From Devosia sp. A16 (GTDB lineage Bacteria > Pseudomonadota > Alphaproteobacteria > Rhizobiales > Devosiaceae), in assembly GCF_001402915.1 (NCBI RefSeq), contig NZ_CP012945.1, positions 3,635,501-3,699,500 of the forward strand: DNA of 64,000 nucleotides, read 5' to 3'. The first letter of the stretch is position 1, and each line of letters opens with the position of its first letter. The notes under the pieces were generated by a model. The model had not been told where the DNA came from, ran no database searches, and worked only from the letters and a program-made list of their open reading frames with translations. Positions 1 through 64,000 of the stretch are shown here, in pieces. The position numbers were made by a program, and so were the translations under genes.

Positions 1-643
1 CATAAAGGCGCAATGCCTCGCGGCCGGCTGCATCGGCGCCGCCGGCCATGGCGCCCACCTCGGTCGCCGCCTCGAACAGCGTGGCGGTCTTGGCGCCGAT
101 CACTTCGTCGTAGTCGGCGGCGCTGGCGGTGAGGTCGCGCGTCTTGGCGAGCTGCAGCACTTCGCCTTCGGCGATGATCGTCGCGGCCTGCGAGATCACC
201 TTGAGGGCAGCAATATTGCCGGTGTCGACCATCATCATGAAGGCCTGCCCGAGCAGGAAGTCGCCGACCAGCACACTGGCCTGGTTGCCCCACTTCATCC
301 GGGCGGCGGCGCGGCCGCGGCGCATGTCGCTCTCATCGACCACGTCATCATGCAGCAGCGTCGCATTGTGCATGAACTCGACCGCGGCGGCGAAGTTGAC
401 CTCGCTGCCATTGGCTTTGCCGAACAGCATGGCGGCCGCGATGGTCAGCATGGGCCTGAGCCGCTTGCCGCCGGCATCGATCAGGTAGCGCGCCACTTCC
501 GGCACCAGCTCGACGTGCGAGCTGGCTTTGGCGAGGATCATCGCATTGACCCGGTCCATGCCGGGGCGCGTGGCGTCGAGCAGCCGGTCGAGCGCGCCGG
601 CGCTGGTCATCGCCTCGTTTGCCGCTGCCGCCGATAAAGCCAT
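1..643 (-). CDS. ispB: Polyprenyl diphosphate synthase (partial, C terminus beyond window)
   Basis: Trans-isoprenyl diphosphate synthase that adds isopentenyl diphosphate units to an allylic primer, most likely for the ubiquinone side chain; cytosolic. Reading the minus strand from the ATG at 641-643 gives 214 codons up to the window edge. GGKRLRP lies at residues 58-64 and the first Asp-rich motif DDVVD at 99-103, the Mg2+/allylic diphosphate site. The second Asp-rich motif lies off the window. It diverges from the methyltransferase at 714, with 70 nt between them that include a small hairpin (671-691). Chain length cannot be read from the fragment, so an octaprenyl versus decaprenyl product is open. 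Confidence 0.9.
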   Translation of the reverse strand, partial: MALSAAAANEAMTSAGALDRLLDATRPGMDRVNAMILAKASSHVELVPEVARYLIDAGGKRLRPMLTIAAAMLFGKANGSEVNFAAAVEFMHNATLLHDDVVDESDMRRGRAAARMKWGNQASVLVGDFLLGQAFMMMVDTGNIAALKVISQAATIIAEGEVLQLAKTRDLTASAADYDEVIGAKTATLFEAATEVGAMAGGADAAGREALRLY

Positions 644-713
644 GAAATCCCCGGTTTGAGCTACGCATCCGGCCCCCTATAGTCGGGGGCCTGCGAACTG
701 TCGCGATGGTGCG

Positions 714-1505
714 ATGTCCCTAGACGAAGCCACTGATCTTGTAAAACAACAAACGCTGACGCGCGACGCCTTTTTGGGTGGTCGCCTCACCGTGTCGCAG
801 CCTGAAAAAGGGTTTCGCGCCGGGCTCGACTCGGTGCTGCTCGGGGCGGCCGTGAACCCGGCGGCGCGCAGCCTGCTCGATCTGGGGGCGGGCGTCGGCA
901 CCGCGGCGCTGGTGGCAATGGCCGAACTGCCGCAGCTCGAAACGACATTGGTCGAGGCCGATCCCGCAATGGTGGCGCTTTCCGCCCACAACGCTCTCGC
1001 CAACGGCATGGCCGGGCGCACCAGGGTGTTGGCGCTCGACCTGACGGCGCCGGGCAAGGCCCGCGCCTCCGCCGGCCTTGCCGCCGATCATTTCAGTGCC
1101 GTCATCGCCAACCCGCCCTTCTTCGATCCGGCGCGCGGCTCGGCGCCTTCGAAGGCCAGAGCCGGCGCGCGGCATATGGAGGAGGGGGGCCTCGACGCCT
1201 GGGTGAAAACCGCAGCGACCCACGCGGCGCCGGGCGGCGAGGTGATCTTCATCCACGTCGCCGAGGTGCTGCCCCAGCTGCTGGCGGCCTTTACCCGACG
1301 CTTCGGCGCGGTCAGCGTGTTGCCGCTGTTGCCGCTGTTGCCGCGCGAGGGCGAGCCGGCCAGCCGGGTGCTGGTCCGCGGCATCAAGGGATCGCGCGCG
1401 CCCTTTGTGCTGCTTGGCGCGCGCGTGCTGCACGAGGCTGTCGGGCGCGGCTTCCGTCCCGAGTTCGATGCGATCTTCCGCGGCACGGCGCGTCTCATCT
1501 GGTAA
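714..1505 (+). CDS. TrmN6-like tRNA1(Val) adenine-N6 methyltransferase
   Basis: SAM-dependent methyltransferase of the COG4123 type; characterised members methylate A37 N6 in tRNA1(Val). The 263-residue protein has the SAM-binding motif I LLDLGAGVGT (about residues 54-63), an acidic residue ending the next strand (LVEAD) and the N6-adenine catalytic motif NPPFF (about 130). N-terminal TRDAFLGGRL and RAGLDSVLL segments are typical of this family. It starts the plus-strand run TrmN6-like, S49 peptidase, small membrane protein, and diverges from polyprenyl synthetase. Family assignment is firm; the exact tRNA target is inferred. Confidence 0.85.
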   Translation: MSLDEATDLVKQQTLTRDAFLGGRLTVSQPEKGFRAGLDSVLLGAAVNPAARSLLDLGAGVGTAALVAMAELPQLETTLVEADPAMVALSAHNALANGMAGRTRVLALDLTAPGKARASAGLAADHFSAVIANPPFFDPARGSAPSKARAGARHMEEGGLDAWVKTAATHAAPGGEVIFIHVAEVLPQLLAAFTRRFGAVSVLPLLPLLPREGEPASRVLVRGIKGSRAPFVLLGARVLHEAVGRGFRPEFDAIFRGTARLIW

Positions 1506-1555
1506 TCCCGGCAGCGGGCACATACATGTGCCCGGTCGAAAAACGAGGGCGTCAC

Positions 1556-2380
1556 ATGGGTTTGCGGTCCTGGATGAAGCGCAGGATGGGGCAGGGTGGC
1601 CCGGTGGTCCCCGTGGTCCGCCTGCACGGCGTCATCGCCGCCGACCATCGGCCCGGGCGGCTGAACATCGAAGCCGTCGCCCCGCTGCTGAAGCGTGCCT
1701 TCGCCGTGAAGTCGGCGCCAGCGGTTGCCGTCGTCGTCAACTCACCCGGCGGCTCGGCCGTGCAGTCGCGGCTGATCTCCAAGCGCATCCGCGATCTTGC
1801 CGATGAGCACCATAAGCCGGTGCTTGTGTTCGTCGAGGACGCCGCGGCATCGGGTGGCTATTTCATCGCCACGGCCGGCGACGAGATCATTGCCGATCCA
1901 TCGTCGATCGTCGGCTCGATCGGGGTGATCTTTGCCGGCTTCGGTTTCGTCGAAACGCTGAAGAAGCTGGGCGTCGATCGCCGCGTGCATACGGCCGGTC
2001 GCAACAAGTCGACGCTCGATCCCTTCTTGCCCGAAAAGCCCGAGGACGTCGAACGGATAAAGCAGATGGAAAGCGACATCCATCAGGTGTTCATCGACTG
2101 GGTAAAGGCGCGGCGCGGCAGCCGCCTGAAGGCCTCCGACGACCTGTTGTTCACCGGCGAGTTCTGGAGCGGCATCCGCGGGCTGGAGCTCGGGCTCGTC
2201 GACGGTCTGGGCGACCTGCACGAGGTGCTGCGCACCCGCTTCGGCGACAAGGTCGAACTGCTGCCGATCGCCCCCAAGCGGGGGTTGCTCACCCTGCCGC
2301 GCCTCGGCCTCGCGGCGCTGACCGGCGACATCGCCGCCAGCATCGAGGATCGTTCGGTCTGGGCGCGACTGGGGCTCTGA
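1556..2380 (+). CDS. S49 family serine peptidase (SppA/SohB-like)
   Basis: Serine protease of family S49, which uses a Ser-Lys dyad to cut signal peptides or membrane-associated peptides. With the ATG at 1556 the protein is 274 residues. The nucleophile is Ser99 in ASGGYF and the general base Lys151 in RNKSTLDPF; VNSPGG at 61-66 forms the oxyanion region. An upstream in-frame start at 1526 would add ten charged residues and is less likely. There is no clear N-terminal membrane segment, unlike E. coli SppA, so it may be cytosolic or peripheral. A short membrane protein follows after 3 nt and is probably co-transcribed. Confidence 0.85.
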   Translation: MGLRSWMKRRMGQGGPVVPVVRLHGVIAADHRPGRLNIEAVAPLLKRAFAVKSAPAVAVVVNSPGGSAVQSRLISKRIRDLADEHHKPVLVFVEDAAASGGYFIATAGDEIIADPSSIVGSIGVIFAGFGFVETLKKLGVDRRVHTAGRNKSTLDPFLPEKPEDVERIKQMESDIHQVFIDWVKARRGSRLKASDDLLFTGEFWSGIRGLELGLVDGLGDLHEVLRTRFGDKVELLPIAPKRGLLTLPRLGLAALTGDIAASIEDRSVWARLGL

Positions 2381-2383
2381 GCG

Positions 2384-2605
2384 ATGAGCATCGCCATCCT
2401 GCTGCGCATCTTCATCTTCGTTGCCATTCTCCTCGCCATCGTCTGGGGCCTGCGCAAGATCTGGCGGGACTGGAGCGGCCAGTTCAAGCAGTTGGACAAG
2501 GAGCGGCACGAGCGCGACCTGCGCGAGCGCCAGCGCCCCGACGTGATCACGCTAAAGCGCGACAAAGACGGCAAGTTCCGCCCGCCCGAGGACGATGGGC
2601 GCTAG
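2384..2605 (+). CDS. Small single-pass membrane protein, unknown function
   Basis: A 73-residue protein with one hydrophobic helix (residues 3-21, rich in Ile, Leu and Phe) followed by a highly charged Arg/Lys/Glu/Asp tail, predicted to sit in the cytosol. It begins 3 nt after the S49 peptidase stop, so the two are almost certainly translated together, and a partner or anchor role is a reasonable guess. I recognise no named family. Confidence 0.7.
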   Translation: MSIAILLRIFIFVAILLAIVWGLRKIWRDWSGQFKQLDKERHERDLRERQRPDVITLKRDKDGKFRPPEDDGR

Positions 2606-2662
2606 GTCAGCCGCGACAAGCGCGTAGCCGGACGCTAGCCTCTGCCAAGAGGAGTCGCGAAC

Positions 2663-3856
2663 ATGGTCGGCACATTGCTGCGCAGTCGGCGCTCTGAGCA
2701 TCATGCCCAGGTGACGTCGGTCGAGTTGTTCTTCGATCTGGTCTTTGTCATCGCCGTCACCCAGATCTCCCACGCGCTGGTCGAACACCTGACCTGGCTC
2801 GGGGCGCTCGAGGCGGCGTTGCTGCTGCTGGCGATCTGGTGGGCCTGGATCGATACCGCCTGGATCACCAACTGGCTCGATCCGGAAAAGCCGCCGGTCC
2901 GGCTGATGCTGTTCGTGCTGATGGGCATCGGGCTGGTGATGTCGAGTTCGCTTCCCGAGGCGTTCGGCGATCGCGGCCTGGCCTTCGCCATCGCCTTTGC
3001 CGTGTTCCAACTGGGACGCACCGCATTCATGCTCTGGGCCGTACGCGGACGGCCAACGCTCCATCGCAACTTCATCCGCATCATCATCTGGTACGCCGCC
3101 TCCGCCGCGCTGTGGGTGATGGGCGGTCTCGTCGACGGCGAAGCACGGCTCGTCTGCTGGTTGATCGCCGTGGCGCTCGACAGCGTATCGCCGGCACTCG
3201 GCTTCTGGGTGCCGGGCCTCGGGCGCGCTGACACCCGCGACTGGGACGTCGATGGCGGCCACATGGCCGAGCGCAGCGGCCTGTTCGTCATGATTGCGCT
3301 GGGCGAGTCGATCCTCGTCACCGGGGTCGGCTTCACTGATCTCGCATGGACCTCGGATGTCGTCCTGGCCATGACCGTGTCTTTGCTGCAGTCGATCGCC
3401 ATGTGGTGGATCTTCTTCGCTCAGCACGCGGAGGCGGCGAGTGCCGCCATCTCCACCTCACCGGATCCGGGCCGTGTGGCGCGGCAGGCCTATACCTATG
3501 TACCGATCCTGCTGGTTGGCGGCATCGTCGTTTCGGCGGTCGGCGACGAGATAGTGCTGGCGCATCCGATGGGGCACTTGGAGCCTGCAACCGTGCTGGT
3601 GCTGATTGGAGGCCCCGCCCTGTTCCTGCTCGGCGCGGCTCTGTTCAAGCTCGCCGTGTTCGGGCGCTGGTCGCTACCGCGGTTCGGCGGTCTGCTCCTC
3701 GTGCTCGCGCTCTACCCATTCACCGCGGTCCTCTCGCCGCTGCTGCTTTCCTCGCTCACTACCGGCATCGTGGTGCTGGTGGCGGCGTGGGAGACGGTGG
3801 AACTTGCCCGCCATCCCGAGCACTGGCCGAGAGCCAGTCGACATCATCCGGAATGA
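2663..3856 (+). CDS. ltrA: Low temperature requirement A (LtrA) family membrane protein
   Basis: Polytopic membrane protein of the LtrA family, named after a Listeria locus needed for growth in the cold; molecular activity is not established. The 397-residue protein carries the family's N-terminal signature VELFFDLVFVIAVTQ (about residues 20-34), then about ten hydrophobic segments. A GGHMAERSGLFVMIALGES block near residue 195-213 is also typical. An AAGAGG-like ribosome site (CAAGAGGAG) lies just ahead of the ATG at 2663. It stands alone between the S49 unit and glyQ. Confidence 0.85.
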   Translation: MVGTLLRSRRSEHHAQVTSVELFFDLVFVIAVTQISHALVEHLTWLGALEAALLLLAIWWAWIDTAWITNWLDPEKPPVRLMLFVLMGIGLVMSSSLPEAFGDRGLAFAIAFAVFQLGRTAFMLWAVRGRPTLHRNFIRIIIWYAASAALWVMGGLVDGEARLVCWLIAVALDSVSPALGFWVPGLGRADTRDWDVDGGHMAERSGLFVMIALGESILVTGVGFTDLAWTSDVVLAMTVSLLQSIAMWWIFFAQHAEAASAAISTSPDPGRVARQAYTYVPILLVGGIVVSAVGDEIVLAHPMGHLEPATVLVLIGGPALFLLGAALFKLAVFGRWSLPRFGGLLLVLALYPFTAVLSPLLLSSLTTGIVVLVAAWETVELARHPEHWPRASRHHPE

Positions 3857-3926
3857 ACTGCGGAATTGACCCATTGCGTCGGTCCCACTAGGTTCCGCCC
3901 GCCATTCGCACCCCGGAATATTGCCG

Positions 3927-4853
3927 ATGCCCGACGCTTTGCCCGCCCATATGGACCCCCGGAACTCGTTCCAGGGTCTGATCCTGACGTTGCAGCGCTT
4001 CTGGGCGGAGCAGGGTTGCGTGATCCTGCAGCCCTACGACATGCAGATGGGCGCCGGCACCTTCCACACCGCGACGACGCTCAGGGCGCTGGGACCCAAG
4101 CCCTGGAAGGCCGCCTATGTGCAGCCCTCGCGCCGGCCCAAGGATGGCCGTTATGGCGAGAACCCCAACCGGTTGCAGCACTATTACCAGTTCCAGGTGA
4201 TCCTGAAGCCGTCGCCGGACAACATCCAGGAGCTCTATCTGCGCTCGCTGAGCGAGATCGGCCTCGATTCCAGCCTGCACGACATCCGCTTCGTCGAGGA
4301 TGACTGGGAGAGCCCGACGCTGGGCGCCTGGGGGCTGGGCTGGGAGTGCTGGTGCGACGGCATGGAAGTCAGCCAATTCACCTATTTCCAGCAGGTCGCC
4401 GGCTTCGAGACCAAGCCTGTGCCGGGTGAAATCACCTACGGCCTCGAACGCCTCGCCATGTATGTGCAGGGCGTCGAGAACGTCTACGACCTCAACTTCA
4501 ACGGCCGCGAGGGCGATGAGAAGGTCACCTATGGCGAGATCTTCCTGCAGAACGAGCAGGAATTCTCGAAGTACAATTTCGAGGCCGCCGATACCGAGAT
4601 GCTGTTCCGGCATTTCAAGGATGCCGAAGATGAATGCCGCGCCATCCTCAGGAAGGGCGCCGTCGGCAATCGCCAGACCATGGCGGTCCCGGCCTACGAG
4701 CAGGTCGTCAAGGCCAGCCACAACTTCAACCTGCTCGACGCGCGCGGCGTGATCTCGGTGCAGGAGCGCCAGAGCTACATCCTGAGGATCCGCGAGCTGG
4801 CCAAGGAGTGCGGCGCCGCCTGGCTGCAGACGGCGGGCGGCGGAGCCGAGTAG
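3927..4853 (+). CDS. glyQ: Glycine--tRNA ligase alpha subunit
   Basis: Catalytic alpha subunit of the heterotetrameric bacterial glycyl-tRNA synthetase, which activates glycine and charges tRNA-Gly together with the beta subunit GlyS. From the ATG at 3927 it is 308 residues, the normal size. It contains the hallmark blocks [46 protein letters not shown] and QLT-type [12 protein letters not shown]. An internal ATG at 3951 is a possible alternative start. A strong terminator follows at 4862. Unusually, glyS does not follow: the next gene is on the opposite strand. Confidence 0.97.
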
Positions 4854-4861
4854 AAGAAAAT

Positions 4862-4887
4862 GAGGGCCGGTGGGAACCGGCCCTTTC
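4862..4887 (+). terminator. Rho-independent terminator after glyQ
   Basis: A perfect 8-bp GC-rich stem (4864-4871 pairs with 4876-4883) with a GGGA loop is followed by TTTC. It lies 10 nt after the glyQ stop and ahead of the convergent gene ending at 4906, so it separates glyQ from the opposing unit. Confidence 0.8.
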
Positions 4888-4905
4888 TACGATCAGGCTG
4901 CTCCT

Positions 4906-5670
4906 TCAGGCGCCGACGCTGGCGGCCGGGATGGAGCGTCGCTCGATGTAGTGGCCGTACAGCGTCGTCAGGATGCTGACGCCGACCAGCATCTTCACCC
5001 AGCCGGTAGCGAGCGTCCACAGCAACGCCACGAAGCCGCCGATCGGGCCTGCCATGGCCAGGATGAAGGCCGGGATGTCGATCGCGATCGCGGCCACCGC
5101 CGACAGCACTGCGAGGATGATGATCGGAACATTCGCGCCATTGGTGGCTTCCCAGGCCTGGCTCATGGTCAGCGGCTTGCCGATGGCCACCGCCGGCAGG
5201 AGTGGCGCCAGGCGGTAGAAGATGATCAGCGCCGCAGCGAGGCCGACAACGGTCGTGATGAAGGCGCCGACCATACCGAGCAGCGGTACGGCGACGATGC
5301 CGACGATGGCCGCGAGGATGAACGACACGAGCGCGCCGAGCAGCCCCAGCCCCACCGAGTAAAGGCCGTAGTTGAGCATCCGCTGGCCGTTGAACTCGGG
5401 GAACTGCCCCGCGGGCACTTCGTCGAGCAGGATGTAGCGGTGCCAGGCGACGGCGATCCAGATGAACGCCACGATGGCAAGGATCAGCGTCAGCAGACCT
5501 GCCGGTGCCGCCGAAAACGCCGCCGCAGTCAGCTGTTCCGGCTGCGTCGGCGGCGGAAACAGCAGGCCGAGCAGCAGCGTCGGAACGGCATAGATCAGGT
5601 AGAGCAGGCCGGTGATCTTCAGCGCATTGCGCCAGTCGTTAAGCACAAGCCGCACCGAGTGAACAAACAT
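4906..5670 (-). CDS. Polytopic membrane protein, unknown function
   Basis: About 254 residues with roughly six hydrophobic helices separated by short loops: LYLIYAVPTLLLGLLF near the N terminus, then helices around residues 60-80, 105-150, 150-165, 185-215 and 215-235. An internal AWHRYILLDEVP stretch resembles the conserved loop of small bacterial integral-membrane proteins of the YckC/GDPD-membrane-domain type, but I cannot name a family firmly. The ATG at 5668-5670 was preferred over an in-frame GTG four codons upstream. It converges with glyQ. Confidence 0.7.
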   Translation of the reverse strand: MFVHSVRLVLNDWRNALKITGLLYLIYAVPTLLLGLLFPPPTQPEQLTAAAFSAAPAGLLTLILAIVAFIWIAVAWHRYILLDEVPAGQFPEFNGQRMLNYGLYSVGLGLLGALVSFILAAIVGIVAVPLLGMVGAFITTVVGLAAALIIFYRLAPLLPAVAIGKPLTMSQAWEATNGANVPIIILAVLSAVAAIAIDIPAFILAMAGPIGGFVALLWTLATGWVKMLVGVSILTTLYGHYIERRSIPAASVGA

Positions 5671-5787
5671 GTCGACGCCCACGAAAAGCTCCCCAGTGTT
5701 CGTGACGGATATGAAGGTTATGGCGAAGCTAGCGAAAGCACAGGAGTCGCGGAAGCTTCCGGCACAAAATAGTCTGTATGGCAGCCG

Positions 5788-6114
5788 CTATTGGCAGCTC
5801 ACTTCGAGCCCGTCGGCGCCGGTGAAGCGAAACCTGGTCTTGCCGGTATCGTCAGTGCCGAACACACCGGTGAGTTGCATGTCTTTGAGCGGGCCGGAGA
5901 GCGGGTTCACATCCGTACCGGCCGAGGCGACCTGCCCGCTGGCGCTGTTGCCGTCGACATTCTTGAACGAGTAGTCACCGGCGGCGAACAGCGTGAGTTC
6001 GCCCAGGTTGGCGCCGTTCTCGCTGACGCATTTGTAGACGCCCGGCGGCGGAAACTGCGCCAGGGCAGGGGCGGCAATCAGGGCAATGGCAGCGGCGAGA
6101 ACGAGTGAGCGCAT
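5788..6114 (-). CDS. Small secreted protein, unknown function
   Basis: A 108-residue protein with a clear signal peptide (RSLVLAAAIALIAAPALA, cleavage after Ala19 or so), then a Gly/Asp/Asn-rich mature part with two Cys residues (one in YKCVS, one near the C terminus) that could form a disulfide in the periplasm. The start at 6112-6114 was chosen because it places the signal peptide at the N terminus; an upstream ATG at 6150 would bury it. No named family recognised. Confidence 0.7.
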   Translation of the reverse strand: MRSLVLAAAIALIAAPALAQFPPPGVYKCVSENGANLGELTLFAAGDYSFKNVDGNSASGQVASAGTDVNPLSGPLKDMQLTGVFGTDDTGKTRFRFTGADGLEVSCQ

Positions 6115-6193
6115 GCCGGGAATTATCTCCGCTGCGGACGCGTTGGGCAATACGTGGCCGGGTCATCGTATCGGCGAATAATACGTCCACGGA

Positions 6194-6277
6194 GTCATCC
6201 CCGCGAAAGCGGGGACCTCCGTTTGCGATGGCGCAGGCGGCCAAGAAAACAGAGGTTCCCGCTTTCGCGGGAATGAC
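6194..6277. repeat. Interspersed palindromic repeat, family A (GTCAT-CCCGCGAAAGCGGG type)
   Basis: Two inverted arms: GTCATCCCCGCGAAAGCGGG at 6194 and its counterpart ending CGCGGGAATGAC at 6277, about 30 nt apart. Each arm itself folds into a CCCGC-GAAA-GCGGG hairpin. The same design recurs at 25831-25908. This is a common intergenic repeat type in alphaproteobacteria. Here it fills most of the gap between the secreted protein gene and rnhA. Confidence 0.85.
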
Positions 6278-6325
6278 CCGGTAGGTGGGGCCACAGGGCA
6301 GCTTCGCTGCTCGATCGTGAACGAT

Positions 6326-6799
6326 CTAGACCGGCGGCACCAGGCCTTCGGGTTTGCGGCGTTTGCCCTTGAACGGCTCCATGCCCTCATTGGCGAGCTG
6401 GTCGGCGCGTTCGTTCATCTCGTCGCCATTGTGGCCCTTGACCCAGTGCCAGTTGATCTTGTGGCGCTGCGTGGCGGCGTCGAGCGCCTGCCACAGTTCG
6501 ACGTTCTTGACCGGCTTCTTGTCAGCCGTGCGCCAGCCGTTCTTCTTCCAGCCGTGGATCCACTTGGTCAGCCCGTCCTTGACGTAGTTGCTGTCGGTGT
6601 GGAGCTCGATCTCGCAGGGGCGTTTCAGCGCGCTCAGCGCTTCGATGGCGGCGGTCAGCTCCATCTGGTTGTTGGTGGTGAGCGGCGCGCCGCCCTTCAG
6701 CTCCTTGACCGTGTCGCCATATTGCAGCACGGCGCCCCAGCCGCCGGGGCCGGGATTGCCCGAACAGGCGCCGTCGGTGTGGATGATGACCGAGCTCAC
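6326..6799 (-). CDS. rnhA: Ribonuclease HI
   Basis: Cleaves the RNA strand of RNA-DNA hybrids; two-metal nuclease, cytosolic. The 157-residue protein from the GTG at 6797-6799 has all catalytic acids: Asp9 in [16 protein letters not shown], Glu in QMELTA, Asp in HTDSNYV and Asp in RADQLAN. The GTG start overlaps the stop of the preceding acetyltransferase gene as GTGA, which decides the start and shows translational coupling. It is the last gene of the ispH-GNAT-rnhA operon. Confidence 0.95.
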
Positions 6800-7323
6800 G
6801 CCGCGACCGGCCGATCGTAGCGGTACCACTCGCAGTGATGGCCGTGATCATTGTCGCCGGTATGGGTGTAGACGCCGCCGAGCTTGCGCAGCACCTTGAG
6901 CGAGTTCTCGTTGCGCACGTCTGCCAGCCCGATGAAGTGGTCGCGGTCGGTCTCGCGCCAATACCAGTCGCGCAGCGCGCTGGCAGCCTCGTAGACGTAG
7001 CCGTTGCCCCAGAACTCGGGATAGAGCGAGTAGCCGATCTCCGGGGTATCGTCCGGGCCATAGACGCCGAAGCCGCAGCGACCAACCAGCGCGCCGTCGG
7101 ACTTCCTGGTGACGCGCAGCTTGCCCATCTTCTGGCGCTCGAACAGCGCGATCCAATGCCCCAGGGCGTCCTGCATTTCGGCTTCGGTCCATGGCCGGCC
7201 GTGCTCGGTGAGGAACTTGGCCACGGTCGGGTCGCCATGCAGGCGGTAGAGATCGTCGATCTGGTCGGCGCGCCAGCCGGACAGCACCAGCCGGTCGGTT
7301 TCGAGAAGCGTCAGGTCGGTCAT
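6796..7323 (-). CDS. GNAT family N-acetyltransferase (RimJ/RimL-like)
   Basis: Acetyl-CoA-dependent N-acyltransferase of 175 residues. It opens [19 protein letters not shown], the typical RimJ/RimL-type start, and carries the acetyl-CoA loop region [19 protein letters not shown] (about residues 92-110) plus the late [16 protein letters not shown] motif. The substrate cannot be read. Its ATG (7321-7323) overlaps the ispH stop as ATGA and its own stop overlaps rnhA. In many related genomes the homoserine kinase gene thrB lies between ispH and rnhA; this gene occupies that place. Confidence 0.85.
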
Positions 7324-8282
7324 GCTGCAGGTTGGGCTCTGAGTTCGCGGGGCAGGTTGAAGACGATGCTTTCGCGCTGTTCGCCGCTGGCGCTGACCGC
7401 AATGTCGAAGCGCTGCGCGAACGCCTCGATCACCTCGTCGACCAGCGTCTCGGGCGCCGAAGCGCCGGCGGTGATGCCGAGCGTCCTGATCCCCTCGAAG
7501 CGGCTCCAATCGATCAGGTCGGCGCGTTCGACCAGCGAGGCATTGGCGCAGCCGACGCGCTGCGCCACCTCCACCAGCCGCACCGAGTTCGACGATTCCG
7601 GCGCGCCGACCACGATCATCGCATCGACATGCGGCGCCACGCGCTTCACCGCTTCCTGGCGGTTGGTGGTGGCGTAGCAGATGTCTTCCTTGTGCGGCAG
7701 GGCGATCGAGGGAAAGCGGCGGCGCAGCACCTCGACGATGGCCGAGGTGTCGTCGACGCTGAGTGTCGTCTGCGTCACATAGGCGAGCTTTTCGGGGTCG
7801 CGCGGGGTGAACGCCTCGGCTTCCTCGACCGTCTGGATCAGGGTGATGGCGCCATCGGCCAGCTGCCCCATGGTGCCGATCACCTCGACATGGCCGGCAT
7901 GGCCGATCAGGACGATCTCACGGCCCTCGTTGTGGTGCCGGTTGGCTTCGATATGCACCTTCGAAACCAGCGGGCAGGTGGCATCGAGGAAGAACATGTT
8001 GCGCGCCTTGGCGCCTGCCGGCACCGATTTCGGTACGCCATGCGCCGAGAACACCACCGGGGCGCCGGTATCGGGGATCTCGTCGAGCTCCTCGACGAAC
8101 ACCGCGCCCTTCTGCTTCAGCCCGTCGACCACGTATTTGTTGTGCACGATCGCATGGCGCACATAGACCGGCGCGCCATAGCGCTCCAGCGCCAGCTCGA
8201 CGATCTGGATGGCGCGATCGACGCCGGCGCAGAATCCGCGCGGCGCACACAGCGTAATGTCCAAGTGCGGCCTTGTTTGCAT
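7320..8282 (-). CDS. ispH: 4-hydroxy-3-methylbut-2-enyl diphosphate reductase
   Basis: Last enzyme of the MEP isoprenoid pathway, an iron-sulfur protein that reduces HMBPP to IPP and DMAPP. From the ATG at 8280-8282 it is 320 residues. The three cluster cysteines are visible in [18 protein letters not shown] and [10 protein letters not shown], with the conserved His residues in YVRHAIVHN and GHAGHVE. It is first in a three-gene minus-strand operon with 4-nt overlaps and diverges from the PPDK-like gene at 8441. It feeds precursor to the polyprenyl synthetase at the window start. Confidence 0.97.
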
Positions 8283-8440
8283 AGGAGAGCAGATGCGTTC
8301 ATTGACCGGGCAAGTCAAGCTGCGAACGCCGCGACCAAAGCATGCGGCAAGCGATCCCAGCTGCGGGCGCAAGTGTGCAGTTGCGGCGCAACGGCCTGAA
8401 CGGCAATATGTTTCGCTAAAGTTGGTCGGAAGGTGTCCCG

Positions 8441-10693
8441 GTGACCCTCGCAATGGAAATGTTCGCGATCGCGCCCGCCACGGGCAAGGCGAACCTTTCG
8501 GCCATCCAGGACGGATTGCTGGTCGGCAAGGCGCTCTGGCTCAGCCGCGCTGCCAATGCCGGGCTGCCGGTTGCCCCCACCATCGTCATCAGCCGCGCTG
8601 CCTGGAACGCGCTGCAGGAAGAGCGCAAGGCGCATGACGACCGGTTGCGCGTCCACTGGGTAGCCACACTGTTCCGCCTGGTTGGCCGCAACGGTCGCCC
8701 GCCTGCGCTGGTGGTGCGGACCTCGAGCGCCGCGCACAGCGCTGGGTTGATGCCGGCGCGGCCGGGACTGAGCCCACCGGCCAACGAAGTCGAGTCGGTC
8801 GATCCGGCCCGCCCGCTGGCGCGCGCGATCTCCGACGCCTTTGCCTCCTATGCCGGCTTCGATCCGCGGCCGGAACGGCAGATCGTCATCATCCAGGCGA
8901 TGGCCGACGGCGATGTGCGCCAGTTCCTCACCCGCGAACCGCAGAACGGGGCGCTGGGCCCGGCGCCGGTGAACGGCATGCCGTTCGGCCCGCTGCCCGC
9001 TTCGGCCACGGCGTTCGTCGACCTGCTCGACGCCGCGGCCGGCCAGCATCTGAGCTGCCTCGTCTCGGTCGAGGGCGAAACCATCCGGCTGCTTTCGGCC
9101 CGCGCTGCGCCGGCTTCGGCTGCCGCCGAACTGGAGGCGGCGGTCGATCGTGTGGCGCGCGGGCGCTGGACGCAGCGCGAGGCGGTGACCCATATCGACC
9201 CGGCGCGTCTGCAGCAGATGCTGCATCCGCGCCTGCGCTCGCCTGAGAGCGCCACTGTGCTGGCCAATGGTCTTGGCGTCTCGCCGGGCGCGGCCAGCGG
9301 CGTCATCGTCTTCAACTCCGAGGATGCGGCGCGGCTGAAGGCGCGTGGTCGGCACTGCATCCTGGTGGTCACCGAGACCGGCCCCACCGACATCGAAGGT
9401 ATGAAGGCGGCGACTGGCATCCTCACGGCGCGCGGCGGCATGACCAGCCATGCGGGGGTCGTGGCACGCATCACCGGCAAGCCCTGCGTCGCCGGCGTGC
9501 GCACGCTCAGCGTCAACCTGGCCGAACTGACCTGCAGGATCGGCAACAAGGAGTTCCGCCAGGGTGATCGCATCACCATCGATGGCACGGACGGTTCGGT
9601 CTATCTGGGGGCGCTGCCATTGGCGCAGCCGCATATCGGGGGCGCCATGGGCAAGCTCCTTGGCTGGTCGGACGCGTCGCGCCGGATCAAGGTGCGGGCC
9701 AACGCCGAAACGGTCGAGGCGGTGAACACCGCGCTGAGCTTCGGCGCCGAGGGCATCGGCCTCGCCCGCTCCGAGCACATGTTCTTTTCGCGCGAGCGCC
9801 TGGTGGCGTTGCGCCGGCTGATCCTTTCCGAAGATGCTGACGACCGCGCCGCGGCGCTGACTGGCCTCGTCGATTTCCAGACCGTCGATTACTCGGCCAT
9901 CTTCATGGCGATGAAGGGCCGGCCGGTGACGGTGCGGCTGTTCGATCCGCCGCTGCACGAGTTTCTGCCGCGGACCGATGAGGATATCGAGGAGACGGCG
10001 CAGTCGCTCGGACTTGCGGTGCGGGCGCTGAAGCTCCGGCTCGATCGCATCGCCGAGATCAACCCGATGCTGGGCCATCGCGGCGTGCGGCTCGCCATCA
10101 CCTATCCCGAAATCCTCAAGATGCAGATCGAGGCGCTGTGCGCCGGGGTGCGGGCGGCATCGGCCAGGCAGTCCGAGCCGGTGACCCTCGAGGTGATGGT
10201 GCCTTTCGTCTCGACGGTCTCGGAGGTGGTGGAGGTCAAGCGGCAGACCTATGCCATCGTCGAGCAGGTCGGGCTGCCGCCTGCGGCGCGCGAGCGCTTC
10301 GCCTTCGGCACGATGATCGAACTGCCGCGCGCGGCGCTGCGGGCCGGGGACATCGCCGAGCACGTCGACTTCTTCTCGTTCGGCACCAACGACCTGACCC
10401 AGACCACCTACGGTATCAGCCGCGACGATGCGCCGGCGTTTCTCTCGGCCTATCAGCGCAAAGGGCTCTACGACCTCGATCCGTTCGTGACGCTCGACCA
10501 GAAGGGCGTCGGCGAGATCATCACCATGGCGATCGAGCGCGGCAAGCGCGCCAACCCCAACCTGAAGATCGGCATCTGTGGCGAGCATGCCGGCGATCCG
10601 GCCTCGCTGTGGTTCTTCTCCAAGCTGGACGTGGATTACGTCAGCTGCTCGCCCTATCGGGTGCCCGTGGCACGGCTGACTCTGGCGCAGTGA
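8441..10693 (+). CDS. PPDK-like PEP-utilising protein with shortened ATP-grasp half
   Basis: Homologue of pyruvate phosphate dikinase (PEP + AMP + PPi to pyruvate + ATP). The 750-residue protein keeps the phospho-histidine domain ([15 protein letters not shown], His337) and the complete PEP/pyruvate TIM barrel with [10 protein letters not shown] near the C terminus. From the phospho-His onward its length matches normal PPDK, but the N-terminal nucleotide-binding half is about 120 residues shorter (337 versus about 455 residues before the His) and weakly conserved. The GTG at 8441 or the ATG at 8453 may start it. It is divergent from ispH. It may be a PPDK paralogue with changed phosphoryl donor rather than a true dikinase. 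Confidence 0.8.
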
Positions 10694-10934
10694 ACGCACA
10701 CTGCACCGCTGCACCAGCGCTTCTTGGATGCAATCACGTCAGTCACACTGCCCTATTTCGCCCGGATAACGCCCATACTCGGCCATTTCCGGTTCGTTCT
10801 GGCGCCAAACTTCCCTTGTTTACCGTCGGCTAACCCTAAACCCGCATTATCGCGAAAGCCGGCATTTGCGTCACAGTTTATCTAGATTGCCGGCGCGTCG
10901 TTTGTTGCGTTCGCGTGGATAGTAAAGCGTTCTG

Positions 10935-11969
10935 ATGGCCCAGTACCGGACCACCCCGACGCGCCGGGCTCACAATGAGTTCGCCGTGATCAAGGCCTGC
11001 GCAGGTTTTGCGCTCGCCATTTTTGCTGTAGCCGGACTGACCGGCGCTGCACACGCCCCCGATGGCGGGTCGCTCTCGGCCTATGAGGCCAGCCTGACGC
11101 GGCCGACCCTCAGCCGGTCCGGCACCGACGTGATCATCACCGGTTCGATCGACAACATCTTCCTGTCGCAGAGTTTCGTCGGCCCCAACCGCGCCCTCAA
11201 GCAGGACCGCGCCCGTCCGACGGTGGAACTGGCGGAACTGACTGCCAGTTTCGCCGATATTCGCGCCAGGATTGCCGCCGCTCGCAACCCCAAGGGTGCC
11301 GCGGCCGAGACGGTGCAGACAGCAAAAGCCGAGGCGCCTGCCGATGCCCAGGCGATCGGCCCGATGCCGGTCGCAGTGGCGGCGCTCAACCCCGCCTGGA
11401 CCACGCCGGCGCTCGACGCCATCGACGGGCTTGCCGGAACCGGCACCGACGTGCCGATGCCGCACACCATGTCGCAGAAGCTCGCCTATGCGCGCGCCGA
11501 CCTGCCGGCCACCGTGTTCGATGGCTCGGTGCTCAACAAGCAGGGCAAGAAGGTTTCCGACAAGGAAGTCTGGTGCATGGCAACTGCCATCTACTTCGAG
11601 TCGCGCGGCGAGAGCTATCGCGGCCAGGTGGCGGTGGGGCAGGTGGTGATGAACCGCGTCGCCCACAAACTCTACCCCGACACCATCTGCGGCGTGGTGT
11701 TCCAGAACCAGAACAAGCGCAACGCCTGCCAGTTCTCCTTCGCCTGCGACGGCATTCCCGAGACGGTGAACGACCAGAAGTCCTGGAAGCAGGCCATGGC
11801 CATCGCCAAGGACGTGATTTCGGGCAAGGAATACCTGACAGAGGTCGGCTACTCGACCCACTACCACGCCACCTACGTCTACCCGCACTGGGCCCCGCGC
11901 ATGAAGAAGAACGTGAAGATCGGCATGCACGTCTTCTATCAGTTCAAGCGTGGTTGGAAGTTCGGCTGA
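10935..11969 (+). CDS. Cell wall hydrolase, SleB-type domain
   Basis: Predicted exported peptidoglycan hydrolase of 344 residues. An N-terminal membrane or signal segment (about residues 18-40, GFALAIFAVAGLTGAAHA) is followed by a low-complexity Ala/Pro region to about 190. The C-terminal Hydrolase_2 (SleB/CwlJ) domain begins AIYFESRGESYRGQVAVGQV; Glu in ESRGE is the expected catalytic acid. Two Cys pairs near CGVVF and ACQFSFAC may be disulfide-bonded. A 241-nt gap upstream (10694-10934) holds its promoter; I see no other feature there. Confidence 0.85.
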   Translation: MAQYRTTPTRRAHNEFAVIKACAGFALAIFAVAGLTGAAHAPDGGSLSAYEASLTRPTLSRSGTDVIITGSIDNIFLSQSFVGPNRALKQDRARPTVELAELTASFADIRARIAAARNPKGAAAETVQTAKAEAPADAQAIGPMPVAVAALNPAWTTPALDAIDGLAGTGTDVPMPHTMSQKLAYARADLPATVFDGSVLNKQGKKVSDKEVWCMATAIYFESRGESYRGQVAVGQVVMNRVAHKLYPDTICGVVFQNQNKRNACQFSFACDGIPETVNDQKSWKQAMAIAKDVISGKEYLTEVGYSTHYHATYVYPHWAPRMKKNVKIGMHVFYQFKRGWKFG

Positions 11970-12005
11970 TAAGGCATTGGTGATCCACCGATACGCTGGC
12001 GCGGG

Positions 12006-12111
12006 CCACCCCTGTCCCCTCCCCCTAAGAAAGGGGAGGGAGATCCCCACATCGGTATCGAGGCTAGCGTCTCCCTCCCCATGTTTAGGGGGAGGGGACA
12101 GGGGTGGGGGT
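12006..12111. repeat. Palindromic repeat, family B (CCACCCCTGTCCCCTCCCCC type)
   Basis: Two inverted arms, CCACCCCTGTCCCCTCCCCC at the left and its complement ending near 12111, each with an internal CCCTCC-GGAGGG hairpin. The same unit recurs at 19954-20065 and 34304-34409, and in altered form flanks the DUF559 gene at 27335-27770. It lies between the convergent SleB and NQO-like genes. Confidence 0.85.
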
Positions 12112-12154
12112 CAGCTTGCGCCGGGCCAGCTTGTTTCCCGGCCGCAGCTAGCCT

Positions 12155-12757
12155 TCAAAACCGCGCCATCTTCCGCTTCACCTTGTCGATGAAGCCCCTG
12201 AGCCCCGCCTCGGTCTGGTTGTTCATGTCGTAGAGCGCCAGGTAAGTCGGCGGCATCAGCGTGCCGAAAGTGGCCCAGGCCCAGCGCATGGCGAGGCGGC
12301 GTGGCGGGTCGCCCATGATCATAGTGCGCAGGCGGTCGCCGCCATAGGTGGTGACGTATGCCACCTTCTTGATGTTCTTCATTCCCGGGATCAGCTTGCC
12401 CTTGTCGGGCGCATCGCCGCCTTCGAGCACGAACGAGACGCCCGGCAGGAAGATCCGGTCGAAGAAGCCCTTGAGAATCGCCGGGTAGCCATAGTTCCAC
12501 ACCGGATGGACGAAGACGATCTTTTCGCAGGCGCGCAGCCGGTCGACATAGGGCTTGGTCAGCGCCGTCAGGTTCCCCGGCACATCGTGATACTCGAGCC
12601 GTTCGGTGCGGCTCATGGCCGCCTGGAAATCTTCCTCGTAGAGGTTGAGCGCGTCGACCTCGTCGCCCTTTGCCCTCAGGGACTCGCACACCGCATGGAA
12701 CAGGGCGCGGTTGTAGCTGGTTTCGACCGGATGGGCGTGGACGACGAGCACCCTCAT
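12155..12757 (-). CDS. NAD(P)H-dependent flavin oxidoreductase (NQO/flavodoxin-2 fold)
   Basis: Predicted FMN/FAD-binding quinone or azo-type reductase of 200 residues. It opens with the flavodoxin-2 start RVLVVHAHPVETSYN and has the NQO signature HPVWNYGYPAILKGFFDRI (about residues 82-100) and YVTTYGGDR. Its ATG at 12755-12757 overlaps the FAD-oxidase stop (ATGA), so the two are coupled, and it is the last gene of the minus-strand arm that starts with the ABC binding protein at 18487. It may reduce a product of, or recycle electrons for, the FAD oxidase; the real substrate is unknown. Confidence 0.85.
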   Translation of the reverse strand: MRVLVVHAHPVETSYNRALFHAVCESLRAKGDEVDALNLYEEDFQAAMSRTERLEYHDVPGNLTALTKPYVDRLRACEKIVFVHPVWNYGYPAILKGFFDRIFLPGVSFVLEGGDAPDKGKLIPGMKNIKKVAYVTTYGGDRLRTMIMGDPPRRLAMRWAWATFGTLMPPTYLALYDMNNQTEAGLRGFIDKVKRKMARF

Positions 12758-14163
12758 TCGGCGGCGCCGCCGAGCGTATAGAGGCCGGTGAACAGCCAGG
12801 TGCGGCCGGAGTCGAAATCGAAGTCCGGATCGTCCCAGGCGATCATCTTGCCGGGGTTGAGGATGCCCTTGGGGTCGGCCTCTTTCTTGAACGCCAGTTG
12901 CGCCCGGTCCGTCCGCTTCATGCCGCCTTCCTCGAGGGTGTAGCGATGCGGGTTGAAGACGAGGCAGCCGTTCTCCTCGTGCAGCCGGATGATCTCCTCG
13001 AGCCGCTCTTCCGAGCTGTAGCGCACGATCGGCAGGCCCGAGAACACCACCCGGCCATCGAAGCGGGTCATCTCGATATGCATCGGCATTTCGTCGCCAA
13101 ATGTCTCGACCGCCCATTTCACATGCGCCAGGTCGGGATACTGGGTCTGGAGGTAGGTGATGGTCGGGTCGATCTTCAGGCCGCGCAGCGTCGTGTGGTT
13201 CCAGGCGAGCTCGTAGATCGGCGGCAGCTTGGCCTTTTCCTCTGGCGTCAGCGTATCGGCGCGATAGAGCAGGTCGCCTTCATGGAAGGCGACGAAATCG
13301 ACCAGCGCCGGCACGGCGGCCGGCGCCGCCATCAACAGCACCACCGATTGCTCGCGGCTGCGGATATAGGGGCGGTGACGGTTGAAATAGTCGTGCGCCA
13401 CCGGCGCCGCGACCGGCGAGATTTCCTTGCACAGCAACCCATCCTGCAGCGCCACCTGCTCGGCGAAGGCGCAGGCGTCGATGATGGAATCGAACCCAAC
13501 CATCATGTCGACCCAATCGTAATGCGCGCTCAGCGGCATCTCGGCTTCGACGATGATGCCGTTGGTGCCGTAGGCATGCGCCACCTTGAGAATGTCCGGC
13601 CCGCGCAGGTCGAGCACCCGCGGCTCGGCCTCGCAGGTCACCACCTTGAGCCCGAGGATGTTGCCGAAATTGCGCAGGCCGCCCCAGCGGATCGACCCGA
13701 CGCCACCCGAACCGCCGGCGATGAAGCCGCCGAGCGATGCCATGCGGTAGGTCGAGGGGTGGAAGCGCAACTCGCCATTGACGGCGTGGATGGTCTGTTC
13801 GTCGAGTTGCTCGAGGATCACCCCGGCTTCGGCACGCACCCGGTCCTGCTCGATCTTGATCACCTTGTTGAGGTTCATCAGGTCGAGCATGGCGCCGCCC
13901 GAGAGCGGCATGGCCTGGCCGTAATTGCCGGTGCCGGCGCCGCGCGGGGTCACCGGGACCTCGTATTTGAACGCCTCGCGCAGCACGGTGACCACTTCGT
14001 CGACCGAGCGCGGCGAGACCACGATCTCGGCGGTGACGCCCTCGAGCTGCTGCTTCAGCCGCGGCGAATACCAGTAATGGTCGCGGCTTTTCTGCTGCAC
14101 GATGCGGGGATTGTCCTGCACCGGAATATCGCCGAGCGCGGCGCGGAATTGGGCGATATCCAT
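12754..14163 (-). CDS. FAD-binding oxidase, PCMH type (GlcD-like)
   Basis: Flavin-linked oxidase or dehydrogenase of 469 residues. The PCMH FAD-binding domain has PRGAGTGNYGQ at residues 73-83 (pyrophosphate-binding loop) and GGFIAGGSGGVGSIRWGG at about 145-162. The C terminus ends with the GlcD-type DPKGILNPGKMI motif. Substrates in this family are usually 2-hydroxy acids or similar alcohols. It lies 3 nt after the amidohydrolase gene and overlaps the NQO-like gene, within one operon. It is likely to oxidise a product of the amidohydrolase, which is inference from position. Confidence 0.85.
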   Translation of the reverse strand: MDIAQFRAALGDIPVQDNPRIVQQKSRDHYWYSPRLKQQLEGVTAEIVVSPRSVDEVVTVLREAFKYEVPVTPRGAGTGNYGQAMPLSGGAMLDLMNLNKVIKIEQDRVRAEAGVILEQLDEQTIHAVNGELRFHPSTYRMASLGGFIAGGSGGVGSIRWGGLRNFGNILGLKVVTCEAEPRVLDLRGPDILKVAHAYGTNGIIVEAEMPLSAHYDWVDMMVGFDSIIDACAFAEQVALQDGLLCKEISPVAAPVAHDYFNRHRPYIRSREQSVVLLMAAPAAVPALVDFVAFHEGDLLYRADTLTPEEKAKLPPIYELAWNHTTLRGLKIDPTITYLQTQYPDLAHVKWAVETFGDEMPMHIEMTRFDGRVVFSGLPIVRYSSEERLEEIIRLHEENGCLVFNPHRYTLEEGGMKRTDRAQLAFKKEADPKGILNPGKMIAWDDPDFDFDSGRTWLFTGLYTLGGAAE

Positions 14164-14166
14164 GGT

Positions 14167-15483
14167 CTACTCCATCAGGTCGTCGAGTTCGCGATAGTCG
14201 GGGAGGCTCGTGTCGATCGCCTTACCGGCGCGCAGCACGATGCGGTCATTTTGTGGGCGGGCGTTGAGCTCGGTCCAGCTGCGGGCGCGGAACAGCACCA
14301 GGTCGGCGGGGGCGCCGACTTCGATCACGGCCTTGTAGGCAAAGCCGGCATGGGCGGCGGGGGCCGAACCGACGGCCCGCACCCAATCCCAAGCCCGGTC
14401 TTGCGGATGATCGAACTGCAGGATCCGTGCGCCCTCGCGCAGCACTTCGACGCCGTCGAGATCGCCATACGCGTAGAACGGGTCGCGGGTGTTGTCCGAG
14501 GCGATGGCGACGACGGCCCCAGCCGCCTTGAATTCGTTGAGCAGCGTCGCGCCGCGGCGGATCGGGGTGCGGACCGTGCCGTTGGCGTTGACCCGGTCCT
14601 GCAGGTAGATGTTGCACATCGGCAAGGACACTATGGCGATGCCGGCCTCGACGGCCTTGTCGATGGTCAGCCGCTGAGTGCGCTCGTCCTGCACGGTGAG
14701 CACGCAGCAATGGCCCGCCATCACCTTGCCGGCAAAGCCGGTCTCCAGCACCGCTTCGGCCAGATGCAGCAAAGCGTGGGCGGATGGATCGCCGGTCTCG
14801 TCGGTGTGGAGGTCGAGATCGAGCCCGAGATTGCCCGCCTTCTCGACCACCCGCAGCATGGCTTCCTTCGAACGCGCGTATTCGGCGACCGAGCCGCCCA
14901 GAATGCCGCCCGAGGCCTTCACCTGCTGCGCCACGGCATCGAGCTCGCCTGGGTTCACCAGCGTGTCCGGGCCGACGATCGAGACGGCCTGCAACTCGAT
15001 GCGGCCGGCCCAGCGTTCACGCATCTGTTCGAACAGCGCCCAACTGATCTCGTGCTGCGGTGGGGCGCTGTCGAGATGCGTGCGGATCGCCGCCGTCCCG
15101 TGCGCATAGGCGCAACGCAGGGCGAAATCGAAGCGGCGTTCGACGTCTGCCGCGGCCCAGTTGCGCTCGCGATCGGCACCGACGGCAAGCAGGGCGCCAA
15201 GCCAGGTGCCATCGGGGTTCTCTTTGCGCGGCCAGATATGGCCCTTGTCGAGATGGGTGTGGATGTCGACGAAGGCGGGCAGGATCAGCCCGGCATCGAG
15301 ATCGTGGCTCGGGCTGGCAACCGGCGCCGAGCCCGCGGGCCGGATGGCTGCGACGCGGCCGTCGGCGATCTCGATGTCGACGGTTTCGATGTCGCCGCTG
15401 CCGGCCTTGCCGCGCGCCGCGCTCGGGACCCGGGCGTTGCGGAGCGTGACCGTGCCGGTGGAGAGGGCAGGGGTGCCGTGCAT
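14167..15483 (-). CDS. Amidohydrolase, cytosine deaminase-like (CodA family)
   Basis: Metal-dependent cyclic amide or amidine hydrolase of 438 residues. The HxH metal pair is at residues 75 and 77 in VDIHTHLDKGH. A further HxD-type site is seen in LDLHTDE, the third His in MAGHCC, and the metal Asp in ASDNTRDPF, all as in cytosine/isoguanine deaminases. It sits in an operon after an NMT1/THI5-type importer, so the imported compound is probably a nitrogen heterocycle. A palindromic repeat (15522-15645) separates it from the permease gene. Substrate is unknown. Confidence 0.85.
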   Translation of the reverse strand: MHGTPALSTGTVTLRNARVPSAARGKAGSGDIETVDIEIADGRVAAIRPAGSAPVASPSHDLDAGLILPAFVDIHTHLDKGHIWPRKENPDGTWLGALLAVGADRERNWAAADVERRFDFALRCAYAHGTAAIRTHLDSAPPQHEISWALFEQMRERWAGRIELQAVSIVGPDTLVNPGELDAVAQQVKASGGILGGSVAEYARSKEAMLRVVEKAGNLGLDLDLHTDETGDPSAHALLHLAEAVLETGFAGKVMAGHCCVLTVQDERTQRLTIDKAVEAGIAIVSLPMCNIYLQDRVNANGTVRTPIRRGATLLNEFKAAGAVVAIASDNTRDPFYAYGDLDGVEVLREGARILQFDHPQDRAWDWVRAVGSAPAAHAGFAYKAVIEVGAPADLVLFRARSWTELNARPQNDRIVLRAGKAIDTSLPDYRELDDLME

Positions 15484-15521
15484 CAGCAGGTTTCCAGAGT
15501 AGCGTTAGTGCCGACTGAAGC

Positions 15522-15645
15522 AGACGGCCCCCTCCCGGCCTCCCCCATGAAGGGGGAGGTGCAGGAAGAGGGCTGTGGCATGATGGTGCCAAAAACCGGA
15601 TGCGGCACCTCCCCCTTCATGGGGGAGGATGGGAGGGGGCCGTCT
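15522..15645. repeat. Palindromic repeat, family C (AGACGGCCCCCTCCCGGC type)
   Basis: Outer inverted arms begin AGACGGCCCC at 15522 and end GGGGCCGTCT at 15645; each contains a CCTCCCCC-ATGAAG-GGGGAGG hairpin. A second copy at 30371-30496 shares the first 40 nt exactly and the same right arm with one difference. Unit lies between the permease and amidohydrolase genes. Confidence 0.85.
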
Positions 15646-15661
15646 CTCTCAGTCAGCACGC

Positions 15662-16534
15662 TCAATTCTCCCGCTTCACCGCGCTCTCGTGCCAGCGGTG
15701 CAGCGACAGCCAGGCGATGAACGAGGTGATGCCGAAAATGGCGATGCCGGTGCCGGTGAGCAGGATCAGCGCCGCGAACAGCCGCGGGATGTTGAGCCGG
15801 TACTGCGACTCGAGCAGCCGGAAGGCGAGGCCGGACCCCTGGCCGGCGGTGCCGGCGGCGAACTCGGCGACGACTGCGGCGATCAGCGCCAGACCGCCCG
15901 CGATCCTGAGGCCCGCCATGAAATAGGGCAGGGAGGCGGGAAGCTTGAGGTAGATCAGCGTCTGCCAGCGCGAGGCGCCGTAGAGGTCATAGAGGTTGAG
16001 CAGGTTATGGTCGACGCTCTTGAGACCGGTGACCATGTTGGAGAGGATCGGAAAGAACGCCACGAGGAAGGCGATGATCAGCAGCACCGTCTGCGTTTCG
16101 GGCACATAGATCAGCAGCAGCGGCGCGATGGCGATGACCGGGGTCACCTGCAGGATCACCGCGAAGGGAAACAGCGCCAGCTCCACCCATTTGCTCTGGA
16201 CCAGGATGATCGCCATTACCACACCCCCGATCAGCGCCAGGATCAGCGCGGTGAAGGTGATCCTCAGCGTCACCAGCAGCGAGGGAGCCAGCGTCGGCCA
16301 GTCGTTGATCAGCGACGTCACCACGTCGCCCGGAGTGGGCAGGATGTATTTGGGAATGCCGTTGAGCACCACGATGAGGTGCCAGCCGATCACGGCCAGT
16401 ACCAGCATGGCCACCGGCACCACGACCCGCAGCACCTTTTCGGTGTTCGAGGTCCGCGGCCTCAGGATGGCGACGGCGCTGTCGGTGCCGGCTTCGTCGT
16501 CCGTGTTGGGGGCCGTCTGCACGATATTGCTCAT
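15662..16534 (-). CDS. ABC transporter permease (TauC/SsuC/ThiX-like)
   Basis: Inner-membrane subunit of an NMT1/THI5-class importer, 290 residues with about six helices. The coupling-helix region is visible as GASRWQTLIYLKLPASLPYF (about residues 175-194), the EAA-like loop that contacts the ATPase. A hydrophilic N terminus of about 35 residues precedes the first helix. Its start overlaps the ATPase stop by one base (TGATG). With the ATPase and the binding protein it forms a complete three-gene importer. Confidence 0.88.
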   Translation of the reverse strand: MSNIVQTAPNTDDEAGTDSAVAILRPRTSNTEKVLRVVVPVAMLVLAVIGWHLIVVLNGIPKYILPTPGDVVTSLINDWPTLAPSLLVTLRITFTALILALIGGVVMAIILVQSKWVELALFPFAVILQVTPVIAIAPLLLIYVPETQTVLLIIAFLVAFFPILSNMVTGLKSVDHNLLNLYDLYGASRWQTLIYLKLPASLPYFMAGLRIAGGLALIAAVVAEFAAGTAGQGSGLAFRLLESQYRLNIPRLFAALILLTGTGIAIFGITSFIAWLSLHRWHESAVKREN

Positions 16535-17361
16535 CAGTGCGTCCCTCCGCCGGCGTGGATGGCTTCATGCAGTGCGTGCGACACCTCATGCGTGGTCGCG
16601 CGATACTCTTCGGACGTGCGGTATTCGGCGTCGCGCATGCCGCTGCTCTTGAGCGGCATGTCGGCGAACACCTGTCCCGGGCGTGCCTTCATCACCACGA
16701 TGCGGTTGGAAAGATAGACGCTCTCGAACACCGAGTGTGTGACGAAGATCACCGTTACGCCTGACTGCTTCCATAATCTGAGCACGTCGTCGTTGAGCTT
16801 CTGCCGAGTGATCTCGTCGAGGGCCGCGAACGGCTCGTCCATCAGCAGCAGCTTGGGCTTGGTCACCAGCGCGCGGGCGATCGAGACACGCATTTTCATG
16901 CCGCCCGACAGTTCCCTGGGATAGGCATCGGCGAAGTCTGCAAGGCCGACCGACGCCAGCGTTTCCATGATCCTGCTGCGGGCGACGGATTTGCTGACGC
17001 CCTGCAGCCGCAGCGGCAGGTAGACGTTGCCCAACACCGTCTGCCACGGCATCAGCGTCGGTTCCTGGAACACGAAGCCGACATCACCCTCAGGCAGGCC
17101 GCGCGAGTTGATCTTGGAGGAGGGCCAGTCGATGCTGCCCGAACTGGGACCGCCGAGGCCGGCAATGATCCTGAGCGCCGTCGACTTGCCGCAGCCGGAG
17201 GGACCGAGCAGGCTCAGGAACTCGCCGCGCTCGACGTCGAGCGACATGTCCTTGAGCGCCAGCGTGCCGTTGGAGAAGACTTTCGAGACGTTGCGCATGG
17301 AAACGACGGTCTGCGTCGCTTTCGCTGCGGTCCCCGGCTCGGCGAGGGAGAGATCGGTCAA
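16534..17361 (-). CDS. ABC transporter ATP-binding protein (TauB/SsuB/ThiZ-like)
   Basis: ATPase of the NMT1/THI5-class importer, 275 residues. Walker A is LGPSGCGKST, the signature ELSGGMKMRVSIARAL, Walker B LLLMDEPFAALD and the switch His in FVTHSVFESVYL. The N-terminal 20 residues are an extension before the core. It overlaps the permease start by one base. It lies about 120 nt after the binding-protein gene, consistent with one operon in which the binding protein is made in excess. Confidence 0.9.
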   Translation of the reverse strand: MTDLSLAEPGTAAKATQTVVSMRNVSKVFSNGTLALKDMSLDVERGEFLSLLGPSGCGKSTALRIIAGLGGPSSGSIDWPSSKINSRGLPEGDVGFVFQEPTLMPWQTVLGNVYLPLRLQGVSKSVARSRIMETLASVGLADFADAYPRELSGGMKMRVSIARALVTKPKLLLMDEPFAALDEITRQKLNDDVLRLWKQSGVTVIFVTHSVFESVYLSNRIVVMKARPGQVFADMPLKSSGMRDAEYRTSEEYRATTHEVSHALHEAIHAGGGTH

Positions 17362-17482
17362 GTGCGTTAGCCCACGTTAGGGTCGAACGGCGCGGGCGGT
17401 ATTGCCCGCGCCGAGGTCGTTGGTAGGTGGCGCTTGCGAGTCGGAACAGTCCGCGACTGTCCGTGCCGGCGCTGCCGCTTGC

Positions 17483-18487
17483 CTATTTCACCAGCTCTTT
17501 GCCGAGGCCATGGCATACCAGCTCGGTGGTGTAGGCCTGGGTGACGTCGATGCCCTCTGCGAACAGGCCCACCTTGGTCATCTGGTCGTAGAAGCTCTTC
17601 CAGCGGGCGTCGGTCATGCAGCCGATGCCGTTGGCTTCGGCGTCGCCGGAAACCACGATGCCGTATTCCTTCATCTTGGCGAGACCATAGGCGAGCTGAC
17701 CATCGGTCATCTCGGGGTTGTCCTTCTTGATCAGCTCGTTGGCGGCGGTGTTGTCGCCATAGAGGTAGTTGTACCAGCCGATGATGCTGGCCTCGACGAA
17801 GCGCTTGGCCACGTCCTTGTTGGCCTCGTACCACGGCTTCATCGTCTCGATGGTGGTCGAATACGGCTCGAACCCGTTATCGGCCAAGAGGAACACCTGG
17901 GGGGCCCAGCCGGCCTGCTTTTCGATCTCGTAGGGCTCGGAGGTCAGGTACCCCTGCTGGATGGCCATCTTGTCGGCAATGAACGGCGCCGGGTTGAACG
18001 TATAGGGCTCGAACTTTTCGTCCACGAAGCCCTTGTAGGCGGTCTTCATCCAGCTGAAGTAGGAAATGAAGCCGTCCTTGGAGAGGATGTATTTCGAGGC
18101 GCCGGCGAGATCGGCGAAGGTCTTGAAGCCCGCATCCGGATGGGCGAGCAGCACCTGCGGGTCCTTCTGGAAGATCGAGGCGATGGTGATGGTGGGGATG
18201 CCTTCCTTGACCGCGTCGATCGCGGTGGTCGGGCCGCCCATGTAGAAATTGATCTGCCCGCCGATCAGCAGCGAGCGATTGGCCCCCTGCGGTCCGCCCT
18301 GGCGGATGGTGACGTCGAGATTGTACTTGGCATAGGTGCCGTCGGCGACGGCCTGGTAGTAGCCGCCATGCTCCGCCTGGGCGAGCCAGTTGGTGCCGAA
18401 GCTCACCTTGTCCTGCGCCACGGCACCGCCCATGCCCAATGCTAGCGTTATCACGCCCGCAGAAATGAGCTTGGTGAAGTCGATCAT
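17483..18487 (-). CDS. ABC transporter substrate-binding protein (NMT1/THI5-like)
   Basis: Periplasmic binding protein of 334 residues with a signal peptide (LISAGVITLALGMGGAVA, cut near residue 24). Next come the NMT1-type strand VSFGTNWLAQAEHGGYYQA and the hinge motif GGPQGANRSLLIGGQINF. These families bind thiamine pyrimidines, alkanesulfonates, riboflavin or other small heterocycles. It is first in the minus-strand arm, transcribed from the divergent gap at 18488-18716. The next genes suggest a cyclic nitrogen compound as ligand; this is inference. Confidence 0.9.
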   Translation of the reverse strand: MIDFTKLISAGVITLALGMGGAVAQDKVSFGTNWLAQAEHGGYYQAVADGTYAKYNLDVTIRQGGPQGANRSLLIGGQINFYMGGPTTAIDAVKEGIPTITIASIFQKDPQVLLAHPDAGFKTFADLAGASKYILSKDGFISYFSWMKTAYKGFVDEKFEPYTFNPAPFIADKMAIQQGYLTSEPYEIEKQAGWAPQVFLLADNGFEPYSTTIETMKPWYEANKDVAKRFVEASIIGWYNYLYGDNTAANELIKKDNPEMTDGQLAYGLAKMKEYGIVVSGDAEANGIGCMTDARWKSFYDQMTKVGLFAEGIDVTQAYTTELVCHGLGKELVK

Positions 18488-18716
18488 CGTTAGTCTCCCT
18501 GTTAAGGTATCCGCCGGGGCTTGTCCCCCGCCCGGCCGTTAGGCAAACTTCCATGCCCGAGGGCACACCAGACCATTCATTCCGCGCCGGATTGCAAAAG
18601 AAAAGCCCAAAAATGCGCCATTCAGCGAAGTGCCGCTGGAATAGGCAATGCGGTGCAGAATGGGGCTTACATTCGCGCTCGTTTGCGCTTAGCTGAGCAT
18701 ACACATCGGGGGTCCT
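18488..18716. promoter_or_regulatory. Divergent promoter region between the two catabolic arms
   Basis: This 229-nt gap is the only space between the minus arm (12155-18487) and the plus arm (18717-32193), so both must be expressed from it. It contains an imperfect palindrome with arms ATTCAGCG and CGCTGGAAT at 18620-18642 that could be an operator. A GTTAAGG-like sequence lies ahead of the binding-protein gene. No regulator gene lies within the cluster. I cannot place -35/-10 boxes reliably. Confidence 0.45.
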
Positions 18717-19106
18717 GTGCATAAGCCGCTTTCGCCTTCATCGATTCACCCAGCGTTCTCGCAGTACAGTCTCGGCATCGAGGTCAGCTCGCGTTCGCGC
18801 TACGTCTTCTGCTCCGGCCAGATCGGCATCCGGGCAGATGGAACGATTCCGCCGGACTGCGCCACCCAGACCCGCGTCTGCTTCGACAACATCGTTGCCG
18901 TACTGGCGGAGGCCGGCATGGGATTGGGCGACGTGGTCAAGCTCAACGCCTATGTCACCGGCCGCGAGCATCTCGCCGAGTACATGAAGGTGCGCAACGA
19001 GCTGTTTCCCGAGCCCTTCCCGGCCTCGACGCTGATGATCGTCTCAGGCTTCGCCCGACCCGAGTTCGTCGTCGAGATCGAGGCGATCGCCGCGGTTCCC
19101 AGCTGA
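18717..19106 (+). CDS. RidA/YjgF family protein
   Basis: Small trimeric-fold protein of 129 residues in the Rid superfamily; classical RidA hydrolyses reactive enamines or imines made by PLP enzymes. Visible blocks are VFCSGQIGIRADGTIP, QTRVCFDNIVAVLAEAG and VVKLNAYVTG. At the site where RidA has its catalytic Arg (PARS), this protein reads PASTLMIVSGF, so the Arg appears absent, as in some other Rid subgroups; imine deaminase activity is therefore doubtful. GTG start at 18717. First gene of the plus arm, 14 nt ahead of the creatininase-family gene. Confidence 0.85.
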   Translation: MHKPLSPSSIHPAFSQYSLGIEVSSRSRYVFCSGQIGIRADGTIPPDCATQTRVCFDNIVAVLAEAGMGLGDVVKLNAYVTGREHLAEYMKVRNELFPEPFPASTLMIVSGFARPEFVVEIEAIAAVPS

Positions 19107-19120
19107 CTGAAAGGCCTCGA

Positions 19121-19915
19121 ATGAGCTATCGCAAGATCTGGTGGAACGACTTTTCCGCCTTCGACTTTCATGACATCGACCCGATGAAGACCATCGCGGT
19201 GTTTCCGACCGCCGCGGTCGAACAGCACGGCCCGCATCTGCCGGTGGGGACCGACACCATCATCAACCAGGGCCACCTCGATCTTCTGGTCCAGCGTGTG
19301 CCGGCCGACCTCGATATCCGCATCCTGCCGGTACAGGCGATCGGCAAGTCCAACGAGCATATCTGGCAGACCGGCACGCTCAGCCACACCGCCACCAACC
19401 TGATCGACGCCTGGACCCAGATCGGCCTCGAGATCGCCCGCGCCGGCATCAGGAAAGTGGTGTTCGTCAACTCGCATGGCGGCAATGTCTCGATACTTGA
19501 CATCGTGGCGCGCGAACTCCGGGTGCGCGCCGACATGCTGGCGGTCAAGACCGGCTGGAGCCAGTACTGGCCCAAGGACATCTATTCCGACATCGAGAAC
19601 CGCCATGGCATCCATGGCGGCGACAGCGAGACCTCGGTGGTCATGCATTTGCGGCCCGAACTGGTGAACCGCGACAAGTTGCAGGCCTACCCGTCGGTCG
19701 CGGCCCGCGACGAGCAGGCCTACAAGTACATGCGGCCCACCGGCGCGACGAGCTACGCCTGGATCGCCAGCGACATCCACCCGCTCGGCGCTGCGGGTGA
19801 GGCGCATCTGGCGACCGCGGATAAGGGACGGATCACCGTGGAAACGGCGGTCGGCAGCTTCATCGAGCTGCTGCGCGAGGTCGAGCGCTATCCGCTGCCG
19901 GGAGAGCGGAGGTAG
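19121..19915 (+). CDS. Creatininase family amidohydrolase
   Basis: Metal-dependent hydrolase of the creatinine amidohydrolase fold, opening cyclic amides such as creatinine or related lactams and formamides; 264 residues. The metal ligands sit at the same numbering as in creatininase: Glu34 and His36 in AVEQHGPHLP, Asp45 in VGTD, then His in VNSHGGN and Glu in GGDSET. It lies between the RidA-like gene and the ergothionase-like gene, so it may act on a heterocyclic intermediate or on a second substrate taken up by the minus-arm importer. Actual substrate unknown. Confidence 0.88.
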   Translation: MSYRKIWWNDFSAFDFHDIDPMKTIAVFPTAAVEQHGPHLPVGTDTIINQGHLDLLVQRVPADLDIRILPVQAIGKSNEHIWQTGTLSHTATNLIDAWTQIGLEIARAGIRKVVFVNSHGGNVSILDIVARELRVRADMLAVKTGWSQYWPKDIYSDIENRHGIHGGDSETSVVMHLRPELVNRDKLQAYPSVAARDEQAYKYMRPTGATSYAWIASDIHPLGAAGEAHLATADKGRITVETAVGSFIELLREVERYPLPGERR

Positions 19916-19953
19916 TTTCTGCAGGGCAACCGACCGCCGGATCGGTGCGATCC

Positions 19954-20065
19954 GACCCCCACCCCTGTCCCCTCCCCCTAAGAATGGGGAGGGAGACGAC
20001 AACCTCCATATCGGTGTCGGGGTCTCCCTCCCCATGTTTAGGGGGAGGGGACAGGGGTGGGGGTC
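19954..20065. repeat. Palindromic repeat, family B
   Basis: Outer arms GACCCCCACCCCTGTCCCCT at 19954 and its complement ending at 20065, each with an internal hairpin, about 112 nt in all. The sequence is nearly identical to 12006-12111. It fills the gap between the creatininase-family and ergothionase-like genes. Confidence 0.85.
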
Positions 20066-20151
20066 AGCCCGCGCCGGTCCATCCATCCTGCAGCGACCTT
20101 GCACCACCCCCTCCCATTGCGCGCCTGCCTCGCACCCGCTAATCCCAGCGT

Positions 20152-21705
20152 ATGCAGCAGTTTCACTCTCCTGACGGTACCCTCAGCCTCGACGGCAAAC
20201 CGATGAGCTTTGCCAGTCTGGCGCGGGTCGGGGCGCGCACCGTTTCGCTCGAGGCCGATGCCGCCGCCATGGCGCGGGTCGATCTCTCTCGCAAGGTGGT
20301 CGAGGACAAGATCGCCCGTGGCGAGGCGGTGTACGGCGCCAATACCGGCGTCGGCGCCATGAAGGATGTAGAGTGGTCGCCCGAGGACCTCGAGATGTTC
20401 AACCTCGGACTGGTGCGGGCGCACCATTTCGGCACCGGCGCGCCGTTCCCCAGTTCCGTGGTGCGTAGCGCCATGGCGATCCGCGTCAACACCGCGCTGA
20501 CCGGCCGGGTCGGCTGCTCGCGGGGCCTGGTCGAGGCCTACCTGGCGCTGCTCGACAGGGATGTCGTGCCGGTGGTGCGTCGCACCGGCTCGATCGGCAC
20601 CGCCGATATCGGGCTGATGGGCCAGATCGGCGCCGTGCTGACCGGGGTCGGCGAAGCCGTCTACCAAAACCGGCGCATGTCGGCGGAAGCGGCGCTGGCC
20701 GAGGCCGGCCTCAAGCCCTGCCGCATGGCGCCGCGCGACAGTCTCGCCTCCATCAGCGTCAACGCCGTCGGCTTTGCCGCGGCAGCCGAGGCCGTGCGCT
20801 CGGCCGCATCCGCGATGCGCATGCTGCTGGCCACAAGCCTCACCACCGCCGGTGCGCTCGGCGCCTCGCGCGACCCCTGGAAGGCCGTGGCGCATGTGGG
20901 GACCGAGCGCGAGGCCGAAATCGGCGCCTGGCTGTACCATAACGCCATGGGGTGGGACTGGCCGAACGCCACCCACGTGCAGGATCCGCTGTCGCTGCGC
21001 ATGATGGCGCAGGTGTTCGGGTCGGGCTTCGACACGCTGCTGGTCGCCGGCCGCACCGTGCTCGCCGCCACCGGCCGCACCGACGACAACCCGGTGGTGG
21101 TGGACGAACAGGTGCTGACTTCGGGCGGCTCGCTGCCGCTCGATGTCACAATCTACCTGCAGACCGCGCAGTTGGCACTGGCCCACGCGGCGCGCAATTC
21201 GTTCAACCGCTGTGTACTGCTGAGCAATGGGGCGCGGCGCGACCTGCCGATCAACCTGGTGCCGCGCGGCGCCATCGCCACCGGCTTCGGTCCGATCATC
21301 AAGTTGGCAGGCGAGCTGTTCGCGCGCGCCCTGTCGATGTCGGTACCGGTCTCCGCCCAGTCGCTGGTGGTGGCTGCGGGGCTCGAGGACGAGGTGTCGT
21401 TCCTGCCGCTGGTGGTCGAGCGCTTCGAACGCCAGGTGCGCGCGCTGAAGCGCCTCGCCGCGCTCGAGGGGCTGCTCTCGGCCCAGGCCATGGACATCCT
21501 CGGGGACCGTCCCAGCGGCGTCCCCGGGATGATCTACGACAAGGTGCGCAAGCACGCGGCCTTCTACCAGGTGGATCGTCCGCTTTCGGCAGAAGTCGAG
21601 ATCATCGAAAGCGATCTGGGCTCCGAACAGAGCATGGCGGAACTGATTTCCCACGCGCCCATTCCTCAACTGGACGAGTTTTTCGCGCTCGGGCCGGTCG
21701 CGTAG
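20152..21705 (+). CDS. Ergothionase-like ammonia-lyase homologue lacking the MIO triad
   Basis: Member of the histidine/phenylalanine ammonia-lyase family, 517 residues. It keeps the Tyr loop YGANTGVG (Tyr61), NPVV and the Glu in LEDEVSF. However, the triad that cyclises to the MIO cofactor, normally Ala-Ser-Gly near residue 142-144, reads Thr150-Ala151-Asp152 in GSIGTADIGLMG, and the QDPYSLR-PQV block is altered to QDPLSLRMMAQVFG. Ergothionase is a known MIO-free branch that removes trimethylamine from ergothioneine, whose leaving group needs no MIO. The downstream enzymes match that pathway. Other quaternary-ammonium histidine derivatives are possible substrates. Confidence 0.8.
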   Translation: MQQFHSPDGTLSLDGKPMSFASLARVGARTVSLEADAAAMARVDLSRKVVEDKIARGEAVYGANTGVGAMKDVEWSPEDLEMFNLGLVRAHHFGTGAPFPSSVVRSAMAIRVNTALTGRVGCSRGLVEAYLALLDRDVVPVVRRTGSIGTADIGLMGQIGAVLTGVGEAVYQNRRMSAEAALAEAGLKPCRMAPRDSLASISVNAVGFAAAAEAVRSAASAMRMLLATSLTTAGALGASRDPWKAVAHVGTEREAEIGAWLYHNAMGWDWPNATHVQDPLSLRMMAQVFGSGFDTLLVAGRTVLAATGRTDDNPVVVDEQVLTSGGSLPLDVTIYLQTAQLALAHAARNSFNRCVLLSNGARRDLPINLVPRGAIATGFGPIIKLAGELFARALSMSVPVSAQSLVVAAGLEDEVSFLPLVVERFERQVRALKRLAALEGLLSAQAMDILGDRPSGVPGMIYDKVRKHAAFYQVDRPLSAEVEIIESDLGSEQSMAELISHAPIPQLDEFFALGPVA

Positions 21706-21799
21706 CATGCCGGGGGTATGACTTTTGTTTGGCGCCCGTATAGGTTTGACGCCAATTCCGGCTGAGGGACTGCAAGGCCGGAACAATAAGGAGACCATC

Positions 21800-22708
21800 A
21801 TGCTTTCGAAGAAACTGCTCGGCGCCGTTGCGGCGCTGGCCTTCACGGTGACCGCCGCGAACGCCCAGGTCGTCGTGTCCTCGAAGATCGATACGGAAGG
21901 TGGCTTGCTCGGCAACATCATCAGCCAGGTGCTGCAGGCCAATGGTGTCGCCGTTACCGAGAAGATCCAGCTCGGCGGCACGCCCGTCGTGCGCCAGGCG
22001 ATCACTGCCGGCGAGATCGACATCTATCCCGAATATACAGGCAACGCCGCTTTCTTCTTCGAGAAGGCCGACGATCCGCTGTGGAACGACGCGACCAAGG
22101 CCTATGAGGAAGCCAAGAAGCTCGACTACGACGCCAACAAGATCGTCTGGCTGTCGCCTGCTCCGGCCAACAACACCTGGGCCGTCGCTGTCCGCAAGGA
22201 CGTGGCCGATGCCAACAAGCTGACCACCTTCAGCGAACTCGGCGCCTATATCGCAGGCGGCGGCAACATCAAGCTGGCCGCCTCGGCCGAGTTCGTCTCC
22301 TCGCCGGCGGCATTGCCCAAGTTCCAGGAAGTCTATGGCTTCACCCTGAAGCCGGACCAGCTGGTGACGCTCTCGGGCGGTGACACCGCGGCCACCATCG
22401 CCGCTGCTGCGCAGCAGACCAACGGCGTCAACGCCGCCATGGTCTACGGCACCGATGGCGGCATCGCCCCCTCTGGCCTCGTGGTCATGACGGACGACAA
22501 GGGCGTGCAGCCGGTCTACGAGCCGGCCCCGATCATCCGCGAGTCGGTGCTCAAGGCCAACCCGCAGATCGAGGAGCTGCTGAAGCCGGTGTTCGCCAAG
22601 CTCGACCTCACCACCTTGCAGACGCTCAACGGCCGCATCCAGGTCGGTGGCGAAGCGGCCAAGGACGTCGCCATCGACTGGCTGAAGCAGAACGGCTTCC
22701 TGAAATAA
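21800..22708 (+). CDS. Substrate-binding protein, OpuC/YehZ family (candidate ergothioneine binder)
   Basis: Periplasmic binding protein of 302 residues for a quaternary-ammonium compound. The signal peptide (LLGAVAALAFTVTAANA) ends near residue 22. The mature part begins VVVSSKIDTEGGLLGNII and has GEIDIYPEYTGNA (about residues 73-85), the family signature. A strong TAAGGAG ribosome site precedes the ATG at 21800. Next to it are two permeases and an ATPase in the YehZYXW arrangement. The position next to ergothionase suggests ergothioneine or a relative as ligand, as for EgtU, which belongs to the same family. Confidence 0.88.
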   Translation: MLSKKLLGAVAALAFTVTAANAQVVVSSKIDTEGGLLGNIISQVLQANGVAVTEKIQLGGTPVVRQAITAGEIDIYPEYTGNAAFFFEKADDPLWNDATKAYEEAKKLDYDANKIVWLSPAPANNTWAVAVRKDVADANKLTTFSELGAYIAGGGNIKLAASAEFVSSPAALPKFQEVYGFTLKPDQLVTLSGGDTAATIAAAAQQTNGVNAAMVYGTDGGIAPSGLVVMTDDKGVQPVYEPAPIIRESVLKANPQIEELLKPVFAKLDLTTLQTLNGRIQVGGEAAKDVAIDWLKQNGFLK

Positions 22709-22807
22709 GCCGCCCGGCGGTCGATGCATTTTGGGGGTGGGCAGGACGACTGCCCGCCCCTAGTGTTTTGTGCATGCTAGGGTTCTGCCACATGGTGCGG
22801 GGAAACC

Positions 22808-22939
22808 CCTCACCCGTCTCGGCCTTCGGCCGATCCACCCTCTCCCCGACGGGGAGAGGAACAGAGGCGGTCACCGCAGCTTCGGGATTCTTCTCCCCGT
22901 CGGGGAGAAGGTGGCGCGCAGCGCCGGATGAGGGGGGCA
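22808..22939. repeat. Palindromic repeat, family D (CCCCTCACCC...GGATGAGGGG type)
   Basis: Left end CCCCTCACCCGTCTCGGC and right end CCGGATGAGGGGGG form outer arms. Inner hairpins are CCTCTCCCCGACGGGGAGAGG and TTCTCCCCGTCGGGGAGAA. It fills the gap between the binding-protein gene and the first permease and is a common rhizobial repeat type. Confidence 0.8.
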
Positions 22940-22943
22940 GGCT

Positions 22944-24131
22944 GTGAGTTCGATGGCTGTTCCCGAACGCAGCACCTCATTTGCCGTCGACAAGCTCGGC
23001 GTGCTGATCGCCGCGCTTGCTGCCGTCGCTGCCTTTCTCCCCTTCGCGGCCTTCCGCGCCAACCGCATCGTGCTCGGTGAATCCAGAGGCCTATTCGCTG
23101 CACTCCCCGGTTGGGAAGCAGCGCTCCTCGCAGTGCTGCTGGCCGCGGGCATCGCCGTCGCCCTGTTCCGCACCCCGACGCTATGGCGCCTCGTCGCTAG
23201 CCTCGCAGTGCTGGCGCTGCTGTTCGTCGCTATCGGCCATGCCGGCACGTTCCTGACGCCACCGGGCGACAAGATCGCCCGTGTCTCGCCCGGCGCCGGC
23301 TTCTGGCTGCTGATCTTCACCTTCGCGCTGCTTGCCGCAGATGCCATCGCGCGGCTGAGGCTGAAACCGTGGACCCGTATCGGCGTTCTCGCTGCGGTGG
23401 CGGCGTTCTTTGCCGTGCTGCTCGGTTCGGGCACGCTCAACGACCTCTCCATCCTCCGCGAATATGCCAACCGCGGCGACACCTTCTGGCGCGAAGCCGA
23501 GACCCATCTGGCGCTGGCCTTGGGCTCGCTCGCCCTGGCGGTGGTGGCCGGCATCCCCATCGGGATCCTCTGCCAGCGCAGCGATGCCTGGCGTGCGCCG
23601 GTGCTGAACGTGCTGAACGCCATCCAGACCATCCCGTCGATCGCCCTGTTCGGCTTGCTGATCGCGCCGCTCGCCTGGGTGGCGGCCAATATCCCCGGCG
23701 CTTCGGCCGTCGGCATTTCCGGCATCGGGGCGGCGCCGGCGATGGTAGCGCTGTTCGCCTATTCGCTGCTGCCGGTTGTGGCCAATACGGTGGTCGGTCT
23801 CGATGGCGTACCGCCCGCGGCCAACGATGCGGCCAAGGGCATGGGCATGACCGATTGGCAGCGGCTGGTGACGGTCGAGTTTCCGCTGGCTTTTCCCGTG
23901 ATCCTCACCGGCATCCGCATCGTCCTCGTCCAGAATATCGGCCTCGCCACCATCGCTGCGCTGATCGGCGGGGGTGGTTTCGGCGTCTTCGTGTTCCAGG
24001 GCGTCGGGCAGACCGCGATGGACCTGGTGCTGCTCGGCGCCGTCCCGACGGTGGCGCTCGCCTTTGCGGCCGCGGTCGTGCTCGATGCCATCGTCGAAAT
24101 GGTCTCACCCAAGGATACGCGCCGTGATTGA
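22944..24131 (+). CDS. ABC permease, large subunit (YehY/OpuCB-like)
   Basis: Inner-membrane permease of 395 residues. The first about 190 residues hold five or so extra helices, as in YehY; the C-terminal half is the BPD_transp_1 domain, with SIALFGLLIAPLAWVAA and the EAA loop GLDGVPPAANDAAKGMGMTD (about residues 289-308). GTG at 22944 or ATG at 22953 may start it. It overlaps the ATPase gene by 8 nt. The four-gene order (binding protein, long permease, ATPase, short permease) matches E. coli yehZYXW. Confidence 0.88.
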   Translation: MSSMAVPERSTSFAVDKLGVLIAALAAVAAFLPFAAFRANRIVLGESRGLFAALPGWEAALLAVLLAAGIAVALFRTPTLWRLVASLAVLALLFVAIGHAGTFLTPPGDKIARVSPGAGFWLLIFTFALLAADAIARLRLKPWTRIGVLAAVAAFFAVLLGSGTLNDLSILREYANRGDTFWREAETHLALALGSLALAVVAGIPIGILCQRSDAWRAPVLNVLNAIQTIPSIALFGLLIAPLAWVAANIPGASAVGISGIGAAPAMVALFAYSLLPVVANTVVGLDGVPPAANDAAKGMGMTDWQRLVTVEFPLAFPVILTGIRIVLVQNIGLATIAALIGGGGFGVFVFQGVGQTAMDLVLLGAVPTVALAFAAAVVLDAIVEMVSPKDTRRD

Positions 24132-25062
24132 GATCGAAGCCCTCACCAAGGACTATCTCGAGCTGACCGTGGTGGACCACGTGAGCCTCACCGTCGCTGA
24201 CGGGGAGATCGCGGTGATCGTCGGCACCTCCGGCTCGGGCAAGACCACGTTGCTCAGGATGATCAACCGGCTGATCGAGCCTACCTCCGGCACGGTGAAG
24301 ATCGACGGGCAGGACACCCGGGCCGTTCCGGCCTTCGAGCTCCGTCGCGGCATCGGCTACGCCATCCAGGGGCACGGGCTGTTCCCGCACCGTACCGTGG
24401 GCCAGAACATCGCCACAGTGCCGACGCTGCTGGGCTGGGACAAGGGCAAGATCGCCGCGCGCGTCGATGAACTGCTCGAACTGTTCCAATTGCCGGCAGC
24501 GGAATTTCGCGACCGCATGCCGAGCGAGCTGTCGGGCGGCCAGCAGCAGCGCGTCGGCGTGGCGCGGGCGCTCGCGGCCGAGCCGAAACTGCTGCTGATG
24601 GACGAACCCTTCGGCGCGCTCGATCCGATCATTCGCGCCAAGGCGCAATCGGACCTGCTCGCCATCCAGAAGCGCTTCGGCACCACGATCGTCCTGGTGA
24701 CGCATGACATGGAGGAGGCCATCCACCTCGGCACCAAGATCGCCGTGATGGACAAGGGGAAGCTCCTGCAATTTGCGCCGCCCGACGAGATCATCGCCCG
24801 ACCGGCAACGCCCTTCGTCGCCGAATTGATCGGCACCGGCGAGCGGCCGTTCCGCTTGCTGTCCTTGGGCAAGGTGCGCGACCTGGTCGAGCCGGGTCCG
24901 GCGCAGGGCGAACCGATCTCCGCCGATGCCTCGCTGCGTGACGCCTATGCCGAGTGCCTGTGGACCGGCCGCGAGATGCTGCCGGTGGTCGATGCCGACG
25001 GCGCCAGCATCGGCCGCATCCGCCGCGACGACATCGCCCACAGGGCCGAGCGCCCGCAATGA
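24124..25062 (+). CDS. ABC ATP-binding protein (YehX/OpuCA-like)
   Basis: ATPase of the quaternary-amine importer, 312 residues from the GTG at 24124. Walker A is GTSGSGKTT, signature LSGGQQQRVGVARAL, Walker B LLLMDEPFGALDP, switch His VTHDMEEAIHL. The C terminus (about residues 245-310, with MLPVVDADGASIGRIRRDDI) looks like a single shortened CBS motif, the osmosensing module of OpuA-type ATPases. Start overlaps the large permease end and its stop overlaps the next ATG (ATGA), so the three are coupled. Confidence 0.92.
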   Translation: MIEIEALTKDYLELTVVDHVSLTVADGEIAVIVGTSGSGKTTLLRMINRLIEPTSGTVKIDGQDTRAVPAFELRRGIGYAIQGHGLFPHRTVGQNIATVPTLLGWDKGKIAARVDELLELFQLPAAEFRDRMPSELSGGQQQRVGVARALAAEPKLLLMDEPFGALDPIIRAKAQSDLLAIQKRFGTTIVLVTHDMEEAIHLGTKIAVMDKGKLLQFAPPDEIIARPATPFVAELIGTGERPFRLLSLGKVRDLVEPGPAQGEPISADASLRDAYAECLWTGREMLPVVDADGASIGRIRRDDIAHRAERPQ

Positions 25063-25805
25063 AGCCGGGGCTGATCATCCGGCTGCTGGTCCTCGCGCTG
25101 CTGGTGGCGTTCATCGTCACGCCCGAGAGCTTTACCTGGGTGTTCCAGCCGCTGACCAGGAACGGCCAGCCGGCCATCTACACCCAGAACTCGCTGCTCA
25201 ACCTGACGCTCAGCCACCTGACCATTGTCGCCATCGCGACCATCGCCTCGACACTGCTGGCGGTGGGCTTGGCCATCCTCGTCACCCGGCCGTTCGGCGC
25301 CGAGTTTTTGCCGCTGAGCCGCTCGCTCGCCAATATCGGCCAGACTTTTCCGCCCGTGGCGGTGCTGGCCCTGGCCGTACCGGTGCTCGGCTTCGGCACG
25401 GCGCCGACCCTGGTGGCGCTGTTCCTTTACGGGCTGCTGCCGATCTTCGAGAATGCGCTCACCGGCCTCACCACGCTGCCGCCGGCTGTAACCGAGGCGG
25501 CGCGCGGTGTCGGCATGACCGACCGGCAGCGGCTTCTGGACGTGGAACTGCCGCTGGCGACCCCGGTGATCCTCGCCGGCATCCGGCTCTCGGTGGTGAT
25601 CTCGGTGGCGACGGCCACCATCGGCTCGACCGTCGCCGCTTCGACGCTGGGCGAGGTGATCATCGCCGGGCTGCTCAGCAACAATATCGCCTTCATCGCC
25701 CAGGGCGGCCTGGTGGTCGGCGTGATGGCGGTCCTGATCTATGATGCGCTTTCGGCGCTCGAGCGGGCACTGATGCAAAGGACGGGACAGAGGAGGGCGA
25801 GGTGA
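25059..25805 (+). CDS. ABC permease, small subunit (YehW/OpuCD-like)
   Basis: Second inner-membrane permease of the importer, 248 residues with about six helices. BPD_transp_1 features include NIGQTFPPVAVLALAVPVLG and the EAA loop GLTTLPPAVTEAARGVGMTD (about residues 139-158). The ATG at 25059 overlaps the ATPase stop (ATGA). Having two different permeases matches the YehW/YehY pair. A family A repeat follows at 25831. Confidence 0.9.
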   Translation: MKPGLIIRLLVLALLVAFIVTPESFTWVFQPLTRNGQPAIYTQNSLLNLTLSHLTIVAIATIASTLLAVGLAILVTRPFGAEFLPLSRSLANIGQTFPPVAVLALAVPVLGFGTAPTLVALFLYGLLPIFENALTGLTTLPPAVTEAARGVGMTDRQRLLDVELPLATPVILAGIRLSVVISVATATIGSTVAASTLGEVIIAGLLSNNIAFIAQGGLVVGVMAVLIYDALSALERALMQRTGQRRAR

Positions 25806-25830
25806 TCACCAAGGTTCCAGCCTCCCCAGT

Positions 25831-25908
25831 GTCATCCCAGCGAAAGCTGGGACCCATTTCTCAGCCCGCGCCGGCGGAAGCTTGGATCCCAGCGTTCGCT
25901 GGGATGAC
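25831..25908. repeat. Interspersed palindromic repeat, family A
   Basis: Arms GTCATCCCAGCGAAAGCTGG and GCGTTCGCTGGGATGAC, about 40 nt apart, the same family as 6194-6277 with A/T in place of C/G at the stem base. Lies between the small permease and the hydantoinase genes. Confidence 0.85.
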
Positions 25909-25939
25909 ATCGAATTTCTGGATGTTGCAGAGGTAAGTT

Positions 25940-27283
25940 ATGTCCGATTTCGATCTCGTCCTCGCCGGCACGGTGGTGCTGCCATCCATGGTGATCGAGG
26001 ATGGCTATGTCGCGGTGCGCGACGGCAAGGTGGTGCATGTCGGGGAGGGGGCGCCGCCGCACGCGCATGACCGGCATCTGCTGGGCAAGGCGCTGATCCT
26101 GCCCGGCGCCATCGATGCGCAGACCCATTCACTGAGCCAGAAGAACCAGGAGGATTTCATCTGGTCGACCCGTTCGGCGGCGGCCGGCGGGGTCACCACC
26201 ATCGTCGACATGCCCTATGACGAAGGCAATCTCGTCTGCTCGGCCGAAGCGGTGCGGATCAAGGTGGCGCATGCCACCCCACAGGCCCGGGTGGATTTCG
26301 CGCTCTACGGTACCATCAACCCGGAGGAGGGGGCGAGCCGCATCGCCGAGCAGGCGGCGGCCGGCGTCGCGGCGTTCAAGTTCTCGACCTTCGGCACTGA
26401 CCCGGTGCGCTTTCCCCGCATCTCGCCGCCACTGCTCGCCGAGGCGTTCGCCGAGGTGGCGAAGACCGGGCTGACGGCCGGCGTCCATAACGAGGACGAC
26501 GAGAGCGTCCGCGCCGCCATGGCGCGGGTGAAGGCCTCAGGCATTACCGACTGGCGCGCCCATGGCATGAGCCGTCCGCCGCTGACCGAGCTCCTGGCGA
26601 CGCTGCAGATCTACGAGACCGGCGCCCAAACCGGGTGCGAGGCGCATGTGGTGCACTGCTCGCTGAGCCGTGGTTACGACATCGCCGCCGACTATCGGGC
26701 GCATGGTTTCGGCGCCACCATTGAGTGCTGCATTCACTACCTGACCCTCGATGAGGAGAACGATGTCCGCCGGCTCGGCGGCAAGGCCAAGATCAACCCG
26801 CCGATCCGCCCCCGCGCCGAGGTGGAAGCGCTGTGGCGGCAGGTCGCCGCCGGCAACGTGACGCTGGTTTCGACCGATCACGTCAGCTGGTCGGAGGATC
26901 GCAAGACCAACCCGGACATGCTGGCCAATTCCTCGGGCGTGCCGGGGCTCGAGGCGATGGTGCCGCTGTTCGTCAAGGGCGCGCTTGAGCGCGGCGTGTC
27001 GCTGACCTGGGCGGCGAGACTGATGGCAGCGAACCCCGCCAAGCACTTCCGGCTCGGCACCAAGGGTGCGCTGGAGGCCGGCAAGGATGCCGACATCACC
27101 GTGCTGGTGGATCGGCCAACGGTCTATGACGCGGCGCGATCGGGGCACAATGTGGTGGGGTGGTCGCCGTACAACGGCATCGAGTTGCCGTGGACGGTGG
27201 CCGGCACCTGGCTGCGCGGACAGCAGGTGTTCGATGGAACCAGCGTCGCCGAGCCCGGGGCGGGGCAGTGGGTGCGGCCGTGA
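25940..27283 (+). CDS. Hydantoinase/dihydropyrimidinase-family amidohydrolase
   Basis: Cyclic amide hydrolase of 447 residues. In the ergothioneine pathway this step opens hydantoin-5-propionate to N-carbamoyl-glutamate. It has the family frame: PGAIDAQTHS, AAGGVTTIVDMP, the candidate carboxylated Lys in AAFKFSTFG, His in VVHCSLSRG and the catalytic Asp in VSTDHVSW. The first His of the usual HxH pair is replaced by Gln61 (QTH, codon CAG at 26120-26122), which is unusual. A run of aliphatic residues and GKDADITVL closes the barrel. It follows the importer, and the N-carbamoyl hydrolase follows after the DUF559 cassette. Confidence 0.85.
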   Translation: MSDFDLVLAGTVVLPSMVIEDGYVAVRDGKVVHVGEGAPPHAHDRHLLGKALILPGAIDAQTHSLSQKNQEDFIWSTRSAAAGGVTTIVDMPYDEGNLVCSAEAVRIKVAHATPQARVDFALYGTINPEEGASRIAEQAAAGVAAFKFSTFGTDPVRFPRISPPLLAEAFAEVAKTGLTAGVHNEDDESVRAAMARVKASGITDWRAHGMSRPPLTELLATLQIYETGAQTGCEAHVVHCSLSRGYDIAADYRAHGFGATIECCIHYLTLDEENDVRRLGGKAKINPPIRPRAEVEALWRQVAAGNVTLVSTDHVSWSEDRKTNPDMLANSSGVPGLEAMVPLFVKGALERGVSLTWAARLMAANPAKHFRLGTKGALEAGKDADITVLVDRPTVYDAARSGHNVVGWSPYNGIELPWTVAGTWLRGQQVFDGTSVAEPGAGQWVRP

Positions 27284-27334
27284 GGACTGTGCAGAGATCG
27301 CCGACGTCTTTGGGACGATGATTGGTGAGCGCAG

Positions 27335-27376
27335 GTCTCCTCCCCCCTTGAGGGGGAGGGACAGGGTGGGGGGTGT
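27335..27376. repeat. Left 42-bp inverted repeat flanking the DUF559 gene
   Basis: This 42-nt segment is identical to the reverse complement of 27729-27770. It contains a CCCCCCTTGAGGGGG hairpin and the GGGACAGGGTGGGG core shared with family B palindromes. The flanking GGTGAGCG is also partly repeated outside the right copy. Confidence 0.9.
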
Positions 27377-27379
27377 CTC

Positions 27380-27832
27380 TTGCGCACGGAGCTCCGTCGG
27401 AAACTCAGACGAAATAGCTCGCCGCCTGAGCAGGCGATGTGGCGGATACTGTGGCACTTCCGCGAGCAGGGGGGGCATTTCCGGCGGCAGGTGCAGATCG
27501 ATCGTTACTACGTGGATTTTGCCTGCTTGGGCGCGAAGGTGATCATGGAGGTCGATGGTGATACGCACGGCACCGACGAGGCGATCGCCAAGGATGCGGA
27601 CCGCGATGAGTACCTGTCTTCGCACGGCTTAATCGTGCTGCGATACTCGAATGGCGACGTGATGAAGAACGCCGAGGGAGTATTTGAGCACTTGGCGGGA
27701 GTGCTTGGGGCAGTATCGAGTACAGCAAACACCCCCCACCCTGTCCCTCCCCCTCAAGGGGGGAGGAGACGCTCACCCGATACCGCGGATCAAGCGGAAG
27801 CCTCTGTAAATTCCCCGCGGAAAGCCCCATGA
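27380..27832 (+). CDS. DUF559 protein (Vsr-like endonuclease fold) in a repeat-bounded cassette
   Basis: A 150-residue DUF559 protein, predicted from the family to have a restriction-endonuclease-like fold related to the very-short-patch repair nuclease. Visible blocks are ELRRKLRRNSSPPEQAMW, QVQIDRYYVDFAC and VIMEVDGDTHG, the last with Asp and Glu residues expected at a nuclease centre. The TTG start at 27380 lies 4 nt past the left inverted repeat. The right repeat is translated as the PHPVPPPQGG tail. Its stop overlaps the start of the next gene (ATGA). It splits a catabolic operon and is not expected to share its function. Confidence 0.8.
   Translation: MRTELRRKLRRNSSPPEQAMWRILWHFREQGGHFRRQVQIDRYYVDFACLGAKVIMEVDGDTHGTDEAIAKDADRDEYLSSHGLIVLRYSNGDVMKNAEGVFEHLAGVLGAVSSTANTPHPVPPPQGGRRRSPDTADQAEASVNSPRKAP
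27729..27770. repeat. Right 42-bp inverted repeat flanking the DUF559 gene
   Basis: Exact reverse complement of 27335-27376 over 42 nt. It lies within the 3' end of the DUF559 reading frame. Together the two repeats enclose a 436-bp unit holding a single gene. Confidence 0.9.
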
Positions 27833-29070
27833 CCCGCAATCTCCCCACCCAGGAAGCCCGCATCGCCGAGGATATCGCCACCCTCGCCGAGATCACCGAA
27901 CCTGGCCGTCCCTATACCCGCCGCGCCTTCACCCCGATGTTCCTCCGGGGTCGCGAGTGGCTCATCCGGCGCTTCGAAGCCGCGGGGCTGGAGACCCGCA
28001 TCGACGCCTCCGGCAACCTGATCGGCCGGCGCCGCGGCCGTTCGGGCGGCAAGGCCATCATGCTCGGTTCGCACTCCGACACCGTGCCCGACGGTGGGCG
28101 TTTCGACGGCATCGCCGGCGTCTCCGCGGCGCTCGAAGTGGCGCGGGCGCTGCGCGACCAGGGCATCCAACTCGAGCACGACCTGGAGATCGTCGACTTC
28201 CTTGCCGAGGAGGTGTCGATCTTCGGCGTCTCCTGCGTCGGCAGCCGCGGTATGGCCGGGCTGCGACCGGAGGAATGGCTCGACCGCGAGGTCGACCGGT
28301 TCACGCTGCGCGAAGGCATAGCCGAGGTCGGCGGGAACCCGGGCAGACTCGAGAAGCGCGAGGATATCGCGGCCTTTCTCGAACTGCATATCGAGCAGGG
28401 GCCGGTGCTGGAGGATGGACATCTCGATATCGGCGTGGTGACGGCGATTGCCGGCATCACCCGCATCGAGCTGGTGGTTAACGGACGCGCCGACCATGCC
28501 GGCACCACCCCGATGGGCTCGCGGCAGGATGCGCTGACCACCGCGGCGCGGCTGGTGGTGGGGATCGAGGAACTGGGCACGTTGCTCAGCCGGGGCAAGT
28601 TCCATTTCGCCGCCACCGTGGGTGAGTTCTCGATCGAGCCGGGAGCGGCCAACGTCGTGCCATCGCGGGCGCGGCTGCTGATCGATGCGCGGGCGGAACG
28701 CCGCGAGGATATGGAGAAGTTCGTCGCCGAACTCACGGCGCTGGTCAATGCCACGGCCGCCGCGACCGGGGTGACGATAGAGCCGCCATTGACCATTTCC
28801 GATAATTTGCCAACGCCTGGCGATCCGTTCGTGCTTGATACGCTCGACGCGGCAGCCGTGGCCGTGGGCGCGCGCCATCGCCGCATGGCTTCGGGCGCGG
28901 GCCACGACACGGCCTGGATGGCGCGGGTGACGAGGGCGGCGATGATCTTCATCCCCTGCCTCGGCGGCCGCAGCCACACGCCGGAAGAATATGCCGAAAC
29001 GGCCGACGTGGCGCTGGGCGCCGCCGTTCTGCTGGAGGCGGTGAAGCGGTTGGACCGTGAGTTGAAGTAA
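27829..29070 (+). CDS. Zn-dependent N-carbamoyl-L-amino acid hydrolase (M20, HyuC/AllC-like)
   Basis: Metal-dependent amidase of 413 residues that releases CO2 and NH3 from an N-carbamoyl amino acid; in this pathway N-carbamoyl-L-glutamate gives glutamate. Two-metal ligands are visible: His82 in GSHSDT, Asp93 in GGRFDG, Glu127/Glu128 in LAEEVS, His in LELHIEQGP and His in RSHTPEE. The dimerisation insert holds VNGRADHAGTTPM. Its ATG overlaps the DUF559 stop (ATGA), so its translation is now coupled to that gene. Allantoate or beta-ureidopropionate hydrolase are the family alternatives. Confidence 0.9.
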   Translation: MTRNLPTQEARIAEDIATLAEITEPGRPYTRRAFTPMFLRGREWLIRRFEAAGLETRIDASGNLIGRRRGRSGGKAIMLGSHSDTVPDGGRFDGIAGVSAALEVARALRDQGIQLEHDLEIVDFLAEEVSIFGVSCVGSRGMAGLRPEEWLDREVDRFTLREGIAEVGGNPGRLEKREDIAAFLELHIEQGPVLEDGHLDIGVVTAIAGITRIELVVNGRADHAGTTPMGSRQDALTTAARLVVGIEELGTLLSRGKFHFAATVGEFSIEPGAANVVPSRARLLIDARAERREDMEKFVAELTALVNATAAATGVTIEPPLTISDNLPTPGDPFVLDTLDAAAVAVGARHRRMASGAGHDTAWMARVTRAAMIFIPCLGGRSHTPEEYAETADVALGAAVLLEAVKRLDRELK

Positions 29071-29198
29071 GGCCCCCTCACCCGGCCCTGCGGGCCGACC
29101 TCTCCCCCGAGGGAGAGGTGGTGGGGCGGCGAGATGGTGCCACAGGTTCACCTCTCCCTCGGGGGAGAGGTCGCTGCGAAGCAGCGGGTGAGGGGGCC
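29071..29198. repeat. Palindromic repeat, family E (GGCCCCCTCACCCGGCC type)
   Basis: Outer arms GGCCCCCTCACCC at 29071 and GGGTGAGGGGGCC ending 29198, inner hairpins CCTCTCCCCCGAGGGAGAGG and CACCTCTCCCTCGGGGGAGAGG. It fills the gap between the N-carbamoyl hydrolase and DUF917 genes and ends 15 nt before the DUF917 ribosome site. Confidence 0.85.
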
Positions 29199-29225
29199 TT
29201 CTTACGGCCCGATAGGAGTAGTACT

Positions 29226-30353
29226 TTGGGTCGCGTACTGACCGAGAAGGATGTGGAAGCCGCGGTGAAGGGCGGCTCCGTCTATGCCGCCGGCGGCGGC
29301 GGCTGGGCCGATCATGGCCGGATGCTTGGGCTTGCCGCGGTGAGCATCGGCAAACCCGAACTCGTCGACATCGAGGAACTGGACCCGCGCGATTGGGTAG
29401 CGACGGCCGCTGCCATCGGTGCCCCCGCTTCGACCACGCCGTGGGAGATGCGCGGCGTCGACTACGTCAAGGCGGTGAAGCTGCTCGAGAAGGCGCTGGG
29501 CGACAAGGTCCGCGGCTTGATGATCGGGCAGAACGGCAAGAGCTCGACGCTCAACGCCTGGCTGCCGAGCGCCATCCTCGGCACCAAGGTGGTCGATGCC
29601 GTGGGCGATATCCGCGCCCATCCGACTGGCGATATGGGCTCGATCGGCATGGCCGGCAGCCCCAGGAAGATGATCCAGACCGCGGTGGGCGGCAATCGCG
29701 CCGAGAACCGCTATATCGAGCTGGTGGTGAAAGGCGCCACGGCGAAGGTCTCGCCGATCCTCCGCACCGCCGCCGACATGTCCGGCGGCTTCATCGCCTC
29801 GTGCCGCAACCCGCTGCGCGCCAAATATGTACAGCGCAACGCGGCGCTCGGCGGCATCTCGCTGGCGCTGAGCCTGGGTGAGGCGATCATCGCGGCGGAG
29901 AAAAAGGGCGGCTCGGCGGTGATCGACGCCATCGTCAAGGCGACCGGCGGCAGCATCCTGGTCAAGGGCTCGGTGACGAAGAAGGACCTCGTCTACACCA
30001 AAGAGGCCTTCGATATCGGCCGCTTCGTGCTGGGCGAGGGCGACAAGGCCGTTACCATCCACACCATGAACGAATACATGGCCATCGACGACGCCGGCGG
30101 CAATCGGCTTGCCACCTTCCCCGATGTGATCGCCACGCTCGACGCCGCGGGCCAGCCGCTCAGCGCCGGCCAGCTGCGCGAAGGCATGTTCGTCTTCGTG
30201 CTGCACGTGCCCAAGAAGGTGATCCCGCTATCGTCGTCGGTAGTCGACCCGGCCGTCTACCCGCCGGTCGAAAAGGCCATGGGGATCGAGCTGGCCAAAT
30301 ACGCGCTTGAGGGTGTGAAACGGAAGAAGAAGGCGCGGAAGGGCTGGGGGTAA
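29226..30353 (+). CDS. DUF917 protein, thiohydantoin desulfurase candidate
   Basis: A 375-residue DUF917 (S-methyl thiohydantoin desulfurase domain) protein. In ergothioneine catabolism this enzyme type removes sulfur from the thiohydantoin intermediate, linking the lyase/hydratase half to the hydantoinase half. Family blocks seen are VYAAGGGGWADHGRMLGLA (about residues 19-37), DMGSIGMAG and FPDVIATLDAAGQPL. The start is TTG at 29226, supported by AGGAG at 29214-29218 with 7-nt spacing; no ATG fits the domain start. It sits between the N-carbamoyl hydrolase and the urocanase homologue. Its presence argues that the pathway substrate contains sulfur. Confidence 0.82.
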   Translation: MGRVLTEKDVEAAVKGGSVYAAGGGGWADHGRMLGLAAVSIGKPELVDIEELDPRDWVATAAAIGAPASTTPWEMRGVDYVKAVKLLEKALGDKVRGLMIGQNGKSSTLNAWLPSAILGTKVVDAVGDIRAHPTGDMGSIGMAGSPRKMIQTAVGGNRAENRYIELVVKGATAKVSPILRTAADMSGGFIASCRNPLRAKYVQRNAALGGISLALSLGEAIIAAEKKGGSAVIDAIVKATGGSILVKGSVTKKDLVYTKEAFDIGRFVLGEGDKAVTIHTMNEYMAIDDAGGNRLATFPDVIATLDAAGQPLSAGQLREGMFVFVLHVPKKVIPLSSSVVDPAVYPPVEKAMGIELAKYALEGVKRKKKARKGWG

Positions 30354-30370
30354 AAGCGGCAGGCTGAAGC

Positions 30371-30496
30371 AGACGGCCCCCTCCCGGCCTCCCCCATGAA
30401 GGGGGAGGTGAAGAGTCGAGGCTCGGTCTTCGATCGTGCCAGACACACCAGCAGGGCACCTCCCCCTTCATGGGGGAGGATGGGAGGGGGTCGTCT
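30371..30496. repeat. Palindromic repeat, family C
   Basis: Second copy of the repeat at 15522-15645. Both share a 40-nt exact left arm starting AGACGGCCCC, and their right arms differ by one base. It lies between the DUF917 and urocanase-like genes. Confidence 0.85.
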
Positions 30497-30525
30497 CGGC
30501 CGGCCGTGTGCGCTAGAAACACCGC

Positions 30526-32193
30526 ATGCCAAAACCCAATCCCCGCCACCCGAATTTCCCCATTCCCTCCGGTCCAACCCTGCGTGCCAAAGGCTGGCGG
30601 CAGGAGGCGCTGCTGCGGCTGCTCGAGAACGTGCTGGCCGTCGGCGAGGACCCCGAAAAACTGATCGTCTACGCCGCGCTCGGCAAGGCGGCGCGCAACT
30701 GGGCGGCGCATCGGCAGATCGTCGAAGCGCTGACCACCATGGACGAGGACCAGACGCTGGTCATCCAGTCCGGCAAGCCGATCGGGCTGTTCAAGACCCA
30801 TGCGGCGGCGCCGCTGGTAATCATGGCCAACTGCAACATCGTCGGGCAGTGGGCCAAGGCGGAGGTGTTCTATGAGCTCGAAAAGAAGGGCCTGATCGCC
30901 TGGGGCGGGCTCACCGCCGGGGCCTGGCAGTATATCGGCAGCCAGGGGGTGATCCAGGGCACCTACGAGATCTTCATGCGCATCGCCGAAAAGCGTTTCG
31001 GCGGCTCGCTCGCCGGGCGCTTCATACTTACCGCCGGGATGGGCGGTATGGGCGGGGCGCAACCGCTGGCCGGGCGGATGGCGGGGGCGGCGATCCTCGA
31101 CGTCGATGTCGACCCGGTGCGGGCGCAGAGGCGCAAGGAGATCGGCTACCTCCAGGAGATCGCGCCGGACCTCGACACGGCGCTCGACATGATCGCCGCC
31201 GCCGTGCGCGACAAGCGCGCGCTGTCGGTCGGGCTCGTTGCCAATGCCGCCGAGGTCTACCCGGAAATTCTGAGGCGCGGCATCATCCCCGATATCGTCA
31301 CCGACCAGACCAGCGCGCACGATCTTGTCTATGGCTATGTGCCCAAGGGCCTGAGCCTCGATGAGGTGAAGCGGCTGCGGGTCGACGGGCAGGGGCAACT
31401 GATGGCGGCGAGCCGCGCCTCGATCGCCGACCATGTGCGGGCCATGCTCGGGTTCCAGGCGGCCGGCGCGGAAGTGTTCGACAACGGCAACCTGATCCGC
31501 ACCCAGGCAAGAAAGGCCGGCGTCGAAAACGCCTTCGATATCCCCATCTTCACCGAGGCCTACCTGCGCCCGCTATTCGCCCGCGCCATCGGGCCGTTCC
31601 GTTGGATGGCGCTGTCGGGGGAGGCGTCGGACATCGCGCGGATCGACGACCTGGTGCTCGAGATGTTTCCCGACAACAGGATCGTCACCAACTGGATCCG
31701 GCTGGCCCGGCAATACGTGCCGTTCGAAGGCCTGCCGGCGCGCATCGCCTGGCTCGGGCATGGCGAACGCACCGCACTGGCCTTGGCAGTGAATGCCCTG
31801 GTGCGGAAGGACGAGCTCCAGGGCCCCGTGGCCTTCTCGCGCGATCACCTCGACGCCGGGGCGATGGCCCATCCCAACATCATGACCGAGAACATGCGGG
31901 ACGGCTCCGACGCCATCGCCGACTGGCCGCTGCTCGACGCGATGCTGCTCACCGCCTCGATGGCCGACCTGGTGGTGATCCATTCGGGCGGCGGCGGCTA
32001 TGCCGGCTACATGACCTCGGCGGGCGTCACGCTGGTGGCCGATGGCACGGAGGCGGGCGATGCACGACTGTCGCACGCGCTGACCAACGACACCTCCCTC
32101 GGCGTGATGCGCTATGCCGATGCGGGGTATGAGGAAGCGGTCGATGAGGCCGCGAACAAGGGGATTGGCTGGTTTGATCTGCGGGGACGCTGA
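30526..32193 (+). CDS. Urocanase-family hydratase (thiourocanate hydratase candidate)
   Basis: Homologue of urocanate hydratase HutU, 555 residues, the normal family length; the enzyme uses NAD+ as an electrophilic cofactor to add water to the imidazole acrylate. The NAD site GMGGMGGAQPLAG and FSRDHLDAGAMAHPN are conserved. But the block that reads HHGGGVGMGFSQHSG in urocanases is HSGGGGYAGYMTSAG here, as expected if the substrate is not urocanate. It is the last gene of the plus arm. No hutI or hutG lies nearby. Placed after ergothionase in the pathway, it would convert thiourocanate to the thiohydantoin. Confidence 0.85.
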   Translation: MPKPNPRHPNFPIPSGPTLRAKGWRQEALLRLLENVLAVGEDPEKLIVYAALGKAARNWAAHRQIVEALTTMDEDQTLVIQSGKPIGLFKTHAAAPLVIMANCNIVGQWAKAEVFYELEKKGLIAWGGLTAGAWQYIGSQGVIQGTYEIFMRIAEKRFGGSLAGRFILTAGMGGMGGAQPLAGRMAGAAILDVDVDPVRAQRRKEIGYLQEIAPDLDTALDMIAAAVRDKRALSVGLVANAAEVYPEILRRGIIPDIVTDQTSAHDLVYGYVPKGLSLDEVKRLRVDGQGQLMAASRASIADHVRAMLGFQAAGAEVFDNGNLIRTQARKAGVENAFDIPIFTEAYLRPLFARAIGPFRWMALSGEASDIARIDDLVLEMFPDNRIVTNWIRLARQYVPFEGLPARIAWLGHGERTALALAVNALVRKDELQGPVAFSRDHLDAGAMAHPNIMTENMRDGSDAIADWPLLDAMLLTASMADLVVIHSGGGGYAGYMTSAGVTLVADGTEAGDARLSHALTNDTSLGVMRYADAGYEEAVDEAANKGIGWFDLRGR

Positions 32194-32201
32194 CCAACCA
32201 C

Positions 32202-32350
32202 AAAGCTGGCGGCTCCACCCCACCCAGCTTCGCTAGGCGGCGGAGCCGCCAAGCTGCGCTGCCCTCCCCATCATGGGGAGGGAGAGCGAGACCGTGATCT
32301 CAGTATGCGTCTCCCTCCCCCTTGTGGGGAGGGATCAAGGGTGGGGGTGC
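32202..32350. repeat. Compound palindromic repeat at the end of the catabolic region
   Basis: One inverted pair, AGCTGGCGGCTCC and GGAGCCGCCAAGCT, is followed by a family-B-like palindrome (CCCTCCCCATCATGGGGAGGG, then CTCCCTCCCCCTTGTGGGGAGGG and GGGTGGGGGT). It separates the convergent urocanase-like and yejA-like genes and could end transcription from both sides. Confidence 0.7.
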
Positions 32351-32373
32351 CCCACGCGCAAATGTCTGCGCCC

Positions 32374-34218
32374 CTAGTTCTTCGCTGCCCCGGTCTTGGC
32401 CGCCTTGGCCTCGTCGTACCACCACACGGTAGGGAAGCCGATCGAGAATTCCGGCAGCGTGTCGGGATGGCTGAAGCGGTCCCAGCGGGCGATGCGGGCT
32501 TTGCGCAGCGTATAGGTCGGCACCGCGTAGTGATGCGCCAGCAGCACGCGGTCGAGCGCGCGGGTGGCGGCAATCAGCGTGTTGCGGTTGCTGGCGAAGA
32601 CGATCTTGTCGATCAGCGCGTCGATCCCCTTGTCGGCGATGCCGGCATAGTTGCGGCTGTCATCCTGCGCGGCTGCTGCCGAGCCCCAGAAATCTCGCTG
32701 CTCGTTGCCCGGCGAAAGCGACTGCGGCCAGCCGGTATAGATCATGTCGTAATCGCGCTTGCGCACGCGTTCGATGTATTGCGGCGAGTCGACCGAGCGG
32801 ATCGTGGCATTGATGCCGAGCCGCTTGAGGTTGGTCTGGAATGCCGTGGCAATCGGCTCGATGGTCGGGCCGTTGAGCAGGATCTCGAAGCTCACCGGCT
32901 GGCCATTCGGATCGACCAGTTGGTTGCCGTTGAGGGTGTAGCCGGCCTTGGTCAGGATCTCGTTGGCGGTGCGCAGGCTGTTGCGCAGCTTTGCCGTGTC
33001 GCCGTTGACCGGGTTCTTGTACTCGGTGGTGAATACCGAGGCGGGAACCAGATCCTTGACCGAGTTGAGGATGTCGAGCTCTTCACCCTGCGGCAGGCCT
33101 GAAGAGGCGAACTCGGTGCCGTAGAAGTAGGAATTGATGCGGTCGTACTGGCCGAAGAAGCGGAGCTTGTCGAGTTCCTCGAAGTCGAAGGCATAGAGCA
33201 TCGCTTCGCGCAGCGCTTCGCTCTGGAACAGAGGTTTCCTGAGGTTCGGGACGAACCCCACCAGGATGCCCGAGCCGCGATAGGGGTTCTCGAACAGCTC
33301 CTTGACCACCTTGCCCTCGGTGACGGCCGGGAAGTTGTAGTCGTTCTGCCAGCGCAGCGCGAGGTTCTCGTCCCACCAGTCGAAGGCATCGCCTTTGAAC
33401 CCCTCGAACTCGGCGGTGGTGTCACGGAAATACTCGTACTTGATCTGCTGGAAATTGTTCTGGCCGATATTGAACGGCTCCTTCAGACCCCAGTAATTGG
33501 GGTCGCGCTCGAAGGTAATGGAACTGCCGGCCGAAAAGCTTGCGAGCTTGTAGGGGCCCGAGCCCATTGGCGGCTCGAGCGTCGAGCGGCCGATATCGCG
33601 CGGCTTGCCGTCGGGGCCGGTCCCTTCCCACCAGTGCTGCGGCAGGACGATCAGCTGCCCCATGATATGCGGCAGCTCGCGATTGCCGGTCTGGTCGAAG
33701 GTGAAGGTGACTTCCCCCGGCGCCGTGACTTCCGCCTTGGTGACGTTGGCGTAATAGTTGGCCTGGCTGGGGTTGAGTTCCATCACCTTGTTGAAGGTCC
33801 AGACCACATCCTCGGCCGTCACCGGCTGGCCGTCGGTCCATTTGGCGCGCGGGTTCATCCGGAAGGTGACCGAGGAGAAGTCGTCCGGGTAGCTGAACGC
33901 TTCGGCCAGGTCGCCATACTGCGTCGAGGTCTCGTCGAGCGATGGGGTGGTCAGGGTTTCGAACACCAGGCCGATGCCGCTCGCCACTTCACCCTGCGGC
34001 AGGATCGGATTGAAGGTGTCGAAGCCTCCCATGTCGCTGAGCCGCACCACGCCGCCGACCGGCGCATCGGGGTTCACGTAGTCGAATCTCTGAAAGCCCT
34101 CGGGATATTTCGGCTCGCCGATCAGTGATCCGCCGTGGTGCCAGACCTTGTCCTGAGCGGCTGTCGGGCTGAACGACAGCAGCGCGGCCAGGGCAAGGGC
34201 GACTAGTTTCATGCGCAT
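32374..34218 (-). CDS. yejA: Peptide ABC transporter substrate-binding protein (YejA-like)
   Basis: Periplasmic SBP_bac_5 oligopeptide-binding protein, 614 residues. The start at 34216-34218 is chosen because GGAGG lies 5 nt upstream and gives a signal peptide (LVALALAALLSFSPTAA). Two further in-frame ATGs (34230, 34212) are possible. Mature blocks FDTFNPI, WTFNKVMELNPSQANYYANV and YWGLKEPFNIGQNNFQ are typical of YejA, which with YejBEF imports peptides such as microcin C. Unlike in E. coli, yejA lies downstream of yejF, 215 nt away with a palindromic repeat between. Confidence 0.88.
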   Translation of the reverse strand: MRMKLVALALAALLSFSPTAAQDKVWHHGGSLIGEPKYPEGFQRFDYVNPDAPVGGVVRLSDMGGFDTFNPILPQGEVASGIGLVFETLTTPSLDETSTQYGDLAEAFSYPDDFSSVTFRMNPRAKWTDGQPVTAEDVVWTFNKVMELNPSQANYYANVTKAEVTAPGEVTFTFDQTGNRELPHIMGQLIVLPQHWWEGTGPDGKPRDIGRSTLEPPMGSGPYKLASFSAGSSITFERDPNYWGLKEPFNIGQNNFQQIKYEYFRDTTAEFEGFKGDAFDWWDENLALRWQNDYNFPAVTEGKVVKELFENPYRGSGILVGFVPNLRKPLFQSEALREAMLYAFDFEELDKLRFFGQYDRINSYFYGTEFASSGLPQGEELDILNSVKDLVPASVFTTEYKNPVNGDTAKLRNSLRTANEILTKAGYTLNGNQLVDPNGQPVSFEILLNGPTIEPIATAFQTNLKRLGINATIRSVDSPQYIERVRKRDYDMIYTGWPQSLSPGNEQRDFWGSAAAAQDDSRNYAGIADKGIDALIDKIVFASNRNTLIAATRALDRVLLAHHYAVPTYTLRKARIARWDRFSHPDTLPEFSIGFPTVWWYDEAKAAKTGAAKN

Positions 34219-34303
34219 GAGAGCCTCCATTCGGGGGAGAACGTGTTGTGGGAGGTTAGGGGGGAACGGGGGCGGTGGCGAGGCACTAGAGCCGGTGTGC
34301 TTT

Positions 34304-34409
34304 GACCCCCACCCCTGTCCCCTCCCCGCAAGGGGTAGAGAGACGCCTCCACTGACGCCGGTGTTTTGGTCTCCCTCCCCCTCGCGGGGAGGGGATAGGG
34401 GGTGGGGGC
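34304..34409. repeat. Palindromic repeat, family B
   Basis: Arms begin GACCCCCACCCCTGTCCCCT at 34304 and end GGTGGGGGC at 34409, with inner hairpins, nearly the same as 19954-20065. It lies between yejF and yejA. Confidence 0.8.
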
Positions 34410-34433
34410 AGCTCGCTCCGGCTGTACGAATGT

Positions 34434-36059
34434 TCACTGCGCCACCTCCGCCGACGGCACCGCCTCCACAGCAAACGCCGCGGCCATCAGGGCGCGCGTG
34501 TAATCCGACTGTGGCGCGGCGAAGATCTCGGCTGCCGGTCCGTGCTCGACCACCTTGCCGTTGCGCATCACCATCAACTGGTTGGCAAGTGCGCGGACGA
34601 CCCGCAGGTCGTGCGAGATGAACAGGTAAGTCAGGCCGTGCCGCTGCTGCAACTCGCGCAACAGGTCGACCACCTGCGCCTGGACACTCATGTCGAGCGC
34701 CGAGGTGGGCTCGTCCAGCACGACAAATTTCGGCTCCAGCACCATGGCGCGGGCAATGGCAATGCGCTGGCGCTGGCCGCCGGAGAACTCGTGCGGGTAG
34801 CGGAAGCGGGCCTCGGGGTCGAGCCCGACTTCGGTGAGCGCCCTGACCACCCTGGCATCGCGTTCGGGTACCGTCAGCTGTGGCGCGTGCACGGCGAGGC
34901 CTTCGGCGATGATCTCAGCAATCGACATGCGCGGGCTGAGCGAACCGAACGGATCCTGGAAGACGATCTGCAAGTCCTTGCGCAGCGGTCGCATGGCGCC
35001 CCAGGACAGCCGCTCGATATCGCGCCCCAGATAGACGATGCGGCCTTCCGAACCGATGAGACGCAGTAGGGCACGGCCGAGCGTGGTCTTGCCCGAACCG
35101 GATTCGCCGACGACACCCAGCGTCTCGCCACGCCGGATCGAGATATCGACGTCGTCGACCGCCTTGATGTGGCCGACCGTGCGACGGAGCAACCCGCGCT
35201 TGATCGGGAACCAGACGCGCAGCTTTTCGGCGGCAACGATCGGTTCGGCCCCGGAGGGGGCGGGCGGCTCGCCTTTCGGCTCGGCGGCCAGCAGCTTCCT
35301 GGTGTAGGCGTGTTGCGGGTTGGCGAACACGCTCTCCGTGGGACCGGATTCGACGATCCTGCCCTCTGTCATCACATGAGTGATCTCGGCCATGCGGCGC
35401 ACGATGTGCAGATCGTGCGTGATGAACAGGATCGCCATGCCGCGCTTGTGCTGCAGTGACATCAGCAGCTCGAGGATCTGCGCCTGGATGGTCACGTCGA
35501 GGGCGGTGGTCGGTTCGTCGGCGATCAGCAGCTGCGGCTCGTTGGCGAGCGCCATGGCGATCATCACCCGCTGGCGTTGGCCGCCGGAGAGCTGGTGCGG
35601 AAAATCATCGAGCCGCGAAACCGGGTCGGGAATGCCGACTTCGCTCAGGAGCTCGATGGTCCGGGCGCGGGCCGCCGCCCGCCGCATGCCGCGATGCAGG
35701 ATCAGCGCTTCGCTCACCTGCCGCTCGACGGTGTGGAGCGGGTTGAGCGAACTCATCGGCTCCTGGAAGATCATCGAGATGGCGTTGCCGCGCACGCCGC
35801 GGATGGTGCGGTCGTCGCTGTGCAGCAGGTCTTCGCCGTTGAACAGGATGCGGCCCTTCGGGTGCGAAGCCGCCGGGTAGGGCAGAAGCCGCAGCACCGA
35901 GAGCGCAGTGACCGATTTGCCGGAGCCGGATTCTCCCACCAGCGCTACCGTCTGGCCCGGCAGGATGTCGAAGGAGACGCCGCGGACGGCCGGCACCTGG
36001 CCATGCTCGGTGGCGAACGCCACGTGGAGGTCATCGACCTGCAGCAGCGGGCCGCTCAC
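34434..36059 (-). CDS. yejF: Peptide ABC transporter ATP-binding protein, two fused ATPase domains (YejF-like)
   Basis: 541 residues with two complete ABC ATPase domains. Domain 1 has [25 protein letters not shown] and [12 protein letters not shown]; domain 2 has [24 protein letters not shown] and [12 protein letters not shown]. The family linker with an Arg-Lys oligopeptide C-terminal motif precedes domain 2. GTG start at 36057-36059 overlaps the permease stop (GTGA). With YejB and YejE it forms the inner-membrane part of the peptide importer. Confidence 0.93.
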
Positions 36060-37234
36060 GAGCGCGTCCCCGCGAAGGTCTTGCGCGGATCGAAGGCATC
36101 GCGCACCGCCTCGCCGATAAAGACGAGCAGGGTGAGGATCAGCGACACGGTGAAGAAGCCGGTAATGCCCAGCCACCAGGCCGAAAGGTTGTCCTTGCCC
36201 TGGCTCAAGAGCTCACCCAGCGACGGCGAGCCGACCGGCAGGCCGAAGCCGAGGAAATCGAGCGCCGTCAGCGTCGTCACCGAACCGGCGAGGATGAACG
36301 GCATGAAGGTCAGCGTCGCGACCATGGCGTTGGGCAGCAGGTGCCCGATCATGATCTTGAAATTCGAGACGCCCAGCGCTCGCGCCGCGGCGACATATTC
36401 GAAGTTGCGGGCGCGCAGGAACTCGGCCCGCACGATGCCGACCAGCGCCGTCCAGGAGAACAACAGCAAAATACCGAGCAGCACCCAGAAGCTGGGCGCG
36501 ATGATGCTGGAGATGATCAGCAGCAGGTAGAGCGAGGGGATCGAGGTCCAGACCTCGATGGCGCGCTGCGCGATCAGGTCGACCCAACCGCCCAGGTAAC
36601 CCTGCAGCGCACCGGCGCCAATGCCGATCATCGAGGAGAGCACCGTGAGCACCAGCCCGAACAGGACCGAGATGCGGAAACCGTAGATCAGTCGCGCCAG
36701 CACATCACGGCCCTGATCGTCGGTTCCCAACCAGTGAAAGTTGCCGATGGTGCAGGAGGGATCCGCGACGCCGGCGGGGTAGCCGGCGCAGCGTTCCTCT
36801 GCCGTTTGCAGCCACGAGGGCTTGGAGGGCGCGGCGCCGCTGAGCGACTCGTCGACGGTGCCGTAGGAGTAGCGGATGGGTGGCCAGGCCATCCAGCCAT
36901 TGGCGTTGATTTCGTCGGCGATGAACGGGTCGCGATAGACCGTCTCGGCGAGGAAACCGCCGAACTTGCTTTCGGGATAGGTGACGACCACCGGGAACAG
37001 CAGTTCGCCCTTGTAGCTGACCACCAGCGGTCGGTCATTGGCGATCAGTTCGGCGAACATCGTGATGATGAACAGCACGAGAAAGATCCATAGCGACCAC
37101 ACCCCGCGCCGGTTGGCGTTGAACACCTTGAGCCGGCGCTGGTTGATCGGCGACAACAGCGGCGCCGAGCGCGCCCGGTCGGCAGGGGCGAAGACGAGGA
37201 ACGGCGAACGGAGGCCCGTGAGGGTCGTCTGCAT
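36056..37234 (-). CDS. yejE: Peptide ABC transporter permease (YejE-like)
   Basis: Inner-membrane permease of 392 residues, with the long periplasmic insert after the first helix that is characteristic of YejE (KFGGFLAETVYRDPFIADEI to the CAGYPAGVADPSC disulfide-like stretch). The C-terminal transport domain has LGTDDQGRDVLARLIYGF and an EAA loop RNFEYVAAARALGVSNFKIM. The ATG at 37232-37234 shares one base with the yejB stop (TGATG). Confidence 0.92.
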   Translation of the reverse strand: MQTTLTGLRSPFLVFAPADRARSAPLLSPINQRRLKVFNANRRGVWSLWIFLVLFIITMFAELIANDRPLVVSYKGELLFPVVVTYPESKFGGFLAETVYRDPFIADEINANGWMAWPPIRYSYGTVDESLSGAAPSKPSWLQTAEERCAGYPAGVADPSCTIGNFHWLGTDDQGRDVLARLIYGFRISVLFGLVLTVLSSMIGIGAGALQGYLGGWVDLIAQRAIEVWTSIPSLYLLLIISSIIAPSFWVLLGILLLFSWTALVGIVRAEFLRARNFEYVAAARALGVSNFKIMIGHLLPNAMVATLTFMPFILAGSVTTLTALDFLGFGLPVGSPSLGELLSQGKDNLSAWWLGITGFFTVSLILTLLVFIGEAVRDAFDPRKTFAGTRS

Positions 37235-38346
37235 CAGACCTCCCGGCTTTCGAAATCGATGCGCGGATCGATCCACATATACATGAGGTCCGAGACCAGT
37301 CCGATGACCAGCCCGAGCAGCGAGAACACATAGAGCGTTGCGAACACCACCGAATAGTCGCGGTTGAGCACCGACTGGAAGCCGAGCAGCCCCAGGCCGT
37401 CGAGCGAGAATATGGTCTCGATCAGCAGCGAACCGCCGAAGAACGCCGAGATGAATGCTGCCGGAAAGCTGGCGATGACCAGCAGCATGGCGTTGCGGAA
37501 CACATGGCGATACAGCACCTGCCGGTCGTTGAGCCCTTTGGCTCGGGCAGTGGTGACATACTGTTTGCGAATTTCCTCGAGGAAAGAGTTCTTGGTGAGG
37601 AGCGTCACCGTGGCGAAGCCGCCCACCGCCATGGCGACGATCGGCAGGGTGATGTGCCACAGATAGTCGAGGATCTGGCTGTACCAGGGGAGGTTGGCGA
37701 AGTTCTCCGACACGAGGCCCCGCAACGGGAAGATGTTCCAGAAGCTGCCGCCGGCGAACAGCACGATCAGCAGGATGGCGATGAGGAAGCCGGGGAGCGC
37801 ATAGCCGACGATGACGATGGACGAGGTCCACACGTCGAAGCGCGAACCATCGCGCAGCGCCTTGGCAATGCCGAGCGGAATGGAAACGCCATAGCCGAGC
37901 AGCGTCATCCACAGCCCCAGGGTGATCGAAACCGGCAGTTTCTCCTTGATTAGGTCGATCACCGAGATGTCGCGGAAATAGCTGTTGCCGAAATCGAAGC
38001 GCAGGTAATTCCACATCATGGTGAGGAAGCGCTCGAGCGGCGGCTTGTCGAAGCCAAACTGCTTTTCGATGCGCTGCAGGATTTCGGGCCGGAGGCCGCG
38101 CGCGCCGCGATAGGTCGAGTTGACGTCGGTGCTGTTCTTCGCTTGCGCCGTTTCCTGACCGGCGAAATCGCCCTGCTGGCTCCCGGTAATGCGCTCGGTG
38201 GCGCTGACATTCTGCCCCGACATCTGGGCGATGACCTGTTCGACCGGACCACCGGGCGCAAACTGCACGATGACGAAGGAGACGATCATGATCCCCAACA
38301 GCGTCGGGATCATCAGCAGCAGGCGTCTCAGGATGTAGGCGCCCAA
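37234..38346 (-). CDS. yejB: Peptide ABC transporter permease (YejB-like)
   Basis: Inner-membrane permease of 370 residues, first gene of the yejBEF run. It opens with the DppB-type helix [20 protein letters not shown], followed by the YejB-specific cytoplasmic insert (about residues 40-90). The EAA loop [20 protein letters not shown] lies near residue 265-284. A 86-nt gap separates it from the next minus-strand operon's last gene. Confidence 0.92.
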
Positions 38347-38432
38347 TGGCGGCTCCAGTCGTCCGGGTGTCGTTTCAGGTTAGCAACGCAGCACTGTGGG
38401 CCGGAATGCGGCAAATCACCAAGCAGTGAATG

Positions 38433-39287
38433 TCATGGGCGCACGGCGAACGCGATGCCGGCCGCATCGCCGACCGCGAAAATGCGATCACGCGCCACGG
38501 CATAGTCGTCGCCCTTCAGGTGCTCGAGCATCAGTGGCACCTCGCGCGGCATCCGGGCGAGTTCGCCGAGATAGGTGCGGTAGTCGAGCGCCCCCTCGCC
38601 GATCTGCACCTCATCGAGATGCAGCGCCGCCTGGTGGTGCAGCTTGATGTCCTTGGCGTGGCACGACACCACCCATTGGCCGAGCTTGTCGAAGCACTCG
38701 CGGATCAGTGCGCCGTTATCGAAATACACCCGCGGCGTCATGATCAGGTTCACCGGGTCGAAATGCGCTCCGAACATCGGCCGGTCGACGGCGCGGATCA
38801 GTTCGACATAGCTGTCGACGCTGTCGGGCAGCGAATACTGCATCATCTCGAGCGCAAATTTGGCGCGGGTCGGCTTCACCGTATCGAGCAGGTAGCGGAC
38901 CGTCTCGACGCAGGCGTCGAACGCCTCGGGGCGCATGTTCTCGGCAGCCGGCGCATAGTCGGTGCCGGCGCGGAACGAACCGATATAGCTGACTGCACAG
39001 CCCGCGCCGACGGCGTCGGCAATGGCGAGGCGCTCGACAGCATAGCCGAGGTTGGCCTTGCGCACCGCATCGTCGGGCGAGACGAGGTTGCGCCAGATGC
39101 CGATCTCCGCCAAGACCACGTTCTCGGCCGCGAAGGCCGCTTCGATTGCCGTGAGCCGGTCGCGATCGTCGAGGCTCACCTCCGGCACATAAGCCGCGCC
39201 GTACCCGAACGCGCGATGCGCCCGGGCAAAGGCGTAGGGATCCTCGCTGTCGACGGAAAGGCCGTGCCCGCCCAGTCGGATGGCCAT
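38433..39287 (-). CDS. Sugar phosphate isomerase/epimerase-type TIM barrel protein
   Basis: AP-endonuclease-2/xylose-isomerase-like TIM barrel protein of 284 residues. Metal-site residues are visible as Glu in FALEMMQYS, Asp in GAHFDPVN, His in SCHAKDIKL and Glu near MLEHL. Typical activities are keto-sugar epimerisation or isomerisation; the substrate is not known. The start shares one base with the upstream dehydrogenase stop (TGATG), so these two form a tight operon, probably acting on a sugar or sugar acid. Confidence 0.85.
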   Translation of the reverse strand: MAIRLGGHGLSVDSEDPYAFARAHRAFGYGAAYVPEVSLDDRDRLTAIEAAFAAENVVLAEIGIWRNLVSPDDAVRKANLGYAVERLAIADAVGAGCAVSYIGSFRAGTDYAPAAENMRPEAFDACVETVRYLLDTVKPTRAKFALEMMQYSLPDSVDSYVELIRAVDRPMFGAHFDPVNLIMTPRVYFDNGALIRECFDKLGQWVVSCHAKDIKLHHQAALHLDEVQIGEGALDYRTYLGELARMPREVPLMLEHLKGDDYAVARDRIFAVGDAAGIAFAVRP

Positions 39288-40144
39288 CAGACGTGGTTCC
39301 GCCAGCTGTGCTGCGGATTGTAGTCGAGCATCCGCCGCGCCTTGTCGATCGACAGCAGGGTGCCGTTCTGGCTGAGCTCGCGCTTGTGCGGCACCTTGGG
39401 AAACACCTCCGCCATGAGAGACATGTTGGAGCGGCTCATCACCGTATCCTGGTTTGCGATGATGAAGGCCTCGAAGCCCTTGAACTCGGCCTCGACGCCC
39501 CGGCGCACCGCCTGCGCGCCGTCGCGCGCATCGATATAGCCCCAGAGGTTCCATTTCCGCAGCTTGGGGTCGGCGTCGAAGGCCGGGAACGCCTTGTAGT
39601 CCTCCACATCCATGACGTTGGAGAACCGCAGCCCGACCATTTTCAGCTCCGGATCCCAGCGGCAGAACTGCGCTGCCATGGTTTCGTCGAGCAGCTTGCC
39701 CAGCGAATAGGCCGTCTCCGGACGAGGGAAATACTCCTCGTCAACGGGGACATAGGGTGGGGGTGTCTCGAAGGGCAGCCCGAGCACCGTTTCGCTGGAG
39801 GCGAACACCACATTCTTCACCCCGGCCAGCCGGCACGCCTCGAACACGTTGTAGCTGGTGGGCACATTGTTGGCGACGGTGCGGCTATTGGCGAACAGGC
39901 CCGGCGCCGGGATGGCGGCGAGATGCACGACCGCATCGAACGGACCACGCCGCTCGTCGACGCCGCCGAGGATCGCCTGCGCCACCTGGCCGAAATCCGT
40001 GAGGTCGATACGGACCGTCGGGCAGATCGGGTCGCGGGGCAGCGTCTGGTCGACGTTCAGAACCGAATAGCCGTTGGTCACCAGATCCTTGAGCACGGCC
40101 CTGCCGAGCTTGCCGCTGCCGCCCGTCACCAGCACCTTGGCCAT
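39287..40144 (-). CDS. NAD(P)-dependent epimerase/dehydratase (extended SDR)
   Basis: Extended short-chain dehydrogenase of 285 residues. The Rossmann motif is VTGGSGKLGRAVL (residues 6-18), with HLAAIP and the catalytic Ser in FASSETV and Tyr/Lys in YSLGK. It resembles uronate dehydrogenase and other sugar-acid SDRs. It is upstream of, and overlaps by one base, the TIM-barrel gene. Promoter expected in the 307-nt gap at 40145-40451. Confidence 0.85.
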   Translation of the reverse strand: MAKVLVTGGSGKLGRAVLKDLVTNGYSVLNVDQTLPRDPICPTVRIDLTDFGQVAQAILGGVDERRGPFDAVVHLAAIPAPGLFANSRTVANNVPTSYNVFEACRLAGVKNVVFASSETVLGLPFETPPPYVPVDEEYFPRPETAYSLGKLLDETMAAQFCRWDPELKMVGLRFSNVMDVEDYKAFPAFDADPKLRKWNLWGYIDARDGAQAVRRGVEAEFKGFEAFIIANQDTVMSRSNMSLMAEVFPKVPHKRELSQNGTLLSIDKARRMLDYNPQHSWRNHV

Positions 40145-40451
40145 CTGTCGTCCCTCCCGAACTGATTTGCCCCGAGCCTAGAGCGCTTTGAGGAAAAGTT
40201 GCAGAGCTTTCCGCCGTGAGCGCGGGAGAAAAGCGTAGTCGCGAACGGTTCGACGATTCCTTACAACGAAATGCCTCCGCCAGGCCGGCGCCATTCTGTC
40301 ACGAGCATGAACGCGCCCATCAGCGCCGGTTCAAACCTGGGGGCGGAATCTGCGGTCCAGCGTCAAAGGGGTCCTGCCAACCGCGATCCTCTTCACTCGC
40401 ACAGGGCGCGGCGCGGGTTGACCGTCGCCGCCTCAGCTCAGGGAGACTGAA
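40145..40451. other. 307-nt intergenic region between divergent genes
   Basis: Divergent gap between the SDR gene and the first small secreted protein gene. It should hold both promoters. No repeat, RNA gene or stable hairpin stood out. The last bases, GGGAGACTGAA before the ATG at 40452, are closely matched at 40954-40965 upstream of the neighbouring paralogue. Confidence 0.5.
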
Positions 40452-40862
40452 ATGACCAAGCTCGCTCTTGTTGCTACTCTTGCATTTGCTGCGCTGACTT
40501 CGCTTCACACCTTGCCGGCCAGCGCACAAAGTGAATGTATTACCCACCAGTGCGGCGACCACCCGTCGCCATCGACTCCCGAACCGTATTGCGGTGATCA
40601 GCTCGGCGTTCTGAAACGCGTGCTGCCCGCCCAGGTCCTGGGCGTCAACAATACCTACCGCGTGTGGGTCACCGAGTTCTGCCCGTCCGCTTCGCTCATG
40701 CGCTCGGATGGCAACGCCGCCTACCTTCGCACCGCCATCGCCAAGAATGCCGTGCTGAAGCAGGTGCTTCAGCAGCACGGATTCCATGCCGACGACGTGT
40801 TCGCGGTCAAGATGATGGGTGAGGACACCATCAACCTCTACGTGCACAATTTCGGCCGCTGA
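40452..40862 (+). CDS. Small secreted protein, tandem paralogue 1
   Basis: A 136-residue exported protein of unknown function. The signal peptide LALVATLAFAALTSLHTLPASA ends near residue 25. The mature part contains four Cys (CITHQC, PYCGD, EFCPS) and the blocks RVWVTEFC, IAKNAVLKQVL and VFAVKMMGEDTINLYVH. The last three recur in the next gene, showing that both arose by duplication. A rho-independent terminator follows at 40886. Confidence 0.75.
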   Translation: MTKLALVATLAFAALTSLHTLPASAQSECITHQCGDHPSPSTPEPYCGDQLGVLKRVLPAQVLGVNNTYRVWVTEFCPSASLMRSDGNAAYLRTAIAKNAVLKQVLQQHGFHADDVFAVKMMGEDTINLYVHNFGR

Positions 40863-40885
40863 CCGCCCGACCTAATGCTAAACTG

Positions 40886-40928
40886 ACGCCGGACCGGCCA
40901 TCATTGGCCGGCCGGCGTTGGTTTTTTT
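40886..40928 (+). terminator. Rho-independent terminator between the two paralogues
   Basis: Long GC-rich stem ACGCCGG-A-CCGGCC closed by an ATCATT loop and GGCCGG-CCGGCGT, with one bulged base, followed by a run of seven T at 40922-40928. It makes the two paralogues separate transcripts unless read through. Confidence 0.88.
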
Positions 40929-40965
40929 GTGTTGCCGATGCCGGCGCTATCAGAGGAGACTGAAA

Positions 40966-41334
40966 ATGACCAAGCCCCTGTTGGCTGCCCTGCTCGCCCT
41001 GGGCCTGAGCGTGGCGGCCCTTCCCGCGGGCTTCGCCACGGCCCAGCAGACCGAGCGGGATGATGAAGTCTGCCAGGATCAATTGGGCGCGTTGAATCGC
41101 GTCGATCCCGCCGAGCTCGCCGGAGTGACCAACCCACAGCGGGTCTGGGTGACCGAGTATTGCGTCAACCATCCGATCCTGCCTTCGGAAGGCAATGCCG
41201 CCGGTCGGCGCGCGGCCATCGCCGACAATGCAGCCCTGGTCAAAGCCTTGCGCCAGAAGGGCTACAACCCGGCCGATGTCTACGCCATCAAGATGATGGG
41301 AGCGGACACGGTGACGCTCTACGTCCACCGCTAG
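40966..41334 (+). CDS. Small secreted protein, tandem paralogue 2
   Basis: A 122-residue exported protein, homologue of the preceding gene. The signal peptide LLAALLALGLSVAALPAGFATA precedes the mature blocks VCQDQLGALNRVDPAEL, RVWVTEYC, IADNAALVKALRQKGY and VYAIKMMGADTVTLYVH. Only two Cys remain (paralogue 1 has four). The ATG at 40966 follows GAGGAGACTGAAA, almost the same leader as paralogue 1. A perfect hairpin follows at 41355. Function unknown. Confidence 0.75.
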   Translation: MTKPLLAALLALGLSVAALPAGFATAQQTERDDEVCQDQLGALNRVDPAELAGVTNPQRVWVTEYCVNHPILPSEGNAAGRRAAIADNAALVKALRQKGYNPADVYAIKMMGADTVTLYVHR

Positions 41335-41354
41335 ACCGCGCTTCGCAGTCGGCG

Positions 41355-41390
41355 GCAAGGGGCGGGACCCAGGCGGGTCCCGCCCCTTGC
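41355..41390 (+). terminator. Strong hairpin after the second secreted paralogue
   Basis: A perfect 16-bp inverted repeat (41355-41370 with 41375-41390) with an AGGC loop, starting GCAAGGGGCGGG. Only TCATTGTTG follows, so the T-tract is weak; it may end transcription or protect the 3' end. Confidence 0.65.
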
Positions 41391-41516
41391 TCATTGTTGC
41401 CGCGACATTGCCCCGCCGATGAACGCTGTCTGAATGGCTGGCTCAGTGGGGGTTCAATCGGGCGGGGGCATATTCGGGACAACACAACGAAACCCGGCCC
41501 CCGAAAGGATGCCACG

Positions 41517-41858
41517 ATGAACAGATCTCATGAGAAGCTGCTGGTCGCGACCCTTGCCGGTCTGATCATCGCCAGCGCTGCCGTTTTCGCCATTCAGCCC
41601 GCCATGGCTGCCGGTTACGACGTCGAGGGCCCGGCCCACATCGTTGGCGTCAAGAAATGGGACACCCTCAATGTCCGCAAGTGGCCGGCCTCTTATTCGC
41701 AGAAGATCGGCGAGTTCCAGCCCAAGACCTCGGTCTGGGTGGAGCGCTGCATCGTCTCTCCGCAGGGCGGTGCCGACTGGTGCCTGGTCGAGCAGCAGGA
41801 CACCCGCGGTTGGGTGAACGCCAAGTTCCTGAAACTCGCCTACGACTGGGACATCTGA
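41517..41858 (+). CDS. Exported SH3-like domain protein
   Basis: A 113-residue protein with an N-terminal signal/anchor helix (LLVATLAGLIIASAAVFAI) and one bacterial SH3 domain (about residues 38-108: WDTLNVRKWPASYSQKIGEF, then WCLVEQQDTRGWVNAKFL). Two Cys in the domain (RCIVS and WCLVE) may pair. Such domains bind cell-wall peptides or mediate assembly in the periplasm. It stands alone between secreted-protein genes and asparaginase. Confidence 0.8.
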   Translation: MNRSHEKLLVATLAGLIIASAAVFAIQPAMAAGYDVEGPAHIVGVKKWDTLNVRKWPASYSQKIGEFQPKTSVWVERCIVSPQGGADWCLVEQQDTRGWVNAKFLKLAYDWDI

Positions 41859-41967
41859 CCCCGAAATTCCCGCCGCGTCGCTCCAAGCGGCGCGGGCGGG
41901 CTCTGACGACGACCCGACTACTCCCATGCACACGTGCCTTGACTGACCTCCGAACATTGACTTCACG

Positions 41968-42004
41968 GCCCGGACGCGTTCCCTAGGAACCTCCGGGCTT
42001 TTTT
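41968..42004 (+). terminator. Rho-independent terminator before the asparaginase gene
   Basis: Stem GCCCGGA (41968-41974) with TCCGGGC (41992-41998), an inner TTCC-CTA-GGAA hairpin, then six T at 41999-42004. It ends the SH3-protein transcript 16 nt before the asparaginase start. Confidence 0.8.
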
Positions 42005-42019
42005 CTTTTCCGAGAGTCA

Positions 42020-43021
42020 GTGTTGGACGCCAACCCCATCCTCATCGAGCAGACACGCGGCAATTTCGTCGAGAACCGCCATCGCGGCGCCTTCGTGATT
42101 TCCGACGCCGACGGCAATGTCATCGCAGCGTCAGGCGACATTGCGCGACCGGTCTTTCCGCGTTCGGCGATCAAGTCGATGCAGGCGCTGGCCATGGTCA
42201 CTTCCGGCGCCATCGACCGTTTCGGCCTGAGCGATGAGGAACTGGCGCTGGCCTGCGCCTCGCACCACGGCGAAGACATCCATGTCGACGGGGTCACCCA
42301 TTTCCTCGGCCACATCGGCCTGAGCGCCGGCGACCTCGAGTGCGGCGCGCATCAGCCGAGCAACGGCAAGGCGCGTGAGGCGCTGCGGGCGCATGGGCTG
42401 GAGCCGAGCCAGTTGCACAACAACTGTTCGGGAAAGCATTCCGGCATGCTGAGCGTGGCGCGGGCGCTGGGCGTCGATACCCATGACTACGTAACGCGCG
42501 GCCACCCGGTACAGGTAGCGGTGCGCAAGGCGGTCGAGACGGTCATCGGCGAGCCGTTGAGCGAGGACCGGTGCGGCACCGACGGCTGCTCCATCCCCAC
42601 CTGGGCGGCGCCGCTTTCCGCCTTTGCGCGCGGTTTCGCCAGAATGGCGACGGGCATCGGCCTGCCGGTCGAGATCGCCGGCGCCGCGACCCGCATCTTC
42701 GATGCCGCGACGACCCATCCGCTGCTGGTGGCCGGCACCGGCCACCTCGACACCCTGGTGATGGAAGCCTTTGGTGGTCGCGTCATGCAGAAAGGCGGGG
42801 CCGAGGGCGTGCAGTGCGGGGCCATCCGCGACAAGGGTTGGGGCTACGCGCTGAAGATCGACGACGGCAACATGCTGGCGAGCCAGACCCTTGTCGCCAA
42901 CCTGCTGCTGCGCTTTGCCGACCCGAACGCCGGTGAGCGCGCCGTGCTGGAAAAGTTCGCCCGTCAGGTGGTGCGCAATGTTCGGGGTTTCGAGGTTGGC
43001 GAGATGCGCGCCGCCCGGTGA
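42020..43021 (+). CDS. L-asparaginase, Rhizobium etli type (Asparaginase II family)
   Basis: Hydrolyses L-asparagine to aspartate and ammonia; class 3 asparaginase (PF06089), unrelated in fold to E. coli AnsA/AnsB. The 333-residue protein, from the GTG at 42020, has the Ser-x-x-Lys nucleophile pair in PRSAIKSMQ, plus NNCSGKHSGML and the zinc-site cysteines in DRCGTDGCS. The start lies close behind the terminator at 41968-42004, so the promoter must overlap it or lie upstream. No regulator is adjacent. Confidence 0.9.
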   Translation: MLDANPILIEQTRGNFVENRHRGAFVISDADGNVIAASGDIARPVFPRSAIKSMQALAMVTSGAIDRFGLSDEELALACASHHGEDIHVDGVTHFLGHIGLSAGDLECGAHQPSNGKAREALRAHGLEPSQLHNNCSGKHSGMLSVARALGVDTHDYVTRGHPVQVAVRKAVETVIGEPLSEDRCGTDGCSIPTWAAPLSAFARGFARMATGIGLPVEIAGAATRIFDAATTHPLLVAGTGHLDTLVMEAFGGRVMQKGGAEGVQCGAIRDKGWGYALKIDDGNMLASQTLVANLLLRFADPNAGERAVLEKFARQVVRNVRGFEVGEMRAAR

Positions 43022-43081
43022 CACGCCAAAGGATCCCTCGTTCGCCGGCGTCCAATCAAGCAGTCAGCTTCGGAGATTCGC

Positions 43082-43870
43082 ATGCGCCGTGCCGCCGTGA
43101 CCGTCATTGCCTCGATCGCGTTCTGCGGAACGACACTGGCAGGGCCCGCCTATACGCCGCCCAGGCTCGCCGCGGCGAGGACGATGGAGGCGCCAGGCGA
43201 TCTCCGCGCCGCGGCCACCGAACTCCTTGCGGCCGCGTCGGCCGGGGATGTGAACGGCATCGGCAAGTGGCTCGCATCGACGATCTCGGTGGTTTCCGGA
43301 AACCTCGATCTGTCGCTGCCGCGCGCCGTCACGCTGGCGGGACCGTGGGAGAGTGCGAAGTCGCAAGTGGCCGAATTGGGCAATAGCACCGGAGGTGATT
43401 GGGACCTGCCGCCCAAGGTCGATATCGGCGCCTTCCTGACCAGGATGGAGTTGGATTTCATCAGCCAGTCGCTCACCGACGGACAATCCTGGGGCACCGA
43501 CCCGGCGATCGACGGCGCGATCTGCACTTATGCCCTGGGAACGGTCGACCCGGCCGAGGTGAAGCGCGCTGCCCGGGCTCTGAAGACCAGTGGCGACAAT
43601 TTCGTCGGGGTGACGCGCGAGATCGAGCTGTTCGATGCGATGGAGAACGGCAAGCCCGTCGGAGAACTGGTCCCCGGCCTGCTCTATGCCACCGACTACG
43701 ACGCCGAGACCGCGGTGGGTTGGACCGCCTTCCACCTGCCCAGCGGCGGCATCGGCTTCGGCAAGGTCGGCGGCGACGAGTTCGAGCGCCCGTATGCTTC
43801 GGGGCTCTGCTTCAGCCGACAACCGTCAGGCCAGTGGGCAGTGGTCGCCCAGGCGTCGACGGGGATATGA
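43082..43870 (+). CDS. Exported protein of unknown function
   Basis: A 262-residue protein with a signal peptide (AAVTVIASIAFCGTTLAGPA, cut near residue 22). The mature part has no clear domain; it holds two Cys (AICTYALG, GLCFSRQ) that may pair in the periplasm. The C-terminal GLCFSRQPSGQWAVVAQA resembles closing strands of small beta-rich domains. It lies downstream of asparaginase, 60 nt away, and converges with the Tat-exported protein gene ending at 43879. Confidence 0.65.
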   Translation: MRRAAVTVIASIAFCGTTLAGPAYTPPRLAAARTMEAPGDLRAAATELLAAASAGDVNGIGKWLASTISVVSGNLDLSLPRAVTLAGPWESAKSQVAELGNSTGGDWDLPPKVDIGAFLTRMELDFISQSLTDGQSWGTDPAIDGAICTYALGTVDPAEVKRAARALKTSGDNFVGVTREIELFDAMENGKPVGELVPGLLYATDYDAETAVGWTAFHLPSGGIGFGKVGGDEFERPYASGLCFSRQPSGQWAVVAQASTGI

Positions 43871-43878
43871 AGCCCCGG

Positions 43879-45210
43879 TCAGCGGGTCACCGAATTGCCG
43901 GCGAGCGTGACGTGCGGATATTTCGCGGCGTCCTGCACCAGATCTTCGCTGACGACCCGGTCCCCTTCCATCCCGACGATGGCGTGCTCCAGCGGAGCGT
44001 TGACGATGTTGCCGGTGATGGTGACCGGGCCGGGTGAGGGGTTCTTCACCACGCTGACGCCGATGCCGGTGCCGGTGGCGTAAAGCACGTTGTCGGCGAT
44101 GATCACATCGCGCAGGAAGGTGCCGCGGCCGGCGAGGATGCCGACCCCCGGAACATTGTCGATGCTGTTGCCGGAGATGCTGGTTTCTGCCTCGGCATAG
44201 ATTCCGAAAGGTCGCGCATCTGGGTTCACGTCCGAGCGCGAGCGGATGTTGCGCACGATGTTGCCCGAGCAGACCGCGAGCCGCCCGCCGGAATCGAGGT
44301 TGGTGATCGAAATGCCGCCGGCAGCGCCATCGACGATGTTGTTGGAGATGACCGAGCCTGAGAAGGCAAACTCGGAGAAGATCGCCACCTCGCCGGAATT
44401 GCGGCAGACATTGCCGGTGACGGCGACATTGCCGGTCGAATTGAGCCGCACCGCGGTGAACCGGCAATCGGTGATCTGGTTGTTGGCGACGATCACGTCG
44501 TTGCAGCGGAAGATGCTGATGCCATTGCCGTTCTGGCCGTTGCCGCCATTGGTCGCGCCGATGCCGGTGATGGTGTTGCCGGTGATGAGCGAGCCGTCGT
44601 GACGCGGCTTGCTGCCCCAGATCAGGAAACCGCCATTGCCGCACTTGGTGACGCGGTTGGTGGTGATGTTCAGTCCACGTCCATCGACCGAGAAGATCGC
44701 GGCCAGCGCGTGCCCGGTGAAATCGCAATCCTCGATATCGGCGCCCGCATCACGAACGGCGAGGCCGTTGGCCGCCCCGCCGACGAAACTGCAGTTGCTC
44801 AGCGTGACATGATCGCTCGCTTCGATCTCCACCAGCCCGCGATCGGCGCCCGAGGGGCCGCCATTGCCGCGGGTGAAAGTGACGCCGGCGAAGCTGACAT
44901 GGGCGCTGCCGGCGATACGGAATACCGGCGCCTCGCCGGCCGCCGCGAGGATGGTGCCGCCGGGAATTCCGGTGACCACGACATTGCTCGGCACCTGCAG
45001 GTTCTGCACGTAGTAGCTGCCGGAAGGCAGGAACAATGGCCGGCCTTCGGCAGCGGCGCGCAGCAGCGCTTCCTGCATCGGTCCGCTCTGGTCGTCGAGG
45101 CTGCCTGGGCTGAGGTTCAGCGTCGTCGAGTCGAGCGACTGCGCCCTGACCCCGCCGACGAACGGCAGGGCGGCAAGTCCGACGAGAATGTGACGGCGGC
45201 TCAGACGCAT
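43879..45210 (-). CDS. Tat-exported right-handed beta-helix repeat protein (TIGR03808-like)
   Basis: A 443-residue protein with a twin-arginine signal at the very N terminus (RLSRRHILVGLAALPFVGG). It is followed by many parallel beta-helix rungs with NxITG, NNxI and NxV spacing from about residue 100 to the end, as in TIGR03808. Family function is not known; beta-helix exoproteins often bind or cleave polysaccharide. The ATG at 45208-45210 was chosen because it puts the RR motif at residue 4-5; the frame is open 15 codons further upstream. Confidence 0.82.
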   Translation of the reverse strand: MRLSRRHILVGLAALPFVGGVRAQSLDSTTLNLSPGSLDDQSGPMQEALLRAAAEGRPLFLPSGSYYVQNLQVPSNVVVTGIPGGTILAAAGEAPVFRIAGSAHVSFAGVTFTRGNGGPSGADRGLVEIEASDHVTLSNCSFVGGAANGLAVRDAGADIEDCDFTGHALAAIFSVDGRGLNITTNRVTKCGNGGFLIWGSKPRHDGSLITGNTITGIGATNGGNGQNGNGISIFRCNDVIVANNQITDCRFTAVRLNSTGNVAVTGNVCRNSGEVAIFSEFAFSGSVISNNIVDGAAGGISITNLDSGGRLAVCSGNIVRNIRSRSDVNPDARPFGIYAEAETSISGNSIDNVPGVGILAGRGTFLRDVIIADNVLYATGTGIGVSVVKNPSPGPVTITGNIVNAPLEHAIVGMEGDRVVSEDLVQDAAKYPHVTLAGNSVTR

Positions 45211-45401
45211 GGCGGTGAGTGTAAGGGGGCAACGGGGGCTTTGGGAATTGCCCAATCCGGCAGCTTCCCCAGCCTATGTGGGATTGAAACCTACCGCATC
45301 AGCACCCAACGGCATGCGACACGACGGCCCGCTTTCATTTGGCAGCCCATGCTGCCGCCGGTATACAGTCGGCAACCGGCCATCGAATCCAGTGAGGCGT
45401 C

Positions 45402-46919
45402 ATGCTCCTTCCCGACAAGATCTATCTCGGTCAAAGCGCGCGTCCGGAGTACCTGGCGCTCAAATACGGCAACCGGCACGGGCTGGTGACCGGCGCTACG
45501 GGCACCGGCAAGACCGTGACGCTGCAGTCGATCGCCGAGGGCTTTTCGGCCGCCGGCGTCCCGGTGTTCGCCGCCGACATCAAGGGCGATCTTTCGGGCA
45601 TCGCCAACATGGGCAAGATGCTCGATTGGCAGGTGAAGCGGGCTCAGGAGATCGGTTTCACCGACTATGCCCCGGACAAGTTTCCCACCATCTTCTGGGA
45701 TCTGTTCGGCCGGCAGGGACACCCGGTGCGGACCACCATCTCCGAAATGGGGCCGCTGTTGCTGAGCCGCATCCTCGACCTCAACGATACCCAGGAAGGC
45801 GTGCTGAACATTGCCTTCAAATATGCCGACGACAACGGCCTGCTGCTGCTCGATCTGAAGGATCTGCGCGCGCTTCTGGTGGAAATCGCCAACAACGCCA
45901 AGGACATCTCGGTCCAGTACGGCAACGTCGCCTCCGCTACCGTGGGCGCCGTGCAGCGCGCCCTGCTGGTGCTCGAGCAGCAGGGGGGCGATCAGTTCTT
46001 CGGGGAGCGGGCGCTCGACATCCGCGACCTGATGCGCACCACCACCGACGGCAAGGGCTATGTCTCGATCCTTGCCGCGGACGAACTGATGCGGGCGCCC
46101 CGGCTCTACGCGACCTTCCTGTTGTGGCTGATGTCGGAGCTGTTCGAAGTGTTGCCGGAAGTGGGTGATCCCGACAAGCCCAAGCTGGTGTTCTTCTTCG
46201 ACGAAGCCCACCTGCTGTTCGACGATGCGCCCAAGGCGCTGGTCGACAAGGTGGAGCAGGTGGTCAAGCTGGTGCGCTCCAAGGGCGTCGGGGTGTATTT
46301 CGTGACCCAGAATCCGGTCGATATTCCGGATTCGGTGCTCGCCCAGTTGTCGAACCGCGTGCAGCACGCCCTGAGGGCTTATACTCCCAAGGAGCAGAAG
46401 GCGGTGCGGATGGCGGCGGACTCGTTCCGCCCCAACCCGGCCTTTTCCACTGCCGAGGTGATCACCCAGCTCGGCACCGGCGAGGCGCTGGTTTCCGTGC
46501 TCGAAGACAAGGGCGTGCCCTCGATCGTCGGCCGGACCCTGATCCGGCCGCCGTCGGGCCAGGTCGGACCGCTCCTGCCTGAGGAGCGTCGCGCAGTGAT
46601 CGCCAATTCGCCGGTAGCCGGGGTCTACGACACGGTGGTCGACCGCGAGTCGGCGTTCGAGGTCCTGACCAAGAAGACCCAGGAGCGCCAGGCCAGCGAG
46701 GCCGCGGCCAAGCAGGCCGAGCTCGACGCCAGGCAGGCGCAGGCCGACGCCAAGGCGGCGGCGGCGCAGGAACGCGCCGATCGTGCCGCCCAGCCGCGCC
46801 GCTCGACCCGGCAGACCCCGACCGAGGCGGCGATCACCTCGTTCAGCCGCACCATGGCGAACGGCCTCGGCAAGGCGCTGCTGCGCGGGATCCTCGGTGG
46901 CCTCACTCGTGGCCGCTAA
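45402..46919 (+). CDS. HerA-like helicase/ATPase (DUF853)
   Basis: P-loop ATPase of the HerA/FtsK superfamily, 505 residues, DUF853. The N terminus reads [14 protein letters not shown], Walker A is [11 protein letters not shown] (about residues 30-40) and Walker [13 protein letters not shown]. The sensor region is [13 protein letters not shown], and an Ala/Lys/Gln-rich coiled tail runs from about 430 to 475. Such proteins pump or remodel DNA; this subgroup has not been assigned a cellular role. The next gene starts 11 nt inside its end. It diverges from the beta-helix gene across 191 nt. Confidence 0.85.
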
Positions 46920-47475
46920 CGTCGCGCAGAACCACCCGGCGCTGGCGGTCTTCGCTTCCGACAAGGGCCCCGGCGATGCCGAGCGCAGTTCGCTGATGTC
47001 GCAGGCCGGCACGCTGCTGGCGCGCCACGGGGCCAGGATCATCTGCCTCGCCGACGAAACGCTCGACAATATCCCGCTGATCACCAGCGCCCGCGCCGCC
47101 GGTGGCGAGGTTCTGATCGTCGCAGACGCAGCATTCCGGGCGCCGGCCGCACTGGCCGAGGTGCCGGTGGAACGGATCGACGATCCGGAAGCGCGGGTGA
47201 AGCGCGTTGGCGAACTGGCGCAGGGCTTTGTCGGCCTGCCGGGCTCGCTGGCCTCGGCCGCAGCGCTCTATCGCACCTGGGTGCGGGCGGGCGCCGGCGC
47301 CGGCGGCAAGCCGGTGGTGCTGCTCAACCATCACCGGGCCTTCGAGGCGATGCGCGGCATGGCTACCGATATCCTCAGCCATTCGGTGTCCCATGCCGAC
47401 CGGGTGGTGGTATTCACCGACAATGTCGAAGACCTCTGGAACAAGGTCGCCTGGGCGCTGAACGTCACGGCCTAG
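46909..47475 (+). CDS. LOG-like Rossmann protein with degenerate phosphate loop
   Basis: A 188-residue protein that looks like the LOG/lysine-decarboxylase-like Rossmann fold: a Rossmann start [21 protein letters not shown], and a region near residue 105-120 ([16 protein letters not shown]) in place of the usual PGGxGTxxE. The catalytic Glu and Thr are absent, so cytokinin-type nucleoside 5'-monophosphate hydrolase activity is unlikely. It overlaps the HerA-like gene by 11 nt (GTG start at 46909), implying co-translation. Family assignment is tentative. Confidence 0.55.
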
Positions 47476-47566
47476 GCGCACCCGCTCGCCAAACCACACC
47501 TGCCATCGTCCCCGCGTCGAGGATCAGCCGGTCCTGGCTGGTCGGGCCGACAGCCGCGAGCACATG

Positions 47567-47947
47567 CTAGGGGCAAATATGGAGGTGCTCGCGCTCCTCG
47601 TCCGAGCTGAAGCCCATCCCCCAGTTCCGCATGCTGAGCAGGACCGGCTCGAGCGAACGGCCCAGGTCCGTCAGCTCATATTCGACCCGTGGGGGCACTT
47701 CTGGATAGACGATGCGATTGATCACCCCGTCCCGCTCCAGTTCGCGCAGTTGCAGCGTCACCATGCGCGCCGTCGCGTTGGGCACCATCCGGCACAGCGC
47801 GTTGAAGCGCAACTTGCCGCCGAGCAGGTGAAACAGGATCACCGGCTTCCACAGACCTCCGATGACCGAAAGCGTCACTTCCACTGCACAACCGGTGCGG
47901 CGGGCCCGGCGGCGCGGGCGGGTCAGGATAGGGGTGCTATCATTCAT
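47567..47947 (-). CDS. HxlR-family transcriptional regulator
   Basis: MarR-like winged-helix regulator of the HxlR/YodB/HypR group, 126 residues. Members often sense quinones or aldehydes through a conserved N-terminal Cys, here in RTGCAVEVTLSVIGGLWKPV. The recognition helix region is NATARMVTLQLRELERDG, with wing RVEYELTDLGRSL. It is divergent from the quinone-oxidoreductase-type gene at 48030, with a GTAC-rich site between them, a classic regulator-target pair. The ATG at 47945-47947 starts it. Confidence 0.88.
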   Translation of the reverse strand: MNDSTPILTRPRRRARRTGCAVEVTLSVIGGLWKPVILFHLLGGKLRFNALCRMVPNATARMVTLQLRELERDGVINRIVYPEVPPRVEYELTDLGRSLEPVLLSMRNWGMGFSSDEEREHLHICP

Positions 47948-47951
47948 GATA

Positions 47952-47974
47952 GTACATGTTGCCTTTGTACGTAC
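47952..47974. promoter_or_regulatory. Candidate HxlR operator
   Basis: The 23-nt segment holds GTAC at 47952, 47967 and 47971, forming an inverted pair GTACATGTTG/CTTTGTAC. HxlR/YodB sites are short inverted repeats of this layout, and the position, directly ahead of the regulator ATG and of the divergent oxidoreductase, is right for self-repression. Confidence 0.5.
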
Positions 47975-48029
47975 TGGTCCCGGATGCATTGAAGCCCTAG
48001 CTAGGCCGGGAAACAAGAGGAACGTGCAA

Positions 48030-49016
48030 ATGAAAGCTGCCTGGTTTTCCACCAAGGGTGCCGCCCGCGACGTATTGCAGGTCGGCGAGTTGCCCACGCC
48101 ACAGCCGGGGCCCGGCGAAGTGCTGATCCGCGTCCGGGCCTCGGGGGTCAATCCCTCCGACACCAAGGGTCGCAGCGGCAGCGGCGCACCGGCTTTCGCG
48201 AAGGTCGTGCCCAATCAGGACGGCGCCGGTGAGATCGTCGCCGTGGGTTCGCCGGAGCTCGACCACCGGATCGGTGAGCGCGTCTGGTTCTATGAATCCC
48301 AGCTTGGCCGCTGGAACGGCTCAGCTGCCGAATATACGACGCTCCCCGCCTGGAAGGCTGTCCACCTGCCCGACAGCGTCAGCTTCGACGAGGGCGCCTG
48401 CCTCGGCATCCCCGCCATGACCGCCTATCGCTGTGTCTTCGTCGATGGTCCTGTCACTGGCAAAACCGTCTTTGTGTCCGGCGGTGCCGGCGCGGTCGGC
48501 CGCTACGCCATCCAGTTCGCCAAACTCGGCGGTGCCCGGGTCATCGCCTCGGTCGGCAATGATGCGGCCGCCGCGTCGGCCACGGCGGCCGGCGCCGATC
48601 TGGTCCTCAACCGCCATACCGATGATCTGCCCGCCCGGGTTGCCGCCTTCACCGGCGACAGCAAGGGCAGGGGCGTCGACCGCTTCATCGAAGTCGCCTT
48701 TGGCGCCAATCTCGAGCTGATCGGCAGGACTCTGGCGCCCAACGGCGTCGTCGCCACCTATGCCAGCGATAGCGTGCCTCAGCCCACCCTGCCGTTCTGG
48801 CCGATGATCTTTCTCGATGCCACCATCCGCTTCGTGCTGGTCTATGTGATGCCTGCCGAGGCCCACCGCGAAGCCGCTGCCGGCATCAACGCCGCGCTCG
48901 AGGCCAACCAGCTCACCCATCAGATCGGTCGCGTGCTGACCCTCGACGATATCGTTGCCGCTCACGAAGCCGTCGAACTCGGCGAACCCGGCAAGACGAT
49001 CATTTCGCTGGGCTGA
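48030..49016 (+). CDS. Quinone oxidoreductase-like protein (zinc-free MDR family)
   Basis: NADPH-dependent medium-chain dehydrogenase/reductase of 328 residues, QOR type. The GroES-like N-terminal domain opens MKAAWFSTKGAARDVLQVGE; the Rossmann loop is SGGAGAVGRYAIQFAKLGGA (about residues 150-169). No zinc-site Cys cluster is present. Such enzymes reduce quinones or enoyl compounds, consistent with control by the divergent HxlR regulator. ATG at 48030 has AAGAGG upstream. Confidence 0.88.
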   Translation: MKAAWFSTKGAARDVLQVGELPTPQPGPGEVLIRVRASGVNPSDTKGRSGSGAPAFAKVVPNQDGAGEIVAVGSPELDHRIGERVWFYESQLGRWNGSAAEYTTLPAWKAVHLPDSVSFDEGACLGIPAMTAYRCVFVDGPVTGKTVFVSGGAGAVGRYAIQFAKLGGARVIASVGNDAAAASATAAGADLVLNRHTDDLPARVAAFTGDSKGRGVDRFIEVAFGANLELIGRTLAPNGVVATYASDSVPQPTLPFWPMIFLDATIRFVLVYVMPAEAHREAAAGINAALEANQLTHQIGRVLTLDDIVAAHEAVELGEPGKTIISLG

Positions 49017-49078
49017 CGCAACAACCCTGATGGCCCGCCGGACAAGGAGGGCCGATCACGGGGCGCGGAGCCCGGCTG

Positions 49079-49585
49079 TCAGTGCGTCGGCAGCGGTCGC
49101 TCACGCGTCCACAGCGGAATGACGTTGCCGTACTGCGAGAAGTCCGGGCGGCGGCCCGGCAGGGGCCGCGCCTGGCGATTGCCGCTACGGCTCGCTGCGC
49201 GCCGCGCCAGCCGGGATTGCACCCGCTCCAACAGGTACTTCGGCGACATCGGCTTGACGATCACCTCGTCGATGCCCGAGGCGATGCACAGCGACTTGGT
49301 CTCGGGCGAAACGACGCTGGCGAGCGCAATCACCTGGTAGTCGTGTTGCGGGATGCTCTCGTCGGCGCGGAGATCCCGGCTGACCCGGTCGGCCCGCGCC
49401 GACGCGCTGTCGAAATCGATCACCACGACATCGACCGGGGCAAGCCGCATATACGTGATCAGCGCCAGCTCCGACTCGAAGGGACGCACCCGGAAGCTCG
49501 GAATCGAAGCCAGGACCATGCTCAGAATGGAGCTCAGCGCCGGGTTCGCGACAAGGACAGCTATGGTGCGGACTGGTTCGGCCAA
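49079..49585 (-). CDS. Receiver-like protein lacking the acidic pair (pseudo-receiver)
   Basis: A 168-residue protein with a CheY-like fold (residues 5-125) and an Arg/Pro-rich tail. The phospho-acceptor-like Asp sits in DVVVIDFDSA, and VIALAS plus IVKPMSPKYLLERV fit the switch Ser and Lys. After the first strand (IAVLVANPALS) the usual two acidic Mg2+-binding residues are missing, so phosphorylation may be lost. No histidine kinase gene is adjacent. The frame is preceded by AT-rich sequence around 49600-49640, likely the promoter. Confidence 0.7.
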   Translation of the reverse strand: MAEPVRTIAVLVANPALSSILSMVLASIPSFRVRPFESELALITYMRLAPVDVVVIDFDSASARADRVSRDLRADESIPQHDYQVIALASVVSPETKSLCIASGIDEVIVKPMSPKYLLERVQSRLARRAASRSGNRQARPLPGRRPDFSQYGNVIPLWTRERPLPTH

Positions 49586-49721
49586 AGTCTCGCGACGCTC
49601 CCAATGGTTAATCGACTGTTACCATTGCGTGACGATCGGCGGAAGCCGCAGCAAATGCGCATATCGCGTTTTTTCCGGTCCTGCTGACGCGGCGAGCCAC
49701 CGCCTTGTTGCGCAAGAAGAA

Positions 49722-49743
49722 AGGGCCCGCCGAAGCGGGCCCT
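49722..49743 (-). terminator. Rho-independent terminator of sodB
   Basis: On the minus strand, a perfect stem AGGGCCCGC with a TTCG loop is followed by a T-rich stretch (complement of 49713-49721). It lies 20 nt after the sodB stop. The same stem ends no plus-strand gene. Confidence 0.85.
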
Positions 49744-49762
49744 GCATGCGATCGAGGGAAGC

Positions 49763-50371
49763 TTATTTGGCTTCTTCGAACAGGAACTCGACATGTTCCC
49801 AGTTCACCAGGTTGTCGAACCAGGCCTCGAGGTATTTCGGGCGCGCGTTGCGATAGTCGATGTAGTAGGAGTGCTCCCACACATCGACGCCGAGCAGCGG
49901 CTTGGCGTTGCCGTGCACCAGCGGCGACTCGCCATTGGCGGTCTTGGTGACCTGCAGCTTGCCGTCCTTGAGCGACAGCCAGGCCCAGCCCGAACCGAAC
50001 TGGGTGGTGCCGGCATTGATGAAATCGGCGCGGAACTTGTCGAAGCCGCCCAGGTCGGAATCGATCGCCTTGAGCAGGGCTGCCGGTACCTTGGAGGCAC
50101 CGCCGCCGCCATTGGGCTTCATCCAGTTCCAGAAATGCACGTGGTTGTAGTGCTGGCCCAGGTTATTGAACAGGCCCGGATCCTTGCCGAACACTTCCTT
50201 GACCTGGTCTTCGAGCGCCAGCACTTCGAGACCCTTGCCCTCGGCCAGCTTGGTGGCGTTGGTGACATAGGCCTGGTGGTGCTTGTCGTGGTGGAACTCG
50301 AGCGTCTCTTTGCTCATGTACGGGCCGAGCGCGTCATAGGCGTAGGGCAGGGGGGGAAGTTCGTATGCCAT
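49763..50371 (-). CDS. sodB: Superoxide dismutase, Fe/Mn family
   Basis: Converts superoxide to oxygen and hydrogen peroxide. The 202-residue protein has the four metal ligands: His in LEFHHDKHHQAYV, His in GQHYNHVHFWNWM, and Asp/His in DVWEHSYYIDY. The residues around the metal (FGSGWAWL, GNAKPLLG) fit the iron-type group found in alphaproteobacteria, though Fe and Mn use cannot be told apart with certainty. No signal peptide, so cytosolic. Monocistronic, ended by the hairpin at 49722. Confidence 0.95.
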   Translation of the reverse strand: MAYELPPLPYAYDALGPYMSKETLEFHHDKHHQAYVTNATKLAEGKGLEVLALEDQVKEVFGKDPGLFNNLGQHYNHVHFWNWMKPNGGGGASKVPAALLKAIDSDLGGFDKFRADFINAGTTQFGSGWAWLSLKDGKLQVTKTANGESPLVHGNAKPLLGVDVWEHSYYIDYRNARPKYLEAWFDNLVNWEHVEFLFEEAK

Positions 50372-50474
50372 TCTGGATGCCTCCTTGGGGGACAGTCTCT
50401 ATGAGTGTTGGCCGCTGGGCTGGCTCCGATATAGGCCCTTTGGCATTGCTCAACAATTCCCGCTTTGGGTGGAA

Positions 50475-52547
50475 TTATGCCAAACCGACGCAACTGAGCG
50501 CAAAGGCATAGCTCAGGCCGGTCTCCTTGAGCTGGTCGAAGCGGCCCGAGGCGCCGCCATGCCCGGCACCCATATGGGTCTTGAGGTAGAGCGGATTGCC
50601 GTCGGTCTTGCTGGCGCGCAGTTTCGCCACCCACTTGGCCGGCTCCCAGTAGGTGACGCGCGGATCGGTGAGCCCGGCGAGCGCGAAGATCGGCGGGTAG
50701 TCCTTGGCGGCGACCTGCTCGTACGGGGCATAACTGGCAATCCGGTCATAGGCCGTCTTGTCGGTGATCGGGTTGCCCCATTCCGGCCATTCCGGCGGCG
50801 TGAGCGGCAGCGTCTCGTCGAGCATGGTGTTGAGCACGTCGACGAACGGCACCTCGGCGATCACCCCGGCCCACAAGTCGGGGCGCATGTTGGTGACGGC
50901 CCCCATCAGCAGGCCGCCTGCCGAGCCGCCCTCGGCGACGATCTGCTGGCTGCCGGTATAGCCCAGTTCGATCAGCGCCTCGGCGGCGGCGATGAAGTCG
51001 TTGAAGGTGTTGGTCTTGTGTTCGCGACGGCCGTTCTTGTACCAGGCGTAGCCTTTGTCCATACCGCCGCGGATATGCGCCGTGGCGTGGACGAAGCCGC
51101 GATCAACCAGCGAAAGCTTCGACACCGAAAAGCCGGCCGTCAGCGCGTGACCGTAAGCGCCATAGCCATAGAGCAGGGCAGGCGCCTTGCCGTCGAGCTT
51201 TAGGCCCTTGCGATAGAGCAGGGTCACCGGCACGCGCTCGCCATCGCTCGCAGTCGCGAAGATGCGTTTGGTCTCGTAGTCGCCGGGATTGTGCCCTGAG
51301 GGGACCACCTGTTCCTTCAGCAGGGTGCGCTCGCGGGTCACGAGGTCAAGATCGTAGGTGCGCGATGGCGTGGTCGGCGACGAATAGGTGAAGCGGATGG
51401 TGCTGGTGTCGAACTCGTAGCCGGCGGCCATGCCGAGCGCATAGGCCTCCTCGTCGAATTTCACCGTCCACTCCTCGCCGTCGTCGAGGTTGCGCACCAC
51501 GATGCGCGGCAGCCCCTCGGAGCGTTCGAGCCGGACCAGGTGGTGGCTGAGCAGGATGATGTCGAGGATCAGCACGCCGGGCCGGTGCGGCACCAGGTCG
51601 ATCCAGTTCTCTGCGGCCGGATTGTCGGCGTCGACGGTGACGATCTTGAAGTCCTCGGCGCCGTCGGCGTTGGTAAGGATGTAGAACACCCCGTCGCGGT
51701 CCTCGACGTCATACTCGCGGTCGACAAGGCGCGGCGAAACCAGTTTCGGTGCACCTCCGGTGCGGGTGTCGATCAACCAGAATTCCGACGTCTGGTGGTC
51801 ATGCGCGTCGATGACGATGTAGTTGCGGCTGAGCGTCTCGTCGACGCCGACGAAAAAGCCGGGGTCCTTCTCTTCGTAGACGATCTCGTCATCGGCCTGC
51901 GGCGTGCCGAGCACGTGGCGGCGCACGCGGAAGGGGCGATGATTGTCGTCATACTCGGAGTAGTAGATGGCACTCGAGTCGGCCGACCACACGCCACCGC
52001 CGGCGACATCCTCGATGATCTCGCCGGTGTCCTGGCCGGTGGCGAGGTCGCGGATATGCAGAGTGTAGAACTCCGAGCCCTGTCGGTCGGCGCTCCAGGC
52101 GAGCAGGCGGTGCGAAGGGTCGTGGTCGCCGCCGCCGAAGCCGAAATAGCCGTCGCCTGCCTCGATATTGCAGTCTAGCAGGATCTGCTCCGTGCCGCCC
52201 TCGCGCGGCGTACGGACGAGGATCGGATACTGCTTTCCTTCCTCCATGCGCGAATTGTAGGCCCAGGGACCGTCGGCGGACGGGATGCCGCTCTCGTCCT
52301 CTTTGATGCGGCCGCGGATCTCCCGGTAGATCTTGTCGACCAGCGCCTCGTGCGGGGTCTCGAAGGCCTCGGCGAAGTAGGCGTTTTCCGCTTCGATATA
52401 GCCGCGAATGTCGGCGGGCAGGGTTGCAGGATCCTGCATCACCTCCTGCCAGTTCTCGGCCCGGAGCCAGTGATAGGGATCCTGCCGGGTGATGCCATGA
52501 TGGGTCGTGGCATGCTGGCGGCGTTCGGCGACGGGTGGAATGGGCAT
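50475..52547 (-). CDS. ptrB: Oligopeptidase B (S9 prolyl oligopeptidase family)
   Basis: Cytosolic serine peptidase that cuts short peptides after basic residues; 690 residues from the ATG at 52545-52547. The N-terminal beta-propeller domain (about residues 60-400) begins with VAERRQHATTHHGITRQDPY. The catalytic triad is Ser in EGGSAGG, Asp in TDPRV and His in GHGGASGR at the C terminus. The start was chosen to exclude a non-homologous upstream extension. It stands alone between sodB and a palindromic repeat. Confidence 0.9.
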   Translation of the reverse strand: MPIPPVAERRQHATTHHGITRQDPYHWLRAENWQEVMQDPATLPADIRGYIEAENAYFAEAFETPHEALVDKIYREIRGRIKEDESGIPSADGPWAYNSRMEEGKQYPILVRTPREGGTEQILLDCNIEAGDGYFGFGGGDHDPSHRLLAWSADRQGSEFYTLHIRDLATGQDTGEIIEDVAGGGVWSADSSAIYYSEYDDNHRPFRVRRHVLGTPQADDEIVYEEKDPGFFVGVDETLSRNYIVIDAHDHQTSEFWLIDTRTGGAPKLVSPRLVDREYDVEDRDGVFYILTNADGAEDFKIVTVDADNPAAENWIDLVPHRPGVLILDIILLSHHLVRLERSEGLPRIVVRNLDDGEEWTVKFDEEAYALGMAAGYEFDTSTIRFTYSSPTTPSRTYDLDLVTRERTLLKEQVVPSGHNPGDYETKRIFATASDGERVPVTLLYRKGLKLDGKAPALLYGYGAYGHALTAGFSVSKLSLVDRGFVHATAHIRGGMDKGYAWYKNGRREHKTNTFNDFIAAAEALIELGYTGSQQIVAEGGSAGGLLMGAVTNMRPDLWAGVIAEVPFVDVLNTMLDETLPLTPPEWPEWGNPITDKTAYDRIASYAPYEQVAAKDYPPIFALAGLTDPRVTYWEPAKWVAKLRASKTDGNPLYLKTHMGAGHGGASGRFDQLKETGLSYAFALSCVGLA

Positions 52548-52616
52548 GGGGGAGGTCTCGAGAAGGGTTGCTGCGAGGTAGTCGCGACGGTGATCGCTTG
52601 TAAAGGACAGGATGCT

Positions 52617-52755
52617 GCCGCGCCGCCTTCTCCCCTCGTGGGGGAAGGTGCCCGAAGTACGGATGAGGGGGTGTCCTCCGCGCACACTTCGTGTTGCAGA
52701 CCGCTCATCCGGCGCTGCGCGCCGCCTCGCGGCGAGGGCGAACGCCCTCGTCCGC
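52617..52755. repeat. Degenerate palindromic repeat region
   Basis: Stretch rich in short inverted repeats: TTCTCCCCTCGTGGGGGAA at the left, then GATGAGGGGGTGTCC, CTCATCCGGCGCTGCGCGCC and GAGGGCGAACGCCCTC. It resembles family D (22808-22939) but is not an exact copy. It lies upstream of both oligopeptidase B and downstream of msrB, where a promoter is also expected. Confidence 0.6.
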
Positions 52756-52801
52756 TGATCACGACGGGAGAAAGGCAGGCGCGCTTGGCGCGGCTGCGTG
52801 C

Positions 52802-53203
52802 TTACGCCTTCGGCTCGAACTGCAGGCTGGTGCCGTTCATGCAGTAGCGTTGCCCCGTCGGGTTGGGGCCGTCAGGGAAGACATGGCCAAGGTGCGCGCC
52901 GCAATTGGCGCAATGGGCTTCGATGCGGACCATGCCGTGCGAACGGTCGATGGTCTGCGCCACCGAGCCCTCGATCGCCGAAAAGAAGCTCGGCCAGCCC
53001 GAACCGGACTCGTATTTGGTGTCGGCGGTGAACAGCTCGGCGCCGCACGAGGCGCAGTGATAGATGCCGTCGCGCTTCTCGGCGTTGTAGATGTGGGACC
53101 AGGGCCGCTCGGTGCCGTGCTCCCTGGCAATGCGATAAAGCTCGGGGGTGAGCGTGGCGCGCCACTCCTCGTCGGACTTCTGAACCTTGAAGGTCTCGCT
53201 CAT
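52802..53203 (-). CDS. msrB: Peptide methionine-(R)-S-oxide reductase
   Basis: Repairs methionine-R-sulfoxide in proteins, 133 residues. Two zinc CxxC pairs are visible in YHCASCGAEL and EAHCANCGAHL, the Trp/Ser-rich SGSGWPSFF, and the catalytic Cys in QRYCMN near the C terminus. No signal peptide, so cytosolic. ATG at 53201-53203; it diverges from the Mrp operon at 53374. Confidence 0.95.
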   Translation of the reverse strand: MSETFKVQKSDEEWRATLTPELYRIAREHGTERPWSHIYNAEKRDGIYHCASCGAELFTADTKYESGSGWPSFFSAIEGSVAQTIDRSHGMVRIEAHCANCGAHLGHVFPDGPNPTGQRYCMNGTSLQFEPKA

Positions 53204-53373
53204 CGGGGAATCTCCGTTGTGCGCTGCATATGGCGATTGCGCCGATCGATCGCAAATCGCCCTTTGCTCACAAAGCTGTGGTGCACATCGCCGCACCTGC
53301 CGGTTTGCCTTGCCGGGGCAGGGTGAGGGGCTAAGGTGACGCAGATGCGAATCCTGCAGGGAGGCGGACCCGG

Positions 53374-55749
53374 GTGGAGGCCACACCTGATATTGTGATC
53401 GTTCTGGCTGTGGTGCTGCCGTTTGTTGCGGCAGCGCTGGCGCCGCTGGTGCACCGGCTCATCGGCGACTTCACCGGCTGGGTGGTGGCGCTGGTGCCGC
53501 TCTCTGCCTTCATCGCCCTGTGGCCGCTGCTCGAGCGGACTGCGGCCGGCGAGGCGATCCATGTGGCCTGGCCATGGGCGCCGTCCTGGGGGCTGGAGCT
53601 CAGTTTCCTGATCGACGGACTGAGCCTCGTCTTCGCGCTGACCATCGCCGGCGTCGGCGCGTTCGTGCTGCTCTATTCCGGCGCTTATCTGAAGGGGCAT
53701 CGGCAAGGGCGGTTTCTCGGTTTCCTCCTCGCCTTCATGGGCGCGATGCAGGGGCTGGTGCTGGCCGACAACCTGGTGGCGCTCTACCTGTTCTGGGAAC
53801 TGACTTCGGTCGCCTCCTTCCTCCTTATCGGTTTCGACCATACGCGACAGGCAGCGCGGCGCGCCGCGATCCAGGCCCTGGTGGTGACGGGGCTGGGAGG
53901 CCTGGCGCTGCTGGCGGCCGGGGTGGCGATCTACGCCATCGCCGGCGCATGGGAGCTGAGCGCGGCCGGCGACCTCAAAGGCAATGTCGCCTATCCGCTG
54001 CTGGTCGGGCTGGTACTGCTGGCCGCCTTCACCAAATCGGCGCAACTGCCGTTTCATTTCTGGCTGCCCAACGCCATGGAGGCGCCAACCCCGGTTTCGG
54101 CCTATCTCCACTCGGCCACCATGGTGCAGGGCGGCGTCTACCTGGTCGCACGGATGACGCCGCATCTGGGCGGCGAGGCGATCTGGAACCTGACACTGAT
54201 GGGGTTCGGCGGCGTCACCCTGCTGTGGGGGGCGATTGCAGCCCTGCGTCAGACCGACCTCAAGCAGATGCTGGCGCAGACCACTCTGGCCTCGCTCGGA
54301 CTGCTGATGTTGTTGCTGGGAGCCGGCACCGAGATGGCGGTGACCGCCGCGGTGCTCTACTTTATCGCCCACGCGCTCTACAAGGCCGGCCTGTTCCTGG
54401 TTGCCGGGGCCATCGATCACGGCACCGGCACGCGCGACATCACCATGCTCGGCGGTCTGCGCGATGCGATGACGGTGAGTTTCATCGGCACCATCATGGC
54501 GTCGGCTGCGATGTTCGGCTTGCCGCCGCTGATCGGCTTTTTCGCCAAGGAGGAGATGTATGCGGCGCTTGCCCTCGGACAGCTCGAGTCGCTGCTGGCG
54601 CTCGCCGCGCTGGTGCTCGGCAACGGGCTGCTGGGCGCCGTCGCGCTGGCGCTGCTGATCAAGCCGTTCATGGGCCAGGTGCTGCCCACCCCGATCGAGC
54701 CGCATGAGGCGCCGGTGGCGATGCTCGCAGGGCCGGTGGTGCTGGGTGTGCTCGGCATCTTTCTCGGCTTCATTCCGGTGCTTGCGGGCCAACTGGCCGT
54801 GGCGCCGGCGACCTCGGCGATCCTCGGCGTCTCGGTAGAGACGCACCTGAAGCTCGGGGTCGATCTGCTGGGGCCGGCCTTCTGGTTGTCGGTCGTCACC
54901 TGGGCGCTGGCGATCGGGCTGTTCCTCAGGCTCGACCTGGCGCGATCGCTGTTGCGGCGTGCCGCGACGGCGATCGGCTGGAGCTTCGATATCGGCTTCG
55001 ACTGGGTGTATTTCGGTATCGTGCGCTTTGCCGGCGCGGTGACCCGGCTGCTGCACCACGGGCGGCTGGAGCTCTACCTGTTCCTGGTGTTCGCGCTGCT
55101 GGTGGTCGCCGCGATCGGGCCGCTCTGGGTGCTGGACGGGCTGCCGCGCGGGCCACAGGTTCTCGACCTCCGCTTTTACGAGTGGGGGCTGGTGGCTCTC
55201 GCCGTGCTCGGCGTGGCGACAGTCGTCCATGCCCGCAGCCGCCTGTTCGCCATCCTGGCGCTTGGGGTGCAGGGCTTGGCGGTGGCCTTGCTCTACCTGG
55301 TCTTCGGCGCACCGGACCTCAGCTTCACCCAGTTCATGGTCGAGATTCTCAGCGTCGTGATCCTGGCCCTGGTGATGACCCGGCTCGACCTCGACAGCGC
55401 CGACCCGCGCCCGCTCGAGGATTGGGCTCGCGACGGTGGCGTGGCGCTGCTTGGCGGGGTCGCCCTGACCATGCTGCTCTGGGCCGTCATCGAAGGCCCG
55501 CTGGACCTTCGGCTGTCCACCTTCTTCAACGCCAACAGTGTGCCGATCGCCCACGGGCACAACATCGTCAACGTGATTCTCGTCGACTTCCGCGGGCTGG
55601 ATACGCTGGGCGAGATCTCGGTGGTGATGACCGCGGGCATCGCCATCCTGGCCCTGATCCGCAGCGCCCGGCGCGACAAGCCGATCGAACCGGCGCCTCT
55701 GGTTGAACCGCCAGCGAAGCGCCGTGCGGTGCGAAAGGCGGCGCCATGA
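53374..55749 (+). CDS. mrpA: Mrp Na+/H+ antiporter subunit A
   Basis: Largest subunit of the multi-subunit Mrp antiporter, 791 residues with about 20 helices, related to the NuoL proton channel. NuoL-like blocks are [38 protein letters not shown] and [21 protein letters not shown]. The C-terminal MrpB-like part ends [12 protein letters not shown] and a short basic tail. Start is GTG at 53374 with GGAGG upstream. Its stop overlaps mrpB (ATGA). First gene of a seven-gene operon in overlapping order A-B-C-D-E-F-G. Confidence 0.93.
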
Positions 55750-56167
55750 ACTCGCTGATCTTTCGCACCATCGCCCCGCTGCTGGTCGCCGTCATGCTGG
55801 TGTTTTCGGTGTTCGTGCTGCTGCGCGGCCACAACGAGCCGGGCGGCGGCTTCATTGGCGGGCTGATCGCGGCTTCGGCGCTCACCATCTACGGCATGGC
55901 GATGGGCGTTGCGGCGGCGCGTACCGCCCTGAAGGCGCACCCTCTGGCCTATGCCGGCTTCGGCGTCGCGCTGGCCGGGCTCGCTGGCGTATTGTCGATC
56001 CTGTTCGATGTGCCGTTCCTCACGGGCCTGTGGACCAGTTTCACTTTCGATGGAGCTGAGGTCGCGCTCTCGACGCCGATGGTGTTCGACATCGGCGTCT
56101 ACTTCGTGGTGTTCGGCACCATCACGGCGGTGGCGCTGGCGCTCGAAGACAGCGGGGGAGGCGTCTG

Positions 56168-56168
<1 letters not shown>
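55746..56168 (+). CDS. mrpB: Mrp Na+/H+ antiporter subunit B
   Basis: Membrane subunit of 140 residues with four helices, DUF4040-type. The conserved start [20 protein letters not shown] and [15 protein letters not shown] (about residues 27-41) are family hallmarks. ATG overlaps the mrpA stop; its last base is also the first base of mrpC's ATG. Needed for assembly of the antiporter. Confidence 0.93.
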
Positions 56169-56544
<376 letters not shown>

Positions 56545-56545
<1 letters not shown>

Positions 56546-58122
56546 TGAGCGGGGCGATGCAGGATTTCGCGACGCACCCAGGCGACTGGCTGGTGATCCT
56601 GCCGGTCGTGCTGGCGCTGCTCGGCGGGGCGGTCCTGCTGATGCTGCGTGAGGCGCGGGCGGCCCAGTTCTGGCTGGCGCTCGGCACTGTGGCGGTGATT
56701 TTCGTCTCCGATATCGCGCTGGCACTCAGGGTGAGCGAGACGGGGCCGGTAGCGATGACCATGGGGCGCTGGTTGCCGCCCTTCGGCATCAGCTTCGTCG
56801 CCGACCTCACCGGGGCGGTGTTCGCCCTGGCGGCCGCCGGGGTAACGCTGCTGCTACTGGTCTATCTCCGGATGGACATGCCCGACCGGGCGCGGCGCGA
56901 CGGAGTCTATCCATTGATTCTGCTGCTGCTCGCCGGGGTGAGCGGTTCGTTCCTCACCGGCGACCTTTTCAACCTCTACGTCTGGTTCGAGGTGATGCTG
57001 ATCGCAAGCTTCGGGCTGATGGTGCTGGGCGGGCGCAACATCCAGCTCGATGGCACGATAAAGTACGGCTTCCTCAATTTCCTCGCGACGACCTTCTTCC
57101 TTGCCGCGCTCGGGCTGCTCTACGGCACTCTGGGGACGCTCAACATGGCCGATATCGTCGGCCGCGCCGCCGAGGCCAGCCCGGCGGTACTGGCCTCGAT
57201 CGCGGCGCTGCTGCTGCTGGCCTTCGGCATGAAAGCGGCTGCGTTTCCGGTAAATGCCTGGCTGCCCGCCAGTTATCACGCCCCACCTCCCGCCATCTCG
57301 GCGTTGATGGCGGGGCTGCTGACCAAGGTCGGCGTCTACGCATTGCTGCGGGCGCTGGTGATGCTGCTGCCGGCCAGCCGCGACCTCCTCGCGCCGGTGC
57401 TGGCCCTGGTGGCGATCGGCACGCTCATCCTCGGTCCGCTCGGCGCCATCGCCGAAACCAATCTTCGGCGGGCGCTCGGCTTTCTGGTCATCGGCGGCAT
57501 CGGCGCCACCATTGCCGGCGTCGCTCTCGGCAACGCGGCGGGGCTGGCCGGCTCGGCCACCTATGTGCTGCACGCCATGCTGACGATCACCGGTCTGTAC
57601 CTTGTCGCCGGTTTGCTCGAGGCGCTGACCGGCGAGACCGATACGCGCCGCATGGGCGGCATCTACGCCGTTGCCTCGCTGCCTTCGGTGCTGTTCTTCG
57701 TGCTGATGCTGGCGGTCGCCGGCGTCCCGCCATTCCTCGGCTTCTGGCCCAAACTGCTGCTGGTGCAGGGCGGCATCGAGGGCTGGGGATTCGGCCGCGA
57801 TGGCTGGGCCCTGGCACTGTGGATCGCCGTGCTCGGCAATGCCCTCCTGACGCTGATCGCGGTCAGCCGGCTCTGGGCTCATATCTTCTGGCGCCCCGGA
57901 CACGAAGCGGCAACCACCGAGGCGCCCAATCCCGACCTGAAGCCGCTGGCGCCGCGGGTCCGCCGGCTGGGACTTGGCACCGCCGGCGTCCTGACCCTGG
58001 TGGTGCTGCTGCTCGGCGTGTGGCCCGAGCCGCTGCTCGGCTTCGGCCGGGAGGCGGCTGCCGGGTTGCTGCAACCGGCCAACTATGTCGCTGCCACCGG
58101 CCTTGCGGGAGCGGCACCATGA
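56545..58122 (+). CDS. mrpD: Mrp Na+/H+ antiporter subunit D
   Basis: NuoN/M-like proton-channel subunit, 525 residues, about 14 helices. Conserved blocks: DLFNLYVWFEVMLIASFGLM, KAAAFPVNAWLPASYHAPPP and LAVAGVPPFLGFWPKLLLVQ. The ATG at 56545 shares one base with mrpC's stop; this choice excludes the long upstream open frame. The C-terminal Glu/Arg-rich loop precedes the last helix pair. Confidence 0.93.
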
Positions 58123-58598
58123 GCCTGGTTCTCCTCACCATCGTCCTGGCGCTGGGCTGGGCCGCCGTCACTGGCAGCTTCACGCTGCCCAACCTGCTGC
58201 TGGGGGCGCTGGTCAGCATCGCCTGCTTGTTCGTGGTTCGCCAGTTCGTCTCCCGTCCACACTTCGCGCCGCGCGCCCTGCGCATCGTCTCGCTCGGCTG
58301 GCTGTTCATCGTCGAGCTGATGATGAGCGCGCTCCGCGTGGCTCGGCTGGTGCTGCGCCCCGACCTCAACGCCCATATCCGGCCCGCCATCATCGCCTTT
58401 CCGCTGAGCGTGACGCGTGACGCCGAGATCACGCTGCTGGCCAACCTCATCACTCTGACCCCGGGCACGCTGAGCGTCGACGTCTCCGAGGACCGGCGCT
58501 TCCTCTACATCCACGCCATCCATGTCACCGACCGCGAAGCCTTCATCCGGGAAATTGCCGACGGGTTCGAAGCCAAGGTGAAGGGGGCGTGCAATTGA
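58119..58598 (+). CDS. mrpE: Mrp Na+/H+ antiporter subunit E
   Basis: Membrane subunit of 159 residues; two N-terminal helices, then a cytosolic part with the family block LLANLITLTPGTLSVDVSED (about residues 107-126). ATG at 58119 overlaps the mrpD stop (ATGA). Confidence 0.93.
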   Translation: MSLVLLTIVLALGWAAVTGSFTLPNLLLGALVSIACLFVVRQFVSRPHFAPRALRIVSLGWLFIVELMMSALRVARLVLRPDLNAHIRPAIIAFPLSVTRDAEITLLANLITLTPGTLSVDVSEDRRFLYIHAIHVTDREAFIREIADGFEAKVKGACN

Positions 58599-58897
58599 GC
58601 GGCGCGGCGGCATTGCAGCTGGCGAGCCAGGTGGCGCTCGGCCTGTTGCTTATCGGCATGGTGCTGGCGGTGATTCGGTTGATCCGCGGCCCCAATCTCG
58701 GCGACCGCATCCTGGCGCTCGACATGATCGGCGTGCTGGCCGTGGGTTTTATTGGCGGCGTTGCGGTGCTGACCGGGTTTTCCCTCTACATCGATATCGC
58801 CATCGCCCTGGCGCTGGTCAGTTTCCTCGCCACGGTGGCGCTGGCACGCTACCTGATGAGCCGGGCGGCGCGTCGCAACCGAGAGAGCGGACGATGA
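58595..58897 (+). CDS. mrpF: Mrp Na+/H+ antiporter subunit F
   Basis: Small three-helix subunit of 100 residues; RLIRGPNLGDRILALDMIG is the family signature. I prefer the TTG at 58595 as start because AAGGGGG at 58581-58587 is 7 nt upstream and the codon overlaps the mrpE stop (TTGA); a GTG two codons earlier is too close to the ribosome site. Confidence 0.9.
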   Translation: MSGAAALQLASQVALGLLLIGMVLAVIRLIRGPNLGDRILALDMIGVLAVGFIGGVAVLTGFSLYIDIAIALALVSFLATVALARYLMSRAARRNRESGR

Positions 58898-59220
58898 TCG
58901 CCGAGCTTGCCAATTACCTTGGCGCCTTGCTGGTGCTGGCCGGCGCCGTGTTCAGCCTGATCGCCGCCATCGGCGTCATGCGCTTGCCCGACCTCTACAC
59001 CCGGCTGCACGCCGCCTCGAAAGCAGGGGCAATCGGCGCCGGCCTGATCCTGCTGGCGGTCGCGGTGGTCTCATTCGACGGTGCCGTAGCGCTCAGGGCT
59101 TTGCTGGGGATTGTGTTTCTGCTGTTGTCCACTCCAGTGGCCGCGCATTTGCTCGCCCGTGCGGCATATCGCTGCGGCGAGGCGCCCACGGCCGCGACGA
59201 CTGTCGACGATTTGAAGTGA
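58894..59220 (+). CDS. mrpG: Mrp Na+/H+ antiporter subunit G
   Basis: Small three-helix subunit of 108 residues with MRLPDLYTRLHAASKAGAIG (about residues 29-48), the family hallmark. ATG overlaps the mrpF stop (ATGA). It completes the A-G set, so the operon should encode a working antiporter for Na+ export and alkaline pH tolerance. Confidence 0.93.
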   Translation: MIAELANYLGALLVLAGAVFSLIAAIGVMRLPDLYTRLHAASKAGAIGAGLILLAVAVVSFDGAVALRALLGIVFLLLSTPVAAHLLARAAYRCGEAPTAATTVDDLK

Positions 59221-59374
59221 AACACTTTGGCAACTGCACATTATTGCCGCAAATGAAAGGTTATACACATAGACGGCAGCTGCTATTGCATTCGCAGTGC
59301 CGCGGTTCTATTGAACCAGTCCAGGGCAAGGCTGCCACCTCTTCGCCCTGACATACCGCAGAAAAGGACCCGAA

Positions 59375-59797
59375 ATGACCGATATCATCAGCGGCAATGC
59401 CGCGGCTGACAACGATCTCATCGATCTGAGCGCCGACATTGTCTCCGCTTATGTTAGTCACAATGCTCTCAGCGTTACCGACCTGCCCAAGCTGATTGCA
59501 GACGTGCATACTGCCCTGCGCAACCTGCAGTCCCCCGCCGCGGCCGAACCGGCCGAGGAGCTGAAGCCGGCCGTCCCGGTGCGCAAGTCGGTTGCCCCCG
59601 ACTTCATCATCTGCCTCGAGGACGGCAAGAAGTTCAAGTCGCTGAAGCGGCACCTGCGCACCCACTACAATCTCTCGCCCGAAGAGTACCGCGAGAAGTG
59701 GGGCCTGCCGGCCGACTACCCGATGGTCGCTCCCAACTATTCGGCGACCCGTTCGCGTCTCGCCAAAGACAATGGCCTGGGCCGCAAGGCCGCCTGA
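59375..59797 (+). CDS. mucR: MucR/Ros family zinc-finger regulator
   Basis: Global transcription regulator of 140 residues in the MucR/Ros family of Hyphomicrobiales; binds AT-rich DNA, controlling exopolysaccharide, motility and cell cycle genes in relatives. The finger region reads [19 protein letters not shown] (about residues 80-98), followed by [20 protein letters not shown]. The 154-nt upstream gap (59221-59374) is AT-richer than the surroundings and likely holds an autoregulated promoter. A terminator follows at 59828. Confidence 0.93.
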
Positions 59798-59827
59798 TCG
59801 GCTTCAGCCTGATCGTCGACGGTTTGC

Positions 59828-59854
59828 GTGGCCGCTCCGGAAAGGGGCGGCCAC
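59828..59854 (+). terminator. Terminator after mucR
   Basis: Stem GTGGCCGCTCC pairs with GGGGCGGCCAC (one G-T pair) around a GGAAA loop, followed by ACTGTTTTCC. It lies 30 nt after the mucR stop, ahead of the convergent methyltransferase gene end at 59876. Confidence 0.75.
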
Positions 59855-59875
59855 ACTGTTTTCCGGAGTCGAGTG

Positions 59876-60955
59876 TTAGGGCGGCTGGTCAGCCTTGAGC
59901 GCATAGTTGGCGAACAGTTGGCCGCACGCCGCGTCGATATCGTTGCCGAACGAGGCGCGTACGGTCGCCTTGACCTTGTGCCGGTTGAGGATCTCGCCGA
60001 ACCGCCAGGCGCCCGCCTTGCCGATGCGCGCAAACGCCTCTGGGGCCGTCGCCACCTCGTTGAACCGGATCAGCGAGACGTGCAGCAGTTGGCCCTGCCT
60101 GAATCGCGCAGTCACCAGTTGCGCCAGGGCTCGAGCGTGTTCGTCGCTGTCGTTGACGCCACGGATCAGCACATAGGCGATGTAGGCCTTGCGGCCGGTG
60201 GTGCGGACATGCCGATCGAGTGCCTGCATCAGTTCCGCGATCGGATACCTGCGATTGATCGGCATCATGGCGCTGCGCTGCTCGTCGAAGGGCGAGTGCA
60301 GCGACAGCGTCAGGTTGACCTGCGGAAACTCGCGCGCCAGCCGGTCCATCTGCGGCACGATGCCGATGGTGGAGACAGTGATGCGGCGCGGGCTGAGGGC
60401 GAACAGGTCCGGTCGCGTCATCAACCGGATGGCATCGAACGTATGGACGTTGGAGAGCGCCTCGCCCATGCCCATGAACGAGACGCTGTCGATCACCCGG
60501 CCGTTGAGGTGGAAATCGAGCAGCTGATCGGTGATCTCGTCGGCCGTCATGTTCCGTAGCAGGCCGACGCGACCGGTGGCGCAGAAGCTGCAACCGAAGC
60601 CACAGCCGGATTGCGAGGAGATACAGAACGACTCCCAGCCGGCCTGGAACTTCAGGGCGACGGCCTCGACGCGCTTGCCGTCCGGCAACCCGTAAAGCAC
60701 TTTTTCGGCCTGTTCCGACTGCCGCATGGCGACCCGTGTGAGGTCCACGACATCGTCGTCGAGGTGGGACGCAAGACCGCGTCGCAGGCGTTCGGGGAGG
60801 ACCACCATCTGCGAGAAGCGGCCGATCCGGTCGCGGAAGATGGCTTGCATGACCTGCCGGTAGCGGAAATCGGGCGCCCCCTGGTCGCGCAGGTATTGCC
60901 AGATGCGATCGTATTTGCTGGTGAAGCGAGGGGAGAAATCACTGGAAAAGGACAC
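59876..60955 (-). CDS. Cfr-like radical SAM 23S rRNA A2503 methyltransferase
   Basis: Radical SAM methyltransferase acting on A2503 of 23S rRNA, 359 residues. The iron-sulfur site is CGFGCSFC (Cys118, 122, 125) and the methyl-carrying Cys is in DAACGQLF (Cys344), with Cys111 in FCISSQ. These sit exactly 6 residues later than the corresponding Cys of Cfr, implying almost no gaps over that span. GMGEAL replaces the GMGEPL of RlmN, and FALSPRR and MPINRRYPI also follow Cfr. So Cfr-type C8 methylation is likelier than RlmN C2 methylation. No mobile element or other resistance gene is adjacent. A housekeeping role cannot be excluded. Confidence 0.82.
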   Translation of the reverse strand: MSFSSDFSPRFTSKYDRIWQYLRDQGAPDFRYRQVMQAIFRDRIGRFSQMVVLPERLRRGLASHLDDDVVDLTRVAMRQSEQAEKVLYGLPDGKRVEAVALKFQAGWESFCISSQSGCGFGCSFCATGRVGLLRNMTADEITDQLLDFHLNGRVIDSVSFMGMGEALSNVHTFDAIRLMTRPDLFALSPRRITVSTIGIVPQMDRLAREFPQVNLTLSLHSPFDEQRSAMMPINRRYPIAELMQALDRHVRTTGRKAYIAYVLIRGVNDSDEHARALAQLVTARFRQGQLLHVSLIRFNEVATAPEAFARIGKAGAWRFGEILNRHKVKATVRASFGNDIDAACGQLFANYALKADQPP

Positions 60956-61196
60956 GACTGTTCGTCCGCGGGAATGTGTTCACATTCAGCGGCGACCTGC
61001 CGGGACTCAGCGATTTGCTTGGGGCAGATGGCCGCAACAATCAGGAGATCGTTGCGGCGTCCGTGTGTGCTGGTATTGGCGCCATTTCCTGCGTCAGGAC
61101 CTCGTGCTCATTTCGCGCGCCGACCGTCGATGGGAGGTTCGCGAGTTGCGCTTTCTTAGGCCTCCAGGCCGTCAGTGACAAGCCGCGCCGTCAGGC

Positions 61197-61764
61197 TCAG
61201 AGCCGGTCGAGCAGCGCCTCGGCGATCGGGGCGGCAGGGCTGGTCGAGATCACTAGCATTTCACCGGCGTCACGATAGATCGGAAAGCGCTCGCGAAACT
61301 TGTGCTCTTCCGATGCCCGCTCGAGGCCGAAAGCCACGGGCGAGCTGCCGTTCGACGACGACGGCTGTGGCGATGTCGATATCCAGCGACGGCAGGAGCG
61401 TGATGCCGTAGCCGGCGGCAACGATCCGGCGAGCGGATGCCCGGTCTGCAGATTGTGGCGGCGAGGCGAGAAAACCCGAAGAGGTCACGAAGATGCTCGG
61501 CGCGGTCGACGCGGTCGTGAGCCGGTTGGCCAGGGCAAGATTCTCGGCCCGATAGCGTTCATAGCCATGGGCGGCGATGAACGGACCGATGAGTTCGAGC
61601 TCTTCGCAGAACGCCAGGTCGAGGTCGATCAGCGGCCAGCTCAATCGCTGCGCCAATTCCCGACCGAGCGTCGATTTGCCGACGCCGCCCGGCCCCAGCA
61701 GGAAGAGCGTTTCGCCCGGCCTCCAGCGCCGGCGAATGACGATATGAGGATGGTCGGAGTCCAT
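61197..61764 (-). pseudogene. Shikimate-kinase-like gene with an apparent frameshift
   Basis: The N-terminal part (reading from the ATG at 61764) is a P-loop kinase resembling shikimate kinase: GPGGVGKSTLGRELA and LIDLDLAFCEE. In that frame it drifts into unrelated sequence after ERQLARGF and ends at 61270. A second frame continues the family-like C terminus (VAFGLERASEEHKFRERFPI, then YRDAGEMLVI) to a stop at 61197-61199. A one-base insertion in the CCC/GTG context near 61337-61340 would reconcile the two. It may be a real pseudogene or a base-calling error in a C run. In a normal genome this would be one 188-residue protein. Confidence 0.6.
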
Positions 61765-61918
61765 GCCGCATTGGACCGGGCGTCCCGCGCTCCGTCAATC
61801 GAAGCGCCGGATCGGTGGACGCTGCTTGTTTCGGCGAGAGCTGCGGCCAACGCAATCTGTGCGTTGCCGGGCAGCGAGTCGTCGTGCAGTGTCCTGCGGC
61901 CGATGCTGGAGTGGTGAT

Positions 61919-62968
61919 TTGTTCCCCTGGATTTCAGACCTGCTGTCGCCGACCATCGGCGTGTTCCGGTTGCTGCGCTCCGACCTGCTGCTCATCGCGC
62001 TGGGCTCGTGCGCGGCGTTCCTGATCACCGTGCTGGGTATTCCCCGCATCGCCCGATACCTGCCGCGCGATCGCGGCCGGGCCTTCGCCGTGGATGCGGA
62101 CAAGAGCGTCGGCAAGCCGATGGGGGCCGGCCTGTTCTTCGTTGCGGTGTTCGCGCTGGCGGTCGTGCTGTTCCTGCCCTGGCGGCTCGACGTGTTGCTG
62201 TTCGTCGGTGTCATGCTGCTCGCCTCCGGCATCGGCCTCGTCGATGACGCGACGGGCGGGCTCTCGGAATACCAGCTGGCGCTGTTCGATTTTCTGGTCG
62301 CGGGGCTCTCCGCCTGGTTGCTGGTGAGCGGCGAGGGCACGCTCGCCCTCTGGCTGCCGCTGATCAGTGGCTCGTTCGAGTTGCCCACCTTTGCCGTATT
62401 CCTGATCTTCACCGCCGTGATCTGGATCTCGATCAACGCCACCAACTGCAGTGACGGTGTCGACGGGCTGTCGGGCAGCCTGAGCGTTGTGTCGTTGGTG
62501 TTCCTTGCCTTCCTGCTCTACGGGGTCGTCGGCGACAAGGCCACGGCGGGCTACCTGCTGATTCCGTTCGATCCGCGGACGGGGTTGTGGGCCAGCCTCG
62601 CCATCATCATGGTCGGCGCGGTGGCCGGCTACCTCTGGCACAATGCACCGCCCAGCACCGTGCTGATGGGCGATGCCGGATCGCGGCCTCTCGGCCTGCT
62701 GATCGGCGTGCTGGTCTGCGCCAGCCACAACGTCCTGCTCATCGTGGTCGTCGGCTTCGTCATTCTTGCCAATGGCGCCACCGGCATCGCCAAGCTGGCG
62801 CTGAAGCGCTTCTTCAACGTGCTGGTGCTGGGGCGCGTGCGCTTTCCGCTGCACGATCATTTCCGCAAGGAAGTCGGCTGGACGGGCTCGCAGGTGCTGG
62901 TGCGCTTCGTCATCGCCCACCTGATCGTCTCGGCCCTGCTTTACGCGCTGCTGCTGAAGGTCCGCTGA
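61919..62968 (+). CDS. MraY-like phospho-glycosyl transferase
   Basis: Polytopic membrane enzyme of the MraY/WecA family, 349 residues, about 10 helices. Catalytic blocks are KSVGKPMGAGLFF (about residues 60-72), LVDDATGG, NATNCSDGVDGLSG and the C-terminal loop MGDAGSRPLG and FPLHDHFRKEVGW. These link UDP-sugar phosphate to undecaprenyl phosphate. It is outside the usual dcw cell-division cluster, so it may be a second copy for another cell-envelope polymer. TTG at 61919 is preceded by GGAG at 61908; no ATG precedes the first helix in this frame. Confidence 0.8.
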   Translation: MFPWISDLLSPTIGVFRLLRSDLLLIALGSCAAFLITVLGIPRIARYLPRDRGRAFAVDADKSVGKPMGAGLFFVAVFALAVVLFLPWRLDVLLFVGVMLLASGIGLVDDATGGLSEYQLALFDFLVAGLSAWLLVSGEGTLALWLPLISGSFELPTFAVFLIFTAVIWISINATNCSDGVDGLSGSLSVVSLVFLAFLLYGVVGDKATAGYLLIPFDPRTGLWASLAIIMVGAVAGYLWHNAPPSTVLMGDAGSRPLGLLIGVLVCASHNVLLIVVVGFVILANGATGIAKLALKRFFNVLVLGRVRFPLHDHFRKEVGWTGSQVLVRFVIAHLIVSALLYALLLKVR

Positions 62969-62994
62969 CCCCGTCCGCGTGATCCGGCGCGCGC

Positions 62995-63735
62995 TCAGGC
63001 CCGGGGCAGGGCAACGCGCGGGTCGTTGAGCATCAGGCCGGCAGCGCCTCGTGCAACCAGCGCCCGCGCCTGCTGCGCATCGATGTCGCCGATCGCCCGG
63101 CCGGTCCCTGGGCCGCCGACCATCACCAGGACCGGCACCCCCAGCGCCCGCGCCGCTTCGATCCGTAGGTGGCTGGCATCCTGCTGCCACAGCCGCACCC
63201 AAGCTCCGCCCGAAGCGACGAATTGCGGGATCTGATCGGCCGACGCGAGCAGGCCGAGCTGCACCAGGGCGGGAGCAAGCCGGCCAACAAGGGCCTGCGT
63301 CTCGAGCGATCGCACGCCGATGGCGATGCTGTCGTCCACCTGGCGGGACTCGAGGAGGCGCAGCAGGGCCCGAACGTCTTCGGGATCGTGCAGCTTGAGG
63401 TCGAGGAGCATGTTGCAGCGCCCTCGCGTCCGCTCGAGCACATCTTCGAGCCGTACCGCAGCATCCGGCGCCAGGTGGCGGAGTTGCTGGTAGGTGATCT
63501 CCGACAGCGCCACGTCGAGGCCGGCCGTGTGCTTCAGCGTTTCGTCGTGGTGGCAGAGAAAAACGCCATCCTTCGAGCGCCTGACGTCGGTTTCAACCGC
63601 GTTTGCGCCATCGGCGATGGCTTGCTCGAAGGCTTCCGCCGAGCTGTCGCGATGCCGCGCCGAGGCGCCACGGTGCGCCACGACCCAGGTTCCATGCTCA
63701 GCCTGGCGGAACGATGTCCAGCTTGCGGTGAGCAA
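62995..63735 (-). CDS. Glycerophosphodiester phosphodiesterase
   Basis: Hydrolyses glycerophosphodiesters to glycerol-3-phosphate plus an alcohol. The 246-residue protein has the catalytic HRG in VVAHRGASARH, the Glu/Asp pair in ETDVRRSKDG, His in FLCHHDETL and Glu in MLLDLKLH. TTG start at 63733-63735 has GGGAGGG 5 nt upstream. No signal peptide, so likely cytosolic. It converges with the MraY-like gene. Confidence 0.9.
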   Translation of the reverse strand: MLTASWTSFRQAEHGTWVVAHRGASARHRDSSAEAFEQAIADGANAVETDVRRSKDGVFLCHHDETLKHTAGLDVALSEITYQQLRHLAPDAAVRLEDVLERTRGRCNMLLDLKLHDPEDVRALLRLLESRQVDDSIAIGVRSLETQALVGRLAPALVQLGLLASADQIPQFVASGGAWVRLWQQDASHLRIEAARALGVPVLVMVGGPGTGRAIGDIDAQQARALVARGAAGLMLNDPRVALPRA

Positions 63736-63767
63736 CGCGATCCCTCCCCAGGTGCGGGGCGGCTGTT

Positions 63768-64000
63768 TCAGGCCGCCAGCGCCTTGGCCTCACTGCGGAT
63801 GCGGTTGACCATGGCGACGAGGCCGTTGGAACGCTGCGTGGTCAGGTGCTCGCGCAGACCCAGTTCGTCGAAGATGGCGATCGCGTCGGTTTCGGCGATC
63901 TCGCGGGCGGGGCGGCCGGAATAAAGCGCGATCAGCACGGCGACGAGCCCACGGACGATCATCGCGTCGGATTCGCCGCGATACTCGAGCTGCGCGCCGT
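63768..64000 (-). CDS. sufE: SufE-like cysteine desulfurase activator (partial)
   Basis: C-terminal part of a SufE-family sulfur-acceptor protein used in Fe-S cluster assembly. Reading in from the window edge gives LEYRGESDAMIVRGLVAVL, then ALYSGRPAREI, LREHL and RSNGLVAMVNRIRSEA, all family blocks. The catalytic Cys, which lies in the N-terminal half, is beyond position 64000. It runs toward the glycerophosphodiesterase gene, 32 nt away, possibly in one operon. Confidence 0.9.
   Translation of the reverse strand, partial: GAQLEYRGESDAMIVRGLVAVLIALYSGRPAREIAETDAIAIFDELGLREHLTTQRSNGLVAMVNRIRSEAKALAA

What the first reader, a model, noticed from the sequence alone, without database searches (positions are those of the whole stretch)
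20152..32193. A complete ergothioneine catabolism locus with its own importer
Five enzymes lie in one strand-uniform block: HAL-family lyase without the MIO triad (20152), hydantoinase (25940), N-carbamoyl amino acid hydrolase (27829), DUF917 protein (29226) and urocanase homologue (30526), plus a YehZYXW-type quaternary-amine importer (21800-25805). They match, one for one, the five enzymes of the reconstituted bacterial pathway ergothioneine to glutamate + trimethylamine + H2S + CO2 + NH3. The importer belongs to the family that includes the EgtU-type ergothioneine transporters. S-methyl-ergothioneine is a real alternative; plain histidine breakdown is ruled out by the missing hutI/hutG and MIO triad.
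Basis: partly seen in the sequence, partly recalled or inferred. Interest (0 to 1): 0.92.

Follow-up and report, generated by a model that had tools for sequence, protein, structure and literature searches.

The report
Bacterial operon that eats ergothioneine
A Devosia-like soil bacterium carries a gene block that very probably takes up the antioxidant ergothioneine and breaks it down to glutamate; the pathway is already known, but the first enzyme and the importer are of less familiar types.

Summary
The genes are there and the reading is essentially right. Four of five enzymes pass NCBIfam equivalog cut-offs of the ergothioneine (ert) pathway: ErtD 771/600, ErtE 581/520, thiohydantoin desulfurase 591/440, thiourocanate hydratase 1025/930. 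The S-methyl versions fail (279/450, 740/880), while a control Agrobacterium pair scores the other way round. No NCBIfam ergothionase model matched the lyase. It lacks a residue of the MIO triad and the HAL Tyr280, like the T. denticola ergothionase, but forms its own deep clade whose place is unresolved; its predicted fold does not decide. Of 80 loci with relatives, 67 hold all four other enzymes. The genome shows no HutH over cut-off, no second urocanase and no EgtD. The importer is OsmF/YehZ-type, only distantly like EgtU. Context favours ergothioneine, but OsmF proteins inside and outside such loci are intermixed in a tree, so its ligand is not settled. New member of a known kind. Side observation: 10 of 11 DUF559 genes in this genome sit between inverted REP-like repeats.

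The parts
20152..21705 (+). TMA-eliminating lyase, HAL fold family, MIO-less (called 'type B' here), no signal peptide seen by eye
   Evidence: Pfam Lyase_aromatic; best PDB sequence match 6s7j ergothionase 178.7 bits vs 158 HutH; loop deletion, Leu at Tyr280, Ser at Asn195; predicted fold equally close to HAL and ergothionase
21800..22708 (+). Substrate-binding protein of OsmF/YehZ-type ABC importer, with signal-peptide-like N-terminus
   Evidence: NCBIfam OsmF 504/400; best PDB matches are glycine-betaine-annotated binding proteins, EgtUC only about 100 bits
22944..24131 (+). ABC permease 1 of the importer
   Evidence: BPD_transp_1; synteny
24124..25062 (+). ABC ATPase of the importer (ProV-like)
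   Evidence: ABC_tran, proV 279 bits, under its cut-off of 327
25059..25805 (+). ABC permease 2 of the importer
   Evidence: BPD_transp_1
25940..27283 (+). ErtD, hydantoin-5-propionate amidohydrolase; first His of the HxH metal motif is Gln (IDAQTHS)
   Evidence: NF058538 771/600; Gln in 85 of 87 relatives examined
27829..29070 (+). ErtE, N-carbamoyl-L-glutamate amidohydrolase
   Evidence: NF058540 581/520; the general model NF009531 scores higher, 639/486
29226..30353 (+). Thiohydantoin desulfurase (DUF917 / S-Me-THD family)
   Evidence: NF058529 591/440, S-methyl model NF058532 279/450
30526..32193 (+). Thiourocanate hydratase (urocanase family)
   Evidence: NF058530 1025/930, S-methyl model 740/880, hutU also passes 683/375; best PDB sequence match 7ned 803 bits, next 621

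Best explanation
This is an ergothioneine utilisation operon. Inferred course: the OsmF-type ABC importer brings ergothioneine into the cell. The MIO-less lyase eliminates trimethylamine and gives thiourocanate. Thiourocanate hydratase gives the 2-thiohydantoin-5-propionate, and the DUF917 desulfurase replaces sulfur by oxygen (H2S leaves). ErtD opens hydantoin-5-propionate to N-carbamoyl-glutamate, and ErtE gives glutamate, CO2 and NH3. The last four steps rest on curated equivalog models, the first on family, active-site signature and context, and import on context alone. The order of steps is that of the published pathway (recalled) and was not tested here. The cell would gain glutamate and nitrogen, perhaps sulfur; no EgtD match was found, so it would be a scavenger and not a maker.
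For: NCBIfam equivalogs over cut-off for four enzymes, S-methyl models under cut-off, with an Agrobacterium pAt pair as reverse control (976/880 and 555/450 for S-methyl). Lyase: one residue missing in the MIO loop and Leu for HAL Tyr280, as in 37 of 37 non-HutH rows of the tree, T. denticola ergothionase among them; Ser for Asn195 as in T. denticola. Context in 67 of 80 loci; all 5 desulfurase genomes are among the 6 lyase genomes of 199. One urocanase-family gene, no HutH over cut-off, no EgtD match in the genome. Binding protein directly behind the lyase in 30 of 30 loci that have it at 55% or more, and divergently beside the cluster in Ochrobactrum. All 6 lyase genomes of 199 hold an OsmF protein, 37 of 199 overall (chance 2.9e-5, relatedness not corrected).
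Against: No activity is shown. The lyase clade has a very long stem and its place is unresolved (AU p 0.41 with HutH, 0.29 with the T. denticola enzyme alone, 0.40 with other MIO-less lyases). Its AlphaFold model (mean pLDDT 79, several loops under 50) is as close to HAL (TM 0.83-0.85) as to ergothionase (0.83-0.84), with HAL entries ranked first. MIO-less lyases of unknown role exist (10 rows 'U'), so the signature is not specific. Three of 80 loci hold the lyase with none of the other four enzymes nearby; two of those genomes have the hydratase elsewhere, the third (Shinella UYSO24) only broken pieces. G569 has lyase and importer but no desulfurase match in its genome of 120 contigs. OsmF proteins in and out of the cluster intermix.
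Confidence: 0.86

Rival explanations
1. S-methyl-ergothioneine is the substrate: lyase, S-methyl thiourocanate hydratase and S-methyl thiohydantoin desulfurase releasing methanethiol.
For: Same enzyme families; the lyase alone cannot tell the two apart (no ergothionase model matched it).
Against: Both diagnostic enzymes fail the S-methyl models and pass the unsubstituted ones; L117 shows that the models separate the two.
Confidence: 0.05
2. Ergothioneine is degraded, but the importer is a general betaine or choline importer recruited into the operon rather than an ergothioneine importer.
For: OsmF equivalog; OsmF binding proteins in 37 of 199 genomes, e.g. one 90% identical in G454, in an importer block without the catabolic genes nearby and with no lyase match in that genome; intermixed tree with at least 7 label changes; no OsmF binding protein in any of the fetched loci titled Rhizobium.
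Against: Position directly behind the lyase in 30 of 30 loci that have it at 55% or more; all 6 lyase genomes have an OsmF protein; the lyase shows no signal peptide, so its quaternary substrate must enter the cell. In the tree the cluster label is somewhat more clumped than by chance (20 of 500 shuffles as low).
Confidence: 0.35
3. Histidine or N-methylated histidine (hercynine) breakdown by a modified hut route.
For: HAL and urocanase families; hydratase also passes hutU (683/375); an exported-type MIO-less lyase sits beside a full hut operon in Paracoccus saliphilus, which may be a hercynine case.
Against: Lyase fails hutH (223/539) and lacks MIO; the desulfurase would have no substrate; ErtD and ErtE pass ergothioneine-pathway models.
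Confidence: 0.03

Closest known systems
Bacterial ergothioneine utilisation (ert) pathway as curated in NCBIfam (NF058529, NF058530, NF058538, NF058540)
   Same: Hydratase, desulfurase, ErtD and ErtE pass the curated cut-offs.
   Different: Has an OsmF importer inside the block; lyase of a type that no NCBIfam ergothionase model matched.
Ergothionase of Treponema denticola (PDB 6s7j, 6s7q)
   Same: HAL family, no MIO triad, Leu for Tyr280, Ser for Asn195.
   Different: Only about 28% identical; the window's type is a separate deep clade.
Burkholderia arboris and Paracoccus denitrificans plasmid clusters (L113, L120)
   Same: Same hydratase (70 and 78%) and desulfurase (68 and 71%) beside a MIO-less lyase.
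   Different: Their lyase is T. denticola-like (35% to 6s7j) and begins with a signal-peptide-like stretch (by eye), so it is probably periplasmic; the window's lyase shows none.
YehZYXW / OsmF ABC importers
   Same: Over the OsmF cut-off, same gene order SBP-permease-ATPase-permease as stand-alone blocks.
   Different: Embedded in a catabolic operon.
S-methyl type cluster on Agrobacterium pAt (L117)
   Same: Same hydratase, desulfurase and hydrolase families.
   Different: S-methyl models pass there and fail here; it has a molybdopterin reductase and a GST and no lyase hit in the fetched 17 kb.

Membership tests
Thiourocanate hydratase (NF058530) | score over curated cut-off 930 | tested here: met
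   1025.5 bits; one match in the genome
Thiohydantoin desulfurase (NF058529) | score over curated cut-off 440 | tested here: met
   590.7 bits; two further weak DUF917 matches in the genome, 115 and 86 bits
ErtD (NF058538) | score over curated cut-off 600 | tested here: met
   771.4 bits
ErtE (NF058540) | score over curated cut-off 520 | tested here: met
   581 bits, although a general model NF009531 scores higher, 639/486
S-methyl-ergothioneine pathway (NF058531, NF058532) | hydratase and desulfurase over S-methyl cut-offs | tested here: not met
   740/880 and 279/450; control L117 meets both
Histidine ammonia-lyase HutH | hutH cut-off and Ala-Ser-Gly MIO triad | tested here: not met
   223/539; triad lacks a residue
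Ergothionase | HAL family without MIO, with the substituted HAL Tyr280 site | tested here: met
   shared with MIO-less lyases of unknown role, so not specific
Ergothionase | clade with a characterised ergothionase, to the exclusion of HutH | tested here: inconclusive
   SH-aLRT 89; AU does not reject alternatives
Ergothionase | predicted fold nearer to 6s7j than to HAL | tested here: inconclusive
   TM 0.83-0.84 to 6s7j, 0.83-0.85 to P. putida HAL; several loops low in confidence
Ergothionase | TMA and thiourocanate formed from ergothioneine | not testable with these tools
   needs the enzyme
EgtU-type ergothioneine importer | close sequence kinship to EgtUC | tested here: not met
   about 100 bits against 488 for the closest PDB binding protein; OsmF equivalog met
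EgtU-type ergothioneine importer | binds ergothioneine | not testable with these tools
   needs a binding assay

The most novel reading that the evidence does not exclude
The YehZYXW/OsmF importers, annotated as glycine betaine systems, include ergothioneine importers: 27 of 80 fetched loci hold, beside the lyase, an OsmF binding protein together with further ergothioneine enzymes, the binding protein directly behind the lyase. Since cluster and stand-alone OsmF proteins do not separate in a tree, many stand-alone ones may take up ergothioneine too. With a cytoplasmic lyase this would be a second architecture beside a periplasmic lyase (Burkholderia, Paracoccus) with uptake of thiourocanate.
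Probability: 0.25. Interest if true: 0.6.

Novelty: new member of a known kind. Interest (0 to 1): 0.38.

Why it matters
Ergothioneine is a widespread antioxidant from fungi and actinobacteria (recalled; also in an abstract listed), and its breakdown yields trimethylamine and H2S. The 80 loci kept (64-97% identical lyases, mostly Devosia and Rhizobium; 218 stretches encode some relative at E <= 1e-3) suggest that many soil and root bacteria can use it. The locus points to a lyase type for which no NCBIfam ergothionase model matched, and it gives a concrete candidate ligand for OsmF-type importers.

Tried and rejected
Creatininase at 19121 and the divergent ABC/deaminase/oxidase block upstream as parts of the system: rejected, because the creatininase accompanies the cluster in only 6 of 80 loci, all titled Devosia. 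An importer clade of its own: rejected by the intermixed tree. Nearer placing of the lyase by AU tests: no decision. More Burkholderia-type lyases in 398 genomes of the phylum: 8 genomes matched at E <= 1e-50, at 31-39% identity, and their ten fetched lyases fell into another clade. TMA use: the only marker tried, PF11927, gave no match, so the fate of TMA is open. Sigma-70 promoter scan: 0 sites, 1.6 expected. Lyase structure: modelled and compared with the PDB by Foldseek, which confirms the HAL fold but does not separate HAL from ergothionase; the second aligner was not on the machine. Literature: key papers are not held. Search for ergothioneine plus Devosia: 0 papers.

Full report
Observation. 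The block is as described. Pfam and NCBIfam scans name the families. Frames overlap from the first permease to the second. The other gaps are about 94-235 bp, except 545 bp between ErtD and ErtE, where a DUF559 gene lies. Five of these six gaps hold inverted repeat pairs, most of them REP-like; the gap between lyase and binding protein shows none among the 25 longest of 52 pairs listed. The starts of the binding protein (ATG 21800), ATPase (GTG 24124) and desulfurase (TTG 29226) are my choice from the frames.

Organism. The lyase finds 96-97% identical proteins in Devosia genomes (L002-L004), so the window is from Devosia or a close relative; the genome held is one contig of 5.03 Mb.

Which pathway. 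Four enzymes pass NCBIfam equivalogs of the ergothioneine pathway and the two diagnostic ones fail the S-methyl models. As control I scanned ten hydratase and desulfurase proteins from six plasmid clusters. Those of L113 and L115 (desulfurase only), L114 and L118 give the unsubstituted type, the Agrobacterium pAt pair (L117) the S-methyl type, and the Deinococcus pair (L116) reaches no cut-off of either type. Model names are curated annotation, not assays in this organism.

Not histidine breakdown. The hutH model finds only the window lyase, at 223 of 539 bits. The thiourocanate model, which also rings in 5 of 14 control genomes (over cut-off in 0), finds one place in the genome. PF10017 (EgtD family) finds none.

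The lyase. The best PDB sequence match is the T. denticola ergothionase, 178.7 bits, with HutH at 158. In a tree of 43 HAL-family rows, a selection from 115 long lyases plus the two yardsticks, the 19 rows of the window's type form one clade (SH-aLRT 100) on a stem of 2.8 changes per column, sister with weak support (89) to the T. denticola enzyme, the Burkholderia-type lyases and one Polaromonas lyase. treekit warned of long branches. AU tests reject none of the three other joins tried. All 37 non-HutH rows lack one residue of the MIO triad and have Leu at HAL Tyr280. Ser at Asn195 is shared by T. denticola, the five Burkholderia-type rows, the Polaromonas and Deinococcus rows and 18 of 19 window-type rows. 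Ser at Phe329 is found only in the window type, 19 of 19 (HAL numbering from the 1gkj chain). NCBIfam returned no ergothionase model for any of seven MIO-less lyases scanned. An AlphaFold model (mean pLDDT 79, pTM 0.84) has the HAL fold; Foldseek ranks P. putida HAL entries 1-3 and ergothionase 4th, with TM scores alike, so the fold does not decide.

Context. Of 80 loci from genome contigs (the best 80 of 218), 67 hold lyase, ErtD, ErtE, desulfurase and hydratase; 13 do not. Four are cut by contig ends close to the lyase (L002, L004, L023, L064), three lack only the hydratase within the stretch held (L020, L029, L031), and the rest are L014, L015, L057, L065, L069 and L078. All fetched loci titled Devosia, and those of Salinarimonas and Martelella, carry an OsmF binding protein behind the lyase (L028 at only 54.8%); Pelagibacterium and all fetched loci titled Rhizobium do not. 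In Ochrobactrum the OsmF genes lie divergently beside the cluster.

Two architectures. In B. arboris and P. denitrificans the lyase beside the hydratase is of the T. denticola-like type and begins with a signal-peptide-like stretch (judged by eye, no predictor run). Clusters with no lyase in the fetched stretch occur in Paracoccus aminophilus and Thalassospira, which have TRAP transporters nearby, and in Neorhizobium, with an amino-acid ABC importer; the rest of those genomes was not searched. I read this, as inference, as uptake of thiourocanate in those, against uptake of ergothioneine here.

Importer. OsmF equivalog 504/400. In 199 Hyphomicrobiales genomes the OsmF binding protein (E <= 1e-60) occurs in 37, the lyase (E <= 1e-100) in 6, and all 6 have an OsmF protein, linked (G000, G412, G545, G569) or not (G043, G107). 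In a tree of 44 OsmF proteins (34 from loci with the lyase, 10 not) the label changes at least 7 times, 3 forced by starred branches; shuffled labels need 9.3 on average and 20 of 500 need as few. So context favours ergothioneine, but I found no ergothioneine-specific clade; binding-pocket residues were not compared with EgtUC.

ErtD signature. The first His of the HxH metal motif is Gln in 85 of 87 ErtD relatives (2 did not match the search pattern). It is Gln also in the more distant ErtD of L113 and L115 and in the S-methyl cluster L117, while the dihydropyrimidinase beside one of them (L115) keeps HxH.

DUF559 aside. Ten of 11 DUF559 genes of the genome lie between matching inverted repeats (scores 18-47; the eleventh, L177, scores 10; 40 random window places reach at most 13). 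With flanks that may begin inside the gene, 1 of 54 other window genes also scores in that range (32374-34437, score 24), the rest at most 14. Measured from the ORF ends alone, as, the window's own DUF559 gene does not stand out, because its right repeat lies inside the ORF.

Papers. PMC13405746 was read in passages only: it says that ergothionase is definitively known from few bacteria and that divergent homologues are not covered by its search. Other papers were seen as search listings only. The pathway order and the published S-methyl work are recalled.

Noticed in passing
window 27335-27832: A DUF559 gene between ErtD and ErtE sits between two perfect 42-nt inverted REP-like repeats. In the genome 10 of 11 DUF559 genes are so bracketed (score 18-47) against at most 13 at 40 random places and 1 of 54 other window genes; 4 of 4 in related loci too (scores 21-33). 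At the same spot L003, L004, L006, L007 and L008 have an inverted repeat pair without the gene. DUF559 may be a REP-borne or REP-mobilising nuclease. Two paper searches listed nothing linking them (one search showed 12 of 26 papers; one search showed 2 of 2).
   Followed up: partly
   Followed up: partly
L173:2741-8599: Paracoccus saliphilus plasmid has an exported-type MIO-less lyase directly behind a full hut operon and near a TRAP transporter: possible hercynine lyase.
   Followed up: no
L057, L065, L078 at about 9970-11570: Lyase without the other four enzymes in the fetched stretch; in L057 it follows mutM-, ubiE- and ubiB-like frames (named by eye). The hydratase is elsewhere in the genome (L057, L065) or only in broken pieces (L078).
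   Followed up: partly
L153 (G569): Lyase plus OsmF importer with no desulfurase match in the genome: would release thiourocanate if the assembly is complete.
   Followed up: no
window 12754-19915: Divergent block: FAD oxidase-like, cytosine-deaminase-like (553/403), NMT1-type ABC importer, and a creatininase-family gene just ahead of the lyase. Found beside the cluster only in a few loci titled Devosia.
   Followed up: partly
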